DNA of 64,000 nucleotides from Lacinutrix sp. 5H-3-7-4 (GTDB lineage: Bacteria; Bacteroidota; Bacteroidia; Flavobacteriales; Flavobacteriaceae): NCBI RefSeq assembly GCF_000211855.2, contig NC_015638.1, forward strand, positions 682,001 to 746,000, given 5' to 3'. The notes below the pieces were generated by a model. That model was given only the letters and a program-made list of their open reading frames with translations, had not been told where the DNA came from and made no database searches. Shown piece after piece: positions 1-64,000 of this stretch. Position numbers and translations under genes: made by a program. How positions within the stretch are numbered: the stretch's first letter is position 1; every line of letters begins with the position of its first letter.

Positions 1-1147
1 CAATAATTCCTGAACTTACCATGGTTTCGTAAGCTAACTCAACACCAGATTTTACAAATGCGACTAGTAATGTTCCATGATCAAAATATTCTTGCTCAGA
101 AATATGATCTGTTGTTAACGTTGTTTTTTCGAATGCAGTTTCACCTGTTTCTGCTCTCCATTTTAAAAGATTTACATCATCATTTGCCCAATCTTCCATC
201 ATGGTTTTTGAGAAATGACCCGAAATAATATCGTCCATATGTTTCTCGAATAAAGGACGCATGATATCTTTTAATTCTTCAGACAATTGGTATGCTTTAA
301 TTTTTGCTGGATTAGACAAACGGTCCATCATGTTTGTAATTCCTCCGTGTTTTAGGGCTTCAGTAATGGTTTCCCAACCAAACTGAATTAATTTTGCAGC
401 ATAACCTGGCTCAATACCTTCGGCTACCATTTTATCGAAAGATAAAATTGCACCTGTTTGTAACAAACCACATAAAATAGTTTGCTCACCCATTAAATCA
501 CTTTTTACCTCAGCAACAAAAGACGATTCTAACACACCAGCACGATGACCTCCAGTTGCAGCTGCATAAGCTTTTGCTTGAGCCCAACCTTTATTTTCTG
601 GATCGTTCTCTGGATGTACAGCAATTAATGTTGGTACACCAAAACCACGTTTATATTCTTCACGCACTTCTGTTCCTGGACACTTTGGAGCAACCATAAT
701 TACGGTAATATCTTCTCTTATTTTTGTACCTTCTTCAACAATATTAAATCCGTGAGAATAACTTAGAGTAGCACCTTTTTTCATTAAAGGCATTACTGCT
801 TTTACAACGTTTGTGTGTTGCTTGTCTGGTGTTAAGTTTAATACTAAATCTGCAGTAGGAATTAAATCGTCATAAGTACCTACATTAAATTCGTTATCGG
901 TAGCATTTTTATAAGAAGTACGCTTCTCATCGATAGCTTGTTGCCTTAATGCATATGAAATATCTAAACCTGAATCACGCATGTTTAGTCCTTGATTTAA
1001 GCCTTGTGCACCACAACCAATAATTACAATTTTTTTGCCTTTTAATGCATTGACACCATCTTCAAACTCTGAAGCATCCATGAATCTACATTTACCTAAT
1101 TGATCTAATTGGTTTCTTAATGATAATGTGTTGAAATAATTTGACAT
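1..1147 (-). CDS. ilvC: Ketol-acid reductoisomerase, class II (partial, 3' end off window)
   Basis: IlvC reduces and isomerises acetolactate or acetohydroxybutyrate with NADPH, the second common step of valine and isoleucine synthesis, in the cytoplasm. The frame opens at the ATG at 1147 and stays open to the left edge, giving 382 visible codons. The start reads [18 protein letters not shown] and the NADPH-binding GCGAQG is at residues 44-49, followed by [10 protein letters not shown]. This N-terminus and the visible length fit the long enterobacterial-type class II enzyme of about 490 residues, so roughly the last 110 residues are missing. It follows ilvN by 22 bases and is the last visible gene of the ilvD-B-N-C operon. 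Confidence 0.95.
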
Positions 1148-1169
1148 TGTCTTATATTTTAATTGTTGG

Positions 1170-1700
1170 TTATGCTTGAAAAGCTTCTAGCATTGTTGAT
1201 ATTTTCATTTCGTCTTTAGTAACAGCAATGCGTCCTGAGCGCGTAAATTGCATGATTCCAAAAGCACTTAATTCTCTATATAATAATTCTATTTCTTCTT
1301 TACGTCCAGATTTTTCTATTACAAAAAAGTCACGATTTACAGTTACAATTCTTGCATTACTTTCTTTAATAATATTTTGAATTTGTCGTTCTTCAAACAA
1401 TAAATCAGACTTCATTTTAAAGATGCAAGACTCTTGATAAATAGTACCTTCATCTGTATGAAAGTAAGCCTTAATAACTTCGACTTGTTTTTCAATTTGA
1501 CCAATTATTTTTTTCATTTGGTCTTCCGTTACAATTACAACTATGGTAAATTTTGAAACACCTTCAATTTCTGAAACCGAAGAATTTATACTTTCAATAT
1601 TTATATGTCTACGTTGAAATATTGCCGAAATACGATTTAATAATCCTATATTATTTTCGGTGTAAACCGAAACAGTGTATATGTTTTTTTCTGCTTCCAT
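1170..1700 (-). CDS. ilvN: Acetolactate synthase small (regulatory) subunit
   Basis: This is the regulatory subunit of acetohydroxyacid synthase. In the family it binds IlvB, raises its activity and gives feedback inhibition by valine. The first 80 or so residues form an ACT domain ([20 protein letters not shown] at residues 8-27), and the second half matches the longer C-terminal part of IlvN/IlvH. At 176 residues it is of normal length. The ATG at 1700 lies one base after the ilvB stop, so translation of the two subunits is probably coupled. The assignment is firm because of the sequence and its place between ilvB and ilvC. Confidence 0.95.
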
Positions 1701-1701
1701 A

Positions 1702-3435
1702 TTATTCTAATCTTACGTCTGAAACTGATGCACCTGTTGGTATCATTGGAAACACGTTGTCTTCCTTTTCTACACAAACCTCTAAAAAATATGGTCCATC
1801 TGTGTTTATCATTTTAGCGACTGCTTCCTTTAAATCTTCACGCTTTGTAACTTTTTCGGCTTCAATAAAATACCCTTTAGCAATGGCTACAAAGTCTGGA
1901 TTTATCATTTCTGTAGACGCATAACGTTTATCGAAAAACAACTGTTGCCATTGGCGAACCATACCTAAAAATTCGTTATTTAAAACCACAATTTTTACTG
2001 GTATTTTTTGCTGAAAAATGGTGCCCAATTCTTGAATGGTCATTTGGTAACCACCATCTCCAGAAATTGAAATAACTTCTCGATCTGGAGCTGCCATTTT
2101 TGCTCCAATTGCAGCAGGTAAACCAAAGCCCATTGTGCCTAATCCACCAGAAGTGATATTGCTTCTTGTTTTATTAAAATTAGCATAACGACAGGCTATC
2201 ATTTGATGTTGGCCAACATCTGTTACAATTGCTGCATCTCCTTTAGTTTGCGAATTAATTTCTTTTAAAACTTCACCCATTGTTAAACCTTCTTTTGTAG
2301 GATGAATGTCATTTTTTATTACTTTTTCATATTCAATAGCATATAAATCTTTAAACTTTTGATGCCATTCTGGATGTGTTTTTTCTTCTAAAAGCGGAAG
2401 TAAGGCAGTTAAACTTTCTTTTGCATCTCCTAAAACTGCCACATCTGTTTTAACGTTTTTATCAATTTCGGCTGGATCAATTTCAAAATGAATCACTTTT
2501 GCTTGCTTAGCATACGTTGCTAGATTGCCAGTAACACGATCGTCGAAACGCATACCAATTGCAATTAACAAGTCGCACTGATTAGTCAACACATTTGGCG
2601 CATAATTACCATGCATACCAACCATACCAATATTTAAGGGATGAGATGTTGGTATTGCTCCTGCACCCAATATTGTCCAAGCGGAAGGGATTCCTGCCTT
2701 TTCAACAACTGCTTTAAATTCGGTTTCAGCCTGACCTAAAGACACGCCTTGACCCCAAACAATCATTGGTTTTTTAGCTGTATTAATTAATTGTGCTGCA
2801 GCTTCAACCTCACTATGATTTAATTTAGGAATCGGAATATAACTTCTTACACCTTTACATTTTTCATATTTAAAATCGAATTCTTCAAATTGAGCATCTT
2901 TTGTAATATCAATTAAAACAGGACCTGGACGCCCACTTTTAGCGATATAAAAAGCTTTAGCCATAACTTCAGGAATCTCTGACGCTTTAGTGATTTGGCA
3001 ATTCCACTTTGTAACTGGCGTAGAAATACCAACAATATCTGTTTCCTGAAACGCATCACTACCTAATAAATGCGAAGCGACCTGACCTGTAATACAAACC
3101 ATTGGTGTACTATCTATTTGTGCGTCTGCAATACCTGTTATTAAATTGGTTGCTCCTGGTCCAGAGGTTGCAATTGCAACACCAACTTTACCAGAAATAC
3201 GTGCGTAACCTTGAGCAGAATGGGTTGCACCTTGCTCGTGACGTGTTAACACATGATGAATTTTATCTTGGTACTTATAAAGCTCATCATATACTGGCAT
3301 AATTGCTCCTCCAGGATATCCGTAAAGAACATCTACACCTTCTGCTAACAAACATTTTATAATGGCCTCACTACCAGAGATACGCTCTGTAGTTTGCGTT
3401 TTGTTTGTTTCTTTTTTTAAAGTTTTTGTATCCAT
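1702..3435 (-). CDS. ilvB: Acetolactate synthase large (catalytic) subunit
   Basis: IlvB condenses two pyruvates, or pyruvate with 2-oxobutyrate, using thiamine diphosphate and FAD. The 577-residue protein has the N-terminal TPP domain with GYPGGAIMPVYDEL at about 39-52 and the catalytic Glu in HEQGA (residue 67). A central FAD/DHS-like domain follows, and the C-terminal TPP-binding GDGGYQMT lies near residue 458. The length is normal and it ends one base before ilvN. The first 20 residues are polar and poorly conserved; the ATG at 3435 is 30 bases after the ilvD stop and there is no better downstream start. Confidence 0.96.
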   Translation of the reverse strand: MDTKTLKKETNKTQTTERISGSEAIIKCLLAEGVDVLYGYPGGAIMPVYDELYKYQDKIHHVLTRHEQGATHSAQGYARISGKVGVAIATSGPGATNLITGIADAQIDSTPMVCITGQVASHLLGSDAFQETDIVGISTPVTKWNCQITKASEIPEVMAKAFYIAKSGRPGPVLIDITKDAQFEEFDFKYEKCKGVRSYIPIPKLNHSEVEAAAQLINTAKKPMIVWGQGVSLGQAETEFKAVVEKAGIPSAWTILGAGAIPTSHPLNIGMVGMHGNYAPNVLTNQCDLLIAIGMRFDDRVTGNLATYAKQAKVIHFEIDPAEIDKNVKTDVAVLGDAKESLTALLPLLEEKTHPEWHQKFKDLYAIEYEKVIKNDIHPTKEGLTMGEVLKEINSQTKGDAAIVTDVGQHQMIACRYANFNKTRSNITSGGLGTMGFGLPAAIGAKMAAPDREVISISGDGGYQMTIQELGTIFQQKIPVKIVVLNNEFLGMVRQWQQLFFDKRYASTEMINPDFVAIAKGYFIEAEKVTKREDLKEAVAKMINTDGPYFLEVCVEKEDNVFPMIPTGASVSDVRLE

Positions 3436-3465
3436 ATTAATCTGATTTGGATAATTATTTTTTGT

Positions 3466-5142
3466 TTAAAACTCGTCAGTTACACATCCTTTTGAGGCAG
3501 ATGATACGGTTTTAGCATATTTGTATAAAACACCTCGTTTAAACTTTAAATCTGGTGCTTTCCATTCTTGTCTTCTTTTTTGTAAATCTTCTTCTGTAAC
3601 TTCTAAAACAATGGAGTTTGTTTCGGCATCAATGGTAATCATATCGCCATCTTTTACTAAAGCTATATTGCCACCTTCTTGAGCTTCTGGAGTAATGTGC
3701 CCAACTACGAAACCGTGCGTTCCTCCAGAGAAACGACCATCTGTAATTAATGCTACATCTTTACCTAAACCTGCTCCCATAATTGCAGCAGTTGGTTTTA
3801 GCATTTCTGGCATTCCTGGTCCTCCTTTTGGACCTTCGTAACGAATTACGACAACATCTCCTTTTTCAACTAATCCATCACGAATACCATCATTTGCAGC
3901 ATATTCGCCTTCAAACACTTTTGCTTTACCAATAAACTTTAAACCTTCTTTTCCTGTAATTTTAGCAACAGAACCTTCCGTAGCAAGATTACCATAAAGC
4001 ATTCTTAAATGACCTGAAATTTTTATTGGTTCTTCAATTGGTTTTATTACATCTTGACCTTCAGTTAAATCTTCAACATCCAATAAATTCTCTGCAATTG
4101 TTTTTCCTGTAACAGTTAAACAATCGCCATGAATTAATCCTTTTTTCAATAAATATTTTAGAACCGCAGGAATTCCGCCAACAGCGTGAACATCTTCCAT
4201 TAGGTATTTTCCGCTAGGCTTTAAGTCGGCTAAAAATGGTGTGTTATCGCTTATATCTTGAAAATCTTTTAAAGTGAAATCGATATCTGCTGCTCTTGCA
4301 ATTGCTAAAAAGTGAAGTACCGCATTTGTAGAACCTCCTAATATAGTAACTAATCGTACTGCGTTTTCTAGAGATTTACGTGTAATAATATCTGAAGGTT
4401 TAATATCCTTTTCTAATAACACACGCATGGCTTCACCAGCTTTAACAGACTCTTCTTTTTTAGCATCACTTAATGCTGGGTTAGACGAGTTAAATGGTAA
4501 AGTCATCCCTAAAGCTTCAATAGCTGAAGCCATAGTATTTGCAGTATACATACCACCACAAGCACCTGCTCCTGGACAAGCTTTTTCAACTATATTTTGA
4601 TATTCTGTTTCTTCCATGGTTCCAGCAACTTTGCTTCCCCAAGCTTCAAAAGCAGAAACGACGTCTAGTTTTTTTCCGTTATGGCAACCAGAATCTATTG
4701 TTCCTCCATACACTAAAATACTTGGACGATTTAGCCTAATCATTGCCATTAATGCTCCTGGCATATTTTTATCGCATCCAACAACTGTAATTAAACCATC
4801 ATAACTCATGGCTTGCACAACGGTTTCCATAGAATCTGCAATAATATCGCGAGAAGGTAATGAATAACGCATACCTGGAGTTCCCATAGAAATACCATCA
4901 CTAACACCTATTGTATTGAAAATAAGACCTACAACATCTTCGTTTTTAGCACCTTTTTTAGCCAATTTAGCTAAATCATTAAGGTGCATGTTGCATGGAT
5001 TACCTTCGTATCCTGTACTTGCAATACCAATAATAGGCTTAAAAAAATCTTCTTTTGTTAATCCAATAGCATACAACATTGCTTGTGCTGCTGGTTGTGT
5101 TGGGTCTTGTGTTACAGTTTTACTGTATTTATTTAATTCCAT
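3466..5142 (-). CDS. ilvD: Dihydroxy-acid dehydratase
   Basis: IlvD dehydrates dihydroxy-acids to the 2-oxo acids of valine and isoleucine with an Fe-S cluster. The 558-residue protein shows all three cluster cysteine regions: GNPCNMH (Cys50), VGCDKNMPG at about 122-130 and [12 protein letters not shown] at about 190-201. The C-terminal half carries the substrate-binding GRFSGG. It is the first gene of the operon, and the ATG at 5142 gives the usual N-terminus. The 339-base gap upstream must hold the operon promoter; a small Leu-rich ORF there is described separately as a weak candidate leader. Confidence 0.96.
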
Positions 5143-5171
5143 TGATGGTCGACTTCTATTTAAATATTAAT

Positions 5172-5246
5172 CTAAATTAGAAATTTGACATTTGGATGAA
5201 ATTGATCTACTTTAAAAGAGATTAAATTCAGAAATAACAAATTCAT
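5172..5246 (-). CDS. Possible ilv leader peptide (24 codons)
   Basis: On the minus strand an ATG at 5246 opens a 24-codon frame that ends with TAG at 5174-5172, 29 bases before the ilvD start. Nine of 24 residues are Leu, Ile or Val, with Leu at positions 3, 4, 6 and 8. A short leader rich in the end-product codons is how attenuation works in enterobacterial ilv operons. However, I see no clear terminator/antiterminator hairpin between it and ilvD, and AT-rich DNA makes Leu and Ile codons common by chance. This is a weak inference. Confidence 0.2.
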   Translation of the reverse strand: MNLLFLNLISFKVDQFHPNVKFLI

Positions 5247-5453
5247 CTTAATCACCTATAAAACAGAGAGTTAAAATAGCATTAGTCTGATGTTCAAAAA
5301 AAATAAAACTTTATAAAAGCTCAACCGCACACCTTCTAAATTAAATCAAATACATCTTATTTAAATCGTTAATCGACCTTAGTTAATCATTTCTTTAACA
5401 AAACTTTAGCCTTAAATTATTTTTTAAAGCACTATTCTATTCTTAGAATATTA

Positions 5454-5461
5454 TAAATTTG
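5454..5461 (+). promoter_or_regulatory. Candidate -7 box for tamB
   Basis: The octamer TAAATTTG matches the Bacteroidota -7 consensus TAnnTTTG and ends 20 bases before the proposed tamB start, which would leave a short leader. No TTG element is visible at the usual distance upstream. A second copy of the same octamer at 5477-5484 overlaps the start codon and is not usable as a promoter. Confidence 0.35.
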
Positions 5462-5481
5462 TTAATCACTTAAATATAAAT

Positions 5482-8400
5482 TTGGAGCCCTCTAAAACTA
5501 ATAGCAAAAAAACAAAAACTAAAAAGTACCGCATACTTAAAACAGTCGGTAAAATATTTTTAGTTATTCTTACTCTACTATTTTTATTAATTCTATTTAT
5601 TCGCAGCCCGTTTGGTCAAGATATAATTGTAAACAAAGCAACAAATTATGTTTCCAATAAAACGAATACCATAGTTGAAATAGAAAAATTATTTATCACT
5701 TTTGATGGTGATATAAAACTTGATGGTTTGTATCTTGAGGATAAAACCGGAGATACACTAGTATATTCTAAATCACTAGAAACCAATATACCGTTATGGA
5801 AAATGATAAACGGCGAAGCGATTGGTATTGATGCTTTAGACTGGGACGGTTTACGTGCTAATGTTATAAGAAAAGATACTGTAAACGGCTTTAATTTTCA
5901 GTTTTTAATAGATGCTTTTACAACTACCCAAACAACTGTAGACACAACAACTACAAATCCTTTAAATATTGTTTTAGGCGATCTAAATTTTAGAAATTTT
6001 GATGTAGTTTATACAGATGCTGTTGCTGGAATTGAAAGTCGATTCGATTTTAAAAAAATGAAATTAGATGTTAATACCATTGATTTAGAAACAATGGCAT
6101 TCAATATAGATAATGCAGAATTAAAAGATGCTAAAATTAAATTCTTTCAAAGTGAAGTTGCAACCGACCCTAATACAGAAGCAACTCCTTTACCAAAAAT
6201 AGTTACCGATAAATTAAGCTTAACAAATGTAGTCGCAAATTATAAATCGCAAGCAGATGATATTACTGCAAATATTAATATTGGTGATTTTTATACTGAA
6301 ATTCCCAACGCAGATTTATCAAACAACACTATAGCGATAAACACATTAGATTTAAAAAATTCGAATATTCAAATTCATACTAAAACAGAAGAGAATATTG
6401 TTAAAGATGAAGCAAATCAAGATTTAAATAATTTTATCTGGCCCAATTTAGAACTTAATTTAAGTAATATAAATTTAGAAAATAATGCTTTGGGTTATTT
6501 TGTGAATAACACAAAGCCAAGCGTAAATAAATTTAACCCAAATGCAATTGCTTTAAACAACTTAAATTTAAAAGCTAATACAATTACGCTAAAAGATAAA
6601 AACGGAAATTTAAATATTGAGACTTTCAATTTTAATGAAACCTCAGGATTAAATTTAAAGAATTTAGCATTTCAATTTAACATTTCGGACCAAAAACTTA
6701 ATATTGAAAATCTAAAGCTTCTTTTAAACAACAATGCCATTGCAGGAGATTTAGAATTAAATTACAATTCTATTTCATCTTTATTAACTTCACCAGAAAC
6801 GTCTAAAATAACTTTAAATCTACCAGATTTTAAAATTAGCTTAGATGAAGTTTTTAAATTTCAGCCAAAATTAAAATCAAATACTTACTTACAAACACTA
6901 AGTAAAAAACAAATTCAAGGTTCAATAAATACAACTGGATATTTATCAAACATTAAATTAAATGATGCCTTTATTAATTGGGGAAATAGCACAAGAATTT
7001 CAGCAAATGGAACAATACAAAATATCACCAATCCAGATAATCTTAAATTAAATATTCCATCATTTTCTGCCGAAACTATAAAATCTGATTTAACTCAATT
7101 TATAGATGAAAAATCTTTAAGCGTTTCGCTGCCTCAGGATATAAAAATTGTAGGAACAATTAATGGTGGTTTAGATAATATATCTACAAATTCTAAAATT
7201 TCAACCTCTCAAGGCATAGCAATAATTAATGGTAATTTTAAAAACACAAATACCATAGCTTTTGATGCTAACGTAGCAATAACAGATTATAAATTAAGTG
7301 AATTACTACAAAACGAAACCCTAGGAAATTTAACTTTAAACCTAGAAACTAAAGGTAGTGGCAAATCTATAAACACCTTAGATGCCAATATTGAAGCTAT
7401 TGTTTCAAGTTTTGGTTATAATAATTATGCTATTAAAGATTTAAAATTAAACGGAAACATTAAAGATGGGAAAGGCAATATACTATCTAAATATAAAGAT
7501 GATAATATTAATTTAAACCTGGATGCTTTAGTTGTTTTAGATTCTATTGCTCCAGAAGCAAAAATTAATCTTGACCTTATTGGTGCTAATCTACAAGGCT
7601 TAGGCTTAATAGACAGAGATGTTAGAACGGGTTTAAAACTTAAAGCTAATTTTAAAGGGAACAGTGAAAAATATAAGTTTGATGCTAATATTGAAGATGG
7701 CGTAGTTGTTTACGATAGTAAAACTTACTTATTAGGTGGTATTGACGCTTCTGGCTTTGTAAGAAACGACACAACATCGGTTAAATTTAAAAACAAATTA
7801 GTAGATTTAGATTTACAATCTAATACAGACCCACAAACGTTTTCTAAAGCTTTACAAAAACATATAAATAGCTATTTCTATAGAGATATTGTTTTTAAAG
7901 ACTCTTTAGCGAAACCTGTTAATATGACACTTAAAGGTCACATTGCACAATCTCCACTTTTAAACGATGTATTATTAGTAAATGTAAAAGATTTAGATAC
8001 GGTTTCTATTGCTGTAGATTTTAAGCAGGCAGAACGTAAACTAGTTGCTGATATTACTGCACCGCATATAAATTATAGCGGCTATGAATTAGACAGTTTA
8101 GCATTTAATATGAATACAAATAAAACCGACTTAAATTTCGATTTTGGTTTTAATGCCTTTAAAGCCGGACCAATAGACATACAGCGAACAAAAATTTCTG
8201 GCGATCAAAAAAACAACGAAATGCTGCTTACCATAACAGCATATAACAAAGATGAAAAGCTAATAAATGTGCTTTCGCAAATTACAGGAAACAGAGAAGA
8301 ACTTACATTTAAAGTACTACAAGACAACCTTACTTTTAACCAAGAACAATGGCTAGTTCCTGCAAACAACAAAATGATTTATACAGGCAACAGCCTTAAT

Positions 8401-10545
8401 TTCAACAATTTTAAAATTAGTAATGGTAATCAATCTGTAGAATTAACAGATAGCTTACAAAACATCACAAAAGAACACATAGCTATAGACTTTAAACGTT
8501 TTAATCTAGCCGATTTTTTAAGTTACTTTAATACAGAATCTAAACTAGCTTCTGGAACAATAAATGGTGATTTTATTTTAGAAGAACCTTTTAAAGACAC
8601 AGGAATTTTAGCCGATTTAGAAATTAATACACTTGAAATTTTAAAAGCAAATTTAGGAACACTTGCTATTACAGGAAGATCTCTTGGCGGAAACAATTAC
8701 GCATTTAATTCAACACTTAAAGGTGGTGATATAGATTTAGATTTAGTTGGCGATTATGGTGCAAATGAAACTGGAGCTAATCTAGATTTACGCTTAGACA
8801 TTAATACCTTTAAAATGCAAGCTTTAGAAAAATTTTCTCAAGGCTATCTAAAAAATACTAGTGGTGATTTTTCTGGTAATTTTAAATTAAGCGGCACAAG
8901 CACAAACCCTATCTATCAAGGTAAGCTAGATTTTAATGCCGCTAAGTTTAACATTGCTATGTTTAATGCCGCATTTACTTTAGAAAATGAAACTTTAAGC
9001 GCCAATAACGAAGGCATTACTCTATCTAATTTCACAATTAAAGATGAAAACAATAACAACCTTATAGTTTCTGGAGATATTGGTACAGAAACATTTATTA
9101 ACCCAACTTTTAATTTAGATATTGACGCCAAAGACTTTCAGTTTTTAAATGCTTCTAAAGAAGACAACGACTTTTTATATGGCACTGCAAGTTTTGATGC
9201 AGATGCGAAGCTAACCGGCGATTTACAAATACCTAAATTAAGTGCTAACGCGACAATTAACTCTAATACAGATGTTACTTATGTTATGCCTTCTGCAACA
9301 GTAAACATAGAACAACGCGATGGTGTTGTAGTGTTTGTAAATCGTGAAAACCCAGATGCTATTTTAACACAAACCGAAGAAAAAACAGCAACTATTAAAG
9401 GTTTCGATATTAAAACATTTTTAAAAGTTGGAGATAAAGCAACAGTCACAATAATTATAGACGAAGATACCGGAGACTATTTTAAAGTTTCTGGCCATGG
9501 TGATTTTGATTTTACAATGAAACCAAACGGACGCATGAACCTTGTTGGAACTTACAATGTAGATGCTGGCCTGTATGAAATGAATTTATACAACATAGTT
9601 AATCGTAAATTCGAGTTAGCACCAAGTAGTAAAGTGACTTGGTCTGGTGATCCATTTGATGCCAAATTAGATGTAAGAGCAATTTATAATTTAAAAGCTT
9701 CGGCTTCGCCTTTAATGGCACCACAACTTTCTGGCGCAGACCCATCAGTTAGAAGTAAATACCGTCAAGTTTTACCTTTTTATGTCTATTTAAATATCGA
9801 TGGCGAATTACTTCAACCTAAAATATCTTTTAAATTAGATATGCCAGAAGACGAACAAGGCGCTATAAGTGGTCAAGTTTATGGTCGTGTACAACAAGTT
9901 AATCAACAAGAAGGCGAATTAAATCGTCAAGTATTTTCATTATTAGTATTAAATCGTTTCTATCCAGAACCAGGAAGCGATGGTAGTACCGGAGGTTTTG
10001 CAACAGTAGCTAGAGACAATTTAAACGATGCCGTTTCAGACCAATTAAATGTATTCTCAAACAAACTTTTAGGTGACTCTGGTTTCGAACTCGATTTTGG
10101 TTTAGATAGTTTTACAGATTACCAAGGCGATACACCACAAGACAGAACACAACTAAATGTAGCTGCTCAAAAACGCCTGTTTGACGATCGTTTAGTGGTA
10201 CGCGTTGGTAGTGAAGTAGATTTACAAGGTAGTAGCTCTACAGGAGAATCTACACCTTTAATTGGAAACGTAAGTTTAGAATATTTACTCACAAAAAACG
10301 GACGCTATAAATTAAAAGGATTTAGACGAAATGAATTTGAAAACGTTATCGACGGACAAACAATAGTTAGTGGTATTGGTCTTATTTTTACTCAAGAATT
10401 TAATAAATTTAGCGAACTATGGGAAGCTATACTTTATAATGAAACTAAAGCCGAAAAGCTTGAAAGAGATCGTTTAAAAAAAGAACAAAAATTAAAGGAC
10501 AAAGAAAAAATAGATCCTGAAAACGAAGATATAAACAAAAATTAG
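5482..10545 (+). CDS. tamB: Translocation and assembly module protein TamB (DUF490)
   Basis: TamB proteins span the periplasm as a long beta-helical channel, anchored in the inner membrane and reaching an Omp85 partner; they act in outer-membrane biogenesis, probably phospholipid or protein transfer. This 1687-residue protein has one N-terminal membrane segment (about residues 18-44, rich in Leu, Ile and Phe). A very long stretch of repeating beta-strand sequence follows, with a conserved TamB C-terminal domain over roughly the last 450 residues. The only start that keeps the membrane anchor is TTG at 5482, since the first in-frame ATG is near residue 95. Its stop overlaps the tamL start by one base, the usual Bacteroidota arrangement. 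Confidence 0.9.
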   Translation: MEPSKTNSKKTKTKKYRILKTVGKIFLVILTLLFLLILFIRSPFGQDIIVNKATNYVSNKTNTIVEIEKLFITFDGDIKLDGLYLEDKTGDTLVYSKSLETNIPLWKMINGEAIGIDALDWDGLRANVIRKDTVNGFNFQFLIDAFTTTQTTVDTTTTNPLNIVLGDLNFRNFDVVYTDAVAGIESRFDFKKMKLDVNTIDLETMAFNIDNAELKDAKIKFFQSEVATDPNTEATPLPKIVTDKLSLTNVVANYKSQADDITANINIGDFYTEIPNADLSNNTIAINTLDLKNSNIQIHTKTEENIVKDEANQDLNNFIWPNLELNLSNINLENNALGYFVNNTKPSVNKFNPNAIALNNLNLKANTITLKDKNGNLNIETFNFNETSGLNLKNLAFQFNISDQKLNIENLKLLLNNNAIAGDLELNYNSISSLLTSPETSKITLNLPDFKISLDEVFKFQPKLKSNTYLQTLSKKQIQGSINTTGYLSNIKLNDAFINWGNSTRISANGTIQNITNPDNLKLNIPSFSAETIKSDLTQFIDEKSLSVSLPQDIKIVGTINGGLDNISTNSKISTSQGIAIINGNFKNTNTIAFDANVAITDYKLSELLQNETLGNLTLNLETKGSGKSINTLDANIEAIVSSFGYNNYAIKDLKLNGNIKDGKGNILSKYKDDNINLNLDALVVLDSIAPEAKINLDLIGANLQGLGLIDRDVRTGLKLKANFKGNSEKYKFDANIEDGVVVYDSKTYLLGGIDASGFVRNDTTSVKFKNKLVDLDLQSNTDPQTFSKALQKHINSYFYRDIVFKDSLAKPVNMTLKGHIAQSPLLNDVLLVNVKDLDTVSIAVDFKQAERKLVADITAPHINYSGYELDSLAFNMNTNKTDLNFDFGFNAFKAGPIDIQRTKISGDQKNNEMLLTITAYNKDEKLINVLSQITGNREELTFKVLQDNLTFNQEQWLVPANNKMIYTGNSLNFNNFKISNGNQSVELTDSLQNITKEHIAIDFKRFNLADFLSYFNTESKLASGTINGDFILEEPFKDTGILADLEINTLEILKANLGTLAITGRSLGGNNYAFNSTLKGGDIDLDLVGDYGANETGANLDLRLDINTFKMQALEKFSQGYLKNTSGDFSGNFKLSGTSTNPIYQGKLDFNAAKFNIAMFNAAFTLENETLSANNEGITLSNFTIKDENNNNLIVSGDIGTETFINPTFNLDIDAKDFQFLNASKEDNDFLYGTASFDADAKLTGDLQIPKLSANATINSNTDVTYVMPSATVNIEQRDGVVVFVNRENPDAILTQTEEKTATIKGFDIKTFLKVGDKATVTIIIDEDTGDYFKVSGHGDFDFTMKPNGRMNLVGTYNVDAGLYEMNLYNIVNRKFELAPSSKVTWSGDPFDAKLDVRAIYNLKASASPLMAPQLSGADPSVRSKYRQVLPFYVYLNIDGELLQPKISFKLDMPEDEQGAISGQVYGRVQQVNQQEGELNRQVFSLLVLNRFYPEPGSDGSTGGFATVARDNLNDAVSDQLNVFSNKLLGDSGFELDFGLDSFTDYQGDTPQDRTQLNVAAQKRLFDDRLVVRVGSEVDLQGSSSTGESTPLIGNVSLEYLLTKNGRYKLKGFRRNEFENVIDGQTIVSGIGLIFTQEFNKFSELWEAILYNETKAEKLERDRLKKEQKLKDKEKIDPENEDINKN

Positions 10546-12848
10546 TGATTAAAAAACCCACATATAAAACAGCCATAAAACTCAACAGCTTACTTGCTAT
10601 AATTGCATTTATATTTATAGCACAATCCTGTGCTGTAAAAAAATACATTCCAGAAGACGAACTACTATACACAGGTGCTAATATTGAAATAAAAGCAGAT
10701 AGTTTAGTAGAAAATCCCGAAGATTTAAAACCAGTTCTAGAGGCAACTATTAGCCCAGAACCAAACTCTAAATTTTTAGGACTAAGACCCGGTTTGCATT
10801 ATTACTATAAAATGCAACAAGAAAACCCAGGCTTTTTAAACCGTTGGTTATTTAAACAATTTGGAGAAGAACCCGTTTATCAAAGTGATGTAGAATCTTT
10901 TCAAGTAGAAGATGTTTTAGTAAATAAATTAGAAAACAATGGCTTTTTTTATAGCCGTGCAACTTCAAGTTTTACCGAAGACGAAAAAAACAAAGAAGCT
11001 CACATAACCTATTCCGTTACCGTACCAACACCATATAAAATTGAAACTTACCAAGTAGACTCCTTAGCTTCTCCTTTATATGAAGAACTAAAAAGCACCG
11101 CAGAAAACTCTAATTTTAAAAAAGGTATTCGTTTTGATTTAGAAAGTATGAAACTAGAACGACAACGATTAGATGCCACACTTAAAAGCAAAGGCTACTA
11201 TAATTTTAATCCAGACTTTTTAATTTTTGAAGCAGATAGTAATAGGTACGACAATAAGCGTATTGATTTATTTTTAAAACTTAAAAATAATGTTCCCGAA
11301 AAAGCAATTATTCCATATAAGTTAGGTAAAGTAAATATTTATCCAGACTACGAATTGCCTAAAGACTCTAAGGTTTATGACAGTGAACGCTACAATAATA
11401 AAACCTACATACAAGACCCTAAGTTTTTTCGTCCAGATCGTTTAGATCCTTTTATTACATTAAGCGAAGGACAACTTTACAATCCTCAAACCTCAAAAAA
11501 TACAGCAAGAAGACTTTCTACAATTGGCGCTTATAAATTTGTGAATATTCAGTACAAAGAAACAGATTCTATAGCAGATGATGGTATAGGTGTTTTAGAA
11601 ACAAACATTTATTTATCACCATTAAATAAAAGAGCTGTTCGTGCAGAAATTCAAGCAGTAACAAAATCTAATAGTTTTGCTGGTCCTGCATTAATACTAA
11701 CATATAGCAACAGAAATTTGTTTCAAGGTGGAGAAACATTAAACATTAGCACCAAGGCAGCATACGAAACGCAAATTGCAAGTGGCAACCAAGCAGGATT
11801 AAGCAGTTTAGAACTAGGTTTTGAAACCGAACTTATTTTTCCGCGTGTATTATTTCCTATTAAAATTAGCGATAATTATTTTGAGTATTCCATACCTAAA
11901 ACAAAAACATCACTTGGATTCGATTATTTAAACCGAAGCCAATTATATACACTACTATCTGCAAAAGCAAGATTTGGTTACGTTTGGGATGCCAATAAAT
12001 ATGTAACACATGTTATTAACCCTATTTCTACAAACTATACAAAACTCTCTAATACTACAGATGAGTTTCAAACTATTTTAAACGACAATCCTTTTTTAGA
12101 GCGTAGTTTTGACCAAGAATTTATATCTGGACTAACGTATTCTTTTACTTATAACGAGTTAGTTAATAACACTAAAACACATCAAATTTATGCTAACTTT
12201 AATTTTGACGTTGCAGGAAACACTATTAGCCTTTTAGGTAAAGAAAAAGAAACAGGAGAAGCAAAACAGTTTCTTGGTTTAGAGTATGCACAATATGCAA
12301 AAGCAGATGTCGATTTTAGATATCATTTTAATTTTGGTAAAGAACAAAAAATAGCAACTCGCCTATTTGCTGGTTATGGTTTAGCTTATGGAAATTCAGA
12401 TGTATTACCATTTACAAAGCAATACTATTCTGGAGGTCCATACAGTGTAAGAGCTTTTAGAATTCGATCACTTGGCCCAGGTACATATAACGAGTTAGGC
12501 ACAGAAAACGGAACCTTTTTCGACCAAACAGGTAATATAAGATTAGAGGCAAATGTAGAATACCGCTTTCCTATATTTAGTTATTTTAAAGGTGCCGTAT
12601 TTGCCGATGCTGGTAATGTTTGGAATTCTGAAGAAAATCCTGCACTACCAGGAGGAAAAATTTCAAGTAACTTTTTAAGCGAATTAGGAATGGGAGCTGG
12701 CGTAGGTTTACGTGTAGATGTTCAAGGTTTTGTAATTAGGTTTGATTTAGCAGCACCATTTCATGACCCTTCATTAGACGAAAGGGAACGTTTTGACTTT
12801 AAAATTGACGAACCAATATTAAACTTTGCTATTGGGTATCCTTTTTAA
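10545..12848 (+). CDS. tamL: TamL, Omp85-family outer-membrane lipoprotein
   Basis: TamL is the Bacteroidota counterpart of TamA, a lipidated Omp85 barrel that partners TamB in the outer membrane. The 767-residue protein has a lipoprotein signal ending FIAQSC (Cys29). POTRA-like repeats lie in about residues 100-370, and a 16-strand-type barrel fills the C-terminal half, with the late motif GGPYSVRAFRIRSLGPG (the VRGF-type loop) and a terminal Phe. Translation starts at GTG, the G of which is the last base of the tamB stop, so the two are tightly coupled. The next in-frame ATG would lose the signal peptide. Confidence 0.9.
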   Translation: MIKKPTYKTAIKLNSLLAIIAFIFIAQSCAVKKYIPEDELLYTGANIEIKADSLVENPEDLKPVLEATISPEPNSKFLGLRPGLHYYYKMQQENPGFLNRWLFKQFGEEPVYQSDVESFQVEDVLVNKLENNGFFYSRATSSFTEDEKNKEAHITYSVTVPTPYKIETYQVDSLASPLYEELKSTAENSNFKKGIRFDLESMKLERQRLDATLKSKGYYNFNPDFLIFEADSNRYDNKRIDLFLKLKNNVPEKAIIPYKLGKVNIYPDYELPKDSKVYDSERYNNKTYIQDPKFFRPDRLDPFITLSEGQLYNPQTSKNTARRLSTIGAYKFVNIQYKETDSIADDGIGVLETNIYLSPLNKRAVRAEIQAVTKSNSFAGPALILTYSNRNLFQGGETLNISTKAAYETQIASGNQAGLSSLELGFETELIFPRVLFPIKISDNYFEYSIPKTKTSLGFDYLNRSQLYTLLSAKARFGYVWDANKYVTHVINPISTNYTKLSNTTDEFQTILNDNPFLERSFDQEFISGLTYSFTYNELVNNTKTHQIYANFNFDVAGNTISLLGKEKETGEAKQFLGLEYAQYAKADVDFRYHFNFGKEQKIATRLFAGYGLAYGNSDVLPFTKQYYSGGPYSVRAFRIRSLGPGTYNELGTENGTFFDQTGNIRLEANVEYRFPIFSYFKGAVFADAGNVWNSEENPALPGGKISSNFLSELGMGAGVGLRVDVQGFVIRFDLAAPFHDPSLDERERFDFKIDEPILNFAIGYPF

Positions 12849-12983
12849 GGATTATTTAATTTTTTTTTTGTATTTTTTTCAACTATATAAGTAACAAATA
12901 GCATAATAGTTATATTTTATGATTCCTTTAATAAAAAATTAATTTCTATTTTTTACTTTTAACAAATTAAATTTTAGATAAAT

Positions 12984-13208
12984 ATGGAAACCCTACTAGT
13001 TGAAGCTCAAGAATTTGAGGATATGAAAATGAGTCACATGTCTACTAGCGATCGTGTAGAAGCTTCGAGAAAAGCAAAAACAATTATATTAGGTTTGAAC
13101 GAATTTTATAAAAAGACAAAAGATTCTAATATAATGGATGTCATGAAACGAGTAACAGAAAAGAAGAAAAAAATCGAAAAACGCCTTAACGGAAGACCAA
13201 CGGTTTAA
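12984..13208 (+). CDS. Small conserved helical protein, function unknown
   Basis: This 74-residue protein is predicted mainly helical, with an acidic N-terminus and a strongly basic end (repeated Lys-Lys and Arg, ending NGRPTV). It has no cysteine, signal peptide or membrane segment. It looks like the small conserved cytoplasmic proteins found widely in flavobacterial genomes; the basic tail could touch nucleic acid, but that is only a guess. It lies 135 bases after tamL and is closed by a strong terminator at 13232-13276, so it may form its own transcript or end the tam operon. Confidence 0.7.
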   Translation: METLLVEAQEFEDMKMSHMSTSDRVEASRKAKTIILGLNEFYKKTKDSNIMDVMKRVTEKKKKIEKRLNGRPTV

Positions 13209-13231
13209 TAAAATTATAATTTTTTTTATAA

Positions 13232-13276
13232 AATGGATTTAGTTTAGCATCGCTTTATTAAATCCATTATTTTTTT
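13232..13276 (+). terminator. Intrinsic terminator after the 74-residue protein
   Basis: AATGGATTTA at 13232-13241 pairs perfectly with TAAATCCATT at 13259-13268 (10 bp). A run of seven T follows at 13270-13276. It sits 23 bases after the stop at 13208 and just before the next gene at 13285, separating the two transcripts. Confidence 0.8.
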
Positions 13277-13284
13277 AAATTAAT

Positions 13285-13710
13285 ATGAAAGAAAAGAAAA
13301 AACCAGATAATGTAGTTTTTAATCAAAGCACTCAAAAATATGATGCATCTTTAAAACCATATGCAACAAATGTTGGTGCTCCTGCAATAAAAGCAACTGA
13401 GAATATTACCTGGAAAAATAAAAATATTTTAAAAGCTAATAAACAAATAGAAGCTAAATATCTTGAACTACAGGCCGAGTACAAGAAAATGATGGAAGAA
13501 TTAGAGTATAATAACTTAGTTTATAATGCTAAATTTAACTTCGAACCAATTATAGGTAACACCTACCACTTATATAGAGACAAAAAAGAACAAGCCTTTC
13601 TTTCTATAATCCCACCAAACGAATGCAACTTTAATTTTATAGGTAGTTTTTATCTAAATTCTGAGTTAATTTGGAAAAAAACCGATAACAATATTAAAGC
13701 AATAAAATAA
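13285..13710 (+). CDS. DUF2452-family protein
   Basis: This 141-residue protein begins with a polar stretch (PDNVVFNQSTQKYDASLKPYA) and then has a coiled-coil-like helix at about 50-75. The last third is rich in beta-strand and aromatic residues, with GNTYHLYRDK and FLSIIPPNEC. This pattern fits the DUF2452 family, which also has eukaryotic members such as human C1orf50. The function of the family is unknown. No signal peptide is present, so it should be cytoplasmic. It follows a strong terminator and precedes the arsenosugar-type cluster by 90 bases; I see no reason to link it to that cluster. Confidence 0.75.
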   Translation: MKEKKKPDNVVFNQSTQKYDASLKPYATNVGAPAIKATENITWKNKNILKANKQIEAKYLELQAEYKKMMEELEYNNLVYNAKFNFEPIIGNTYHLYRDKKEQAFLSIIPPNECNFNFIGSFYLNSELIWKKTDNNIKAIK

Positions 13711-13800
13711 TTGATAAAATCATTTCTTTAACTGTTAAGAAACCTATTTACTTACGACTATTGTAACTAGAGTTATATCTTAGCATAAATTCAAACTATA

Positions 13801-14136
13801 ATGAGCAAAACATATTACGATCCTGCAGATCTTAGAAAATTTGGAAAAATTAGTGAATGGAACCAGGAATTAGGTGACAAATTCTTTGATTACTATGGAA
13901 AAGTTTTTGAAGAAGGTTCACTAACTGCAAGAGAAAAATCTCTAATAGCATTAGCAGTAGCACATACAGAGCAATGTCCATATTGTATAGACGCTTATAC
14001 AAAAGATGGATTACAACGCGGGATTACAAAAGAAGAAATGATGGAAGCATTACATGTTGGAGCAGCCATAAAAAGTGGAGCTACTTTAGTTCACGGTGTT
14101 CAAATGATGAATAAAGTGAACAAATTAGAAATGTAA
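13801..14136 (+). CDS. AhpD/CMD-like protein of the arsenosugar cluster
   Basis: A 111-residue carboxymuconolactone-decarboxylase (AhpD-like) fold protein. The redox pair is CPYC (Cys59, Cys62) inside AHTEQCPYCIDAY. The classical AhpD proton-relay His after the second Cys is a Tyr here, so simple peroxidase activity is uncertain. Proteins of this subgroup are known to sit beside ArsS and are annotated as arsenosugar-biosynthesis-associated peroxidase-like proteins. The two cysteines could handle an arsenic thiolate or act as a disulfide reductant, which is inference. The next gene, 153 bases downstream on the same strand, is arsS. A short 8-bp hairpin without a T run lies between them at 14143-14162. 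Confidence 0.85.
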   Translation: MSKTYYDPADLRKFGKISEWNQELGDKFFDYYGKVFEEGSLTAREKSLIALAVAHTEQCPYCIDAYTKDGLQRGITKEEMMEALHVGAAIKSGATLVHGVQMMNKVNKLEM

Positions 14137-14259
14137 TTTCTTTATACTTTTCTTAAAGTATAATATATAGACATAGTTAAAATAGAACAGTTATTATTTA
14201 TAACTTAAAATTTTACAACATTTCAAACCCTCAAATTTCTCAAAACTAAACAAAGCAAT

Positions 14260-14269
14260 TTTACGTAAA
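14260..14269. promoter_or_regulatory. Palindrome TTTACGTAAA upstream of arsS
   Basis: A perfect 10-bp palindrome ends 20 bases before the arsS ATG. A related 18-bp palindrome with the same TACG half lies just before the next gene (15369-15386). Both could be sites for a dimeric regulator; no regulator gene is present in this cluster. Confidence 0.3.
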
Positions 14270-14289
14270 CATTACAGTAAAACTTAATA

Positions 14290-15354
14290 ATGGGTAAATT
14301 AAAAACACAATCACTACAAAAAAGGGATAGTGATTTAGCAAATAGTAATAGACAATTAGAAATTTTATCTAATGGTATTTTTGGTAGTGGAGAATTACCA
14401 ACTTTTAAAACTAAAATTGCTGAAACAAACCAATTTCCTTTAAAAGCAAGAAAACTTGAAATCCTACAAATAAATGTTGGTTACATGTGTAATCAAGTTT
14501 GTGAACATTGCCATGTCGATGCAGGACCAGACAGAAAAGAAATAATGACGCGTGAAACCATGCAACAAATTCTTGATGTTATAAAAGTTACAGGCGCGCA
14601 CACTTTAGACTTAACTGGTGGCGCTCCAGAAATGAACCCAAATTTTAGATGGTTTGTTGAAGAAGCTGCAAAAGTTGGCGTTAAAGATTTTATTGTACGC
14701 TCTAACTTAACCATTATTAGAGCCAATAAAAAATATTACGATTTACCAGATTTCTTTAAAAAACACAATATTCATGTTGTATCCTCTATGCCACACTGGA
14801 CCAGAGGAAAAACAGATAAGCAACGTGGCGAAGGTGTTTTTGACATGTCTATTAAAGCCTTGCAAGAATTAAACGATCGTGGATATGGTATGCCAGATAG
14901 CGACTTAAAACTAGATCTAGTTTACAACCCTAATGGCGCCTATTTACCAGGAGATCAAGCAACCATGGAAAAGGACTTTAAAAAAGCATTAATGGAAGAT
15001 TTTGGTATAAGTTTCCACAATTTATTTGCCATAACTAATTTACCAATTTCTCGCTTTTTAGACTATTTAATTGCTAGTGAAAACTACGAAGATTATATGT
15101 ATGCTTTAGTAGAAGCCTATAATCCTACTGCTGTACAAAATGTTATGTGTACAAACACTTTATCTGTAAGTTGGGATGGTTTTTTATTTGACTGTGACTT
15201 TAACCAAATGTTAGACTTACCAGTTAATAGTAAAGCAAAACATATTAGTGAATATAAAGAAGAATTATTAGAAGGCAGAAATATAGTTATATCACAACAT
15301 TGCTACGGTTGTACTGCTGGTGCAGGAAGTAGTTGTCAAGGTGTTGTAGCATAA
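14290..15354 (+). CDS. arsS: Arsenosugar biosynthesis radical SAM protein ArsS
   Basis: ArsS is a radical SAM enzyme that, in characterised relatives, joins the 5'-deoxyadenosyl group of SAM to dimethylarsenite, giving the nucleoside precursor of arsenosugars. The 354-residue protein has the cluster motif CNQVCEHC (Cys67, Cys71, Cys74) with HVDAGPDR after it. The SAM-binding LTGGAPEMNP lies near residues 109-118. The C-terminal DUF3641-type Cys-rich region has CTNTLSVSWDG, FDCDFNQ and the end motif CYGCTAGAGSSCQG. Some relatives carry selenocysteine in this tail, but all positions here are ordinary codons. It leads the plus-strand cluster and is followed after 38 bases by a DUF2064 transferase. 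Confidence 0.92.
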   Translation: MGKLKTQSLQKRDSDLANSNRQLEILSNGIFGSGELPTFKTKIAETNQFPLKARKLEILQINVGYMCNQVCEHCHVDAGPDRKEIMTRETMQQILDVIKVTGAHTLDLTGGAPEMNPNFRWFVEEAAKVGVKDFIVRSNLTIIRANKKYYDLPDFFKKHNIHVVSSMPHWTRGKTDKQRGEGVFDMSIKALQELNDRGYGMPDSDLKLDLVYNPNGAYLPGDQATMEKDFKKALMEDFGISFHNLFAITNLPISRFLDYLIASENYEDYMYALVEAYNPTAVQNVMCTNTLSVSWDGFLFDCDFNQMLDLPVNSKAKHISEYKEELLEGRNIVISQHCYGCTAGAGSSCQGVVA

Positions 15355-15368
15355 ATTAAATCCACTTT

Positions 15369-15386
15369 TTTTCGTAATTACGAAAA
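15369..15386. promoter_or_regulatory. 18-bp perfect palindrome before the first DUF2064 gene
   Basis: TTTTCGTAATTACGAAAA is fully self-complementary and ends six bases before the ATG at 15393, in the short gap after arsS. With no loop it fits a dimer-binding operator better than a hairpin. A related but shorter half, TTTCGTAA, occurs at 26741-26748 before the GT2 gene of the same cluster. Confidence 0.35.
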
Positions 15387-15392
15387 CAATAA

Positions 15393-16082
15393 ATGAGGCA
15401 AAAAACAGCAATATTAATATTTGCAAATTCTGCAAAAGCAGAAGGTTTAAATAAACCTTTTAAAAAGTCTACTGCCTTATTTAACGCTTTAAATTCTCAA
15501 ATTAAAAATAAAGTAAAACAAACCAATTTACCTTATTTTATAATTACAGAAAAAGAGCAAATTGGCGATACTTTTGGATCTCGTTTTACAAACGCCATAC
15601 AATTTGTTTTTAATAAAGGATTCGATAATATTATTACCGTAGGTAATGATACGCCACATTTACAAAAAAAACATATACTAGAAGCTAATAGAAAACTTAA
15701 AAGCAATAATAATAGCTTGGTTTTAGGTCCATCTCAAGATGGTGGTTTCTATTTAATGGCAATAAAAAAATCTTTATTCAATTCTAAAGATTTTTTAAAT
15801 CTACCATGGCAAACTGCTTCGTTAAATAATAGAATATTAAAATTATTAGCGCTTAAAAAAGTTAAAATCTCATTATTAGAGAGTTTAATAGATATTGACT
15901 CTACTAAGGATGCGAGTACTATTTTAAATAGTTTTAGAAATCTGCCTGTATTAATAAAAAATATTTTATTTCAAATTATTGCTTCAGCTAAAACTATAGC
16001 AAATTTTCAGTTTCAATTTTTTAAACTGATAAACACTACATCGTACTATAATAAAGGCTCACCGTTTATATTTTCAACCTAA
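15393..16082 (+). CDS. DUF2064 (TIGR04282-type) transferase, divergent copy
   Basis: This 229-residue protein belongs to the DUF2064 group of nucleotidyl/glycosyl-transferase-like proteins that travel with ArsS. It keeps the core VGNDTPHL (compare GSDxxHL) and GPSQDGGFYLMAI. The N-terminal signature NPxxGxxKTRL, which binds the nucleotide in the family, is replaced by the unrelated NSAKAEGLNKPFKKS. The last 50 residues form an extra hydrophobic and basic tail. The second, canonical copy is at 23575-24186. This copy may have a different substrate, or act as a partner rather than a catalyst. It lies between arsS and the susC gene. Confidence 0.8.
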   Translation: MRQKTAILIFANSAKAEGLNKPFKKSTALFNALNSQIKNKVKQTNLPYFIITEKEQIGDTFGSRFTNAIQFVFNKGFDNIITVGNDTPHLQKKHILEANRKLKSNNNSLVLGPSQDGGFYLMAIKKSLFNSKDFLNLPWQTASLNNRILKLLALKKVKISLLESLIDIDSTKDASTILNSFRNLPVLIKNILFQIIASAKTIANFQFQFFKLINTTSYYNKGSPFIFST

Positions 16083-16145
16083 AAAATAAGAAACATTACC
16101 AAAACTGTTTCTAAACAAACTAATTTGAATATATAAACTAATTAA

Positions 16146-19100
16146 ATGAAACACATTTACATATGTGCGTTGCTACTAATTTCAAGTTTTAGCTTTGCAC
16201 AAACTACAATTACAGGTACTGTTACCAGTGCTAATGATGGAGAAACTCTACCATTTGTAAATATTATTACAGCAAACAATCAAGGAACAATCACTAACGA
16301 AGATGGAAAATATTCTATTATAGTTGACGATAATACAAACTTAATTCAATTCTCTTTTTTAGGTTATAAAACACAAGTTATACCTATTGAAAACAAAACA
16401 ATAATTAATGTTGAACTTGAAGAAGATGCTTCGGCATTAGACGAAGTTGTTATTACAGCATTAGGTCTAGAACGCGAAAGAAAAGAATTAGGTTATGTTG
16501 TACAATCACTAAAATCTGAAGGTATAAATGAAGTTAAATCTGTTAATTTTTTAGATAATTTAGCAGGAAAACTAGCTGGTGTAACTGTTTCGCAAGGCGC
16601 TACAGGTGTTGGTTCATCTTCTAAAATTACAATTCGTGGTGAAGCTTCATTTTCTAACAACAATCCATTATTTGTTGTAGATGGTATACCTATAAATAAC
16701 AATACTGTATTTAATTTTACTAACGAAGCGGCTGCAGGTTTTCAAGAAATAGATTTTGGAAATGGTGCTATGGAAGTTAATGCAGACGATATTAAAGAAG
16801 TTTCGGTTTTAAAAGGGCCAAGTGCTGCCGCACTTTATGGCACAAGAGCTTCAAATGGTGTAATTGTTATTACTACTAAAGATGGTAAAAAAACTAAAGG
16901 TTTAGGTATTAGCATAAACTCTTCTGTTTTTATAGACACCGCATTTAGACTACCAGATTTTCAAAATTCTTATGGTCAAGGTAACTCTGGTATGTTTGAG
17001 TTTGTAGATGGTCTTGGAGGAGGCACAAATGATAACATTAGTTATTCTTGGGGACCAAGATTAGATGCAGGAATATCTGTAAATCAATTTGATAGCCCTG
17101 TATATTTAGAGAATGGAAATATTATTCGTGGTGGAGACACTTCACTTTATAATAATCCTGCTTTAATTAGACCTACAGAATTAAAATCGCACCCAGATAA
17201 CCTTAAAGATTTTTACGAAACTGGTGTTACTACAATTAATAATATTGCTATTGCAAATGGTTTTGAAAATGGAGATTATAGATTGTCTTTTACCGATTTA
17301 AGAAGCGAATCTATAATTCCGGGTGTTAATTTAGATAGACAAACTGTTGCTGTAAAATTAAATTTTCAACCTACAGAAAAAACAACCTTTTCATCATCTA
17401 TTGCTTATACTAATTCAAGTAGTGATAATAGACCTTCAAATGGTTATGGTAGTGAAAACGTAAACTACTCTCTTGTTGCTTGGGGACCGCGAAGCTTAAA
17501 TATTAATAACCTGAAAAATTATTGGCAACCTGGACTAGAAAATGTACAACAATACTCGTTTAACTATACTTTTTTCGATAATCCTTACTTTATTTTATAC
17601 GAAAACAGAAACGCTTTTAATCGTGATCGTGTATTTGGAAACATTGCTTTAAAGCACAATTTTACTAATAATTTAAGCTTACAAGTAAGAACTGGCATGG
17701 ACTACTCTAGTGAAAAAAGAGAACTGCGTCGTGCTTTTTCAAGTAACCGCTTTAAAAATGGTGCTTACGCAGAGCATGATGTTAACTACAGAGAGGTTAA
17801 CACAGACTTTTTACTAAATTATAATACACTGTTTGGCGATTTTAAAATAGATGTTTCTTTAGGTGGTAACCGTTTAGACCAAACAGCATCTACAAAACAA
17901 ACACAAACTGTTAATTTAGCACAACCAGGTATATTTAGTTTAAATAATGCCGCATCACCAATAGAAGTATTTCAATACAAATCTAAAAAACGTATAAATT
18001 CATTTTACGGTATTGCTAAATTTGGCTACAAAGATTATTTGTTTCTAGATATCACTGGCCGTAACGATTGGTCGAGTGCTTTAGCCACTCCTTTTTCAGT
18101 AAACAACACCTCTTTCTTTTATCCTTCAGCTTCAGCAAGTTTTATTTTATCTAATGTAACCATGTTACCAGAAAGCATTTCATTTGCAAAACTAAGAGCG
18201 AGTGTTGCTCAAGTTGGTAACGATACTGGCGCTTACCAAACTTCTGGTGCATTTGTATCACAAACGCCGTTTAATAGTGAGCCAACATTTAGCGACCAAG
18301 ACTTTATTCCTAACTCAAATTTAAAACCAGAAAGCACAACGTCTTATGAATTTGGTGCAGATTTACGCTTTTTAAACGATAGGTTTAGAATTGACTTCAC
18401 ATATTATAATGCAATTACTAAAGATCAAATAATTTCTTTACCAATTCCTATTTCTTCTGGTTATGCTCAACAAGTTGTAAATGGTGGTAAAGTAACCTCT
18501 AAAGGTGTAGAAATTATTGCCGGATTAACACCTATTAAAAGCAATAACTTCACTTGGAATACAACGTTTAATTTCGCTACAAATACAGCTACTATTACAG
18601 AGTTACCTCAGGCAGATGGCCGTTTAACTTTAGCTTATAGCAGGATTTACGATTCTCAAAACCAAACCGTTTGGTTTCAAGTTGAAGAAGGCGGACGTAT
18701 TGGTGATTTTTATGGTACAGGTTATTTAAAAAATGAAAATGGAGATTTTATAATAGATGATAACGGAAACTATATTGCAGATAACAAATTACAAAAACTA
18801 GGTAATTACAACCCAGATTTTACCTTAGGATGGAATAACGATTTTAAATATAAAAATTGGACCGCTAGCTTTTTATTCGATTGGAGACAAGGCGGCGAAT
18901 TAGTTTCTAGAACAAGTGCTTTAGGTAATGTTGGCGGCCAATTAGCCGAAACCGAATACAGACCCGAAGAAGGTATTATTGCGCAAGGTGTTACCCAAAC
19001 CGGAGAACCTAATACTATCGCTATTTCTGCCGAAAGTTATTACAGACAATTTTACGATAGAAATCATGAAGAAAATAATGTATATGATGCTTCATACTTA

Positions 19101-19340
19101 AAATTACGTCAATTTTCAATTGGTTATGGCTTTAAATTAAAAGATGGCTTTTTAGGTTTAAAAGAAGGTGGCACTATCGATTTATCTTTAATAGGAAGAA
19201 ACCTTTTTGTAATTACAGAGAACCCACATTTTGATCCAGAACAATTAGCAGTACAAGGCACTGGTTTTGTAAGCGGTGTTGAAGACATGAGTTATGCATC
19301 TTCTCGTAGTTTTGGATTAAAAGCTAGTTTAAATTTTTAA
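16146..19340 (+). CDS. SusC/RagA-type TonB-dependent outer-membrane receptor
   Basis: SusC proteins are outer-membrane barrels that, capped by a SusD lipoprotein, take up oligomers or other large solutes using TonB energy. This 1064-residue protein has a signal peptide cut near residue 19 and a carboxypeptidase-regulatory-like beta domain at about 20-100. The plug domain covers about 100-230 (DEVVITALGLERERK, then PLFVVDGIPINN), followed by a barrel ending in Phe. It is directly followed by susD and a sodium symporter. No sigma/anti-sigma pair, HTCS or SusR regulator is near. Its place inside the arsenosugar-type cluster is unusual, and the substrate cannot be read from sequence. Confidence 0.93.
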   Translation: MKHIYICALLLISSFSFAQTTITGTVTSANDGETLPFVNIITANNQGTITNEDGKYSIIVDDNTNLIQFSFLGYKTQVIPIENKTIINVELEEDASALDEVVITALGLERERKELGYVVQSLKSEGINEVKSVNFLDNLAGKLAGVTVSQGATGVGSSSKITIRGEASFSNNNPLFVVDGIPINNNTVFNFTNEAAAGFQEIDFGNGAMEVNADDIKEVSVLKGPSAAALYGTRASNGVIVITTKDGKKTKGLGISINSSVFIDTAFRLPDFQNSYGQGNSGMFEFVDGLGGGTNDNISYSWGPRLDAGISVNQFDSPVYLENGNIIRGGDTSLYNNPALIRPTELKSHPDNLKDFYETGVTTINNIAIANGFENGDYRLSFTDLRSESIIPGVNLDRQTVAVKLNFQPTEKTTFSSSIAYTNSSSDNRPSNGYGSENVNYSLVAWGPRSLNINNLKNYWQPGLENVQQYSFNYTFFDNPYFILYENRNAFNRDRVFGNIALKHNFTNNLSLQVRTGMDYSSEKRELRRAFSSNRFKNGAYAEHDVNYREVNTDFLLNYNTLFGDFKIDVSLGGNRLDQTASTKQTQTVNLAQPGIFSLNNAASPIEVFQYKSKKRINSFYGIAKFGYKDYLFLDITGRNDWSSALATPFSVNNTSFFYPSASASFILSNVTMLPESISFAKLRASVAQVGNDTGAYQTSGAFVSQTPFNSEPTFSDQDFIPNSNLKPESTTSYEFGADLRFLNDRFRIDFTYYNAITKDQIISLPIPISSGYAQQVVNGGKVTSKGVEIIAGLTPIKSNNFTWNTTFNFATNTATITELPQADGRLTLAYSRIYDSQNQTVWFQVEEGGRIGDFYGTGYLKNENGDFIIDDNGNYIADNKLQKLGNYNPDFTLGWNNDFKYKNWTASFLFDWRQGGELVSRTSALGNVGGQLAETEYRPEEGIIAQGVTQTGEPNTIAISAESYYRQFYDRNHEENNVYDASYLKLRQFSIGYGFKLKDGFLGLKEGGTIDLSLIGRNLFVITENPHFDPEQLAVQGTGFVSGVEDMSYASSRSFGLKASLNF

Positions 19341-19380
19341 AATAATTTTCGGGTAAAACAAAAAACTAAAATTCATAATA

Positions 19381-20826
19381 ATGAAAAATACATTATATAT
19401 ATTCAGTCTTATTATACTTGCTTTTACAACAAGCTGTACAAAAGATTTCGAAGACATAAATACCAATCCCAACACTCCAAATACTGTACAACCTGGTTTA
19501 TTATTACGTCAAGTAATATATAATTTTGGAGACGAAATGAGTTATGAAGGCTTTGTAGCTGGAGATTTATTATCACAACATAGAACGGCTTTAGATTTTA
19601 ATTTATTTGATCGTCATGCCTTAAAATCACCTCAATTAGGTGGGAATCCTTGGCCAATTTTTTATACCAACTTAAGAGATAATGAAATTATTTTAAACCA
19701 ATCAAGAAGCATTTCTACATTTCAAGTTTACGAAGGTCCTGCATTAATTTTAAAAGCATACATGGCTGCAGGATTAACAGATTTGTTTGGAGATGTGCCA
19801 TATTTTGAAGCGTTTAACGGTATTAATGGTACAGTAACACCGGTTTACGATAGCCAAGAGTCTATTTACACAGAAGACAATGGTATTTTACAAAACTTAG
19901 ATAATGGTATTGCTGCAATACAAAACTATTCTCAAAATATTCCTTTAGAAGGCGACATATTATTTAATGGCGATTTAAATGCGTGGGTGAAATTTGCAAA
20001 TGCATTAAAGATTAAAGCTTTGCTTAGAATTTCAGATAAAATAGACGTAGCTACAGAAATGCAAACCATAGTAAGTGAAGGAAACTACATAACTACTAAT
20101 GCTGAAAATGCTGTTTTTAACTTCACAAATTCAGATCCTAACAGCTTCCGTTTAGCACAATTACGAATTGGAGATTTTAATAATTTTGTGTTATCTGAAA
20201 CTATGGAAAATATTCTTTTAGATTATAGTGATTCAAGAATAAGTACTTTTTTTAGACCATTTGCAAATTCAAATTCAGAAGAATTTAATGGGCTAATTAA
20301 TGGTATTGATGCCTCTTCAACCTCTATTGCTTTAGCCGATTATTCTTTAGCAGGAACAGCATTTAGAGAAGATACTTCGGTTTTAGATGCTAATTTTATA
20401 ACCGCCTGGGAAGTACAATTTGCACTTGCCGAAGCTGCCCAAAAAGGATTAATAACAGCCAACGCAGAAGAATTATATAATAACGGAGTCGCTCTTGCTT
20501 TTGAGTATTGGCAAACCCAAATGCCTATAGATTATTTAACAGGAAATGCTGCATTTAATGCTCCAGGAACAACGCCGTTACAACAAATTATTACTCAAAA
20601 ATGGATTGCCAATTTAATAAATGGTTACGAAGGTTGGATAGAATATCGCCGTACAGGATTTCCAGAACTTAACCCAATTTCGGCAAGTTTAAACAACAAT
20701 TTAATTCCGGTAAGAATGCCTTATCCTGCAGAGGAAGAAGCTTTAAATGCAGAAAACTACCAAGCAGCAGCAAGCGCAACAAACGACAACAGTATTAACT
20801 TCCCAGTTTGGTGGGACGAAAATTAA
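19381..20826 (+). CDS. SusD/RagB-family lipoprotein (SusD-like_2 type)
   Basis: SusD proteins are surface lipoproteins that bind the substrate and close the lid of the SusC barrel. The 481-residue protein has a lipoprotein signal ending TTSC (Cys19) and the early signature DFEDINTNPNTPN. Helical TPR-like repeats follow, and the end region EGWIEYRRTGFPELNP is typical of the SusD-like_2 group. It lies 40 bases after susC and four bases before the symporter, so the three are surely co-transcribed. No carbohydrate-active enzyme is encoded next to it, which argues against an ordinary polysaccharide utilisation locus. Confidence 0.92.
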   Translation: MKNTLYIFSLIILAFTTSCTKDFEDINTNPNTPNTVQPGLLLRQVIYNFGDEMSYEGFVAGDLLSQHRTALDFNLFDRHALKSPQLGGNPWPIFYTNLRDNEIILNQSRSISTFQVYEGPALILKAYMAAGLTDLFGDVPYFEAFNGINGTVTPVYDSQESIYTEDNGILQNLDNGIAAIQNYSQNIPLEGDILFNGDLNAWVKFANALKIKALLRISDKIDVATEMQTIVSEGNYITTNAENAVFNFTNSDPNSFRLAQLRIGDFNNFVLSETMENILLDYSDSRISTFFRPFANSNSEEFNGLINGIDASSTSIALADYSLAGTAFREDTSVLDANFITAWEVQFALAEAAQKGLITANAEELYNNGVALAFEYWQTQMPIDYLTGNAAFNAPGTTPLQQIITQKWIANLINGYEGWIEYRRTGFPELNPISASLNNNLIPVRMPYPAEEEALNAENYQAAASATNDNSINFPVWWDEN

Positions 20827-20829
20827 AAT

Positions 20830-22164
20830 ATGAGCACAGAAATATGGCAATGGGTTTTAGTAGTAGGATCAAGTTTAATCTTGTTCCTACTTTCGCCATT
20901 GGCAAAAACCAGTGACTCTTTTTTTAAAGCAAACCATAATAAAAAATCACCAAATGTATTAGTACTTACTGGAAGTTTAATTATCTCATGGATTTTTGCC
21001 AAAAGTATTACTAATGCTGCTAATTTAGGTTTAGACTTTGGTTTAGTTGGTGGTATTGCTTACGCTGGTTATTACTTAAGTTTTGCAGTTGCTGGTGTTT
21101 TAATTTATAAACTAAGAACTAAAGGTGGTTTTAATAGTATTCATGAATTTTTAACCAGTAAATATGGGCGTCGTGCAGTTGCATTATTTTCAATATTAAT
21201 AATCATTCGTTTGTTTAATGAAGTTTGGAGTAATACTATGGTTATTGGCTCATACTTTGGTGTGCAAGGTTCTACTCCTTACTTTACTGCTATTATTGTA
21301 TTTACATTATTAACATTAGCCTATGCTATTAAAGGTGGTTTAAGCAGCTCTATTTTTACAGATGTTATACAAATGGTGTTGTTTTCAATTTTGTTAATAA
21401 TTATTTTATATAGTATTTTTTCTAAAGACAATTTTTCGGCAAGCCAAGTAGTTTCATCTGGAACTTGGAGTTTTGAGTTAGGCTTAAACCTCTTTTTTGC
21501 AGCCATTTTACAATCGTTTAGCTATCCTTTTCATGATCCTGTTTTAACAGATCGTGCATTTATAAGTACACCTAAAGTGACTTTAAAAAGTTTTCTTTGG
21601 GCAAGCGTTTTAGGTGGTTTGTGTATTATATTATTTAGCATTATTGGTATTTATGCGCAAACACAAGGTTTTAAAGGTCAAGCCGCTGTAGAGGTTGGCA
21701 AAGCTTTTGGTGTTGTTATTTTATTAGTTATTAATTTTATAATGATAACTTCTGCTGCATCAACATTAGACTCTACATTTTCATCATTTTCAAAATTACT
21801 AGCGATAGATTTAGGCTTCGGAAAAAACATTTCTTTTGGTAGGTTAGCCATGGTAGTAATTGCTATTTTAGGTACTATTCCAATATTTTTTAATGCCGAA
21901 ATCCTTTCAGCAACTACAATTTCAGGAACAATGGTTATTGGTTTAACTCCAATATTCCTGTTTTGGAATGTAAACGCTCCAAGGTTAAGCTTCTATTTAA
22001 GTGTGGTTTGCGGTCTTGTTTTTGGTTTTTTATTAGTATTTAATGCCTTTCCAGAGTCTTTAATTTTTACAACAGGTAAATATGCACAATTATTATGGGT
22101 AAATATTTGGGGTATTTTAAGTTGTATCGTATTATACTTTTTGCCAAAAGCTTTTTTAAAATAA
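20830..22164 (+). CDS. Sodium:solute symporter family (SSS) transporter
   Basis: A 444-residue inner-membrane protein with about 13 hydrophobic segments. It carries the family signature around KGGLSSSIFTDVIQM (SSS motif GGxxA/SxxxTDxxQ) and SAASTLDSTFSSFSK in the sodium-binding region. SSS members import sugars, nucleosides, amino acids or vitamins with sodium; this one is shorter than the common 480-550 residues, mainly in loops. It is four bases downstream of susD, so the most likely role is to move what SusCD brings into the periplasm across the inner membrane. The substrate is unknown; given the neighbours, a nucleoside-like or organoarsenical solute is possible but not shown. Confidence 0.88.
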   Translation: MSTEIWQWVLVVGSSLILFLLSPLAKTSDSFFKANHNKKSPNVLVLTGSLIISWIFAKSITNAANLGLDFGLVGGIAYAGYYLSFAVAGVLIYKLRTKGGFNSIHEFLTSKYGRRAVALFSILIIIRLFNEVWSNTMVIGSYFGVQGSTPYFTAIIVFTLLTLAYAIKGGLSSSIFTDVIQMVLFSILLIIILYSIFSKDNFSASQVVSSGTWSFELGLNLFFAAILQSFSYPFHDPVLTDRAFISTPKVTLKSFLWASVLGGLCIILFSIIGIYAQTQGFKGQAAVEVGKAFGVVILLVINFIMITSAASTLDSTFSSFSKLLAIDLGFGKNISFGRLAMVVIAILGTIPIFFNAEILSATTISGTMVIGLTPIFLFWNVNAPRLSFYLSVVCGLVFGFLLVFNAFPESLIFTTGKYAQLLWVNIWGILSCIVLYFLPKAFLK

Positions 22165-22194
22165 TAAACTTTCTGTTTTATAGCAGAATTATAT

Positions 22195-23022
22195 ATGAAT
22201 AAAAAAATAAACAACATAGGAACATTAAAAGGTAAAGTATTACTTTTTGGTGGCGTTTACAGTAATCTTCAAGCACTTGAAGCATTAAAAGCAATTGCCG
22301 AAAAAGAAGAAATTCCGGCAGAAAATTGTATTTGCACAGGAGATATAGTTGGCTATTGCGCACAACCTGAAGAAACCGTACAGTTATTTAAACTTTGGAA
22401 AGCTAATAGTATTTTAGGTAATGTAGAAATACAATTAATTGAAAATGCCGAAGATTGTGGTTGCGATTTTACTGAAGGTTCGCGATGCGATGGTTTTTCA
22501 AAATTATGGTATCCTTACGCACAAAGTTTACTTTCTAAAAGTTCTATAAACCATCTTGAAACGTTCCCAGATCATATTGTTTTTGAATATGCTGGCAAAA
22601 AAATCACCGTTGTACATGGTGATTACTTTAATGTTTCAGAATTTATTTTCAAATCTACATCTTGGCAAAAAAAAGAAGAGACCTTTAATGCCACCCAAAG
22701 CGATGTAATAGTTGCTGGACACTGTGGTTTGCCTTTTTATCATGAAGAAAACAATAAATTATGGCTAAATCCAGGTGTTATTGGTATGCCTGCTAACGAT
22801 GGTTCACCTCAAGTTTGGTATGCTATTTTAGACGATGCTAGTGGCGAATTGCAATTTAAACATTATAATCTCGACTATAATTATAAGCTTACTAATAAGC
22901 TTATGCAAAACGGTTTATTACCAGAAGAATATGCCCGAACTATTGTAACAGGAATTTGGGATAATACCGAAATTTTACCAGCAGTAGAAAGTGGTTTGCA
23001 AGGTTTTGGCATCACGCTTTAA
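22195..23022 (+). CDS. Metallophosphoesterase-fold protein with altered metal ligands
   Basis: This 275-residue cytoplasmic protein has the fold and order of YfcE-like phosphoesterases: SNLQALEAL, CTGDIVGYCAQPEETV, VVHGDYFN, VAGHCGLPF and LNPGVIGMP. However, the first metal motif (usually DxHGN) reads GGVYSN at residues 19-24, so both the Asp and the His are lost. The usual GNHD is GNVE at 75-78. It also carries many cysteines (45, 47, 55, 88, 90, 98), including DCGCDFTEGSRC. It may be inactive as a phosphoesterase, or use a different metal site; a Cys-based arsenic or metal site is a speculation prompted by the neighbours. It is 30 bases after the symporter gene and 19 bases before the rhodanese. 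Confidence 0.8.
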   Translation: MNKKINNIGTLKGKVLLFGGVYSNLQALEALKAIAEKEEIPAENCICTGDIVGYCAQPEETVQLFKLWKANSILGNVEIQLIENAEDCGCDFTEGSRCDGFSKLWYPYAQSLLSKSSINHLETFPDHIVFEYAGKKITVVHGDYFNVSEFIFKSTSWQKKEETFNATQSDVIVAGHCGLPFYHEENNKLWLNPGVIGMPANDGSPQVWYAILDDASGELQFKHYNLDYNYKLTNKLMQNGLLPEEYARTIVTGIWDNTEILPAVESGLQGFGITL

Positions 23023-23041
23023 TTAATTAAATTACAGTACC

Positions 23042-23572
23042 ATGAAACACGTTATACTTATACTAATTGCTTTATTTTCTGTAGAATTATCTGCTCAAAA
23101 AACTATAGACGATTTGCTAAAACAGTACAACGATAATGGTGTACCATATATAAGTGTAGAAGAATTAGCAATGCCTAAAACCAAAGCTATTATTTTTGAT
23201 ACACGCGAACCAAAAGAATATGAAGTCAGCCATTTAAAAAATGCTGTTTGCGTTGGTTACGATAATTTTGATTTGGCTTCAATTGAAAAAAAATATCCTA
23301 ATAAATCTGAAAAAATAGTAGTCTATTGTTCGCTTGGTATTCGCTCTGAAACTATAGGCGAAAAACTAAAAAAAGCAGGATATACAAATGTTTATAATTT
23401 ATACGGTGGTATTTTTGAATGGAAAAATAAAGATTTTACTGTTATAGATTCTCAAAATAACGAAACAGAAAGCATACATACTTTTAACAAAACGTGGAGT
23501 AAATGGCTTAAAAAAGGTAAAAAAGTGTTTAAAAAAGATGAAAAACAACCTAAAAACTCTAAAAAGCAATAA
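23042..23572 (+). CDS. Exported rhodanese-like protein
   Basis: A 176-residue protein with a signal peptide (about 1-19), then one rhodanese domain at about 25-135. The active loop is VVYCSLGIRSETIG, with the catalytic Cys at residue 96. Rhodaneses carry sulfur as a persulfide; some relatives such as Acr2 reduce arsenate, but that requires a different active loop. The C-terminal 35 residues are very basic (many Lys), which could bind membrane or polyanions. It sits between the phosphoesterase-like gene and the second DUF2064 gene, two bases from the latter. A periplasmic sulfur-transfer step on the cluster product, such as making a thio-arsenical, is a possible but untested role. Confidence 0.85.
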   Translation: MKHVILILIALFSVELSAQKTIDDLLKQYNDNGVPYISVEELAMPKTKAIIFDTREPKEYEVSHLKNAVCVGYDNFDLASIEKKYPNKSEKIVVYCSLGIRSETIGEKLKKAGYTNVYNLYGGIFEWKNKDFTVIDSQNNETESIHTFNKTWSKWLKKGKKVFKKDEKQPKNSKKQ

Positions 23573-23574
23573 AA

Positions 23575-24186
23575 ATGCGTAAGAATCTTATAATAACCTT
23601 TACACGTAATCCAGAGTTAGGAAAATGTAAAACACGTTTAGCAAAAACTATTGGAGACGAAGCAGCATTACGAGTTTACAAATACCTTTTACAGCATACA
23701 GAACAGGTTATTAAACAAGTTGATGCAGATAAAGCGGTCTATTATTCTGTAAAAATTAGAGAGAACGATTTATGGGATGCTTCAGTATTTCAAAAATACC
23801 AGCAAGTTGGAGACGATTTAGGTATTAGAATGCAAAACGCATTTAAAAATGGATTTAATAACAACTACCAAAAAATTGTTATTGTTGGTAGCGATTTATT
23901 TCATTTACAACCGCAACATATTGAAGACGCTTTTAAAGCCTTAGATAGTAATGATGTTGTAATTGGTCCAGCAGAAGATGGCGGTTATTATCTATTAGGC
24001 ATGAAAACACTACACACTTCGGTTTTTAAAAATAAAAATTGGGGAACAGAAACTGTTTTTAGCGATACAATTTCTAACTTAACAAACCAAAAAATTCATT
24101 TATTAGAAACATTAAATGATATAGATTTATACGAAGATTTAGAACATATTAAACCACTACAAAATATTATAAAAAACAATGATTAA
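23575..24186 (+). CDS. DUF2064 (TIGR04282-type) transferase, canonical copy
   Basis: A 203-residue protein of the CofC-like transferase group found with ArsS. It has the complete N-terminal NPELGKCKTRLAK at about 13-25, GSDLFHL at about 104-110, GPAEDGGYYLLGM at about 137-149, and the late WGTETVF and NDIDLYEDL. The family resembles nucleotidyltransferases that activate sugars or sugar-like groups. It overlaps the start of the phosphorylase gene by eight bases, so the two are translationally coupled. In an arsenosugar route it could activate or transfer the sugar made after adenine removal; this is inferred from context. Confidence 0.87.
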   Translation: MRKNLIITFTRNPELGKCKTRLAKTIGDEAALRVYKYLLQHTEQVIKQVDADKAVYYSVKIRENDLWDASVFQKYQQVGDDLGIRMQNAFKNGFNNNYQKIVIVGSDLFHLQPQHIEDAFKALDSNDVVIGPAEDGGYYLLGMKTLHTSVFKNKNWGTETVFSDTISNLTNQKIHLLETLNDIDLYEDLEHIKPLQNIIKNND

Positions 24187-24991
24187 ATACATAAAAAAAA
24201 CAGTAGAATACTTAAAAGAAAAAGGTTTTAATAATCCTGAAGTTGGTATTATTCTAGGCACTGGTTTAAGTAAAATTACAGATGAGCTTGAGATTATTGA
24301 AGAGGTAAGTTACAACCACATTCCGCATTTTCCAACTGCTACTGTAGAGTTTCATAAAGGAAAACTTATTTATGGTAAACTAGAAGGTAAAACTGTAATT
24401 GTTATGCAAGGTCGGTTTCATATTTACGAAGGTTACACCTTACAAGATGTAACATATCCTGTGCGTGTAATGGAAAAACTTGGTATAAAAACGCTATTAG
24501 TTTCAAACGCATCTGGTGCAATAAATTTAGACTTCAAAAAAGGTGAATTAATGTTAATTGACGACCATATTAATTTACAAGGTAGTTCGCCATTAGCATT
24601 TAAAGGTGTTCAAAAACTTGGAGAACGTTTTACAGATATGAGTGCGCCTTACGATGCAGAAATAAATTCAAAATTTGAAACCATTGCAAAAGCCAATAAT
24701 ATTAAACTTCATAAAGGTGTTTATGCTAGTGTTGTTGGACCTCAACTTGAAACCAGAGCAGAATATAGAATGCTAAAAATTATTGGTGCAGATGCTGTGG
24801 GCATGAGTACGGTTCCCGAAATTATTGTTGCCAACCATTTAAACTTAAAAGTTGCTGCCGTTTCTGTATTAACAGACGAGTGCGACCCTAAAAACTTAAA
24901 GCCAGTAGATATTGAAGAGATTATTGCTATGGCAACAAAGGCAGAACCTAACATGATTACATTATTTAAAGAATTAATTAAAAGCCTGTAA
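24179..24991 (+). CDS. Purine nucleoside phosphorylase (trimeric type)
   Basis: A 270-residue enzyme of the PNP/MTAP family that splits purine nucleosides with phosphate into base and ribose 1-phosphate. Visible motifs are GIILGTGLS, the substrate loop GRFHIYEGY, VSNASGAIN and the signature GPQLETRAEYRML with GADAVGMSTVPE. The length is normal for the trimeric class. Its start overlaps the DUF2064 gene by eight bases. In this cluster it could release adenine from the arsenic-containing deoxyadenosyl product of ArsS to give the 1-phosphate sugar used by the transferases. A role in ordinary purine salvage cannot be excluded. Confidence 0.92.
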   Translation: MIKYIKKTVEYLKEKGFNNPEVGIILGTGLSKITDELEIIEEVSYNHIPHFPTATVEFHKGKLIYGKLEGKTVIVMQGRFHIYEGYTLQDVTYPVRVMEKLGIKTLLVSNASGAINLDFKKGELMLIDDHINLQGSSPLAFKGVQKLGERFTDMSAPYDAEINSKFETIAKANNIKLHKGVYASVVGPQLETRAEYRMLKIIGADAVGMSTVPEIIVANHLNLKVAAVSVLTDECDPKNLKPVDIEEIIAMATKAEPNMITLFKELIKSL

Positions 24992-25053
24992 GTAGATAGA
25001 CATAAATGCGTCGAAACTAACACAGCTTAATTTGCTATGACCTTTAGTGATAT

Positions 25054-25941
25054 ATGAAAAGATATATAGACATAATAAAAAATGCGTATTCTGGTTATTG
25101 GAATTATCTTAAAAACGAGATTATAACCATTAATCATTGGGATAACTTTTTTTATGGCCTAATTGTAATTTCAATTCTAGTTTGGATATTAGAAATTGCA
25201 TTTCCATGGCGTAAAGACCAATCTATTTTTAGAAAAGATTTTTGGTTAGATACGTTTTATATGTTCTTCAACTTTTTTCTTTTAAATTTAATAGTACTTA
25301 TCGCATTAACAGATACTGCTGCAAACTTTTTTGATGATATTCTAGGCTTAGTTGGTTTGTCTATTTCTAATTTTCAATTGTTTGATGTAGACGAGTTACC
25401 ATTATGGTTAGGCTTACTTATCTTTTTTATTGTTAGCGATTTCACACAATGGAATACGCATAGACTATTGCATCGTGTTCCGTTTTTATGGAACTTTCAT
25501 AAAGTACACCATAGCGTAAAAGAAATGGGCTTTGCTGCACACTTACGCTACCACTGGATGGAGCCAATAGTTTATAAATCTTTACTCTACATACCAATTG
25601 CAATAATTGGTGGTTTTGACGCTAAACACGTGGCTATTGTTCACTTTTTTAGCATAACCATTGGACACTTAAACCATGCTAATCTAGGTTGGGATTATGG
25701 TGTTTTAAAATACGTATTTAATAACCCAAAAATGCACATTTGGCATCACGCAAGAGAATTGCCTAAAAAAGGAAGTTACGGTGTGAATTTTGGCTTAACT
25801 TTAAGTCTATGGGATTATTTATTTAACACAAATTACGTACCTTATAATGGTAAGGATATTGAGTTAGGATTTCATGGAGATGAAGACTTCCCAAAGGATT
25901 TTGTTAGTCAGGAACTGTATCCTATAAAATTTAAAAAATAA
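25054..25941 (+). CDS. Sterol desaturase / fatty acid hydroxylase family membrane protein
   Basis: A 295-residue integral membrane di-iron enzyme. Four or five hydrophobic helices surround the His clusters: HRLLHR near 145, HKVHH near 157, HLNH near 208 and HIWHH near 233. The family hydroxylates or desaturates lipids or sterols, or cleaves alkylglycerol ethers. It is 62 bases after the phosphorylase and nine bases before the DUF547 gene. Modification of the lipid part of a glyco- or arsenolipid would fit the cluster; this is inference, as the family is broad. Confidence 0.88.
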   Translation: MKRYIDIIKNAYSGYWNYLKNEIITINHWDNFFYGLIVISILVWILEIAFPWRKDQSIFRKDFWLDTFYMFFNFFLLNLIVLIALTDTAANFFDDILGLVGLSISNFQLFDVDELPLWLGLLIFFIVSDFTQWNTHRLLHRVPFLWNFHKVHHSVKEMGFAAHLRYHWMEPIVYKSLLYIPIAIIGGFDAKHVAIVHFFSITIGHLNHANLGWDYGVLKYVFNNPKMHIWHHARELPKKGSYGVNFGLTLSLWDYLFNTNYVPYNGKDIELGFHGDEDFPKDFVSQELYPIKFKK

Positions 25942-25949
25942 ATCTATTT

Positions 25950-26729
25950 ATGAAAAAATTACTTTTTTTAGCTTGTGTTGCTTTAACCTTAAACAGTTGT
26001 TTTTCGGCTAAAGGTTTACCGGTAAAAACAGTGGATACTGTAAGTGAAAATTCACAAACAGAAAGCACAACAACTACACAAACAGTAGATCATGCTCAGT
26101 TTGATGCTTTGCTAAAAAAATACGTCGCTAAAAATGGCGATGTAGATTACAAAGGTTTTAAAAATGATAGCGATAAATTAAACAGTTATATTAATTACCT
26201 GGAACAACAAACACCGTCTAAAGCTTGGAGTGTAGAAACACAACTAGCTTATTTTATTAATGTTTACAATGCCAATACCATAAAACTTATAATAGAAAAC
26301 TATCCTACAGAAAGCATTAAGGATATTGACAAACCATGGTTAAAAAACAGATTTAAAATAGGTGATAATGAATTTTCTTTAGCGGGATTAGAAAATGGAA
26401 TTTTACGTAAAATGAATGAACCTAGAATACATTTTGCTATTAATTGCGCATCAACCTCATGCCCAAAATTATTAGATGAAGCTTATACTGAAGCTAATGT
26501 TATGGCATTAATGGAGCGTGCCACAAAAGAATTTATAAACAACAATTCTAAAAACCAAATAGCTTCAGATAGCATTAAAATCTCTGAAATATTTAAATGG
26601 TATAAAAGTGATTTTACTGAAAACGGTTCTGTTATAGACTATATCAATAAATACAGTGATACCAAAATAAACGCCAATACCAAAGTAGAGCATTTAGATT
26701 ATGATTGGAGTTTAAATGAACAAAACTAA
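25950..26729 (+). CDS. DUF547 lipoprotein (first copy)
   Basis: A 259-residue protein with a lipoprotein signal ending LNSC (Cys17), a Ser/Thr-rich linker to about residue 45, then a DUF547 domain. Conserved features are FINVYNANTIKLIIENYP, HFAINCASTSCPKL and the late FKWYKSDF. DUF547 has a papain-like or transglutaminase-like appearance with conserved Cys, but no activity is established to my knowledge. A second DUF547 protein is at 31585-32301. It lies between the hydroxylase and the GT2 gene, and DUF547 genes are known neighbours of the ArsS group. Confidence 0.88.
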   Translation: MKKLLFLACVALTLNSCFSAKGLPVKTVDTVSENSQTESTTTTQTVDHAQFDALLKKYVAKNGDVDYKGFKNDSDKLNSYINYLEQQTPSKAWSVETQLAYFINVYNANTIKLIIENYPTESIKDIDKPWLKNRFKIGDNEFSLAGLENGILRKMNEPRIHFAINCASTSCPKLLDEAYTEANVMALMERATKEFINNNSKNQIASDSIKISEIFKWYKSDFTENGSVIDYINKYSDTKINANTKVEHLDYDWSLNEQN

Positions 26730-26756
26730 ACAGCTAATTATTTCGTAAATGATTCT

Positions 26757-27446
26757 ATGATTAGCATAGTAATTCCTATTTTAAACGAAGCAGACAATAT
26801 TGAAAATTTACTTTTTCATTTAATTGATAATGCTTCATTACAAAACATTCAAGAAATAATTGTTGTCGATGGTGGCAGTACAGATGGTTCTCAAGAAATT
26901 ATAAAAAATCTTGATTTAAAGGTAAAACTTATAAATTCTGAAAAAGGAAGAGCCAAACAAATGAATACTGGAGCAAAATTAGCTTCTGGTGAGATTTTAT
27001 ATTTTTTGCATGCCGATTCTTTTCCGCCAACACATTACGATAAATATATTATAGAAGAAGTAAAACAGAATAACCAAGCTGGTTGTTTTCGTTTAACTTT
27101 TAATAACAACCATTGGTGGTTGCGCTTAGCCAGTTGGCTTACACAATTTAAGTGGCGCGCTTGCCGTGGTGGTGACCAAAGCCAATTTATTACCAAAGCC
27201 TTATTTGAAGATATTGGTGGTTTTGATGAAAGCTATATTATTTATGAAGATAATATCTTAATTAATGAACTTTATAAACGCAACGAATTTGTTGTGATTA
27301 ATAAAAAAATTGAGACATCAGATAGGTTATACAAACGTCACGGCATTTGGAAATTACAATACCACTTTTGGACAATTTATGTAAAAAAATGGTTTGGTGC
27401 TAGTGCCGAAGATTTATGTGCGTATTATAAAAAACACATTGCTTAA
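26757..27446 (+). CDS. GT2 glycosyltransferase (TIGR04283 type, arsenosugar cluster)
   Basis: A 229-residue GT-A glycosyltransferase. It has IVIPILNEADNIENLL at the start, VVDGGSTDGS near 37-46, the metal-binding LHADS near 84-88, and the acceptor region GGFDESYIIYEDN. This small GT2 form is a known companion of ArsS and is annotated as an arsenosugar biosynthesis glycosyltransferase. It is soluble, with one weakly amphipathic stretch (HWWLRLASWL) that may touch the membrane. It ends the plus-strand cluster and faces the phosphatase gene tail-to-tail with 17 bases between. A TTTCGTAA half-site is at 26741-26748, just before the start. Confidence 0.88.
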   Translation: MISIVIPILNEADNIENLLFHLIDNASLQNIQEIIVVDGGSTDGSQEIIKNLDLKVKLINSEKGRAKQMNTGAKLASGEILYFLHADSFPPTHYDKYIIEEVKQNNQAGCFRLTFNNNHWWLRLASWLTQFKWRACRGGDQSQFITKALFEDIGGFDESYIIYEDNILINELYKRNEFVVINKKIETSDRLYKRHGIWKLQYHFWTIYVKKWFGASAEDLCAYYKKHIA

Positions 27447-27463
27447 ATTCTAAGTATAAAAAA

Positions 27464-28222
27464 CTAATGCGAATCGTTAAAAGATTTTGGGTTTCTTCCT
27501 TTTTCATTAGCATACATTTTTTGTACCTCATCACTTTGTATTACAGCTTTTGTATCTAAATTTATAGCAGACACTTTTCCTGTAAAAGCAGCGCCAGTAT
27601 CTACATTCCACACATTTATAGCTTGCATTGGTTCTGTAGAATTAAATCGGGTTGTTGGTGTATGCCCAATATAAATTTCTTTGTAGTGTTTTAATCTGTT
27701 TGGATAAAGTGCTGAGTCTTCTTTTATACCTTTATCCATAACTAAAGCCATTTCCCAAAGTGTTCTATCTGTATAAAAACTTTTTTCAAAAACTTCTTTT
27801 TCTACACCATGCATAGAAGTAAAACCAGCATGCAAAAATAAACGGTTGTTATGGTCTATAAAATAAATTTTCATGTCTTGAAAAAACTCAAGATGCTTCT
27901 GTTTTTCTTCTTCCGAAAAACCATTATAACTCTCCACAGTACCTTTTCCTCCATGCATTAACCAAGCATCATTAGTAGCTCCAGATTTCAACCATTTTTC
28001 ACACCAAACATCATGATTTCCTTTTATAAAAACACAATTATATTTTTCTGAAAAATAAATTAAATATTGAATAACTTGAGCCGATTCGCTCCAACCATCT
28101 ACATAATCACCAAGAAAAATAAAGTGATCGTTCTCTTGTATTTCAATACGCTCTAATACTTGTTCTAAAGCTTTTAAACCGCCATGAATATCTCCAATGG
28201 CAAATGTTCTATGTAATTCCAT
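27464..28222 (-). CDS. PPP-family (calcineurin-like) phosphatase
   Basis: A 252-residue cytoplasmic metallophosphatase with the complete motif set: GDIHGG, GDYVDGW, GNHDVW, HAGF, IGHTPT and WNVDTGA. Unlike the degenerate copy at 22195, all metal ligands are present. The family includes Ser/Thr phosphatases and diadenosine polyphosphate hydrolases; the exact substrate is unknown. It is monocistronic or the first gene of a minus-strand set that does not continue, since the gene upstream (28312) runs into it after an 89-base gap. A 20-bp palindrome lies directly upstream of the ATG. Confidence 0.88.
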   Translation of the reverse strand: MELHRTFAIGDIHGGLKALEQVLERIEIQENDHFIFLGDYVDGWSESAQVIQYLIYFSEKYNCVFIKGNHDVWCEKWLKSGATNDAWLMHGGKGTVESYNGFSEEEKQKHLEFFQDMKIYFIDHNNRLFLHAGFTSMHGVEKEVFEKSFYTDRTLWEMALVMDKGIKEDSALYPNRLKHYKEIYIGHTPTTRFNSTEPMQAINVWNVDTGAAFTGKVSAINLDTKAVIQSDEVQKMYANEKGRNPKSFNDSH

Positions 28223-28229
28223 AATTATA

Positions 28230-28249
28230 ATTTATAACAAGTTATAAAT
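28230..28249. promoter_or_regulatory. 20-bp inverted repeat upstream of the phosphatase gene
   Basis: ATTTATAAC and GTTATAAAT form a perfect 9-bp inverted repeat with a two-base centre, ending seven bases before the phosphatase start at 28222. The close spacing suits a dimeric repressor site at the promoter or leader. It is AT-rich, so chance is possible. Confidence 0.3.
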
Positions 28250-28311
28250 ATTATCATTCTAATACTAAAAACAAAAAATGAAAGATTAAGAAAATTTATA
28301 GAAAAGGTTAA

Positions 28312-29571
28312 TTAAAAATATTGCCCAATGCCAAAAACCAAGCCTTGTGTATCTCCTTTAGTTACGCCATAACCGTAATCTATTCTAAAAATAGCATTAA
28401 AAATACGTTTATGTATAAATCGCAAACCAACGCCTGGATAAACTCTAATATTATCGGCTTGCCCAAAGTCACCTAAATCGCCTCCAGGATTTCGCCAAGA
28501 TCCAGCGTCTAAAAAAGCATTGCCTTGCAAAGCAAACCAGTTTTTCTCGTATAACGTGTAACGGTATTCGGTATTTAAAACAATTGCTCCAGTACCTCTA
28601 TCTATGGTATTACCTACACCACGAATATTAATATTATTATCTACCGAAAACGGAGCAAAAGGTGTGTCGCTATTAGTTGCAAAACCTATACGTAAACGCG
28701 ATGCCCAATTGCCTTTATTCATCACTTTTTTATAATAATTAAAATCGTTCCAGCCTATTACAAACTCTGGTAAATCTTCATTTCTAGATGTTACATATTG
28801 AAGGTTTAGTATGCTTTTAAAACCTTCTACATATTGGTAATCGTAATCTAAATTACTAAACTCGTAAATGGCTTTATAAAGCAACTTTTTTACATTTAAA
28901 TTTAATGGTACGTTGGGATTTGTAGCTCCAAATTTATATTCATAATCTTCAGTAAAATAGTTTACTCCTAATTCTATTCTGTTATTAAAATTAATCTCAT
29001 ATAATCCTAAAATTTCAAAAGCTTTATTTCTGTATTTATAATCGGCAGTAGTATTATCGAAAAAAACAGGTTCTTGAGTTGTTAAATCTTGATGGTTTAT
29101 TGCCAGACCAAATTGCCTACTAAATAAGTATGGTGCTCTAAAGTTTATACCATAAGAACTGTAAATATCTTTTTGGTAAAATCCGCCAAAAGTTATATTT
29201 CTTCCTAATAAATTAAATTCGTACAAACCTATTCTATAGGCAAATTCATCATCATTAGTTGTATAAAAATTTACCGATGGTATGATTGTAAAATTTTCTT
29301 CAATATTATAAAACACATTATAGGTTTCATCATGACTTTTAAATACTTGATAATAAGCATGTGCTACTGCTGGTAATCTTTTTAAGCGTTTAATATCTTC
29401 TTCAAGTATTGTAGAATCTAATACTGTTCCTGCTTTTGCTCTAGAAATTTTTACAACAAATGAGCTTTTTATTTTTTTATTGCCTTGCACTTTAAGATCT
29501 AAAATGGTTTGACTTTGAGCTAAAAGTAAACCAGATAAAATAATACTTAATGTTAGTGCAAAGGTTTTCAT
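28312..29571 (-). CDS. Small Omp85/BamA-type outer-membrane barrel with one POTRA
   Basis: A 419-residue outer-membrane protein. A signal peptide of about 18 residues is followed by one POTRA-like domain (LKVQGNKKIKSSFVVKISRA, about 26-105). A barrel follows with the NIRGVGN loop, which corresponds to the VRGF element of Omp85 proteins, and a terminal GIGQYF ending in Phe. BamA has five POTRAs and TamA three, so this is a reduced family member with unknown client. Its start overlaps the stop of the upstream GH113-like gene by four bases (ATGA), so the two are coupled. Confidence 0.85.
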   Translation of the reverse strand: MKTFALTLSIILSGLLLAQSQTILDLKVQGNKKIKSSFVVKISRAKAGTVLDSTILEEDIKRLKRLPAVAHAYYQVFKSHDETYNVFYNIEENFTIIPSVNFYTTNDDEFAYRIGLYEFNLLGRNITFGGFYQKDIYSSYGINFRAPYLFSRQFGLAINHQDLTTQEPVFFDNTTADYKYRNKAFEILGLYEINFNNRIELGVNYFTEDYEYKFGATNPNVPLNLNVKKLLYKAIYEFSNLDYDYQYVEGFKSILNLQYVTSRNEDLPEFVIGWNDFNYYKKVMNKGNWASRLRIGFATNSDTPFAPFSVDNNINIRGVGNTIDRGTGAIVLNTEYRYTLYEKNWFALQGNAFLDAGSWRNPGGDLGDFGQADNIRVYPGVGLRFIHKRIFNAIFRIDYGYGVTKGDTQGLVFGIGQYF

Positions 29572-30572
29572 TTGTGTGATTTAAAATGGTTTTTTATTAT
29601 GGCTTCTACTGGTTTATTTTGAGGCGTAAATTGGCTGTCGTTTTCACCGCCAACCTCATCATGGGCGTGAAACCATTTCCAAATAAAACCACCAGCAAAC
29701 CAATCTTCTTTCCAAAAGGTTTCAAACAAAGCTTTAGTGGTATTATTTTGTGCTTCTAAATTTACAGTGTTCATACTACGGTCTGAAACCCAAGGTTGTT
29801 TACCTGCATAATCAACACTTCTATAACCATATTCTGTAAACAAAATTGGTTTTTGGTAAGTATCATAAAACGATTTAATTACTGTTTTATGTGTTTTCCA
29901 ACCTTCTAAACATTCTTCAACTGTTGGTGTTTTACTATCGCTTACAGGAAAATAAGCATCAATACCAATATAGTCTAACTGTTTCCAAAATGGTGTACGT
30001 TTATACTCATCCCAATTTGCGGCGTAGGTTAATTTTCCCTTATATATTTTTTTAATTTCAGTAATTAAGTTACTCCAATATTCTGGCCTATTGGCTACAA
30101 ATTGTTCTAGTTCTGTTCCAATACATAGTATTTCTGCGTTTATTTCTTGGGCGGCTTCAGCGTATTCTAAAATAAAATTAGAATAAGAGGTTTCAAGTGT
30201 TTTCCAATCGGCTTCTGTTTTCATTTTCAAATAGCCTGTAAACTCACCATTTCTAATCCATATTTGCGGTTTTACCATAATTTTTATGCCTTTAGCCTGA
30301 AGACTTTCAGCATATTGCTTAACGCCAGCTCTAGTTTCTCCAAACCATTGCCTGTTAGAATTGTGCCTTAATTCTGGATTGTCTAAACTTTGTGTAAAAC
30401 CAAATGGCATAATTGCCGCATAATTTGCATGTACGGCTACAACAGGATTAGTATGCTCGTCTGTTACCGGTACACCTGAGGCTACAAAACTTACACCATT
30501 AATTTTTTCTTGACCATTACATGATTGCAACAGTACGATTAATGATAAAAAAAGGAGTTTAATATATTTCAT
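29568..30572 (-). CDS. GH113-like TIM-barrel glycoside hydrolase lipoprotein
   Basis: A 334-residue lipoprotein (signal ending LLQSC, Cys18) with a TIM-barrel domain like glycoside hydrolase family 113, whose known members are beta-mannanases. The likely acid/base Glu is in LCIGTELEQF and the likely nucleophile in LFTEYGYRS; other barrel strands include IMVKPQIWI and YIGIDAYFP. It should face the periplasm or the cell surface. A strong hairpin with a T run encloses its start codon. The mannan-synthase-like GT2 at 36578 makes a beta-mannan substrate plausible. Confidence 0.82.
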   Translation of the reverse strand: MKYIKLLFLSLIVLLQSCNGQEKINGVSFVASGVPVTDEHTNPVVAVHANYAAIMPFGFTQSLDNPELRHNSNRQWFGETRAGVKQYAESLQAKGIKIMVKPQIWIRNGEFTGYLKMKTEADWKTLETSYSNFILEYAEAAQEINAEILCIGTELEQFVANRPEYWSNLITEIKKIYKGKLTYAANWDEYKRTPFWKQLDYIGIDAYFPVSDSKTPTVEECLEGWKTHKTVIKSFYDTYQKPILFTEYGYRSVDYAGKQPWVSDRSMNTVNLEAQNNTTKALFETFWKEDWFAGGFIWKWFHAHDEVGGENDSQFTPQNKPVEAIIKNHFKSHK

Positions 30573-30597
30573 TATTTATACTTACAATTAAACTCCT
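30547..30597 (-). terminator. Terminator-like hairpin enclosing the GH113-like start codon
   Basis: AGGAGTTTAAT at 30553-30563 and ATTAAACTCCT at 30587-30597 pair perfectly (11 bp, 23-base loop). On the minus strand the stem is followed by a T run (30552-30547). It begins 23 bases after the stop of the outer-membrane protein gene, as a terminator would. Its loop holds the ATG of the next gene (30572-30570) and its second arm lies in that gene's coding sequence. Confidence 0.65.
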
Positions 30598-30619
30598 AAT
30601 TTACTACTATTAATTAATT

Positions 30620-31531
30620 TTAAAATAATGCTCTTAAACCTAAACTGTATGTACTACCTAAACCTTGAAAACTATGACCTCTTACTATTTTACCATAAGA
30701 CGCTTCAATATTTAATGTTTGCGTAAGTTGGTATTTACCACCAAATCCTAATTGTGTGTAGTTTTGAGAAAAATCGTTTCCTAAGTCTATTAAAAAGGCT
30801 TGTTGTGCATTTACAAATACTGTAGATTTTCCTGATGGAAAATAACTTAAAAAAGCACTTACTGGTAAAAACATACTGTTATTAGCAAAACGCTCACCAA
30901 TATTCACTTCCTCTGAGTTAGCTTCGCTAGCCTTTTCTCCAAAATTAAAACCAAAATCGGCTTCTGTAAATATTTGCCAATCGCCACCACCAAATGTTTT
31001 GTCATAGAAAAATTTTGTCTCCCAAAACACACTTCGCTTGTCTAAATATCTTGCTCCAGGTTCGTCTTTAAATATTGGTAAATACACAGAACTTGTAAAC
31101 GAAAAATTAGGAATATTTGCAAAAGGCTGCACTCTAATGGATGGTGCAATAGTTGTTAAACCACTTCTGGAATCTATGCCATTATTTTCGAAACTAAATA
31201 CACTAAACGCATCTTGACCATTAAATGTATTGGCTCTAACCTGCAGAATTAAACCAACATTTATTCTAGAATTATTACTAACTCCTGTATATATCTCGGT
31301 CGTGTTTGTAAAAAAGTTTTCTCTTAATATATCCTGCGCATCACTACCAGCATCTGTTTGTTTGGTTTGCGTATATAGACTATTAAAAAACTTGATATCC
31401 CATTGTCCTTTGTTTAATAATTTTGATGGTGTATACGTTTGTATATTACTTTCTGTTTGTTCTTCCGTTTCTTGAGAAAAGCTCAAAAATCCTATAGTAA
31501 AAGCTATAAATAGTAAGGTTGTTTTTTTCAT
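30620..31531 (-). CDS. Outer-membrane beta-barrel protein, unknown function
   Basis: A 303-residue protein with a signal peptide (about 1-19), a polar linker to about 35, and then alternating amphipathic strands typical of a 12-strand-sized barrel. It ends LGLRALF with the outer-membrane terminal Phe. I recognise no specific family; it resembles the transporter-like barrels annotated only as hypothetical in flavobacteria. It lies between the DUF547 gene and the GH113-like gene on the same strand, and the terminator-like hairpin after it may make it more abundant than the genes downstream. Confidence 0.75.
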   Translation of the reverse strand: MKKTTLLFIAFTIGFLSFSQETEEQTESNIQTYTPSKLLNKGQWDIKFFNSLYTQTKQTDAGSDAQDILRENFFTNTTEIYTGVSNNSRINVGLILQVRANTFNGQDAFSVFSFENNGIDSRSGLTTIAPSIRVQPFANIPNFSFTSSVYLPIFKDEPGARYLDKRSVFWETKFFYDKTFGGGDWQIFTEADFGFNFGEKASEANSEEVNIGERFANNSMFLPVSAFLSYFPSGKSTVFVNAQQAFLIDLGNDFSQNYTQLGFGGKYQLTQTLNIEASYGKIVRGHSFQGLGSTYSLGLRALF

Positions 31532-31584
31532 TTAAAGGTGATTTTTAGTATTAGTTAGGGAATTTATGTGTTAGCAACATGTTG

Positions 31585-32301
31585 TTATTGCTTGTTTATA
31601 TTCCAATTATATTCAAAATAAGAAAGCTTATAGTCTGTTGGAATTTTAGCAGTTCTAAAACTGTTTAGGTATTCTATTTCAGACTTGCCATTTACAGTAA
31701 AATCTTCTTTATACCATTCTAATATTTTAGAACCTTTTACCTGTTTCTTTTTGTTGTTTACCTTAATAAAATAGTCTCCATTTATGGCTAATGTGGCTTG
31801 CTTTTGTAACTGTGCTTCTAATGTACTTGGCAAATAAGCTTTATTAATTAATGGCGGACAACCAACAGCACCACACACTAAAACAAAATGAAAACGGGCA
31901 TCTTTAAACTGGGCTCTTAACAAATCGTTTTCTATGCTATTTAAGGTTACTTTTTTTCCAGCTAAATTGTATTTTGTTTTATCAAAAAAACCTTTATCGC
32001 TTAAAGGCGAGCTTGTTGGATAATTATCAACTAAACCTTTAATAACCGAAAGATTATAAGCATTTATCCAGAAGGCTTGATAGTTTTTAGCATCGGTTTT
32101 AGATACTGTAATACCTTCAGCTGTTTTTAAAACTTCATTTAATGCAGAAGGTTCTTTTTTTATTTCAGAATAAGCGACTCTTCCATTTTTTACATAAGTT
32201 TTAAAAAAAGAATCTGCTTGTTTAAAAAAGGTTTCTATAGTTTGCGCTTCCGCAGAAAAACCTCCCAAACTCATTAATATTATTACTATTATTTTTTTCA
32301 T
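31585..32301 (-). CDS. DUF547 protein (second copy)
   Basis: A 238-residue exported protein with a signal peptide cut near residue 19 (GGFSAEA) and no lipobox. The DUF547 core shows FWINAYNLSVIKGLVDNYP, HFVLVCGAVGCPPLINKAYL and the late LEWYKEDF. It is a paralogue of the lipoprotein at 25950-26729; in both, two Cys flank a short loop (CASTSC versus CGAVGC). It heads the minus-strand set, with 182 bases to the divergent flavoprotein gene. The function is unknown. Confidence 0.87.
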   Translation of the reverse strand: MKKIIVIILMSLGGFSAEAQTIETFFKQADSFFKTYVKNGRVAYSEIKKEPSALNEVLKTAEGITVSKTDAKNYQAFWINAYNLSVIKGLVDNYPTSSPLSDKGFFDKTKYNLAGKKVTLNSIENDLLRAQFKDARFHFVLVCGAVGCPPLINKAYLPSTLEAQLQKQATLAINGDYFIKVNNKKKQVKGSKILEWYKEDFTVNGKSEIEYLNSFRTAKIPTDYKLSYFEYNWNINKQ

Positions 32302-32483
32302 AAAACGAAATGTTAAAATGTTTACAATTGAAAATTAAGTCTGAAACATTTTTAAAAACTTTCAAAAACTGAAAAAAAAAATCTTTTTAAACACTATTCA
32401 TAATTTATATTTATTCTAAATACCACTTCGCGATTAAGTTTTTATCTTTAGTCACGACCTAACAAAAAAACAAAACTTAAACT

Positions 32484-33788
32484 ATGGAGCATATTGTTAT
32501 TATTGGCAACGGAATTTCTGGAGTCACAACAGCACGACATATTCGAAAAAATTCCGACAAAAAAATTACAATTGTTTCTGCAGAGTCCGATCATTTTTTC
32601 TCGCGTACTGCACTAATGTATATTTACATGGGTCACATGACCTACGAGAATACTAAACCTTATGAGGATTGGTTTTGGAAAAAAAATAGAATCGAACTTA
32701 AAAACGGTTATGTTAAAAATGTAGATACCGCTGCTAAAACATTACATTTTAATAATGGTGATACTTTACAGTATGATAAACTGGTTCTAGCTACAGGAAG
32801 TAAACCTAACAAGTTTGGTTGGCCAGGCCAAGACCTCAATGGTGTGCAAGGTTTATATAGTAAACAGGATTTAGAAACTTTAGAAGTAAACGCACCAAAT
32901 AATGAAGTATGCAATAGAGCTGTAATTGTTGGTGGTGGATTAATTGGTATTGAATTAGCAGAAATGCTAATGACAAGAAATATTCCTGTTACTTTTTTAG
33001 TTCGCGAAAGTAGTTTTTGGAATGGTGTTTTACCAAAAGGTGAAAGTGCTATGATTAATAGACATATTGAAAGTCACCACATAGATTTACGCTTATCCAC
33101 TAATTTAAAAGAAATTAAAGCCGACGAAAATGGCCGTGTAAAATCTATAATTATCGAAGAAACCGGCGAAGAAATAGCTTGTAATGTTGTAGGCTTAACT
33201 GCTGGTGTAACACCAAATATAGATTTTTTAAAATCATCTAATATTGAAACAGATAGAGGTATTTTAGTTAACAAATATTTAGAAACAAACATACCAGATG
33301 TTTATGCTATTGGCGATTGCGCACAACAGCATGAAGGCATTGGACAACGCAGACCAATTGAAGCGGTTTGGTATACAGGACGCATGATGGGAGAAGTTTT
33401 AGCACAAACAATTTGTGGTAATAAAATGGCATATAATCCAGGACACTGGTTTAATTCTGCAAAATTTTTAGATATCGAATACCAAACTTACGGTTGGGTT
33501 TTTAGCGAAAGAATTAAAAAAGATAACGAGTCTCATTTCCACTGGAAACATGAAGACGATACAAAATGTATAACTGTAGCTTATAACAATACTACAAATA
33601 CATTTTTAGGTATAAATACTTTTGGTATTAGAATGCGACATGAAGTTTTTAACCGTTGGCTTACCGAAGAAAGAGACATTGACTATGTGATTAAAAATTT
33701 AGCAACAGCTAATTTCGATCCAGAGTTTTTTAGTCATTTTGAGAAAGACATCATTCAAGCATACAACCAACAATTACAAACAGCCTAA
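32484..33788 (+). CDS. FAD/NAD(P)-dependent oxidoreductase
   Basis: A 434-residue pyridine-nucleotide-disulfide-type flavoprotein without an active disulfide. The FAD site is IIGNGISGVTTARHI at about 6-20, a second NAD(P) site is VIVGGGLIGIELAEML near 150-165, and the late FAD contact is VYAIGDCAQ near 272-280. It resembles rubredoxin/ferredoxin reductases and NirB-like flavoproteins, with a C-terminal extension of about 100 residues. The next gene, ten bases downstream, is a membrane polyferredoxin, so the pair probably moves electrons from NAD(P)H to Fe-S centres. A weak -7 box (TATCTTTA) lies about 35 bases upstream of the start. Confidence 0.88.
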   Translation: MEHIVIIGNGISGVTTARHIRKNSDKKITIVSAESDHFFSRTALMYIYMGHMTYENTKPYEDWFWKKNRIELKNGYVKNVDTAAKTLHFNNGDTLQYDKLVLATGSKPNKFGWPGQDLNGVQGLYSKQDLETLEVNAPNNEVCNRAVIVGGGLIGIELAEMLMTRNIPVTFLVRESSFWNGVLPKGESAMINRHIESHHIDLRLSTNLKEIKADENGRVKSIIIEETGEEIACNVVGLTAGVTPNIDFLKSSNIETDRGILVNKYLETNIPDVYAIGDCAQQHEGIGQRRPIEAVWYTGRMMGEVLAQTICGNKMAYNPGHWFNSAKFLDIEYQTYGWVFSERIKKDNESHFHWKHEDDTKCITVAYNNTTNTFLGINTFGIRMRHEVFNRWLTEERDIDYVIKNLATANFDPEFFSHFEKDIIQAYNQQLQTA

Positions 33789-33798
33789 CCTAAACAAA

Positions 33799-35391
33799 AT
33801 GAGTAATAAATTAAATCACAATATGTCTTTAGCAAATGCAAAAGACTTATCTACAAAACAAAAAATAGCCTCTGGAATAGGTGTTCTAGGACTTTTTATA
33901 TTGGTTTTAGCCTTTTTAAATGTTGGTTTCACCAACAAGGTCTTATGGCTTACATTGGCTCTTGGACTTATAACTGCTGGTACCATTTGGTTTACAAACC
34001 TTGCTTATTTAGGTAAAAGTAAAGGCATAAAAAACGATGGCGTTTGGTTTAAATCTATATCGTCTCGAGGCATTATAGGCTGGATAACCGGTGTAGTAAT
34101 GACTGCTTTTTATATTGTACTTTATTTTAAAGCTGGCTGGCTAGGTCTTGGTGCAGATGGCGCTCCAAACACTGGTTTGGTTGCACTTTTCGATCCTTTA
34201 AGTAAAATATTAAGTGGTAATCCTGCAAGCCAATGGTTTGTTTATGGAACACTCTATACCATTGCTATTTTAGTATTTGGTTATAAATTTATAATGAAAT
34301 ACCGCCATAACCGTTACGAACAAATTAGAACAGGATCTGTCATGTTTTTTCAGCTTGCATTTGCCTTTTTAATTCCAGAATTTATGGCGAGGTTAAATTC
34401 CGATAGTTTTAAATTACCTTACTACGACCTTAAAAATATCTGGCCACTTAATTATTATAATTTTGAGCAATATAGAGTAGACGAGTTTATTAGCGCAGGA
34501 ACTGTTGGTACCGCATTACTAATTTTTGGTTTGGTTTCTATATTTGTTATTACTCCTATTTTAACTTTTAAATACGGTAAACGTTGGTATTGTTCATGGG
34601 TTTGTGGTTGTGGTGGTTTAGCCGAAACTGCTGGAGATCCTTTTAGACACTTAAGTAACAAAAAACAGTATGCTTGGAAAGTAGAACGTTGGGTAATACA
34701 TAGTGTTTTAGTATTTGTAGTGTTAATGACAACTGCTGTTGTGTACTCATACTTAGGTGATGATTCTAGCAAATATTGGCTTACAAAAAACGTGTTTTTA
34801 TTTAGTGTTGCAGGAATACTAACATTAGTATTTGCATTAACTATGATTTTTAAACGCCAAGAACTTGGTAAAGACGCTAAGCTTGGAGCTATAGGTTACT
34901 TTGCTATAATTATGGCATTAATTGGTATACACTTTTTTAGTGGTAACGGTAATGTGTTTTTATTTGAGGCCGAAACACTTCGAAGCACATATGGCTTTTT
35001 AATTGGTGCTATATTTTCTGGAGTAATTGGAACAGGCTTCTACCCTATTTTTGGAAACCGTGTTTGGTGCCGATTTGGATGTCCAATGGCAGCAATACTA
35101 GGATTTCAACAACGCCTTTTTTCTAAATTTAGAATTACAACTAATGGTGGACAATGCATCTCTTGCGGTAATTGTTCTACTTATTGCGAAATGGGAATAG
35201 ACGTTCGTGCTTATGCACAAAAAGGCGAAAACATTGTACGTTCTAGCTGTGTTGGTTGTGGTGTTTGTAGCGCTGTTTGCCCACGTGGTGTTTTAAAATT
35301 AGAAAATGATAGTATGGATGGCAGAATTAATCCTAAAGAAATTCTATTAGGAAACGATGTTAATTTAATGGATTTGTTAAACAACAAATAA
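33799..35391 (+). CDS. Membrane polyferredoxin (NapH/CcoG/NosR-like 4Fe-4S protein)
   Basis: A 530-residue membrane protein with six or more hydrophobic helices and four Cys groups. They are CSWVCGCGGLAETAG, CRFGCPMAAILGF, and two ferredoxin motifs near the C-terminus (CISCGNCSTYC and CVGCGVCSAVCP). This arrangement matches the NapH/NosR/CcoG group, which passes electrons across or along the inner membrane. I use the ATG at 33799, ten bases after the flavoprotein stop; an earlier in-frame ATG at 33739 would overlap that gene by 50 bases and add a polar, unconserved start. The electron acceptor is unknown. Confidence 0.88.
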   Translation: MSNKLNHNMSLANAKDLSTKQKIASGIGVLGLFILVLAFLNVGFTNKVLWLTLALGLITAGTIWFTNLAYLGKSKGIKNDGVWFKSISSRGIIGWITGVVMTAFYIVLYFKAGWLGLGADGAPNTGLVALFDPLSKILSGNPASQWFVYGTLYTIAILVFGYKFIMKYRHNRYEQIRTGSVMFFQLAFAFLIPEFMARLNSDSFKLPYYDLKNIWPLNYYNFEQYRVDEFISAGTVGTALLIFGLVSIFVITPILTFKYGKRWYCSWVCGCGGLAETAGDPFRHLSNKKQYAWKVERWVIHSVLVFVVLMTTAVVYSYLGDDSSKYWLTKNVFLFSVAGILTLVFALTMIFKRQELGKDAKLGAIGYFAIIMALIGIHFFSGNGNVFLFEAETLRSTYGFLIGAIFSGVIGTGFYPIFGNRVWCRFGCPMAAILGFQQRLFSKFRITTNGGQCISCGNCSTYCEMGIDVRAYAQKGENIVRSSCVGCGVCSAVCPRGVLKLENDSMDGRINPKEILLGNDVNLMDLLNNK

Positions 35392-35415
35392 AATGAAACA
35401 CTAAGCTTTTTAAAA

Positions 35416-35892
35416 ATGAAAGTCGCCATTTACATATTCGTTTTTTTATTCAGTTTTAATGCTTCCGCAGAAAAAATATATAATAAAACTTTTTATGATA
35501 ACGGAAACATTAAAGCTGAAGGTTGGACAGAAAATAATTTAAAAACAGATTATTGGAAATTTTACCACAGTAATGGTAACCTAGAAAGCGAAGGCCATTT
35601 TAAAAACAATAAACCCGTTAAATATTGGTACTTTTACACTTTTAACGGAAAGAAAAAAAGCGAAGGCCATTATTTAAAAGGCATAAAAGTTAATTGGTGG
35701 TTGTTTTACGATAAAAACGAAAACATAAACCATAAATGCCAATTAAAAAACAATGTAAAAAATGGCTACTGCTTAATGTACAAAAACAACAAGCTTATTG
35801 CTGCTGCAAAGTTTTCCGAAGGAAAAAAAATAAAAGAATGGAGAGACTTTTCATCCTTTAAAAAAGAAAATAAATTGAGCGATCTTAAATGA
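35416..35892 (+). CDS. Exported MORN-like (YwqK-type) repeat protein
   Basis: A 158-residue protein with a signal peptide (about 1-18) and then four or five repeats of the form FYxxNGNxxxEGxxxxNxxxxxWxFY. These are the bacterial MORN-variant repeats also seen in YwqK-type proteins. Such repeats make small beta-sheets used in binding; no catalytic residues are present. It lies 24 bases after the polyferredoxin gene and its stop overlaps the next GT2 start by four bases (ATGA), so it belongs to the glycosyltransferase operon. Confidence 0.82.
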   Translation: MKVAIYIFVFLFSFNASAEKIYNKTFYDNGNIKAEGWTENNLKTDYWKFYHSNGNLESEGHFKNNKPVKYWYFYTFNGKKKSEGHYLKGIKVNWWLFYDKNENINHKCQLKNNVKNGYCLMYKNNKLIAAAKFSEGKKIKEWRDFSSFKKENKLSDLK

Positions 35893-36581
35893 CCAATATA
35901 AAAGTCATCATTCCTGCTTATAACGAGCAAGATTCTATTACAAACGTAATAAACGACATCCCTAACATAGTAAACGAAGTTATTGTAGTAAACAATAATT
36001 CTACAGACCTAACCGCTGCAAATGCAGAAAAGGCAGGAGCAACAGTACTTACCGAGAATAATCGTGGGTATGGTTATGCCTGTTTAAAAGGTATGGACTA
36101 TATAGCAAAACTTCAAGTTAAGCCAGATATTATAGTATTTCTAGATGGTGATTATAGTGATTACCCAGAAGAATTGACCAAAGTTGTTGCACCAATATTA
36201 AATGATGATATCGATTTTGTAATTGGATCAAGAGTTAAACGACTTAGAGAAGGTAACTCCATGACACCACAACAAGTATTTGGTAATTGGTTAGCAACCT
36301 TTTTAATGCGATTATTTTTTGGTGCTAAATTCACCGATTTAGGACCGTTTAGAGCCATAAAATACAATAAGCTTTTAGCATTAAATATGGAAGATAAAAC
36401 CTATGGTTGGACTGTAGAAATGCAGCTAAAAGCTTTAAAGCAAAAACTAACTTATGTAGAAGTTCCTGTACGTTATAAACAAAGAATAGGTGTTTCTAAA
36501 GTGTCCGGAACAGTAAAAGGTACTATATTTGCTGGCTTTAAGATATTAGGTTGGATTTTTAAATACAGTTTTAAAAAGTGA
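35889..36581 (+). CDS. GT2 glycosyltransferase, DPM1-like
   Basis: A 230-residue GT-A enzyme like dolichol-phosphate mannose/glucose synthases. It has VIIPAYNEQDSITNVI at the start, VNNNSTDLTAANA, the metal-binding LDGDYSDYPEE near 87-97, and IGSRVKRLREGN. There is no membrane domain, as in the short DPM1 class. It would make a polyprenyl-phosphate sugar, the donor type used by GT-C enzymes such as the one at 38182. It overlaps the genes on both sides by four bases. Confidence 0.87.
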   Translation: MTNIKVIIPAYNEQDSITNVINDIPNIVNEVIVVNNNSTDLTAANAEKAGATVLTENNRGYGYACLKGMDYIAKLQVKPDIIVFLDGDYSDYPEELTKVVAPILNDDIDFVIGSRVKRLREGNSMTPQQVFGNWLATFLMRLFFGAKFTDLGPFRAIKYNKLLALNMEDKTYGWTVEMQLKALKQKLTYVEVPVRYKQRIGVSKVSGTVKGTIFAGFKILGWIFKYSFKK

Positions 36582-38071
36582 TTTATTTAAATACATTTAT
36601 TATAATTATTTACTCTGTAGCATTAGTGCTTATTTTTATGTACGCATTAGCACAGTTAAATTTGTTGTTCAACTACATTTCTGCACAAAAGAAAAAAGTA
36701 AAAACACCTTATTTAGATTTTAATAATCCAGAGCAAGTACCACACGTAACCATACAACTTCCTGTGTATAACGAAGAGTATGTAATGGAGCGTTTATTAG
36801 AAAATATTGCTTTAATAGATTATCCAAAAAACAAATTAGAAATTCAGGTATTAGACGACTCTACAGACGAAACAGTAGAATCTACAGCCATAAGAGTACA
36901 AATGCTAAAAGACCAAGGTTTAGACATTGTACATATTTGCCGTACAAATCGTGAAGGCTTTAAAGCAGGAGCATTAAAAGAAGGTTTAGAAGTTGCAAAA
37001 GGCGAATTTATTGCCATTTTTGATGCCGATTTTCTACCAAAAAAAGATTGGCTTAAAAAAACCATTCCACATTTTATAGACCGTAATATTGGTGTTGTAC
37101 AAACACGTTGGGGACACATAAACCGAAACTATTCTACCCTAACAAAAATACAAGCATTCGCTTTAGATGCCCATTTTACACTAGAGCAAGTAGGTCGTAA
37201 CTCTAAAGGACATTTTATTAATTTTAATGGTACCGCAGGCGTTTGGCGCAGACAATGTATTATAGACGCTGGAAATTGGGAAGGCGACACATTAACCGAA
37301 GATTTAGACTTAAGTTACCGCGCACAACTAAAAAACTGGAAATTTGAATACCTTGAAGATGTTGTAACTCCAGCCGAATTACCTGTTGTAATTAGTGCAG
37401 CGCGCTCACAACAATTTCGTTGGAATAAAGGTGGCGCAGAAAACTTTAGAAAAATGATGACTAGAGTTTTAAAAAGCAAAAACATTTCGCCAAAAACAAA
37501 ACTGCACGGTTTACTACACTTATTAAACAGTACCATGTTTTTAAACGTACTAGTAGTAGGTATATTAAGCATACCAATGCTTTATATTAAAAACGAATAT
37601 GCACACCTAAAACCATACTTTTATGTTATGAGTTTCTTTGTGTTAAGCACCATTATTTTCTTTGTTTGTTATTGGTTTATGTATAAACGATCTTATGGCG
37701 GCGGCTTTAAAAACTTTATTCGCTACATAGGTATGTTTTTTACCTTTTTCTCAATAGCAATGGGCTTTAGTTTACACAATTCTATAGCCGTATTAGAAGG
37801 TCATTTTGGAAAACGAAGTGAATTTGTACGCACACCAAAATTTAATATAAGTTCTATAAAAGACAGCTGGCAAGGCAATAAATATTTAAGAAAAAACATC
37901 TCTAAAAACGTAATTTTCGAAGGGCTTTTAATGCTCTATTTCGCCTTTGGAATGTACAGTGCATTTGTAGTTGGCGATCAAGGTGGCGATTTTGGTTTAT
38001 TTCCATTTCACCTTATGTTATTTTTAGGTTTCGGTTTTGTATTTTTTAAATCATTAACCTCAAAAGCATAG
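36578..38071 (+). CDS. Processive GT2 glycosyltransferase, CslA mannan-synthase-like
   Basis: A 497-residue membrane GT2. One helix at about 5-30 precedes the GT-A domain and four or more helices follow it (about 305-495). The domain has IQLPVYNEEYVMERLLE, QVLDDSTDET, the metal-binding IFDADFLPK, TEDLDLSYRA and the processivity motif QQFRW followed by NKGGAENFRKM. This set, including KAGALKEGL, closely follows plant CslA/CslC beta-mannan and glucan synthases and their bacterial relatives. It starts at GTG, overlapping the DPM1-like gene by four bases. Polymer or glycolipid synthesis is expected; the sugar is not certain. Confidence 0.87.
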   Translation: MIYLNTFIIIIYSVALVLIFMYALAQLNLLFNYISAQKKKVKTPYLDFNNPEQVPHVTIQLPVYNEEYVMERLLENIALIDYPKNKLEIQVLDDSTDETVESTAIRVQMLKDQGLDIVHICRTNREGFKAGALKEGLEVAKGEFIAIFDADFLPKKDWLKKTIPHFIDRNIGVVQTRWGHINRNYSTLTKIQAFALDAHFTLEQVGRNSKGHFINFNGTAGVWRRQCIIDAGNWEGDTLTEDLDLSYRAQLKNWKFEYLEDVVTPAELPVVISAARSQQFRWNKGGAENFRKMMTRVLKSKNISPKTKLHGLLHLLNSTMFLNVLVVGILSIPMLYIKNEYAHLKPYFYVMSFFVLSTIIFFVCYWFMYKRSYGGGFKNFIRYIGMFFTFFSIAMGFSLHNSIAVLEGHFGKRSEFVRTPKFNISSIKDSWQGNKYLRKNISKNVIFEGLLMLYFAFGMYSAFVVGDQGGDFGLFPFHLMLFLGFGFVFFKSLTSKA

Positions 38072-38081
38072 TATAAAAATA

Positions 38082-38175
38082 TTTTGGGCGTTACCTAAAG
38101 GTCGCGCTTTCACTACTCGCTCTTTTTGTAAAAAAAACAAAAAGGAGCTTAAACAAACCGTTCAATCGCTAACGC
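38082..38175. repeat. Flavobacterial dispersed repeat (REP/MITE-like)
   Basis: The gap between the GT2 and the GT-C gene holds a structured element bounded by GGGCGTTACC at 38086-38095 and CTAACGC at 38169-38175. Its ends GCGTTA and TAACGC are inverted. Inside are the common phrases GGTCGCGCTTTCACTACTCGC and a hairpin made of GCTCTTTTTGT (38119-38129) and ACAAAAAGGAGC (38137-38148, one bulge). I recall very similar elements scattered through many flavobacterial genomes, but no search was done here. It is more GC-rich than the surrounding gaps. Confidence 0.6.
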
Positions 38176-38181
38176 ATAGTC

Positions 38182-39549
38182 ATGTTTAATTCTGCAGTAT
38201 TTAAAGCTAACAAACTCCCGATTTTACTTACAATTGTTAGTGCTGTTTTATATTTTACATTTGCCTATAACTTAGAAAGAACAGCACACTTTAAGCTTGT
38301 TTCTATTTATGTAATATTATTTACAAGTTTTTATTTTTTAATAAAAAACAATAAAGTAAATACTAATTTTCTAACAGCAATAGCCTTTTTATTTCGGGCT
38401 ATATTTATACTATCCATACCTAATTTATCGCAAGATTTTTACCGCTTTATTTGGGACGGACGCTTAATACTGCAAGGTATAAATCCATATTTATACACAC
38501 CAGAATCCTACATCTCTCAAGCACAATATCCTGTAGCACAAGCACAAGAACTCTACAATGGCATGAGACAACTAAATGCAAGCCATTTTACAAACTATCC
38601 ACCAATAAACCAGTTATGCTTTATTATAGCAGGCGTATTTGCAGGAAAAAGTATAGTTGGCTCTGCTATGGTATTAAGACTATTAATTATTGCTGCCGAT
38701 TTTGGAATTCTCTATTATGGAAAAAAACTTTTAAAACAATTAAAACTGCCAGCCCGCAATATATTCTGGTATATATTAAATCCGTTTATAATAATAGAAC
38801 TTACAGGCAATCTGCATTTTGAAGGTGTAATGATTTTCTTTTTAATTTGGAGTTTATATCTTTTACATGCTGGAAAATGGAAATGGGCAGCAGTTGTTCT
38901 TGCTTTATCTATTGCTACTAAATTAGTACCACTTATGTTTTTACCATTGTTTTTCTGGTGGTTTTTAAAAAAGCAAACAATTAAAAATTTTATAAAACTC
39001 ATTACATTTTATACCATAGTTTTAGTTACAACACTATTACTATTTGCTCCATTTTTCTCATCACAATTTATAGACAATTATGCCAAAACTGTTGGACTTT
39101 GGTTTAGTAATTTTGAGTTTAATGCAAGTATTTATTATATAGCAAGAGCTATTGGCTATTGGTTTAGAGGTTATAATGAGATTGCTGTAATTGGTAAAGT
39201 TTTACCAGTTATTACAGTACTTTTTATTCTTTACATATCGTTTTTCAAGAAAAACACAAGTTTAAAAAAACTAATTACCGCTATGCTTTTTAGTTTTACA
39301 ATCTATTTGTTTTTAAGTACAACTGTACATCCATGGTACATTGCAACTATACTTATGCTAAGTGTATTTACAAATTACAAGTTTCCATTGGTGTGGAGTT
39401 TTATTGTAATAATAAGTTATCTCGCTTATGCAAATACAGATAACACCGAAAATCTCTGGGTTATTACTCTAGAATATGTAGTTGTTTTTAGCGTATTTAT
39501 TTGGGAGCTATTAAAACAAAGAAATAAAACAGTAATTGAAGCTGTTTAA
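38182..39549 (+). CDS. GT-C family membrane glycosyltransferase (mannosyltransferase-like)
   Basis: A 455-residue protein with about 11-12 hydrophobic helices. The first periplasmic loop carries SQDFYRFIWDGRLILQGINPY, the acidic DxxRYxWDG motif of GT-C polyprenol-phosphate-sugar-dependent enzymes such as bacterial mannosyltransferases. ASHFTNYPPINQLCF is a second typical loop. It would take a sugar from a lipid-phosphate donor, possibly the product of the DPM1-like enzyme. It is 110 bases after the GT2 gene, with a dispersed repeat in between, and meets the methyltransferase gene tail-to-tail with two bases between the stops. Confidence 0.82.
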   Translation: MFNSAVFKANKLPILLTIVSAVLYFTFAYNLERTAHFKLVSIYVILFTSFYFLIKNNKVNTNFLTAIAFLFRAIFILSIPNLSQDFYRFIWDGRLILQGINPYLYTPESYISQAQYPVAQAQELYNGMRQLNASHFTNYPPINQLCFIIAGVFAGKSIVGSAMVLRLLIIAADFGILYYGKKLLKQLKLPARNIFWYILNPFIIIELTGNLHFEGVMIFFLIWSLYLLHAGKWKWAAVVLALSIATKLVPLMFLPLFFWWFLKKQTIKNFIKLITFYTIVLVTTLLLFAPFFSSQFIDNYAKTVGLWFSNFEFNASIYYIARAIGYWFRGYNEIAVIGKVLPVITVLFILYISFFKKNTSLKKLITAMLFSFTIYLFLSTTVHPWYIATILMLSVFTNYKFPLVWSFIVIISYLAYANTDNTENLWVITLEYVVVFSVFIWELLKQRNKTVIEAV

Positions 39550-39551
39550 CT

Positions 39552-40229
39552 TTAGAACATTTTATATAAATAAGTTACAATAACACCTTTACCTTCTTCA
39601 AGAGTAATACGTAACATCTCGGTTTTTTCTTCTATTTTTAAATTAAACGGAGAAGCTAATAAATCTATTCCGCTTTGTTTTTTTAATCTTGTGCCTTGAC
39701 CAGAAATAATATCTTTATTTGCTACAAAATTACCATTAGGAATATGTTCTGTAATAATTACATATTTATAATTGCTTAATTTATTTGCTATATTTTTAAC
39801 TTCTTTATTAGATAAATGCTGTAAAACCTGCCTAATTAAAGCGCAATCTCCTTTTGGTAAATTATCTACTGCAATGTCTAAACACTTAAATTCTAGATTA
39901 GGTGCTTCAAAAACATCTTCATTATAGTCTATTAACTCTTTTACAATATCAACAGCAATATACTTATTAGTAAATTTTACTAATTTTTTTCCAATATTAA
40001 AATCACCACATCCTAAATCGCAAATAACAAGTGGTGTTTTAAAAGCTTTTAAAAAGGCTGTAACAACCTTTATATAAGGTTCTATAATTTCTGATTTATG
40101 CGAACCTTCACCAGAATAAAAGGCAGTATTATTATTTCCCCAAAGGTTCATTTTATATACTTGGTCCATTGCATCTTTAGTTGGCCAGGCTTTTTTATTT
40201 TTCTTTGGTTTTGGTCTATTCACTTTCAA
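39552..40229 (-). CDS. Class I SAM-dependent methyltransferase
   Basis: A 225-residue Rossmann methyltransferase: VICDLGCGDFNIGKKL is motif I at about 69-84, with EFKCLDIA near motif II and ALIRQVLQHLSNKEV near motif III. The substrate is unknown. It lacks the extra N-terminal cysteines of ArsM and is shorter, so I do not assign arsenic methylation. No ATG fits the start; the frame begins at TTG 40229 or GTG 40223, and the basic N-terminus is kept with either. It is oriented against the glycosyltransferase operon, so co-regulation with it is not implied. Confidence 0.8.
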   Translation of the reverse strand: MKVNRPKPKKNKKAWPTKDAMDQVYKMNLWGNNNTAFYSGEGSHKSEIIEPYIKVVTAFLKAFKTPLVICDLGCGDFNIGKKLVKFTNKYIAVDIVKELIDYNEDVFEAPNLEFKCLDIAVDNLPKGDCALIRQVLQHLSNKEVKNIANKLSNYKYVIITEHIPNGNFVANKDIISGQGTRLKKQSGIDLLASPFNLKIEEKTEMLRITLEEGKGVIVTYLYKMF

Positions 40230-40284
40230 TTAGAGATTAAAATCTATATTTTTTAATTTGTAAAATTAACTAAAAGTCTATTAC

Positions 40285-40312
40285 AAAAAAAAAGCTACCT
40301 TAATGGTAGCTT
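40285..40312 (-). terminator. Intrinsic terminator after the DUF2383 gene
   Basis: AAGCTACC at 40292-40299 and GGTAGCTT at 40305-40312 form a perfect 8-bp stem with a five-base loop. On the minus strand it runs into a stretch of T (40293-40285). It sits 33 bases after the DUF2383 stop at 40346 and ends that transcript before the methyltransferase gene. Confidence 0.8.
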
Positions 40313-40345
40313 TCTTTCATTCTTCTTTTTCTTTCTCAATATATT

Positions 40346-40825
40346 TTAAGCTCTTACTTGAACCGATTTTATTACTGGATGTGAACTTACAACTTCCGGT
40401 CTTTTTGTGGTTCTAATTTCTGATAAATGATTCATTAAAACCTCGTATGCTTCTTGCGAATACGAATTTGAACGAATAATCTGCATATAATTATAATGGT
40501 GATCTTTATCTATTTTTTTACTTTCTTCAAGTAACATATTAATATTATAATCTAAAACTGAAGATTTTAAATCAAACCATAATCTAGATAAACCTCCATT
40601 TACACTTCCTTTTTCTTGAGGAAGTACGCCTATTTCCATTAACAAATCTGAGATTTCTTCTGAAAATTGATTAAACATACTAATACGCTCTTTAATAAAA
40701 TTTTTAATTGCGTCGTTATTAGATTTTTGTAATAATTGCTCATAAGCAGATTCTGCATCATGGCTAGCTCTAAGTGCATTTTGCAATGCTTCGGCTCCAA
40801 CTTGGTAAGTGATTGTATTGCTCAT
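40346..40825 (-). CDS. DUF2383 / PA2169-family ferritin-like four-helix protein
   Basis: A 159-residue helical protein that fits the PA2169 (DUF2383) family. The four helices have ALRASHDAESAYEQLL, IKNFIKERISMFNQF, DLKSSVLDYNINMLLEE and EVLMNHLSEI. Family members look like ferritin-type bundles and are often stress-induced; iron binding is not established for all. It lacks a signal peptide. A terminator follows it and a different one (40960-40986) ends the gene upstream, so it is a single-gene transcript. Confidence 0.85.
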   Translation of the reverse strand: MSNTITYQVGAEALQNALRASHDAESAYEQLLQKSNNDAIKNFIKERISMFNQFSEEISDLLMEIGVLPQEKGSVNGGLSRLWFDLKSSVLDYNINMLLEESKKIDKDHHYNYMQIIRSNSYSQEAYEVLMNHLSEIRTTKRPEVVSSHPVIKSVQVRA

Positions 40826-40959
40826 AATAATCTAATTTTTGTTTAACTTAATATTATAAAGATATAGACAGTAATTTAACATTTATCTTAAATATTTTAT
40901 AATTAGCACAGCTTTAACATTTAAAAATTAATAAGACTCAAAAATTATTTTTTAATACT

Positions 40960-40986
40960 AAAAAAGCCACATAAAACTATGTGGCT
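40960..40986 (-). terminator. Intrinsic terminator after the small exported protein
   Basis: AGCCACATA at 40965-40973 and TATGTGGCT at 40978-40986 form a perfect 9-bp stem with a four-base loop. On the minus strand a T run follows (40965-40960). It lies 24 bases after the stop of the gene at 41011. Confidence 0.85.
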
Positions 40987-41010
40987 ATAAAACGTTTAGA
41001 GCTTATAAGA

Positions 41011-41361
41011 TTATTTAATTTTTTCTAACTTAATGATTGTTAACACTTCAACCTCATCATCAAATCCGTCTTCATCTGTTTCTGTTACTGTTGTAGATGT
41101 ATAAGTTACTTTAAAATTTTCTCCTATTAATTCATCAGACTCTAAATCGAAGCTTGCTAACACATCTTCTTTTATTTCTTGAAAAATAATAGTTCGCTCA
41201 TCTCCTTCATTATTTGTATGTATAAAATTATAACCATAATCTTCTACACCATCATACACTGCTTTAATTGTTAAAGGTTCTTGTGTAATACTTTTAAAAC
41301 TAGATAGAGTTAATAATAAAACACCTACCAATACTAACGCTATTTTGTTTTTTGCTTTCAT
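41011..41361 (-). CDS. Small exported protein, unknown function
   Basis: A 116-residue protein with a clear signal peptide (about 1-27, ending SITQE). The mature part is acidic and beta-rich, including ESDELIGENFKVTYTST and a Glu/Asp-rich loop (ETDEDGFDDEVEV). It has no cysteine and no motif I recognise. It follows the RMD1-like gene after 60 bases on the same strand and is closed by its own terminator, so it may be the last gene of the polyamine operon or separate. The lack of a lipobox suggests a periplasmic protein. Confidence 0.75.
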   Translation of the reverse strand: MKAKNKIALVLVGVLLLTLSSFKSITQEPLTIKAVYDGVEDYGYNFIHTNNEGDERTIIFQEIKEDVLASFDLESDELIGENFKVTYTSTTVTETDEDGFDDEVEVLTIIKLEKIK

Positions 41362-41421
41362 TTTTTTTGTTTTTATTATTTATTAATATTTAAATCACAG
41401 CACTTTACTGTTTGTTTTCGG

Positions 41422-42201
41422 CTATTTAATTATTTTCAGGAGCAACATATCAAACACTTCAATTACAATTAAGATTATAATAATCCATTCTAATCTACTG
41501 CTTTCTTTATGGTCCATTATGTCTTTAAAAAGCTCTAAGTTTTCTTTAATAATTTCTATACGCTCTTGAATTAAGCGGTATCTATCTTTTAAATCGAATG
41601 TTTTTTTAAGCTCGATATTTAGCACATTTAACTCTTCTACTTCCCATGTAATTTCTGGAGAGTCGAATATGTAAAGATTTTCAGAGATTCTATTTTTAAT
41701 GTTAAGAGTCTTGCCTATAAATCGTTTAAGTTTATTTCCAGAAATATCTAACTTTCCTTTTTCTTCTAGGTATAATGTATGCTTGTTGGTTTCTACTAAA
41801 AGTGTTTCGGTAATTTCAGAATAACGGTTTAATGCTACAGATTGAGACGTGTTTAGCATTACTAAACGAATCATTTCTTCATTTAGCGTTGGTAACTCTA
41901 CGTGACTAAACTGTACTTTTAATGTTTCTGGTTTAATAATTACTTCTGTTTCTTCAGAAAGTTTTTGAGAAAAATAATTTGTACAAAAAGGTTTAATTTT
42001 TGTTAAGCAGCTTTTTATTATTGTTTCTTCAACATTAAAAAAACTTACAATTCCATATTGAAATATATAGATAAAACTATCTTGAGATGTTTTATAATAT
42101 AGCTCGTCACTATCTTGAAAAAGCAACTTCCAAGACAGTTGCTTTTGGCTTTCTTTTATATTGATAGTACTTGCAACCTGGTAGGCTACGACGTTATACA
42201 T
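41422..42201 (-). CDS. RMD1/YagE-family (DUF155) membrane protein
   Basis: A 259-residue protein of the DUF155 family, which includes yeast Rmd1 and human mitochondrial RMND1. It shows YKTSQDSFIYIFQYGIVSFFNV early, RISENLYIFDSPEITWE, DLKDRYRLIQERIEIIKENLELF and the C-terminal membrane anchor WIIIILIVIEVFDMLL at about 237-252, all in the family order. The family is linked to mitochondrial translation in eukaryotes; the bacterial role is unknown. Its ATG shares one base with the stop of the acidic protein gene upstream, so it is the fifth gene of the polyamine operon. Confidence 0.87.
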   Translation of the reverse strand: MYNVVAYQVASTINIKESQKQLSWKLLFQDSDELYYKTSQDSFIYIFQYGIVSFFNVEETIIKSCLTKIKPFCTNYFSQKLSEETEVIIKPETLKVQFSHVELPTLNEEMIRLVMLNTSQSVALNRYSEITETLLVETNKHTLYLEEKGKLDISGNKLKRFIGKTLNIKNRISENLYIFDSPEITWEVEELNVLNIELKKTFDLKDRYRLIQERIEIIKENLELFKDIMDHKESSRLEWIIIILIVIEVFDMLLLKIIK

Positions 42202-42518
42202 TAGAAATCATCACTATTTTCGTCCATTTCTGGATCTTGTATCGCTTCTGGATCATTATCATCAAAATCTTCATAATCGTCTTCATCATAATTTTCCATT
42301 GTAGCCTCTAATTTGGTACTTACTTTTACTAAATACTTAGTGTCTTGGGTAATTAGTTCTACAGCTTCTACTAGCTCGTTTTTTGCATTTTTAAAAGCAA
42401 CTATATGTCTATCGTCATAACCGTCTGGAAATTTCTCTACCAACATGGCTAAAATTTCTGGTGTTAACTTTTTAAAATCTACAATAACGCGTTTTAAATG
42501 TTCGTGTCTGTTTTTCAT
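42201..42518 (-). CDS. Small acidic protein in the polyamine operon
   Basis: A 105-residue cytoplasmic protein. The first 75 residues are helical (RVIVDFKKLTPEILAMLVEK, then FKNAKNELVEAVEL), and the last 30 residues are almost all Asp and Glu with a few other polar residues. I recognise no family. It starts two bases after the DHS-like stop and its own stop overlaps the RMD1 start by one base. The acidic tail could bind a basic partner such as polyamine or ribosomal protein; this is speculation. Confidence 0.75.
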   Translation of the reverse strand: MKNRHEHLKRVIVDFKKLTPEILAMLVEKFPDGYDDRHIVAFKNAKNELVEAVELITQDTKYLVKVSTKLEATMENYDEDDYEDFDDNDPEAIQDPEMDENSDDF

Positions 42519-42520
42519 AA

Positions 42521-43495
42521 TTATTGGTTTAATAAGTATGCAAAAATTAACGGTGCTACAATAGTAGCATCACTTTCTATTATAAATTTTGGTGTGTCTA
42601 TATCTAGTTTTCCCCAAGTAATTTTCTCATTTGGTACTGCACCAGAGTATGAGCCATAACTTGTTGTAGAATCACTAATTTGACAGAAATAACTCCAAAA
42701 TGGAGTTTCTGGTCTTTCCATGTCTTGATATAACATTGGTACTACGCAAATAGGAAAATCTCCTGCAATTCCGCCTCCAATTTGAAAAAAGCCTATTCCA
42801 TTTTCTGAATTATCTGTATACCAATCTGCTAAAAAAGTCATGTACTCAATACCAGATTTCATTGTACTTGCTTTAAGTTCGCCCTTAAGCACGTAGCTTG
42901 CAAAAATATTTCCCATTGTACTGTCTTCCCAACCTGGGCAAACTATTGGCAGGTTTTTTTGGGCCGCTGCATACATCCATGAATCTTTTAAATCTATTTC
43001 GTAATACTGCTCTAAAACTCCAGATAATAACATTTTATACATATACTCATGCGGTAAATAACGTTCTCCATTAGCTTCGGCATCTTTCCAGATTTTTACA
43101 ATATGTTGTTGTAGCCTTCTAAATGCTTCTTCTTCTGGAATACAAGTATCTGTTACACGGTTTAAACCTTTTTCAAGTAAATCCCACTCATCTTGTGGTG
43201 TTAAATCACGATAATTAGGTACACGTTTGTAATGAGAATGTGCTACTAAATTCATAATATCTTCCTCAAGGTTTGCACCTGTACAAGAGATTATTTGAAC
43301 TTTGTCTTGTCTTATCATTTCGGCAAAACTTTTACCAAGTTCTGCAGTACTCATTGCACCTGCTAATGATACTAACATTTTAGCTCCACTTTCTAATTGT
43401 GCTTCGTAACCTTTTGCTGCATCAACTAATGCTGCTGCATTAAAATGCAAATAGTGTTTTTCTATAAATTGAGAAATTGGTCCTTTAGTATTCAT
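42521..43495 (-). CDS. Deoxyhypusine synthase-like protein (probable homospermidine synthase)
   Basis: DHS-family proteins move the aminobutyl group of spermidine or putrescine using NAD; bacteria lack hypusine, and bacterial DHS-like proteins are thought to make homospermidine, the main polyamine reported in many flavobacteria. The 324-residue protein keeps LVSLAGAMSTAELG, SCTGANLEED, GGGIAGDFPI, SYSGAVPNEKITWGKL (with the active Lys of WGK) and DATIVAPLI. I start at the ATG at 43495, giving MNTKGPISQFIEKHY; the longer frame from 43516 has an unconserved extension. The start overlaps agmatinase by 11 bases. Confidence 0.85.
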   Translation of the reverse strand: MNTKGPISQFIEKHYLHFNAAALVDAAKGYEAQLESGAKMLVSLAGAMSTAELGKSFAEMIRQDKVQIISCTGANLEEDIMNLVAHSHYKRVPNYRDLTPQDEWDLLEKGLNRVTDTCIPEEEAFRRLQQHIVKIWKDAEANGERYLPHEYMYKMLLSGVLEQYYEIDLKDSWMYAAAQKNLPIVCPGWEDSTMGNIFASYVLKGELKASTMKSGIEYMTFLADWYTDNSENGIGFFQIGGGIAGDFPICVVPMLYQDMERPETPFWSYFCQISDSTTSYGSYSGAVPNEKITWGKLDIDTPKFIIESDATIVAPLIFAYLLNQ

Positions 43496-44423
43496 CGTCT
43501 TCGTTGTATTTAGCACTGTTATTTTTTTGTTTTACATTCTCGTAAGCATTGTCGTAATCTGCTTCGGCATCATCATTTTCAAATTTATAGCTTAGCATTT
43601 TGTAGTATAATTTTGCGGCTAAAAAATCTGAAGATTTATCAATTTTATTTGGGCATAACTCGACAATATCAAAACCTACTACATTTTTCTCTGCGAATAC
43701 TTGCTTTAAAAATTCTAATGTTTCATACCATAATAAACCGCCAGGTTCTGGTGTTCCTGTACTTGGCATTATTGAAGGATCGAATGCATCTAAATCTATA
43801 GTGATAAATACATTCTCGGTCATTTGATCTACTGCACTATCCATCCAAGTATCATCTATAGCCATTTCATGTGCAAAATATGTTTTCTCTTTGTCCATTA
43901 CAGTCGTTTCTATAACATCCATAGAACGAATACCTACTTGAATTAGGTTAGTTGTTTGGCTAGCCTCGTAAACTGCACAGGCATGGTTACATTTTGAGCC
44001 TTCGTACTCCTTACGCAAATCTGCATGCGCATCAAGCTGTAAAACTGTTAAGCTTGGGTACATTTCATTAAAAGCACGAATAGTACCTATAGAAATAGAG
44101 TGTTCTCCTCCAAATATGGTAACAAACTTATTTTTTTTAATGTACTTTTTAGTTGCTTTATGCACAGCATCTACCATTGCTTCTGGCGAAGTATTTTCTG
44201 TTACAGCATCTGCCAGATAAATACCTTGTTTGTAAACTTCGGTTTCTGTTTCAATGTCGTATAGCTCCATATTTTCTGAAGCATTTAAAAATGCATCTGG
44301 ACCTTTATCTGCGCCTTTTTGCCAAGTACTTGTACCATCGTAAGGCACAGGTATTAATACAATTTTTGATGTTTCAAGTTTAGAGAATTCTTCTCCAATA
44401 CCTGCATAAGTTTTAGTTTGCAT
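43485..44423 (-). CDS. speB: Agmatinase (arginase family)
   Basis: A 312-residue ureohydrolase that would turn agmatine into putrescine and urea. The manganese motifs are complete: GGEHSISIG near 123-131, LDAHADLR near 149-156 and TIDLDAFDPSIMPSTGTPEPGG. The C-terminal 40 residues are acidic and extended. Its start overlaps the arginine decarboxylase stop by 11 bases, which fits the agmatine route. Arginase or formimidoglutamase are alternatives by family alone, but the context favours agmatinase. Confidence 0.9.
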   Translation of the reverse strand: MQTKTYAGIGEEFSKLETSKIVLIPVPYDGTSTWQKGADKGPDAFLNASENMELYDIETETEVYKQGIYLADAVTENTSPEAMVDAVHKATKKYIKKNKFVTIFGGEHSISIGTIRAFNEMYPSLTVLQLDAHADLRKEYEGSKCNHACAVYEASQTTNLIQVGIRSMDVIETTVMDKEKTYFAHEMAIDDTWMDSAVDQMTENVFITIDLDAFDPSIMPSTGTPEPGGLLWYETLEFLKQVFAEKNVVGFDIVELCPNKIDKSSDFLAAKLYYKMLSYKFENDDAEADYDNAYENVKQKNNSAKYNEDDEY

Positions 44424-45810
44424 AACCTAAAATTTTAAGTAAGTCTTCACTTTTTTGTTGTTCGCTAAATAGTTTTGTTGTAATGTTTCCGTCTTTATCT
44501 TTATTTATTAAAATGTGTTTTGGCGACGGTATTAAGCAGTGTTGCAAACCTCCAAAACCTCCTATAGTTTCTTGGTAAGCACCTGTATTAAAAAACCCTA
44601 TATATAAAGGTTTGTCTTTATTATATTTTGGTAAATAAATGGCATTCATGTGTTGTTCGCTATTATAATAATCATCACTATCACAGGTTAAACCTCCAAG
44701 CAAAACACGTTCATAACTAGACTCCCATCTATTTATTGCTAGCATTATAAAACGTTTATTTATAGCCCATGTATCTGGAAGAGTTGTTATAAACGATGAA
44801 TTTATCATGTTCCATTTCTCACGATCGTTTTGTTGCTTTTGGTATAACACCTCGTAAATTGCTCCACCACTTTCACCTACTGTAAAACTTCCAAATTCTG
44901 TAAATATGTTTGGTACATCTACTTCTTCTTCCTCACATGTAAGTTTAATTTGGTTTACAATCTCGTCTACCATATACTCATAGTCAAAGTCGAATGCTAA
45001 TGAGTTTTTAATAGGAAATCCACCACCAATATTTAAGCTATTTAAGCTTGGACATATTTTTTTTAAGCTTGTATATACTTTTAAACATTTTTGTAATTCA
45101 TTCCAGTAATAAGCATTATCACGAATACCTGTATTTATAAAAAAGTGCAACATTTTAAGGTTGACCTTTTCATTGTTTTGAATTTTATTTTTGTAAAAAG
45201 GAACAATGTTTTTGTAGCCAATTCCTAAACGTGATGTATAAAACTCGAACTTAGGTTCTTCTTCTGATGCTATACGAATACCAATGTTGTAATTACCTTT
45301 TATTTCTGCAGACAACAAATCTATTTCTTCGTAATTATCGATAATTGGAATACAGTTTTTTTGTCCGTTATTAATTAACCTTGCAATGTTTGTTACATAC
45401 TGTGCACGTTTAAAACCGTTACTTATAACAAATGTTTCGTTTGTTATTTTGCCTTCTGCTTTTAGGTTCTCTACAATATCAATATCGAAAGCAGATGATG
45501 TTTCTATATGAATATTATTAGTTAATGCCTCGTTTAAAACATGCTTAAAGTGTGAGCTTTTTGTACAATAGCAATAATTGTAAGTTCCTTTATAATCATG
45601 TTTTTCTATAGCATTTGCAAACCATTGTTTTGCTCGCTGTATATTATTTGATATTTGTGGCAAATAGGTAAACTTTAAAGGCGCACCATATTCTTCTACC
45701 AATTTCATAAGATCAATATCATGAAACTGAAGTTGATTTTTTTCAAGTTTGAATTCTTCTTGAGGAAAATCAAAAGTTTGATTGATTAAATCAATATATT
45801 TTGTATTCAT
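44413..45810 (-). CDS. speA: Arginine decarboxylase (fold-type III PLP enzyme)
   Basis: A 465-residue PLP decarboxylase that makes agmatine from arginine. It is shorter than E. coli SpeA (about 660) and matches the Bacteroidota form. The PLP Lys lies in YNYCYCTKSSHF near residue 88, GGGFPIKNS is near 265-273, TEFGSFTVGESG near 310, and the C-terminal LGGLTCDSDD carries the substrate-binding Cys-Asp of the dimer partner. It is the first gene of a five-gene operon with overlaps between members. The upstream gap holds a terminator and a small ORF on the same strand. Confidence 0.9.
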   Translation of the reverse strand: MNTKYIDLINQTFDFPQEEFKLEKNQLQFHDIDLMKLVEEYGAPLKFTYLPQISNNIQRAKQWFANAIEKHDYKGTYNYCYCTKSSHFKHVLNEALTNNIHIETSSAFDIDIVENLKAEGKITNETFVISNGFKRAQYVTNIARLINNGQKNCIPIIDNYEEIDLLSAEIKGNYNIGIRIASEEEPKFEFYTSRLGIGYKNIVPFYKNKIQNNEKVNLKMLHFFINTGIRDNAYYWNELQKCLKVYTSLKKICPSLNSLNIGGGFPIKNSLAFDFDYEYMVDEIVNQIKLTCEEEEVDVPNIFTEFGSFTVGESGGAIYEVLYQKQQNDREKWNMINSSFITTLPDTWAINKRFIMLAINRWESSYERVLLGGLTCDSDDYYNSEQHMNAIYLPKYNKDKPLYIGFFNTGAYQETIGGFGGLQHCLIPSPKHILINKDKDGNITTKLFSEQQKSEDLLKILGYAN

Positions 45811-45842
45811 TATAATTTTTAAAAAACGTTAAGATTTAGTTT

Positions 45843-45866
45843 AAAAAACAACATTTAATGCTGTTG
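45843..45866 (-). terminator. Intrinsic terminator between the 51-codon ORF and speA
   Basis: On the minus strand CAACAGCATTAAATGTTG folds into a stem (five outer pairs, or seven with a G-U pair) and is followed by six T (45848-45843). It lies 23 bases after the stop of the small ORF at 45889 and 33 bases before the speA start. It would end a transcript read from the small ORF before speA. Confidence 0.55.
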
Positions 45867-45888
45867 AAAATAAATTAAAACGTTCCTC

Positions 45889-46044
45889 TCAAACTTGTAT
45901 AATTAAGTCTGTTGTAGGTACAAAGCCATAGTAGTGTTGGCTTGCAACTATTGAAGTAAAAGCGGAAGTTAGCTCTAAAATTCGGTTACTTAAACGATAA
46001 GCTGCTTTTGAGAATGACTTCCTATTGCTCAAAAACCCGAACAT
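45889..46044 (-). CDS. Unexplained 51-codon ORF upstream of speA
   Basis: An ATG at 46044 opens a 51-codon frame ending in TGA at 45891-45889. The peptide begins MFGFLSNRKSFSKAAYRLSN and ends TTDLIIQV; it is basic at the start, has no signal peptide or membrane segment, and matches nothing I recognise. Codon use is unlike the neighbours, with several GC-rich codons (AGC, TCC, GGC, CTA, GGG, AGG). A terminator lies 23 bases downstream. It could be a small gene, a remnant of a mobile or transferred sequence, or the coding strand of a structured RNA. Confidence 0.35.
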   Translation of the reverse strand: MFGFLSNRKSFSKAAYRLSNRILELTSAFTSIVASQHYYGFVPTTDLIIQV

Positions 46045-46235
46045 ATAAACACGGTTCAATTTGTTCAGCTATATTATATACTTGTTAAAGTAATAATATT
46101 ATAACGATGCAAATGAAATACTTTTTTTTGAATTTCAAATTAATTTTATATTATTTTTTAATTTATTTCTTAATTACTTGATTTACTGATTGTTTAAGCC
46201 GTAATAATTTGTAGATTTAAGGTTAAAACAACACT

Positions 46236-46790
46236 ATGAAACCATATTATTTTATCTTTTTTTTGATTTTTTTTCAATGTAAAAACAACATTGAAAGTAA
46301 TTCTATACAAGATGATACTATTGAAAACTCGGTGAATACAATGTGGAATAATTTTACTAAAGCAAATCCTGAGTATAAAACTGAAGCTGTTCCAGATTCT
46401 TGGTTTTTTCACGACAATAAAAGTGATGCAAATAGGTTAGCACAGCTTACTTTAAATGGAAAAAAAAGAGCCAGTTCTGGTTTATATTTATGGTACAAAG
46501 AGGCAAATGCAGGTTTACCTAAGGTTGGAACAAAACAAATAGTTACCAATTATAACGGGCGCGCCATTGCTATAATTGAAACTAAAAAAGTAGATACTAT
46601 ACCATTTAGTAATATCACTAAAGCTTATGCTGCGTTAGATATGGGAACTACTATAGAGCCACTTAAAAAGTGGAAAAATGCACATTGGGCATTTTTTACA
46701 AATGCACTAAAAGAAAGTGGCAAGCAACCTACACAAAACATGCTAGTGGTTTGTGAGGTTTTTGAAACTATTTGGCCAATAAAAAAGTAA
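46236..46790 (+). CDS. ASCH-domain lipoprotein
   Basis: ASCH domains are small beta-barrel folds related to PUA and usually bind RNA or nucleosides in the cytoplasm. The 184-residue protein has an ASCH-like region from about 60 to 182: LAQLTLNGKKRASSGLYLWY, TNYNGRAIAIIETKKVDTIPF, KKWKNAHWAFFTNALKE and MLVVCEVFETIWP. Unusually, residues 1-15 (MKPYYFIFFLIFFQC) form a lipoprotein signal with Cys15, which would send it to the periplasm. If the signal is real, the ligand is more likely a small periplasmic molecule than RNA. The ATG at 46236 is the only start that fits. It is tail-to-tail with the pseudouridine-synthase-like gene. Confidence 0.8.
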   Translation: MKPYYFIFFLIFFQCKNNIESNSIQDDTIENSVNTMWNNFTKANPEYKTEAVPDSWFFHDNKSDANRLAQLTLNGKKRASSGLYLWYKEANAGLPKVGTKQIVTNYNGRAIAIIETKKVDTIPFSNITKAYAALDMGTTIEPLKKWKNAHWAFFTNALKESGKQPTQNMLVVCEVFETIWPIKK

Positions 46791-46808
46791 TTATATAAAG
46801 GGAATACT

Positions 46809-47666
46809 TTACATCATCATAAGCGTTTGTACTTCTTGCTCTGTTAAAATTTTCCAATTTCCTCTTGGAATATCTTTTTTAGTTAAATGAGCAATTTGTA
46901 CGCAGTCGATTTTTACTAATTCGTATTTAAAATAATCGAAAATTGTATGTAAAATTGTATTTCCCGTATTTTTAATTTTAATACCTATTTCGTTTTTTCT
47001 ATTATCTACGTAATCTATTTCTTCAACATTTATTTGTTTGCCTTCAATACGTAAACCTTCACGAATTTTCTTTAAATCTTCTAATTTTAAATTTTTGTCT
47101 AGTTCTAAATGAAATAAACGCACAACGCCTTTATTAGAGTTTGTAAACCTATCTACAACTTTATCGTCGTTTGTAAATAATAAAAGACCAGTAGAGTTTC
47201 TACCTAAACGACCAATTGGCTTTATACGAGAACTTGTTGCATTTGCAACCAAATCCATAACCGTTTTACCTTTGTACTCACTTGTTGTTGTAGCAAAGCC
47301 TTTAGGTTTATTTAATAAAACATAAGCCTTTTTTTCTGGATTTATTCGAGCACCATCGTAACGCACCTCATCTTCCAGCTTTACTTTATAACCCATTTCT
47401 GTAACTACTTTACCGTTTACAGTTACTAATCCTGTTGCAATATGAACATCTGCATCTCGACGAGAACAAATACCGGCATTAGCTACATATTTATTTAAAC
47501 GAATCTCGTTAGAGTTACTCGCTTTTTTTGGTGAAGATTGCTTTTTAATTGGAGCATTACCACGAGCAAAACTTTTACTTTTAACATTTCCTGCACCTCT
47601 ACCAGAAGATTTGCTATTTCCAGATGCTTTAGATTTTCCTTGACGTTGTCCGCTTTGTTTACTCAT
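46809..47666 (-). CDS. RsuA/RluB-family protein with altered catalytic site
   Basis: The family makes pseudouridine in rRNA. This 285-residue protein has a 50-residue basic Gly/Ser-rich tail, then an S4 RNA-binding domain (IRLNKYVANAGICSRRDADV, about 55-74), then the synthase domain (KPKGFATTTSEYKGKTVMDL). The invariant catalytic Asp of GRLD is Gly here: IGRLGRNSTGLLLF, residues 151-164. The conserved GRNRQVRRM loop is replaced by NTGNTILHTIFDYF. Both losses suggest that it no longer catalyses and may act as an RNA-binding or assembly factor. A good -7 box is upstream at 47704-47711. Confidence 0.85.
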   Translation of the reverse strand: MSKQSGQRQGKSKASGNSKSSGRGAGNVKSKSFARGNAPIKKQSSPKKASNSNEIRLNKYVANAGICSRRDADVHIATGLVTVNGKVVTEMGYKVKLEDEVRYDGARINPEKKAYVLLNKPKGFATTTSEYKGKTVMDLVANATSSRIKPIGRLGRNSTGLLLFTNDDKVVDRFTNSNKGVVRLFHLELDKNLKLEDLKKIREGLRIEGKQINVEEIDYVDNRKNEIGIKIKNTGNTILHTIFDYFKYELVKIDCVQIAHLTKKDIPRGNWKILTEQEVQTLMMM

Positions 47667-47703
47667 GACTTAATAATTTAATACTCAACAATTTTTGAGG
47701 GTG

Positions 47704-47711
47704 CAAAGATA
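47704..47711 (-). promoter_or_regulatory. -7 box (TATCTTTG) for the RsuA-like gene
   Basis: On the minus strand TATCTTTGCACC matches the Bacteroidota -7 consensus TAnnTTTG very well. It lies 37 bases upstream of the start at 47666. The upstream TTG element is not clear. Confidence 0.6.
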
Positions 47712-47785
47712 GTTTATAATTTGAGAAATTTAGATAAATTCTCATGAGATTATAAACACACCCAACAAGCTAAAGTTAAGCAAAA

Positions 47786-48736
47786 TTAATCGTTATATTC
47801 TACTGTAGATTGCCTTTCTCTATTTACTGTTAATTTGGTAACGTCTGGCCTTGAATAATGACCAACGGGATCGAAATTTTGGCGTTCTTCGTATACACGA
47901 TTAAAATCTATAGTTTGTATAATTAACGCTTCAGTATTAATAACTGGTTCTAAAATCCATTCGCCATCTGGTCCTGCAATACAACTACCTCCATTAGCCA
48001 ATGTTTCTGGACAGTTTTTTAGTATTTTATCTCGATGTGGTATTTGTTTTGGAAATTTATCTTTGGTCATTATACTAGATACCGAAACTACAAATGAGCG
48101 TGATTCTCTTGCAATAAAACGTGTAATATCTTTAGTATTATGGTCACTTCCTGGCCAAACTGCTATATGTAAATTTTCACCTAAACCATATAATGCCGTA
48201 CGTGGCAATGGCATCCAGTTTTCCCAACAGTTTAAACCACCAACTGTAAATTGCTTTAATTTATGCACTTTTAAACCATTTCCATCACCTGGAGACCATG
48301 TTAACCTCTCATCATAGGTTGGTTGTAGTTTTCTGTGTATAGATTGTATTTCTCCATGTTCGTTAATGTAAACCAAAGAGGCGTAAATTGAATGTCCGCC
48401 ACGGTTTTTAGCACGCTCCATAATACCTAAATATACTGCTATTTTATGTTGTTTTGCTAACTCGCAAACGGTATCTAATTCGCCATCTTCGACTTGAATA
48501 GCGTTTCTAACATATTCTGCATGCAATTCTTTATTCACTTTTGTATTCCATTCTGCTCCACCAGTTAATGCCAACCAAAAAGGATAACCAGGTACTAAAG
48601 CTTCACCAAAAACTATAAGTTCGCAACCTAACATTCCTGCTTCTACTATTGTATCTTCAACTTTTTTAAGTGTTTCAACTTTATTTAATAGCACAGGAGA
48701 AATTTGTGCCATCGCTATTTTTAAGGTGTTTTTCAT
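47786..48736 (-). CDS. Nitrilase-branch carbon-nitrogen hydrolase
   Basis: A 316-residue enzyme with the Glu-Lys-Cys triad of the CN-hydrolase superfamily: the Glu in VFGEALVPGYP at about 42-52, the Lys in IHRKLQPTYDERL near 130, and the Cys in LNCWENWMPL near 165. The PGYPFW and CWENxMP forms belong to the true nitrilase/cyanide-hydratase branch, which turns nitriles into acids plus ammonia. The natural substrate is unknown. It starts one base before the UbiA stop region, so it follows that gene in one transcript. Confidence 0.88.
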   Translation of the reverse strand: MKNTLKIAMAQISPVLLNKVETLKKVEDTIVEAGMLGCELIVFGEALVPGYPFWLALTGGAEWNTKVNKELHAEYVRNAIQVEDGELDTVCELAKQHKIAVYLGIMERAKNRGGHSIYASLVYINEHGEIQSIHRKLQPTYDERLTWSPGDGNGLKVHKLKQFTVGGLNCWENWMPLPRTALYGLGENLHIAVWPGSDHNTKDITRFIARESRSFVVSVSSIMTKDKFPKQIPHRDKILKNCPETLANGGSCIAGPDGEWILEPVINTEALIIQTIDFNRVYEERQNFDPVGHYSRPDVTKLTVNRERQSTVEYND

Positions 48737-48737
48737 T

Positions 48738-49643
48738 TTAAAAAATTCTTTTCAATACCAGATTAATATCAATCAACAAGATACTAAATACTCCAGCTAC
48801 AAGAATAAATTTTAAAATATTGTGCAGTATAACATAGTGTATTTTTGTTGAGGATTTCCACAAAAACAATAAAAATATAATAAGTAAACCTATAGCTATA
48901 TAGAAATAGTAATACATGTAACCTATTTGATATTTATTTATTAAAAAATATAATGGTATTAATGACAGAACAATTAAAAAAGTGATCATTTTTTTTGAAA
49001 CCGCTTCTCCATAAACTACTGGTATTGTTCTATAATTAAGAGCTAAATCTCCTTTCATATTTTCTAAGTCTTTAGCTAATTCTCTAATTGCAATTATTAA
49101 GAACAAAAAAGAAGCATGAACAAATATTACTGTATCGAAGTTTTTATAATATATAAAAATGATGAAAAATGGCGCTATTGTTAATAATGCCGAAATAATA
49201 TTCCCTAATAAAGGTGTTTTTTTTAATTTATGTGAATAAAACCAAATAGCAAAAATATAGATAGAAAAGAAAACTACAGCACTAAACGAAACATAGCTCG
49301 CCATAATTATTGAAGAAAAATTAAGTACAAAATAAAATGACAATTTGGTGTTTTGGCTTACCAACTTATCTAACATTGTTTTGTTAGGCCTATTTATTAA
49401 ATCTTTTTCTGAGTCGTAAAAACTATTTATTATATATCCTGCTGCTACAACTACTGCAGATGCTAGAACTAGCATAAGTAAATTTATGTCTAGCAGTACT
49501 TTTTTTGCAGGAATATTATGAGCGAATATATATACCGAAGTTAAATATTGAGCTATTACAATAACCAAAATATTATATCCACGAACTACAGAAAACAGAC
49601 TAAAAAATTTAAGTAGAATGTGTTTCTGTTTTCTTGTTAACAT
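48738..49643 (-). CDS. UbiA-family prenyltransferase (GGGP geranylgeranyltransferase-like)
   Basis: A 301-residue membrane protein with about nine helices. The first Asp-rich motif is NSFYDSEKDLINRPNK at about 68-83 and the second is RELAKDLENMKGD near 187-199. This group is annotated in flavobacteria as geranylgeranylglycerol-phosphate geranylgeranyltransferase, the second step of archaeal-type ether lipid synthesis; a quinone or other prenyl acceptor is an alternative. It lies downstream of mevalonate kinase and diphosphomevalonate decarboxylase on the same strand, 75 bases from the former, which links it to isoprenoid supply. Confidence 0.82.
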   Translation of the reverse strand: MLTRKQKHILLKFFSLFSVVRGYNILVIVIAQYLTSVYIFAHNIPAKKVLLDINLLMLVLASAVVVAAGYIINSFYDSEKDLINRPNKTMLDKLVSQNTKLSFYFVLNFSSIIMASYVSFSAVVFFSIYIFAIWFYSHKLKKTPLLGNIISALLTIAPFFIIFIYYKNFDTVIFVHASFLFLIIAIRELAKDLENMKGDLALNYRTIPVVYGEAVSKKMITFLIVLSLIPLYFLINKYQIGYMYYYFYIAIGLLIIFLLFLWKSSTKIHYVILHNILKFILVAGVFSILLIDINLVLKRIF

Positions 49644-49718
49644 GAAATAAAATTATTGAAATTTTTTATTTATAGATAACTTTAAAAATCTCAAGATTAT
49701 TGTAAAATAAACTTAATA

Positions 49719-50648
49719 TTAGAAATTATATACAACTTCTAATTTATAATCTTTAAGTGATTGTTTTGCTTTTGCAAAATCCTGTGTAAAGCCTAAAATA
49801 TAACCTCCACCACCAGAACCACAAAGTTTTAAGTAGTAATCATTAGTTTCAATACCTTTTTTCCAAAGATCATGAAATTGCTTTGGTATCATAGGTTTAA
49901 AATTATTTAAAACAACTTTAGACAATTGTTTAGTATTATTAAAAAGCGATTTTATATCTCCCTTTAAAAAATCTTCTACACAAGCATCTGTATGTTTTAT
50001 AAATTGGTCTTTTAGCATACTACGAAAACCATCTTGCTTCATGTTTTCCATAAAAATACTTACCATTGGTGCCGTTTCTCCAATAATACCACTATCTAGT
50101 AAAAATACAGCTCCTTTTCCAGATGTACTTTGTGTAGGAATTCCTGTAGCCTCAATATTGTCTTTAGAATTAATTAAAATAGGTAAACTTAAGTAGCTAT
50201 TTAAAGGGTCTAAACCAGAAGACTTACCGTGAAAAAAAGACTCCATTTTAGAAAATATAGCTTTAAGCTGAAGTAATTTTTCTCTTGTTAAGTTTTCTAA
50301 AACAGTAATTTTATTTAGTGCATATTTATCGTAAATAGCTGCTACTAAAGCACCGCTACTTCCAACACCGTAACCTTGTGGTATTGAAGAGTCAAAATAC
50401 ATACCTGCATTAACATCTTCTTTAAGCTTATCTATCTCGAAGGTTACAATTTCACTACTAATGTTTTCTAAATAGAATGTGAATTTTTTTAAACTTTCGT
50501 TAGATTTTATTGCTTCTGCTGAAGTATTGTCTTCGGTTTTTAAAGCTCCATTATAAAAATTATAAGGAATTGATAATCCTTTAGAGTCTTTAATTATACC
50601 GTATTCTCCGAAAAGTAAGATTTTTGAGTAAAAAAGTGGGCCTTTCAT
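49719..50648 (-). CDS. Mevalonate kinase-like GHMP kinase
   Basis: A 309-residue GHMP kinase that would phosphorylate mevalonate. It has the N-terminal YSKILLFGEYGIIKDSKGLS, the ATP-binding GYGVGSSGALVAAIY near 107-121, FHGKSSGLDPLNSYLSLP and the late CGSGGGGYILGF. The length fits the bacterial enzyme. It follows diphosphomevalonate decarboxylase by 42 bases on the same strand. Phosphomevalonate kinase is the other possibility within the family, but the motifs read best as mevalonate kinase. Confidence 0.85.
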   Translation of the reverse strand: MKGPLFYSKILLFGEYGIIKDSKGLSIPYNFYNGALKTEDNTSAEAIKSNESLKKFTFYLENISSEIVTFEIDKLKEDVNAGMYFDSSIPQGYGVGSSGALVAAIYDKYALNKITVLENLTREKLLQLKAIFSKMESFFHGKSSGLDPLNSYLSLPILINSKDNIEATGIPTQSTSGKGAVFLLDSGIIGETAPMVSIFMENMKQDGFRSMLKDQFIKHTDACVEDFLKGDIKSLFNNTKQLSKVVLNNFKPMIPKQFHDLWKKGIETNDYYLKLCGSGGGGYILGFTQDFAKAKQSLKDYKLEVVYNF

Positions 50649-50690
50649 AACAATAGATTTGAGTATTTAGTCGCTATATTTTTATTAAAG

Positions 50691-51773
50691 TTACATTTTT
50701 TTTGCTCCTAAACCTACAGTATCACAAATATAGTGACCGTTTTGGCAATATGCAACTAACTGAGTCTTAATAAACTCTAAAATTTGTTCTTTTTCTTTTT
50801 CAGGATATAATATGTGAACATTTGCTCCAGCATCTAGAGTAAAACAAATATTTAAATTGGTTGCTTTTCTAAAACTCCATATTTTATTTATTATCTCTAA
50901 TGTATTTGGTTTCATTAAAATAAAATATGGCATGCTTGTCATCATCATGGCATGTAACGTTAATGCTTCGCTTTCTACTAATGCTATAAATGCTTTTAAA
51001 TCTCCAGATTTTAAAATATTTTTTATTTCAGAAATATTATTGTTAGCCTGTTTAAACCTTTGTTTTGCAAATGGATGACCATGCATTAAATTATGGCCTA
51101 CTGTACTACTCACCTGCTTTTCTCCTTTATCTACTAGCAGGATTGTGTCTTGATAGTTTTTAAAATTATCATGTACTTGGTAAGGATATTTAACACCATA
51201 TAAATCACTACTATTTTCTATCTCATTATGTGCTCCCCAAACCACTAAGTCTCCTTGAATACTTCTACATGCACTACCCGAACCTAATCTAGCTATAAAT
51301 GAAGCTTTTTTATTAAAATAGCTTTCTGTAATCTCTGGGTTTAATTGCTTTTCAATACTCATTAAACATAACGCCAATGCACTCATACCAGATGCAGACG
51401 AAGCAATACCAGAACTATGCGGAAAAGTATTTTCTGTTTCTATTGTAAATTTTAATGTTTTAAGAAAAGGGAAATATTGTTGAATTCTATTAAAAAAAAC
51501 TTCAATTTTAGGTTCAAAATCTGGTTTTCTTTCACCATCTAAATACACTTGAAAATCAAAACTATTAGTCGTTTTGGCTTTAGCTTCATATTTCAATTTA
51601 GTTATTGTTTTACAGTCGCTTAACGTAAAACTTATAGATTGATTCTCAGGAATTTGATGTTCTTTTTTCCCCCAATATTTAACTAGGGCTATATTACTTG
51701 GTGAAGCCCATTTAATTTCTCCGTTTTCAACTGTTGATTTTAAATTAAAAGGGATAAACTCTTCTGCAGTCAT
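50691..51773 (-). CDS. mvaD: Diphosphomevalonate decarboxylase
   Basis: This enzyme makes isopentenyl diphosphate from diphosphomevalonate with ATP. The 360-residue protein has WASPSNIALVKYWGKKEHQIP at about 23-43, FPHSSGIASSASGMSALALC near 115-134, the catalytic region ARLGSGSACRSIQGDLVVWG and a late CFTLDAGANVHILYP. It is slightly longer than the yeast-type average of 330-ish bacterial forms because of an N-terminal 20 residues. A good -7 box lies upstream at 51791-51798, and the TetR gene is divergent from it. Confidence 0.93.
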   Translation of the reverse strand: MTAEEFIPFNLKSTVENGEIKWASPSNIALVKYWGKKEHQIPENQSISFTLSDCKTITKLKYEAKAKTTNSFDFQVYLDGERKPDFEPKIEVFFNRIQQYFPFLKTLKFTIETENTFPHSSGIASSASGMSALALCLMSIEKQLNPEITESYFNKKASFIARLGSGSACRSIQGDLVVWGAHNEIENSSDLYGVKYPYQVHDNFKNYQDTILLVDKGEKQVSSTVGHNLMHGHPFAKQRFKQANNNISEIKNILKSGDLKAFIALVESEALTLHAMMMTSMPYFILMKPNTLEIINKIWSFRKATNLNICFTLDAGANVHILYPEKEKEQILEFIKTQLVAYCQNGHYICDTVGLGAKKM

Positions 51774-51790
51774 TTAAATTTAAATTTTTA

Positions 51791-51798
51791 CAAATATA
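51791..51798 (-). promoter_or_regulatory. -7 box (TATATTTG) for the mvaD operon
   Basis: On the minus strand TATATTTG matches TAnnTTTG exactly and ends 17 bases before the mvaD ATG. This would start transcription of mvaD, the kinase and the UbiA gene with a very short leader. No clear TTG element is seen upstream. Confidence 0.45.
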
Positions 51799-51850
51799 GT
51801 TTTTAATTCTATGAAAAATTTTTACTTTCGCCAAGTAACAAAATTATCAT

Positions 51851-51872
51851 TCGGTTTAGTGATGTTTACCGA
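51851..51872. promoter_or_regulatory. Candidate operator between mvaD and the TetR gene
   Basis: TCGGT at 51851-51855 and ACCGA at 51868-51872 form an inverted repeat with a 12-base spacer in the divergent gap. It lies about 130 bases upstream of the TetR start and about 80 bases upstream of mvaD. TetR proteins often bind such sites next to their own gene. The arms are short. Confidence 0.25.
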
Positions 51873-51998
51873 TGTTTTGTTTCAAATAAACGTGATTATG
51901 TTTATTTTTTTTCTAAGAATAACTAACATTAGCTTTCTCAAGACCCCTTAAATCCCTCATCTTGAAGTTAAAAAGCTCTATTACAATCTATACTGTAA

Positions 51999-52556
51999 AT
52001 GGACAAAAAACAAAGAATTATTTTAACCATGCTTGAACTTGTGGTTGAGCAAGGTGTTCACGCAACTCCTATGTCTCAAGTTGCCAAAGAAGCTGGTGTT
52101 GCTGTAGGAACAATTTATCATTATTTTAAAAACAAAGAGCAAATTATTGAAGAAATCTACTCTATGATTTGTCAAGACTTTGGAACTGTTTTAATGGCTA
52201 ATGTACCTAAAGAAGATACTTTTGAAAAGCAATACAGAGTTATGTGGTTAAATTTATACAACTACTTTTTAGGAAATCCTCTTGCTTTTAAATTTATGGA
52301 GTTTGTTGGTGTACCACCAATTATTAACTCTGAAATTAGATTAAAAAGCGTTATGCATTTTAATACTATAAGAGATACTTTTTTATCTGCAATTTTGAAA
52401 AAAGAAGTTAGAGATGTACATGTTCGCTTAATTTTACAAATGTCAATGGGCAATGTAATTTCTGCTACACGCCTAAAGTTTAAAAAAGAACTACCAATGA
52501 CTAATGTACAAATTGAAGATGCTATTAAAATGTCTTGGGATTCTATAAAAATATAA
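51999..52556 (+). CDS. TetR/AcrR-family transcriptional regulator
   Basis: A 185-residue repressor-type protein. The helix-turn-helix domain is residues 1-55, with MSQVAKEAGVAVGTIYHYFKNK at 24-45; the rest is the variable helical ligand domain. It is divergent from mvaD across a 225-base gap and convergent with the HI0933 flavoprotein gene. It is the only recognisable DNA-binding regulator in the window. Its targets may be itself and the mevalonate genes, which is inference from position. Confidence 0.88.
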   Translation: MDKKQRIILTMLELVVEQGVHATPMSQVAKEAGVAVGTIYHYFKNKEQIIEEIYSMICQDFGTVLMANVPKEDTFEKQYRVMWLNLYNYFLGNPLAFKFMEFVGVPPIINSEIRLKSVMHFNTIRDTFLSAILKKEVRDVHVRLILQMSMGNVISATRLKFKKELPMTNVQIEDAIKMSWDSIKI

Positions 52557-52559
52557 CTT

Positions 52560-53771
52560 TTAGCTATTAGCTATATTTTGAGAAACAATGTAGGCGCTAG
52601 TCCATGCGTTTTGAAAATTAAAACCACCGGTTACAGCATCTACATTGATGACTTCGCCTGCAAAAAAGAGATTTTTATGGTGCTTACTTTCAAATGTTTT
52701 AAAATTTATTTCTTTTAAATCTATACCACCAGCTGTTACAAACTCTTCTTTAAAGGTGCTTTTTCCAGATACTGAAAACACTGCTTTTGTAAGTTGATTG
52801 TTTAGTTTTTGTAATTGCTCTTTATTTGCGTCTGCCCAACGTAATTGCTCTGTAATTCCGGCTGCCAAAACTAATTTTTGCCACAGCCTTTTGGGTAGGT
52901 TAAATTGTGAATAGTTATATATTGCTTTTTTAGAAGCGTCCTTTTTTATTTGTTTTAAAGCTTCAATTGTATCTTCACTTGCTTGATTTACAAAATTAAT
53001 TTCTATATCAAAATTATAATTACGTTTAGCCAATTCTAAAGCTCCAAAAGCAGATAGTTTTAATATTGCTGGAGCACTAAATCCCCAATGTGTTATTAAT
53101 AATGGGCCGCTAGATTCTAAGTGCGAGTCTAAAACTTTTACGGTTACATTTTGTGCAACTACTCCCGGAATATCATTAATCCTCGAGTCTTTAATATTAA
53201 ATGTAAATAATGATGGTACTGGCTTTACAATATGATGGCTAAAACCTTCTAAAAGTTTCCATATTTTAGGATTACTACCTGTTGCGACAATAAGTTTTTT
53301 GCCTTTATAAATGCTATTTTTAGTAGTAAGTTCCCAAACTTCATTTTCATTTTTAATGGTATTTACAGATTGATTTTTTAATACTTCTACATTGTATTTA
53401 TTTGCTTGATTTACAAAACAATCTATTATTGTTTGAGATGAATTTGAAACGGGAAACATGCGACCATCTTCTTCAATTTTTAATTCTACTCCACGTTCTT
53501 CAAACCAAGCAATGGTATCTCCAGTCATGAAAGTATGAAATGGTCCTAAAAGCTCTTTTTCACCTCTTGGGTAATTAGTTACCAAGTCCTGAGGTATAAA
53601 CTCTGCATGAGTAACATTACAACGTCCACCACCAGATACTTTTACTTTAGTTAAAACCTCTTTACCTCTTTCTAAAATGGTTATTTTTAAATCAGGATTT
53701 TGCTCTGCAATATTTATTGCTGCAAAAAAGCCTGCTGCGCCACCTCCAATTATAATAACATCTTTAATCAT
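52560..53771 (-). CDS. HI0933/YhiN-family flavoprotein
   Basis: A 403-residue FAD-dependent oxidoreductase of unknown substrate. It has the N-terminal IIGGGAAGFFAAINIAE, KVKVSGGGRCNVTH near 43-56, and the C-terminal EVINVDAVTGGFNFQNAWTSAYI, all typical of the family. It overlaps the GDPD gene by four bases (ATGA), with the GDPD gene upstream and translated first. The biochemical role of the family is not settled. Confidence 0.9.
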   Translation of the reverse strand: MIKDVIIIGGGAAGFFAAINIAEQNPDLKITILERGKEVLTKVKVSGGGRCNVTHAEFIPQDLVTNYPRGEKELLGPFHTFMTGDTIAWFEERGVELKIEEDGRMFPVSNSSQTIIDCFVNQANKYNVEVLKNQSVNTIKNENEVWELTTKNSIYKGKKLIVATGSNPKIWKLLEGFSHHIVKPVPSLFTFNIKDSRINDIPGVVAQNVTVKVLDSHLESSGPLLITHWGFSAPAILKLSAFGALELAKRNYNFDIEINFVNQASEDTIEALKQIKKDASKKAIYNYSQFNLPKRLWQKLVLAAGITEQLRWADANKEQLQKLNNQLTKAVFSVSGKSTFKEEFVTAGGIDLKEINFKTFESKHHKNLFFAGEVINVDAVTGGFNFQNAWTSAYIVSQNIANS

Positions 53772-54454
53772 AATACTCTATCGGGAAAATCACTAATTAT
53801 AGCATTTACATTGTATTTTTTCATTCTTGCAATTGCTTTAGGCGTGTTTACTGTCCATGTATTTATAATATACCCATTTTTTTGGGCATTTTTTACATTG
53901 TTTTCACTTAAAAGCGCAAAGTTAGGGTGTAAAATTTTAGTTTCTATAGTTTTTGCAAAAGTAATTGCTTCTTCTAAATTTGCTTTGGTTAAAACACCTA
54001 ATGGAATTTTAGAATTTAAGTTATACATTACTGTTAGTTCTTTATGCTGAAAACTAGATACTATAAAATTACTATAATTCCATTGTTGGTTTTGTATATA
54101 GCTTTCTATTAGTTCTACTGTTTTTGAAGCTGTATTTTTTCCTTTTAACTCAATATTTAAAAGACATTTTTTGTTTATTGTATTTAGCACTTCTTGTAGC
54201 GTTGGTATTTTATGCTCTTGTTCAACCTTTAGTTCTTGTAGTTCTTTCAAGGTATAGCTTGATACTTCGCCTGTTCCATTGGTTAAACGATCTAGTGTAA
54301 AATCATGAAAAACAACTAACTCTCCACTTTTACATAGGTGAACATCTATTTCTATACCATCAACCTTTAGTTCTAAGGCTTTATTTACAGAAGCTATTGT
54401 GTTTTCTGTAACGTATCCTTTTGCGCCTCTATGTCCAATATTTAATGTTTGCAT
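53768..54454 (-). CDS. Glycerophosphodiester phosphodiesterase
   Basis: A 228-residue cytoplasmic GDPD that splits glycerophosphodiesters into glycerol 3-phosphate and alcohol. It has the metal and catalytic motifs NIGHRGAKGYVTENTIASV at about 5-23 and EIDVHLCKSGELVVFHDFTL near 36-55, then NIELKGKN. The length is typical of UgpQ-like enzymes without a signal peptide. It starts the two-gene transcript with the HI0933 flavoprotein. Confidence 0.92.
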   Translation of the reverse strand: MQTLNIGHRGAKGYVTENTIASVNKALELKVDGIEIDVHLCKSGELVVFHDFTLDRLTNGTGEVSSYTLKELQELKVEQEHKIPTLQEVLNTINKKCLLNIELKGKNTASKTVELIESYIQNQQWNYSNFIVSSFQHKELTVMYNLNSKIPLGVLTKANLEEAITFAKTIETKILHPNFALLSENNVKNAQKNGYIINTWTVNTPKAIARMKKYNVNAIISDFPDRVL

Positions 54455-54481
54455 TGTTATGTTTAATATAATTTACAAAGT

Positions 54482-54533
54482 AAAAAAACCATCAATTTTA
54501 TTGAGCTAGTCAAAAAAATATGATGGTTTTTTT
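54482..54533 (-). terminator. Intrinsic terminator after the three-part surface protein gene
   Basis: AAAAAAACCATCA at 54482-54494 pairs with TGATGGTTTTTTT at 54521-54533 (13 bp, 26-base loop). On the minus strand it follows the stop at 54551 by 17 bases and includes a T run in the stem end. It separates that gene from the GDPD operon. Confidence 0.75.
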
Positions 54534-54550
54534 ATTATTTTAATTTGGTT

Positions 54551-57500
54551 TTAAAAAGATAATCCAAAGCCAAATGTGAATCGTAAACCTTCTGTACTAT
54601 TAAAGAAGTTAAATGTTCCTTGAATAGAGTCTGCCGCAGATACCCAAAAACCGCCTCCAAAATCACTATGCCATTTATTAGAGTAATCTCCAGGAAACCA
54701 TACACGACCAACATCTCCACCTGTAAATATTCCTATTTGTAATGGCAATGTAGCTGTACGAAAAGAATTAAATGCATATCTAATATCTGCACTACCTACT
54801 AATGAGCTTCTTCCTGTAAAACGTTCGTTTCTATAACCTCTTAATCCATTGTTACCTCCAATATTTGCTGCTTGGTAAAATACAAGATCATCACCAAATC
54901 TTACTTGAGCTCTTAAATCTGTCTTTAAAACTAATTTTCTGTTTTGTGATAATGCATTGTAAAATCCTAAATCTGAATTTAAATAACCATAAGTATTTTT
55001 AGTTTCTTCTGGTTCTGTTTTTGCTCCTACATTTAATTTAAAAGTCATACCTCTTGTAGGTATAATTTTATTATCGAAACTGGCATAATTATAGTTTCCT
55101 TCTAATGCTACAAAAAAGCGTCTAGAATAAAAATCTGTTTCTGGTGTTGTAGGTGAAAATGTAGAAATAAAACGTCCTGGAGTATTTCCTATTTCTATAC
55201 CTTCTACAATGGCTTTATAACCATAATCACTACCAAAATTTCCTTTTTTAAGCACACCAATACTGGCTTGATATATACTTTTCTTTACACGATTATAATC
55301 TAAGTCTAAATCATCGTCTAGGTTTACAGTTTCATTACCATAACCAAAAAAGTTACTTGCAAAATTCTCTGTTGTAATTTTACCAGAAACATGTAAATTC
55401 CACTCTCCAAATAAATTTGCAAATTCTCCATCGTAATCTAAACTAAAGCCACTAGTGGCGAAAAAATAGCCTAATTTGAACCTGTGTTGCTGAGAAAAAG
55501 GATTTCTCTGAAAGCCTTTTTTAGTAAAAACGGTTGATAGTCCTATTAATACTCCATCGTCTGGATTAAAACCTACATTTGGTATTAGTGTACTGGTGTT
55601 AACTATATTTTTATTAAAATCAAAAAGGTTATGGTTGTAAATATCTGATAGTTTTATAACTGCTCCTTTATTTTCTTCTATTGTATTAGGTTTAGATTTA
55701 TGGTCGTAAACTTTTACACGTCTTCCATTTTTAATTCTATAGATATCGTTATTTTGACCTCCAATTATTCGCGTATAAATTAAGTTATTTGCTTTACCAG
55801 ATACTTCAAACACATCATCATCATCTAAACCATAAATCCATAACTCTTTTGTTATGTCTCTATTAAATGTTCTGTCTATTAAAACTTCTCCTTTTTCACC
55901 ATCAATAATTCTTGAAATTTTAACGTTTGTTTCTTTGTTTCCTGTTCTTGTTATTTCGAAAAAATCATCTTTATCTGTTCCTGTAATAATTACAAGTTCG
56001 TTAAGGTAATTATAGTAACGTTCTGCAATATCTAATAAGTTTTGTCTACGTCCTTTTAAAAAGCCTTGAATTTCTGTTATAGACTCATCTCTTACTTCTT
56101 TTGGAATTCTTTTAAAGGCTTTTGTAATCACATCATCTGTAATATTTTCCTGTAAAAATTTTGCTTGTTTCATCCAGGCTTCCTTATCTGAATTTTGAAT
56201 TAAAACTTTATCTAGTTTTATTCCTGCACTATTCATCCACTTAATGTCTTTTAGTTCTGCATCGTAAACCTGAAGTTGTTTTGTAGATCCAGAAAGAAAC
56301 TTCATTATATCTAATAATGCACCATCAAAATTTGAAAACACCTGATCACGATCTCTAGGTATGGGTCTAAATAACTTATCTCCATTTTCTTGATCAAATT
56401 GTGCCCAACGCCATTGATCTTGGTGTCTATCCCAATCACCTATAAGCATATCAAAAAGTCTTGCTCTTATGTATGCATTTTCGTCTATTTTATATTTTTC
56501 GTCTTCACGTACTTTTTCGATAATGTCATGAGTACTTTCAATATCGTCTGCATAACCAAAGTTTCTTTCGTTGGTGTAATTTTCTTCAGGACGCTCTTCA
56601 ATCATGTATAATTCACCACCATATTCTGCATTATAATCACCCAAATGTTTATGTTTTGGAATGAAGTATAGTTTTGGGTTTGTATGATAGACCTGAGCTG
56701 CATCAGACAGTTCCGGAATTGCAAAAGAGGCATATGGATGTGCTGCCGTGTAAAAATCTAATATTAAATCTTCTACTGTTGTTTTTTCAAATTCATCTTG
56801 TATATAAGTTTCCTTAAATAAAACAGCTTGTAAATATTGTGTGGCACTTTTTCTAAGTGCTCGCATATTTAATTCTTTTCCATCTTTTGTTTTTAATCTT
56901 AATGATTTTGTTTGGTGACCGCCACCTGCACGTACTATTTCTAAACCTCCATAAAGCGTATCTAGTGTTGCTACTTGAGCTTTAATATTTGTACTGTATA
57001 CTTTTCTATATCTATCTCCTAATAGTGTTTTATAAACACCAGATTTTTCGGTTTCTTCCTTTGTGTATATTGAAGCGTCCACGGTTTGTGGAAAAGTATC
57101 TTCTAATGTTTCTATATCGAAAACATCTTTGTTTTTTGGCATAACTTCTCGTTGAAACACTAACTTAGGTTTTCCTTCTTCTTGTAAATAAATACCAACC
57201 CAAGCGCTACCGTCTTTAAAAAAAGTTAACTCTGCAAACCCTTGTTCTCCAGAAGAAAACAAACCATTATTGCTTAAGCCCGCAAAAGAAGCTTTAGACC
57301 CAGAACCCGAAACTATTTGTCGTATTCCATTATTTTCAATGTATTGCATTGTATGCTCATGACCAGATGCAAATACAATATTATCGTACTCTAAAGCCAT
57401 TGTTTCAATTCTGTTCATTAATTCGTTATAACGTTCATTATAACGGTCTTGAATAGATACACCACCTTGAGTTCTTACTTGTGCTAACAAAGATGCTAAA

Positions 57501-58261
57501 ATTGGCAAGGGTACATTACTTTGCGTTGGAAACAAATGTTTTCTTGCTGCATATTGCCCACCATGAATTGCATTTGTATACATTGGGTGATGCATTGCAA
57601 ATACTATACGTTTACCTTGTGCTTTTTTTAATTCGCCTTCTAATTCTTCAAAAAAACGATCTCTTGTTTTTATTTCACATTCATCATTTATTGTTGGCGT
57701 ATCATTCCAGTTTTCTAAATACCATTGTGTATCTACAACTATTAACTGTATTTTTTCGCTAATGTCTATACTCTCTAACGGACATCCATTTTCTGGCTGA
57801 AAAGTATTTTTACCAAGCGCCTTTTCTATATATTTTTCTTCTCTTTTTACACCCTTAACACCATCTGCATACCAATCGTGGTTTCCTGGTATAAACACAA
57901 CATCTCCCTTAAAACCTTCTAACGCTTTTACTTGAGCATTTAATGCGTTTTCACCTTCTGCTCTACCTTTTTCATCTTTCGCTGGTAATCCATCTGGGTA
58001 AATATTATCACCTAAAAATACAGCCACATCTTTTTTTGTAGCCTTATTTGATATATGATTTTTAAAAGCCTGGAGTCCAAGAGACATTCCATTCATTGGT
58101 GATTTACCTGCATCACCAATTAAATAAAACTTTCTATTAATTTCTTTATTTGGCAATGTTGCGTTTTTATCGTTTTCATCTCTATATTTTGACTTATACG
58201 TTGCACAACTTGATATAAAAAGAAAAATAATAATTGTTAGAATTATGTTATTTTTAGTCAT
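54551..58261 (-). CDS. Three-part lipoprotein: phosphoesterase, kinase-like domain, Omp85-like barrel
   Basis: A 1236-residue lipoprotein (signal ending LFISSC, Cys19). Residues about 45-330 are a calcineurin-type phosphoesterase: YLIGDAG, FLGDNIYPDG, IPGNHDWY, MHHPMYT and SGHEHTM. Near 600-640 lies a CotH/HipA-like kinase-type loop: DMLIGDWDRHQDQWRW followed by PIPRDRDQVFSNFDG. The last 330 residues are a barrel of the Omp85/surface-antigen type, with NGLRGYRNERF as the VRGF-like loop and the end GFGLSF. It is probably anchored by both lipid and barrel at the outer membrane. The domain roles are inferred from motifs; the middle domain could be non-catalytic. Confidence 0.82.
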   Translation of the reverse strand: MTKNNIILTIIIFLFISSCATYKSKYRDENDKNATLPNKEINRKFYLIGDAGKSPMNGMSLGLQAFKNHISNKATKKDVAVFLGDNIYPDGLPAKDEKGRAEGENALNAQVKALEGFKGDVVFIPGNHDWYADGVKGVKREEKYIEKALGKNTFQPENGCPLESIDISEKIQLIVVDTQWYLENWNDTPTINDECEIKTRDRFFEELEGELKKAQGKRIVFAMHHPMYTNAIHGGQYAARKHLFPTQSNVPLPILASLLAQVRTQGGVSIQDRYNERYNELMNRIETMALEYDNIVFASGHEHTMQYIENNGIRQIVSGSGSKASFAGLSNNGLFSSGEQGFAELTFFKDGSAWVGIYLQEEGKPKLVFQREVMPKNKDVFDIETLEDTFPQTVDASIYTKEETEKSGVYKTLLGDRYRKVYSTNIKAQVATLDTLYGGLEIVRAGGGHQTKSLRLKTKDGKELNMRALRKSATQYLQAVLFKETYIQDEFEKTTVEDLILDFYTAAHPYASFAIPELSDAAQVYHTNPKLYFIPKHKHLGDYNAEYGGELYMIEERPEENYTNERNFGYADDIESTHDIIEKVREDEKYKIDENAYIRARLFDMLIGDWDRHQDQWRWAQFDQENGDKLFRPIPRDRDQVFSNFDGALLDIMKFLSGSTKQLQVYDAELKDIKWMNSAGIKLDKVLIQNSDKEAWMKQAKFLQENITDDVITKAFKRIPKEVRDESITEIQGFLKGRRQNLLDIAERYYNYLNELVIITGTDKDDFFEITRTGNKETNVKISRIIDGEKGEVLIDRTFNRDITKELWIYGLDDDDVFEVSGKANNLIYTRIIGGQNNDIYRIKNGRRVKVYDHKSKPNTIEENKGAVIKLSDIYNHNLFDFNKNIVNTSTLIPNVGFNPDDGVLIGLSTVFTKKGFQRNPFSQQHRFKLGYFFATSGFSLDYDGEFANLFGEWNLHVSGKITTENFASNFFGYGNETVNLDDDLDLDYNRVKKSIYQASIGVLKKGNFGSDYGYKAIVEGIEIGNTPGRFISTFSPTTPETDFYSRRFFVALEGNYNYASFDNKIIPTRGMTFKLNVGAKTEPEETKNTYGYLNSDLGFYNALSQNRKLVLKTDLRAQVRFGDDLVFYQAANIGGNNGLRGYRNERFTGRSSLVGSADIRYAFNSFRTATLPLQIGIFTGGDVGRVWFPGDYSNKWHSDFGGGFWVSAADSIQGTFNFFNSTEGLRFTFGFGLSF

Positions 58262-58318
58262 AAAGGAAATTGATGGTTAATTTTTTAGTAATTTGGTTTC
58301 TTAAAACCTATAATTAGT

Positions 58319-59590
58319 ATGTCTGAGATTATTGAAAAAGCCGAGAAGTTTGTCTTAAATTTATTTAAAGAACAGCTTCCAAATACTTTTATATATCACG
58401 ATTTCACCCACACAAAACGAGTGCTTAAAAGTACAAAAGAATTAATTGAAAACTCTCAAATAAATGTTAATGAGGAAGAAATATTACTTTTAGCCGCTTT
58501 ATTTCATGACACTGGATATATTAAAACTAGGGAAGGACACGAAGAAGAAAGTGTTATTATTGCAACAAATTTTTTAGAAGAAGAAAACGTCTCTAAAGAT
58601 ATAATTGATGGTGTTAATAAATGCATCATGGCAACAAAATTTAAAGATTCGCCAAATGGTAAATTAGAAGAAATTATAAGAGATGCAGACGCTTCTCATT
58701 TTGCTAAAGATTATTTTGAAGAAGCTAGTGAGTTTTTAAGAAAAGAATACGAGGTTCAAGGTATACGAAATTATACTGCCAAAGAATGGTTAAAAGAAAA
58801 CATTAGTGTTTTAACAGAAAAACACCGTTACTACACTCCATATGCTATAAAAAACTGGCAACCAGTTAAAGATGAAAATCTAGCAAAATTAATTAAAAGA
58901 AGAAAAAAGAAAAAAGCGAAAGAAAATAAAGAACGCTTAAAAGCAAAATATAAAGCACAGTATAAAAATGAGAGTCCAGAAAGAGGTATTCAAACCTTTT
59001 ACAGAGTTGCCTTAAGAAACCACATTAAACTTAGTGATATTGCAGATACTAAAGCCAATATTTTACTATCTGTAAATGCCATTATTATTTCGGTTGTATT
59101 AGGTAATTTAATTTCAAAACTTGATACAAACCCATATTTAACTTACCCAACGGCTGTTTTTACTCTTTTTTGTGTAATCTCTATGATTATGTCTATAATT
59201 GCTACGCGACCAAATGTAACAAGTGGAGAGTTTACCAAAGAAGATGTTGAAAATAAAGAGGTAAACTTAACCTTTTTTGGAAATTTTCATAAAATGGGAC
59301 TTAAAGAATTTGAATGGGCAATAAACGAACTTCTTAAAGATAAAAATTACGTCTATACATCACTTACCAAAGATTTATACTATTTAGGAAAAGTTTTAGA
59401 GCGTAAATACCGCATACTACGTATAACCTATACTGTATTCATGACAGGAATAATAATATCTGTAATATTCTTTGCTTATGCTATAAAATCTAATCCTGGA
59501 GTAGACATACAAGATGTTTTAGAAAAAGAAGAACCTACAGCTTTAAAAGTAAATAATACCAAGCTTAAAAATGCGTTTTATTTAAACTAG
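58319..59590 (+). CDS. HD-domain protein with C-terminal Pycsar-effector-like membrane domain (DUF5706)
   Basis: A 423-residue protein. The N-terminal HD phosphohydrolase domain has FIYHDFTHTKRVL at about 24-36, AALFHDTGYIKTREGHEEE (His63-Asp64) and IIRDADASHF near 118-127. A basic Lys/Glu-rich linker follows at about 185-215. The C-terminal part matches DUF5706, the membrane effector of Pycsar phage defence: ALRNHIKLSDIADTKANILL, then two helices near 245-300 and a third near 380-400. No nucleotide cyclase is nearby. Its stop shares CTAG with the GAF gene on the other strand. Confidence 0.85.
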   Translation: MSEIIEKAEKFVLNLFKEQLPNTFIYHDFTHTKRVLKSTKELIENSQINVNEEEILLLAALFHDTGYIKTREGHEEESVIIATNFLEEENVSKDIIDGVNKCIMATKFKDSPNGKLEEIIRDADASHFAKDYFEEASEFLRKEYEVQGIRNYTAKEWLKENISVLTEKHRYYTPYAIKNWQPVKDENLAKLIKRRKKKKAKENKERLKAKYKAQYKNESPERGIQTFYRVALRNHIKLSDIADTKANILLSVNAIIISVVLGNLISKLDTNPYLTYPTAVFTLFCVISMIMSIIATRPNVTSGEFTKEDVENKEVNLTFFGNFHKMGLKEFEWAINELLKDKNYVYTSLTKDLYYLGKVLERKYRILRITYTVFMTGIIISVIFFAYAIKSNPGVDIQDVLEKEEPTALKVNNTKLKNAFYLN

Positions 59591-61971
59591 CCTTTTATCT
59601 CTTTTATTAAATCGTTGTAAGTATAAAATTCTTTTTTATTAGATTCTTTTTGATACAAAACGTTAACTCTAATAGCTTTTAAACCAGTTACACCTTGTAA
59701 ATCTTCTAACTCTAAAATTTCAACCTCATCACCTAATTTATGTTTAGATTGTAAAAATCTCACATATTTTAGGTACTCAAATTCGTCCTCTTGTTGTGAG
59801 TAAACAATAGTTAGTTTCCCTTTTGCCGTAATACGTTCTTCGGTACCTTTTATATTTGCTTTATCTACACGTTTTTTTACAACCTCGTATCTGGCATTAT
59901 AAGTACCATCAACATCAAAGTGTTTTTCGTCTGTTCTAAACCTAATTGATAAGGGCTGATTAAAAACCAAGATCATAGAAGCCACATCTAAAGCTATTGG
60001 ATATTTATGTTGCTTATTATAGAAAGCGGTTTCCATATCAATCATTACCTGCATTTGCCATAAACGCAAATTATATAAGTAAATTTCGTTAAAAGAATCT
60101 TCTTTGGTTATTGCTTCACCAATGTACATATTATGCTCAACACCATCGGTTTTAAAGCGTTCAAAAAAGTGAGGATACATAGCTTGTGCTTCAACTTGCT
60201 TTTTATCTAATAAAGAAGACATGTTCTTATTTATTAAACTAATGGTATCATCATAATTTTTACGATAAAAATAAATAACGTCCAACTCATTATCAATTTT
60301 GCTAAAGTAATCTTCAACATCATGAGTTAAATACGGTTTTGTTTTAAGCTGAAATTTAAATAAAGGCTCAATTTCATATTTAAAGAATTGAGTTATTTTT
60401 TGCTCGCTATCTACTTTAAAGTTACTTTTTAAATCTTTTTGATAGGCTTTTACTTGAAATAATAATTGTTCAAAAATTGGTAATTGCTCTTTTTTAAATG
60501 CCGCTTTTACAATTTTATCAACCATTTTAAGCTGAAGCGCTAAATCTTTTTGAGTTGCAATATTTCTGGCTTCTGATGAGCCTTTAACATCTATTTGCCC
60601 AAATAAAGGATAAACATTATCAAAACTAATTCTCTTAAAAGCAGGATTTTCATTTCCATTATATTCCTCCTTCATAAACTGCCTTGCAGCACTTTCAAAT
60701 TTCCATTTAACACTAGGATGTATAGATGTGCATTCTCGCTGTATAATGGCTTGAATAAGGTTTTCCTCGTCTAATCTTGAGCGTTTTACTGCCGATAAAA
60801 TAAACGGCATTACATCTACTAATTTATTAGAGTTTATACTATTTAAAGCTTTTGGTGTTTTAGAAACTAGCTCTAAAACTGCTAATAACTCACCGTTTTC
60901 TGCAATTGGAGCAAAAATGGCACTTTTGAAACCTTGCTCTTTTAAAACTTTTACTTGAGGCGATTTATCTTTTAAATTCTCAAAGCTTTTATCTACATTA
61001 GATATAGTAAAATTTGTCTTGTTTTTTAAAATTTTATCGTAGCTATAGTGGCAAAATAAATTTTCGCATTTAAATTCTTCTTTAGCTTTTAATAAAAAAC
61101 TACTTATGCTAGAATCGTGCACCTTCATCAAGGTGTTTTCTTCTTTATTAAAAATTGAAAACCCTACTTCTAAGTCTTGAACTCCTAATAGCGATCTAAA
61201 AACCTTTTGAAAGTCACCCATAAAACTTTCTGTTTTACGCTTGTTACTTCCAATTAAAGTAGTTTTAATATTAGAAATAGATTGATCGTCTGTAACATCA
61301 AAAATATTAGAAATTACAAATCCTTTAGAAACATAACTATTAGGCGGAAATTTTTCTTTCCAAAGATCTACATTTTCAAAATTATCTAACAACTCATCAA
61401 AATCGTCATTAGTTAATTTTGGTGCGTTTTCTGTTGGAATAATTTCCATAAAATCAGCATTATAAAGTATTTTATAAATTCTAACAATACCGTTTTTATC
61501 TGGAATTTCGTAATACAGCGGACGCTTAAAATTAATTTCATAATTATAATAGAAACCCATTATAATTGTACAACTTAAAATATACCAATCATCTTCTGGC
61601 ATATTTTTTATAACCAATTCAAAATCTGGACCAGCTTCTTTTATAATTTTTTTAAAACGCTTCGATGCATTAAAAATAAAATTATGATAAGGAACGCTTG
61701 CTGTTTTAATTTCGTTTAGACTTAATACTTCACTAAAAGAATCTTGCATTAAAACTTGAATTTCCTTTTCATGCTTTTTTAAAACCGAAGTTTTACTAAA
61801 ACCATCCCTAAGTATGGGAAATGGTTTTTGAGTTTTAAGTATACGACGTGCTTTGGCAGCAATAAACTCATCATCGCTATTTGCCAATTCCTCATAGCGC
61901 TCAATAAGTTTATTAAAACTTATCTCTAACGTAAAGGGTAAATTAATATTGTCGTTTAGGTCTAAAATCAT
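59587..61971 (-). CDS. GAF-domain protein, unknown function
   Basis: A 794-residue cytoplasmic protein. A GAF-like domain lies in about residues 255-420 (GVQDLEVGFSIFNKEENTL through VLKEQGFKSAIFAPIAENGE and LLAVLELVS). The rest is helical and fits no domain I can name. No kinase, cyclase, GGDEF or HTH motif is seen, so it may be a signal scaffold or phosphodiesterase-related sensor. The ATG at 61971 (MILDLNDNINLPFTLEI) is preferred over an in-frame start at 62043 because a TAnnTTTG box sits just upstream of it and the extra 24 residues look non-coding. Confidence 0.75.
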   Translation of the reverse strand: MILDLNDNINLPFTLEISFNKLIERYEELANSDDEFIAAKARRILKTQKPFPILRDGFSKTSVLKKHEKEIQVLMQDSFSEVLSLNEIKTASVPYHNFIFNASKRFKKIIKEAGPDFELVIKNMPEDDWYILSCTIIMGFYYNYEINFKRPLYYEIPDKNGIVRIYKILYNADFMEIIPTENAPKLTNDDFDELLDNFENVDLWKEKFPPNSYVSKGFVISNIFDVTDDQSISNIKTTLIGSNKRKTESFMGDFQKVFRSLLGVQDLEVGFSIFNKEENTLMKVHDSSISSFLLKAKEEFKCENLFCHYSYDKILKNKTNFTISNVDKSFENLKDKSPQVKVLKEQGFKSAIFAPIAENGELLAVLELVSKTPKALNSINSNKLVDVMPFILSAVKRSRLDEENLIQAIIQRECTSIHPSVKWKFESAARQFMKEEYNGNENPAFKRISFDNVYPLFGQIDVKGSSEARNIATQKDLALQLKMVDKIVKAAFKKEQLPIFEQLLFQVKAYQKDLKSNFKVDSEQKITQFFKYEIEPLFKFQLKTKPYLTHDVEDYFSKIDNELDVIYFYRKNYDDTISLINKNMSSLLDKKQVEAQAMYPHFFERFKTDGVEHNMYIGEAITKEDSFNEIYLYNLRLWQMQVMIDMETAFYNKQHKYPIALDVASMILVFNQPLSIRFRTDEKHFDVDGTYNARYEVVKKRVDKANIKGTEERITAKGKLTIVYSQQEDEFEYLKYVRFLQSKHKLGDEVEILELEDLQGVTGLKAIRVNVLYQKESNKKEFYTYNDLIKEIKG

Positions 61972-61985
61972 TGTGTTAAATAATG

Positions 61986-61993
61986 CAAAAATA
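61986..61993 (-). promoter_or_regulatory. -7 box (TATTTTTG) for the GAF gene
   Basis: On the minus strand TATTTTTGCA fits the TAnnTTTG consensus and ends 14 bases before the ATG at 61971. It lies inside the longer open frame, so it supports the shorter start. The upstream element is not clear. Confidence 0.4.
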
Positions 61994-62047
61994 CGCAATT
62001 TAACGTTTAGTCGTTCTTTCTTTAACAAAATGACAATAAACAAAACA

Positions 62048-62073
62048 AGAAAAGTGCCTTACAGCACTTTTCT
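62048..62073 (-). terminator. Terminator after the first amylase gene
   Basis: AGAAAAGTGC at 62048-62057 and GCACTTTTCT at 62064-62073 form a perfect 10-bp stem with a six-base loop. On the minus strand it follows the amylase stop at 62106 by 32 bases and continues into TGTTTTG. It is nearly symmetric but there is no gene end on the plus strand here. Confidence 0.7.
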
Positions 62074-62105
62074 ATATATATTAAACCAAATAGTTATTAA
62101 TTCTA

Positions 62106-63527
62106 TTATTTTTTAACTAAAACCTTATATTCATTTTTAGCTAAAGGAATTGCATCGCCATTTAATTCTACTGTTTCGTTAGACATATAATCTACATAGA
62201 CTCCTTTTTGAGGTAAGCTTGCCTTTACGTTTTCTTCGGAAACATTTGCAATAAATACCACTTCGTCATTTTCTTTGGTTCTTGAAAAAGAAATTACATT
62301 TTCACCATTATCAATAGCGTTGTATTTAGCGGAAGCTTTTCCACCATGTAGAGCAGCATTGTTTTGCTTTAGTGTTGCTAATTTTTCTAATACCTTCCAT
62401 GTTTTACCTTTGGTATGCGGGAAACTATCTTTTTCAAAAAACAGTAATCTATGGTCTAAATCGTATTCTTGACCAGAATAAATTAATGGCATTCCTGGTG
62501 TTACATAAGCCAAAGCAGTCATCATTTCACCAGCTTCTCCCATACGTTCTTTAATGGTACCATTCCAAGAATTTTCATCGTGATTGGTTACAAAATTCAT
62601 TAAAATATCATCTGCTTCATAACGATTAAAATCGGTTTGTAATGCAGTTGTAAATTCGGTTGCATCTTTTTCACCTTTAGCAATTGCATTCATAGCATGG
62701 TGTCTATCCCAACCGTAAGCCATATCAAACAAACCATCTTTTAACAATTCTGGCTCCCAAGCTTCTGCTAGCATAAAAATGTCTTTTTTAGCGCGTAATT
62801 TTGGTATTCCTTGTTCCCAAAAATTAGTTGGTACAGATCCTGCAACATCACATCTAAAGCCATCAACACCTTCATTTGTTAACCAATAACTCATATCTGC
62901 AATCATTGCTTTTCGCATCTCTTGGTTGTCGTAGTTTAAATCGGCAACATCAGTCCAATCTGTATCTACAGGATGTACAACTTCGCCTTTATCATTTTGC
63001 GTGTAATATTCTGGATTGGTTTTTAACCAAGTATGATCCCAACCAGTGTGATTTGGTACCCAATCTAAAATCACATAGATTCCATTATCGTGAGCAGTAT
63101 TTACTAAGTCTCTAAAATTTTCAATTGTTCCGAATTCTGGATTGATTTTAGTAAAATCTGACACTGCATAATAACTACCTAAATATTTGTCTTGTTCTGC
63201 TTCTGGAAAATCGGTTGCAAACTTGCTATCTTCTCCTCCTGTAGCTTTACGCTTTGTTTCTGAAATAGGAAATACTGGCATTAACCAAATTACTTTTACA
63301 CCTAATTGTTTTAACTGCGGAATGTCTTTTGTGAAAGCTTCAAAAGTGCCTTCAGGTGAATATTGACGTATGTTAGCTTCATAGATAACAGCCGTTTCTA
63401 AATCGGAAGCCGAAATAGGTTGTATTGCTACTTTTTCTTCTGTAACAACTTTAGTTTCTTCTTGTTTTTTCTCTTCTTTACAAGCAAAAACACTAAGTAT
63501 TGCAAGGGATAAGATTAGTTTTTTCAT
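62106..63527 (-). CDS. GH13 alpha-amylase lipoprotein
   Basis: A 473-residue lipoprotein (signal ending LSVFAC, Cys16) of glycoside hydrolase family 13. It has DWVPNHTGWDHTWL near 155-168, the nucleophile Asp in GFRCDVAG, the acid Glu in LAEAWEP and the third Asp in FVTNHDENSW, so the catalytic set is complete. The ATG at 63527 gives a proper signal; the extra MH from 63533 is not needed. It follows the partial GH13 gene by eight bases. It probably acts on starch- or glycogen-like glucans at the cell surface or in the periplasm. Confidence 0.92.
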   Translation of the reverse strand: MKKLILSLAILSVFACKEEKKQEETKVVTEEKVAIQPISASDLETAVIYEANIRQYSPEGTFEAFTKDIPQLKQLGVKVIWLMPVFPISETKRKATGGEDSKFATDFPEAEQDKYLGSYYAVSDFTKINPEFGTIENFRDLVNTAHDNGIYVILDWVPNHTGWDHTWLKTNPEYYTQNDKGEVVHPVDTDWTDVADLNYDNQEMRKAMIADMSYWLTNEGVDGFRCDVAGSVPTNFWEQGIPKLRAKKDIFMLAEAWEPELLKDGLFDMAYGWDRHHAMNAIAKGEKDATEFTTALQTDFNRYEADDILMNFVTNHDENSWNGTIKERMGEAGEMMTALAYVTPGMPLIYSGQEYDLDHRLLFFEKDSFPHTKGKTWKVLEKLATLKQNNAALHGGKASAKYNAIDNGENVISFSRTKENDEVVFIANVSEENVKASLPQKGVYVDYMSNETVELNGDAIPLAKNEYKVLVKK

Positions 63528-63535
63528 GTGCATGT

Positions 63536-64000
63536 TTATTTAATATTTTCTAATAATAGGATGTTAGACTCTGTATCTATTGTGATTTTTCCGTTTGTAA
63601 CTTCTAGAATTTCTCCAGAATAGAAGTCTTTAATTTGTGCTCCTTCCTTAAAAACTGAAGACACATCAATAGTATGTTTTCCTTTAGGAATATCAATACC
63701 AATAATGACCTCATCTTTAAAATTTCCATTGGTATAGCTTCTGCTAAAAAGGTAAGGTGTATTGCTTAGCATGCTATGTTTTCCTGCTCCAACCGAAGGA
63801 TGATTACGTCTAAACTGACCTAATTTTTGCCAATGGATTAACAAGTCTTGTTGGTATGCTATTTCATTCCAATTCATAAAACTTCTTAAAGTAGCATCTC
63901 CAACAGTGCCTTCTATAGTCAAATCTCTTGCAGATTCGTCTCCATAATAAACTTGTGCAGCTCCAGGAGATAGTAATAATCGTGTTGCAGTTTCGTAGGT
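63536..64000 (-). CDS. GH13 alpha-amylase family enzyme (partial, 5' end off window)
   Basis: The frame is open from the stop at 63536 to the right edge, 154 codons, with no true start inside. The first visible residues, LLLSPGAAQVYYGDES, are the conserved seventh-to-eighth strand part of GH13 enzymes. FRRNHPSVGAGKHSML and a C-terminal beta domain (GIDIPKGKHTIDVSSVF and KDFYSGEILEV) follow. The catalytic residues lie upstream outside the window. The TTG at 63922 is internal and should not be taken as a start. It is directly upstream of the second amylase gene, in one transcript. Confidence 0.88.
   Translation of the reverse strand, partial: TYETATRLLLSPGAAQVYYGDESARDLTIEGTVGDATLRSFMNWNEIAYQQDLLIHWQKLGQFRRNHPSVGAGKHSMLSNTPYLFSRSYTNGNFKDEVIIGIDIPKGKHTIDVSSVFKEGAQIKDFYSGEILEVTNGKITIDTESNILLLENIK

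Follow-up and report, generated by a model that had tools for sequence, protein, structure and literature searches.

Arsenosugar biosynthesis clusters encode ArsM and ArsS (TIGR04167) together with proteins of the families TIGR04169, TIGR04282 and TIGR04283, and PMC12159101 cites a step of this synthesis in which a radical SAM enzyme adenosylates arsenic. Abstracts of PMC6656958 and PMC5478658 describe seaweeds as rich in arsenosugars, and the mechanisms by which small organoarsenicals are taken up are called largely unknown, apparently for animal cells, in PMC12608789 (2025). In the open-licence full-text literature no report was found that combines arsenosugars with TonB or that treats the uptake of small organoarsenicals in marine bacteria, and the matches for SusCD with arsenic look unrelated from their titles and the start of their abstracts.

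The SusCD nutrient importers of polysaccharide or peptide utilization loci consist of a SusC (TIGR04056) and SusD (PF12771) pair with an adjoining inner-membrane symporter. The same set of proteins is encoded in the 64,000-nucleotide stretch of Lacinutrix sp. 5H-3-7-4 that was analysed (the window; NC_015638.1, positions 682,001 to 746,000), but here it is tied to arsS, and the module contains no visible carbohydrate enzyme or peptidase.

The arsenosugar cluster and the embedded module

The cluster occupies positions 13801–27446 of the window with the following features:

13801..14136, +, AhpD-like protein, partner of ArsS (TIGR04169 192.7 bits, cut-off 120)
14290..15354, +, ArsS, radical SAM enzyme of arsenosugar synthesis (TIGR04167 436 bits, cut-off 300; DUF3641 186.4 bits)
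15393..16082, +, D2064a, divergent DUF2064 protein, first gene of the uptake module (PF09837 63.4 bits, above cut-off; TIGR04282 90.7 bits, below the cut-off of 134)
16146..19340, +, SusC-type TonB-linked outer membrane channel (TIGR04056 612.1 bits, cut-off 368.25)
19381..20826, +, SusD-like surface lipoprotein (PF12771 308.7 bits, cut-off 27)
20830..22164, +, SSS, predicted sodium:solute symporter of the inner membrane (TIGR00813 29.4 bits and PF00474 18.0 bits, both below cut-off; Foldseek)
22195..23022, +, MPE, degenerate metallophosphoesterase-fold protein with invariant cysteines (PF12850 47.3 bits; Foldseek); last gene of the module
23042..23572, +, rhodanese-domain protein (NF045521 220 bits)
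23575..24186, +, D2064b, DUF2064/TIGR04282 transferase (TIGR04282 218.3 bits)
24179..24991, +, PNP, purine nucleoside phosphorylase (NF006054 346.8 bits)
24992..25053, no strand, 62-base gap, the ArsM slot in many relatives, empty here (locus comparison)
25054..25941, +, fatty-acid hydroxylase family protein (PF04116 93.4 bits)
25950..26729, +, DUF547 protein (PF04784 93.3 bits)
26757..27446, +, GT2, TIGR04283 family-2 glycosyltransferase (TIGR04283 238.6 bits)

The genes listed in the initial annotation (ArsS, the AhpD-like protein, two DUF2064 proteins, SusC, SusD, the symporter, PNP, DUF547 and GT2) are all intact open reading frames at these positions, and its description of one strand with short gaps holds, the intergenic distances from arsS to GT2 being -8 to +63 bases. 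The MPE, rhodanese and fatty-acid hydroxylase genes and the absence of ArsM had not been named there. The companions TIGR04169, TIGR04282 and TIGR04283 all score over their cut-offs, and ArsS, the AhpD-like partner, the TIGR04282 and TIGR04283 transferases, PNP and the rhodanese are shared with known arsenosugar clusters; the AhpD-like gene is present in 56 of the 57 family arsS loci lacking SSS. The cluster differs from the known ones by the uptake module that separates arsS from the rhodanese gene, and by the genome-wide lack of ArsM. No match to the arsenosugar ArsM (NF038099) was found in the complete one-contig genome, where the best match of an ArsM protein query reaches 26.8 bits. In three related loci (L082, L091, L090) ArsM comes after PNP, either immediately or one small gene further on. 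The genome also encodes Acr3 (442.5 bits). What we take to be the Bacteroidota-type promoter pattern gave 7 matches with 7.7 expected, none of them between cluster genes, Rfam gave no matches, and the number of terminator-like sites (10, with 6.2 expected) is uninformative.

D2064a has no KxRL loop in a motif check, and precedes susC also in modules distant from arsS (L144, L168–L171). SusC and SusD are adjacent, and Cys19 of SusD is kept in at least 98% of 102 rows. SusCD accompanies the SSS–MPE pair in most loci, with three family genomes having the pair without a SusD orthologue. In locus L170 the SusC and SusD proteins show 43 and 37% identity, as against 60% for SSS, and the SusCD part of the module may therefore be exchangeable. 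Reading the loci gene by gene, by eye, revealed no carbohydrate hydrolase within the module; the carbohydrate-active enzyme that accompanies the SusCD pair in a polysaccharide utilization locus is lacking. For the module, the initial statement that no glycoside hydrolase accompanies this SusCD is correct; 2.1 kb past GT2, on the opposite strand, there is a GH113-family gene (PF22612, 137.6 bits). Such a gene is also found near arsS clusters without SusCD (30/57 SSS-less loci and 7/33 SSS loci, the stretches compared covering different parts).

SSS shares with the solute:sodium symporters SGLT, CHT1, SiaT and NIS the fold detected by Foldseek (E 9e-10 to 4e-8 for SGLT, CHT1 and SiaT), but differs from them by a score below the Pfam SSF cut-off of 22.8 bits, which a distant orthologue (L113) exceeds with 27.9 bits, and by a conserved polar motif of its own, SYPFHDPVLTDR. 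It is predicted to be a sodium-driven solute importer. By sequence, CHT1 is the one solved relative up to an E-value of 1; a choline-type cargo was considered from this match and dropped, because the match (E 1.3e-5) covers less than half of SSS, and Foldseek scores carriers of sugar, choline, sialic acid, iodide and urea near one another. A relative with 58% identity is located in a phenylacetate cluster (G533, L167), in a genome without arsS, MPE and a SusD orthologue.

The predicted fold of MPE matches 3rqz and SapH (Foldseek E about 1e-15). In common with SapH-type asymmetric Ap4A hydrolases and 3rqz it has residues D50, N76, H141 and H176, presumably metal site 2. Compared with the motifs DxH, GDxx[DG], GNH[DE], H and GHxH, which we take to be the catalytic scheme, four of the eight ligand or catalytic positions expected of an active metallophosphoesterase are replaced, with G20, Y22 and G178 in 108/108 rows and V77 in 107. 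Unlike in the hydrolases, GxY is found in place of DxH, GNVE in place of GNHD and GHCG in place of GHTH, and there are four conserved cysteines; the motifs GGxYSN, GNVE and GHCG as well as C55, C88, C90 and C98 are invariant in 108/108 rows. Judged by these residues, MPE is probably not an ordinary phosphoesterase.

Distribution of the module and of ArsM

The comparison covered 249 genomes of the family and 295 of the class, with arsS in 184 and 47 of them respectively. In the family sample SSS is present in 34 and MPE in 33 genomes, and all 33 that have the SSS–MPE pair also have arsS (p 2e-5, phylogeny ignored). The pair is found in 8/295 class genomes, again all arsS-positive, compared with 47/295 overall (p 2.4e-7, phylogeny ignored). 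Across both samples this makes 40 distinct genomes, every one with arsS, unlinked cases included. In 32/33 family genomes with the pair, SSS and arsS are on the same strand and no more than 8.2 kb apart, and in five class genomes (G001, G058, G108, G200, G210) the module is apart from arsS, which is nevertheless present in each. The module is optional, being found in 33 of the 184 arsS-positive family genomes. Since the SSS–MPE pair occurs, in the genomes sampled, only together with arsS and mostly near it, uptake and synthesis look functionally tied; the suggestion that they form one programme is well supported, and the module does recur in other arsS clusters across the family and class genomes.

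No other gene was seen to travel with the module in loci L144, L168 and L170–L172. An arsenic-resistance operon beside the module was considered, and is found in L168 only (acr3 437.5 bits; an arsC-like gene without NCBIfam match at 1e-10). Resistance genes are present in two of the 218 loci searched, the other being L103, which has no module. As L168 is the only module locus with such genes, and L169 of the same genus is without them, the operon was treated as a coincidence.

The arsenosugar ArsM is present in 146/249 family genomes, all of which carry arsS, and the cluster is therefore linked to arsenic; of 60 arsS loci from the family, 44 include ArsM within the retrieved stretch. Besides the Lacinutrix genome, 37 arsS-positive family genomes have no arsenosugar ArsM. 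It is missing from 16/33 arsS genomes with the module and from 22/151 without it (p 5.9e-5), is retained in 17/33 module genomes, and is above cut-off in none of the six module genomes outside the family. The trend is not significant on phylogenetically independent pairs (median p 0.25), taken from a tree with the same sampling bias as the locus set: for 7 pairs differing in ArsM on starred branches, SSS is opposite in 3.1 on average and the same in 0.1. A strict rule that the module replaces ArsM looked strong at first, with ArsM in 32/33 PNP and GT2 loci without SSS and in 10/20 with SSS. It was dropped because the 57 SSS-less loci, most of them picked for high arsS scores, under-sampled ArsM-less genomes, and because complete ArsM-less clusters without SSS exist. 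ArsM-less clusters without SSS are L035, L037, L085, L254 and L255. From the 22 arsS-positive genomes with neither ArsM nor SSS, 3 had been read earlier and 4 of the other 19 were fetched afterwards; L254 and L255 are complete, L256 is partial and L253 contains only ahpD-arsS.

A possible route for an organoarsenical, and alternatives

We give an even chance to the reading that the five-gene module (D2064a, SusC, SusD, SSS, MPE), whose genes are conserved together, serves the arsenosugar pathway, with SusCD and SSS importing an organoarsenical that feeds ArsS. The compound, which may come from seawater or algae, would be caught at the cell surface by SusD, pass the outer membrane through SusC with TonB energy, and cross the inner membrane via the sodium symporter. 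The MPE-fold protein, with one metal site kept and cysteines gained, might then bind or process it before the arsenic is adenosylated by ArsS, and PNP, DUF2064 and GT2 would build arsenosugars or arsenolipids. ArsM could be dispensable when the arsenical is imported, as in the Lacinutrix genome. The initial annotation had proposed an organoarsenical or a nucleoside-like precursor as cargo; the former is plausible and has indirect support, ArsM being absent here and more often missing from module genomes, but this trend loses its significance when independent pairs are compared, and the latter has no specific support.

A narrower form, which we offer tentatively and hold to be somewhat doubtful, is TonB-dependent salvage: a methylated arsenical (an arsenosugar, an arsenolipid fragment or a related compound) would be taken up from algae or seawater and received, thiol-bound, by the cysteine-rich former phosphoesterase, and its reuse by ArsS would allow the loss of ArsM. 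If this form is true, it would to our knowledge be the first arsenic-dedicated SusCD importer, with the metallophosphoesterase fold newly used in metalloid handling. Organoarsenical import has against it that a TonB channel should not be necessary for small arsenicals such as DMA. The retention of ArsM in about half of the module genomes, the SSS relative in an arsS-less genome, the ArsM-less clusters without SSS, the three family genomes with the pair but no SusD orthologue and the lower identity of SusCD in L170 were also counted against it. An arsenical importer would widen the cargo range of SusCD systems, help to account for arsenosugar clusters without ArsM, and point to the cysteine MPE as a defined protein of arsenic chemistry. 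The module is a conserved and genetically delimited candidate importer in culturable marine flavobacteria.

The exclusive co-occurrence with arsS needs only a link to the pathway, and would also fit a module importing a non-arsenic co-substrate, for example the arsenoribose acceptor or head group, or a nucleoside. D2064a is related to the transferase of the cluster, and since 17/33 module genomes keep ArsM the imported cargo need not be methylated arsenic. We still consider co-substrate import rather unlikely, because the loss of ArsM tends to accompany the module and the invariant cysteines of MPE would not be called for by a sugar or lipid head group. The 38 arsS-positive family genomes without arsenosugar ArsM, this one included, would also fit a pathway that handles no arsenic, in which ArsS acts on some other substrate imported by the module; that is improbable given the presence of arsS in every ArsM-positive family genome, the frequent location of ArsM within the locus, the Acr3 of this genome, and the adenosylation of arsenic cited in PMC12159101.

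An ordinary nutrient SusCD-symporter set that sits in the cluster by chance would agree with the SSS relative in a phenylacetate cluster and with the many solved nutrient-binding relatives of this SusD type. It appears very improbable in view of the 40 genomes with the SSS–MPE pair, all carrying arsS even where unlinked, and of the lack of any other gene seen moving with the module in the five loci named above. Several of the culturable marine flavobacteria that carry the module are named after algae.

The arsS cluster and its neighbourhoods in Bacteroidota

The genome consists of one contig of 3.3 Mb, and thirteen genes on the + strand cover positions 13801-27446 of the window, with intergenic gaps of -8 to +63 bases except between ahpD and arsS, where the gap is 153 bases. 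The genes named here by the initial annotation are confirmed by family assignments.

Genes of the cluster at 13801-27446
+ strand, AhpD-like protein (TIGR04169)
14290-15354, + strand, ArsS, radical SAM protein of arsenosugar synthesis (TIGR04167)
15393-16082, + strand, D2064a, divergent DUF2064 protein
+ strand, SusC
+ strand, SusD (PF12771)
+ strand, SSS, sodium:solute symporter
+ strand, MPE, metallophosphoesterase relative
+ strand, rhodanese (NF045521)
23575-24186, + strand, D2064b, true TIGR04282 protein
+ strand, purine nucleoside phosphorylase (PNP)
+ strand, fatty-acid hydroxylase
+ strand, DUF547 protein
+ strand, TIGR04283 glycosyltransferase

Directly upstream of ahpD a DUF2452 protein is encoded (13285-13710, +), which among the loci searched is matched only in L087 and L173 of the same genus. 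A block on the opposite strand, with genes for a phosphoesterase, a POTRA-like protein, a GH113 family member (29568-30572, -) and a second DUF547-like protein, recurs beside arsS clusters whether SusCD is present or not. An FAD/NAD oxidoreductase and an iron-sulfur protein are located at 32484-35391 (+), and relatives of the former are found in 26 of 57 Flavobacteriaceae arsS loci that lack SSS.

TIGR04167 scores above the cut-off in 184 of the 249 sampled Flavobacteriaceae genomes and in 47 of the 295 sampled from the class Bacteroidia. As the initial annotation had suggested, arsS neighbourhoods were compared, 100 in all, 40 from other families and 60 from Flavobacteriaceae, the latter a non-random choice made up mostly of the highest scorers. 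They share a core of ahpD-arsS-rhodanese-D2064b-PNP-ArsM-fatty-acid hydroxylase-DUF547-GT2, with many partial forms, and ArsM (arsenosugar arsenite methyltransferase) is present in 44 of the 60 Flavobacteriaceae neighbourhoods and in 13 of the 40 others. The susC-susD-SSS-MPE set recurs in other arsS clusters, namely in four of the 100 neighbourhoods (L082, L087, L091 and L113, the last in a genome outside the family and with the set on the opposite strand), and is therefore an optional insert. Very divergent arsS genes (56-57% identity, branch lengths >2 in the arsS tree) adjoin DUF547 without an ahpD partner in L039, L152 and L252, where L152 and L252 (Flavicella sediminum) are apparently one place.

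Co-occurrence of SSS and MPE with arsS

The claim that uptake and synthesis are one programme is supported, since the SSS-MPE pair is found solely in genomes with arsS, in 33 of 33 within the family (hypergeometric p 2.0e-5, phylogeny ignored) and in 8 of 8 in the class sample (p 2.4e-7, or 1.5e-6 with the own genome excluded, phylogeny likewise ignored). In the 249 family genomes SSS gives 34 matches of 550 to 931 bits and nothing else at E up to 1e-40, and MPE gives 33 matches of at least 372 bits and nothing else at E up to 1e-30, the MPE-positive genomes being the SSS-positive set minus G533. Both searches select the identical 8 class genomes, all within the 47 with arsS, and the MPE matches score at least 289 bits with the next best at 87.

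arsS is in the same locus and on the same strand in 32 of the 34 SSS-centred family loci (the window, L082, L087 and 29 of L137-L166), the exceptions being L144 (G381), with arsS elsewhere in the genome, and L167 (G533), without arsS. The module D2064a-susC-susD-SSS-MPE lies apart from arsS in five of the 8 class genomes, at ~70 kb in G108, ~91 kb in G200 and on separate contigs in G001, G058 and G210, and the strongest sign of shared function is that the module and arsS occur together even where they are not neighbours.

A search of species-representative genomes for SSS found 292 relatives. The 80 best were examined; being the most similar ones, they overstate uniformity. They include Lacinutrix, Olleya, Winogradskyella, Polaribacter, Algibacter, Psychroserpens, Dokdonia and Flavivirga, and the nearest named record found is from Lacinutrix sp. 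MedPE-SW, with 99% identity in SSS. Among these best 80 of 292, arsS is present in 77 loci (L182, L217 and L250 are short and cut by contig ends), susC in 76, susD in 77, MPE in 80 and D2064a in 71. Together with 33 family loci, SSS and arsS are on the same strand in all 108 loci holding both, at most 8.2 kb apart from start to start, some of these being one place twice, e.g. L087 and L173.

In G533 a relative of SSS with 58% identity and an unsure placement in a 27-row tree follows the phenylacetyl-CoA epoxidase genes paaABCD (L167:5886-10620), and genome searches found no arsS, MPE or SusD match there. The SSS subfamily is therefore not arsenic-only, and the mark of arsS genomes is SSS and MPE together; the paaABCD-linked relative hints at a wider cargo range.

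Variants of the module and the distribution of ArsM

The module keeps together as a block and is intact in L144, where the surrounding genes resemble housekeeping genes on visual inspection, and in L168, L169 and L170, the last with identities of 43% for SusC, 37% for SusD, 60% for SSS and 50% for MPE. MPE is encoded on the opposite strand in L171, and D2064a is absent from L172 and L113. Since D2064a-like matches also occur near arsS in 16 of the 57 SSS-less family loci, D2064a is not confined to the module; part of these matches may represent the paralogue. The KxRL loop typical of its family is missing from D2064a, which keeps GND and GPxxDGGxY and changes fast (60% identity in L174, its neighbours 86-97%). 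SSS and MPE are found without SusCD in L142, L145 and L152, and also in L219, L237 and L252; the best SusD matches in G460, G415 and G296 score 95, 191 and 88 bits, whereas true orthologues reach 817-857, and SusCD is therefore absent there, not relocated. In G108, where the module is not linked to arsS, an arsR-DUF6428-arsC-acr3-like set (L168:750-3240; acr3 437.5 bits, the other names by eye) is located ~5 kb from the module; the set is not repeated in the genus mate of G108.

The protein after PNP in L082, L091 and L090 is ArsM (NF038099, 564-578 bits, cut-off 400). This family is found in 146 of the 249 family genomes, all 146 with arsS, which ties the cluster to arsenic. No ArsM was found in the window's genome (top score of the query 26.8 bits) or in its genus mate G385. 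ArsM is missing in 16 of the 33 arsS-positive family genomes that carry the module versus 22 of the 151 that do not (Fisher p 5.9e-5), and is above the cut-off in none of 6 module genomes outside the family, where G058 (116 bits) and G242 (91 bits) may carry ArsM of another type. In the arsS tree (90 rows) seven starred independent pairs differ in ArsM, with SSS opposite in 3.1 and the same in 0.1 on average (median p 0.25); they follow the expected direction and are too few. Since there are also ArsM-less clusters without the module (L035, L037, L085, L254 and L255), the loss of ArsM accompanying the module is a trend that is suggestive only.

Proposed cargo and the metallophosphoesterase relative

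Importers at both membranes, encoded within or co-inherited with an arsenosugar cluster, suggest that a substrate of the pathway is taken up. An organoarsenical is the most economical predicted cargo, because ArsS requires methylated arsenic and no ArsM was found in the window's genome. A small acid like DMA should need no TonB channel, and a larger arsenosugar or arsenolipid fragment would therefore be likelier, judging from the behaviour of SusCD systems. Of the initial suggestions, a common programme of uptake and synthesis is supported by the occurrence of SSS-MPE with arsS, and an organoarsenical is a candidate cargo of SusCD. The SSS model (pLDDT 77) is about equally close to SGLT, CHT1, SiaT, NIS and urea carriers, and charged residues including K58, R127, E131, H235, D236, D241, R242 and D314 are invariant in 47 sequences. 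During arsenosugar synthesis a radical SAM enzyme adenosylates arsenic, as cited in a passage of PMC12159101. The open-licence literature gave no report linking arsenosugars to TonB, SusCD to arsenic (the co-mentions look unrelated by title and start of abstract), or ArsM or arsenic to TonB-dependent or SusD proteins in flavobacteria.

Foldseek places the MPE model (pLDDT 91.8) close to 3rqz and the Ap4A hydrolase SapH, with E about 1e-15. D50, N76, H141 and H176 are common to 3rqz and MPE, whereas SDVHAN of motif I, GNHD of motif III and GHTH of motif V in 3rqz are GGVYSN, GNVE and GHCG in MPE, changes that by the ligand scheme of the superfamily presumably eliminate the catalytic histidine along with metal site 1 and leave metal site 2 in place. 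In an alignment of 108 rows, with identical sequences dropped and other-family sequences of 48-54% identity included, G20, Y22, G178 and the cysteines C55, C88, C90 and C98 show no variation, V77 is kept in 107 rows, and C45, C47 and C177 in 102, 100 and 99. A putative thiol site for arsenic is put forward only as a proposal, because the model is at its least certain in the Cys 88-98 loop. GDIHG, GDYVD and GNHD are present in the window's other phosphoesterase (27464-28222).
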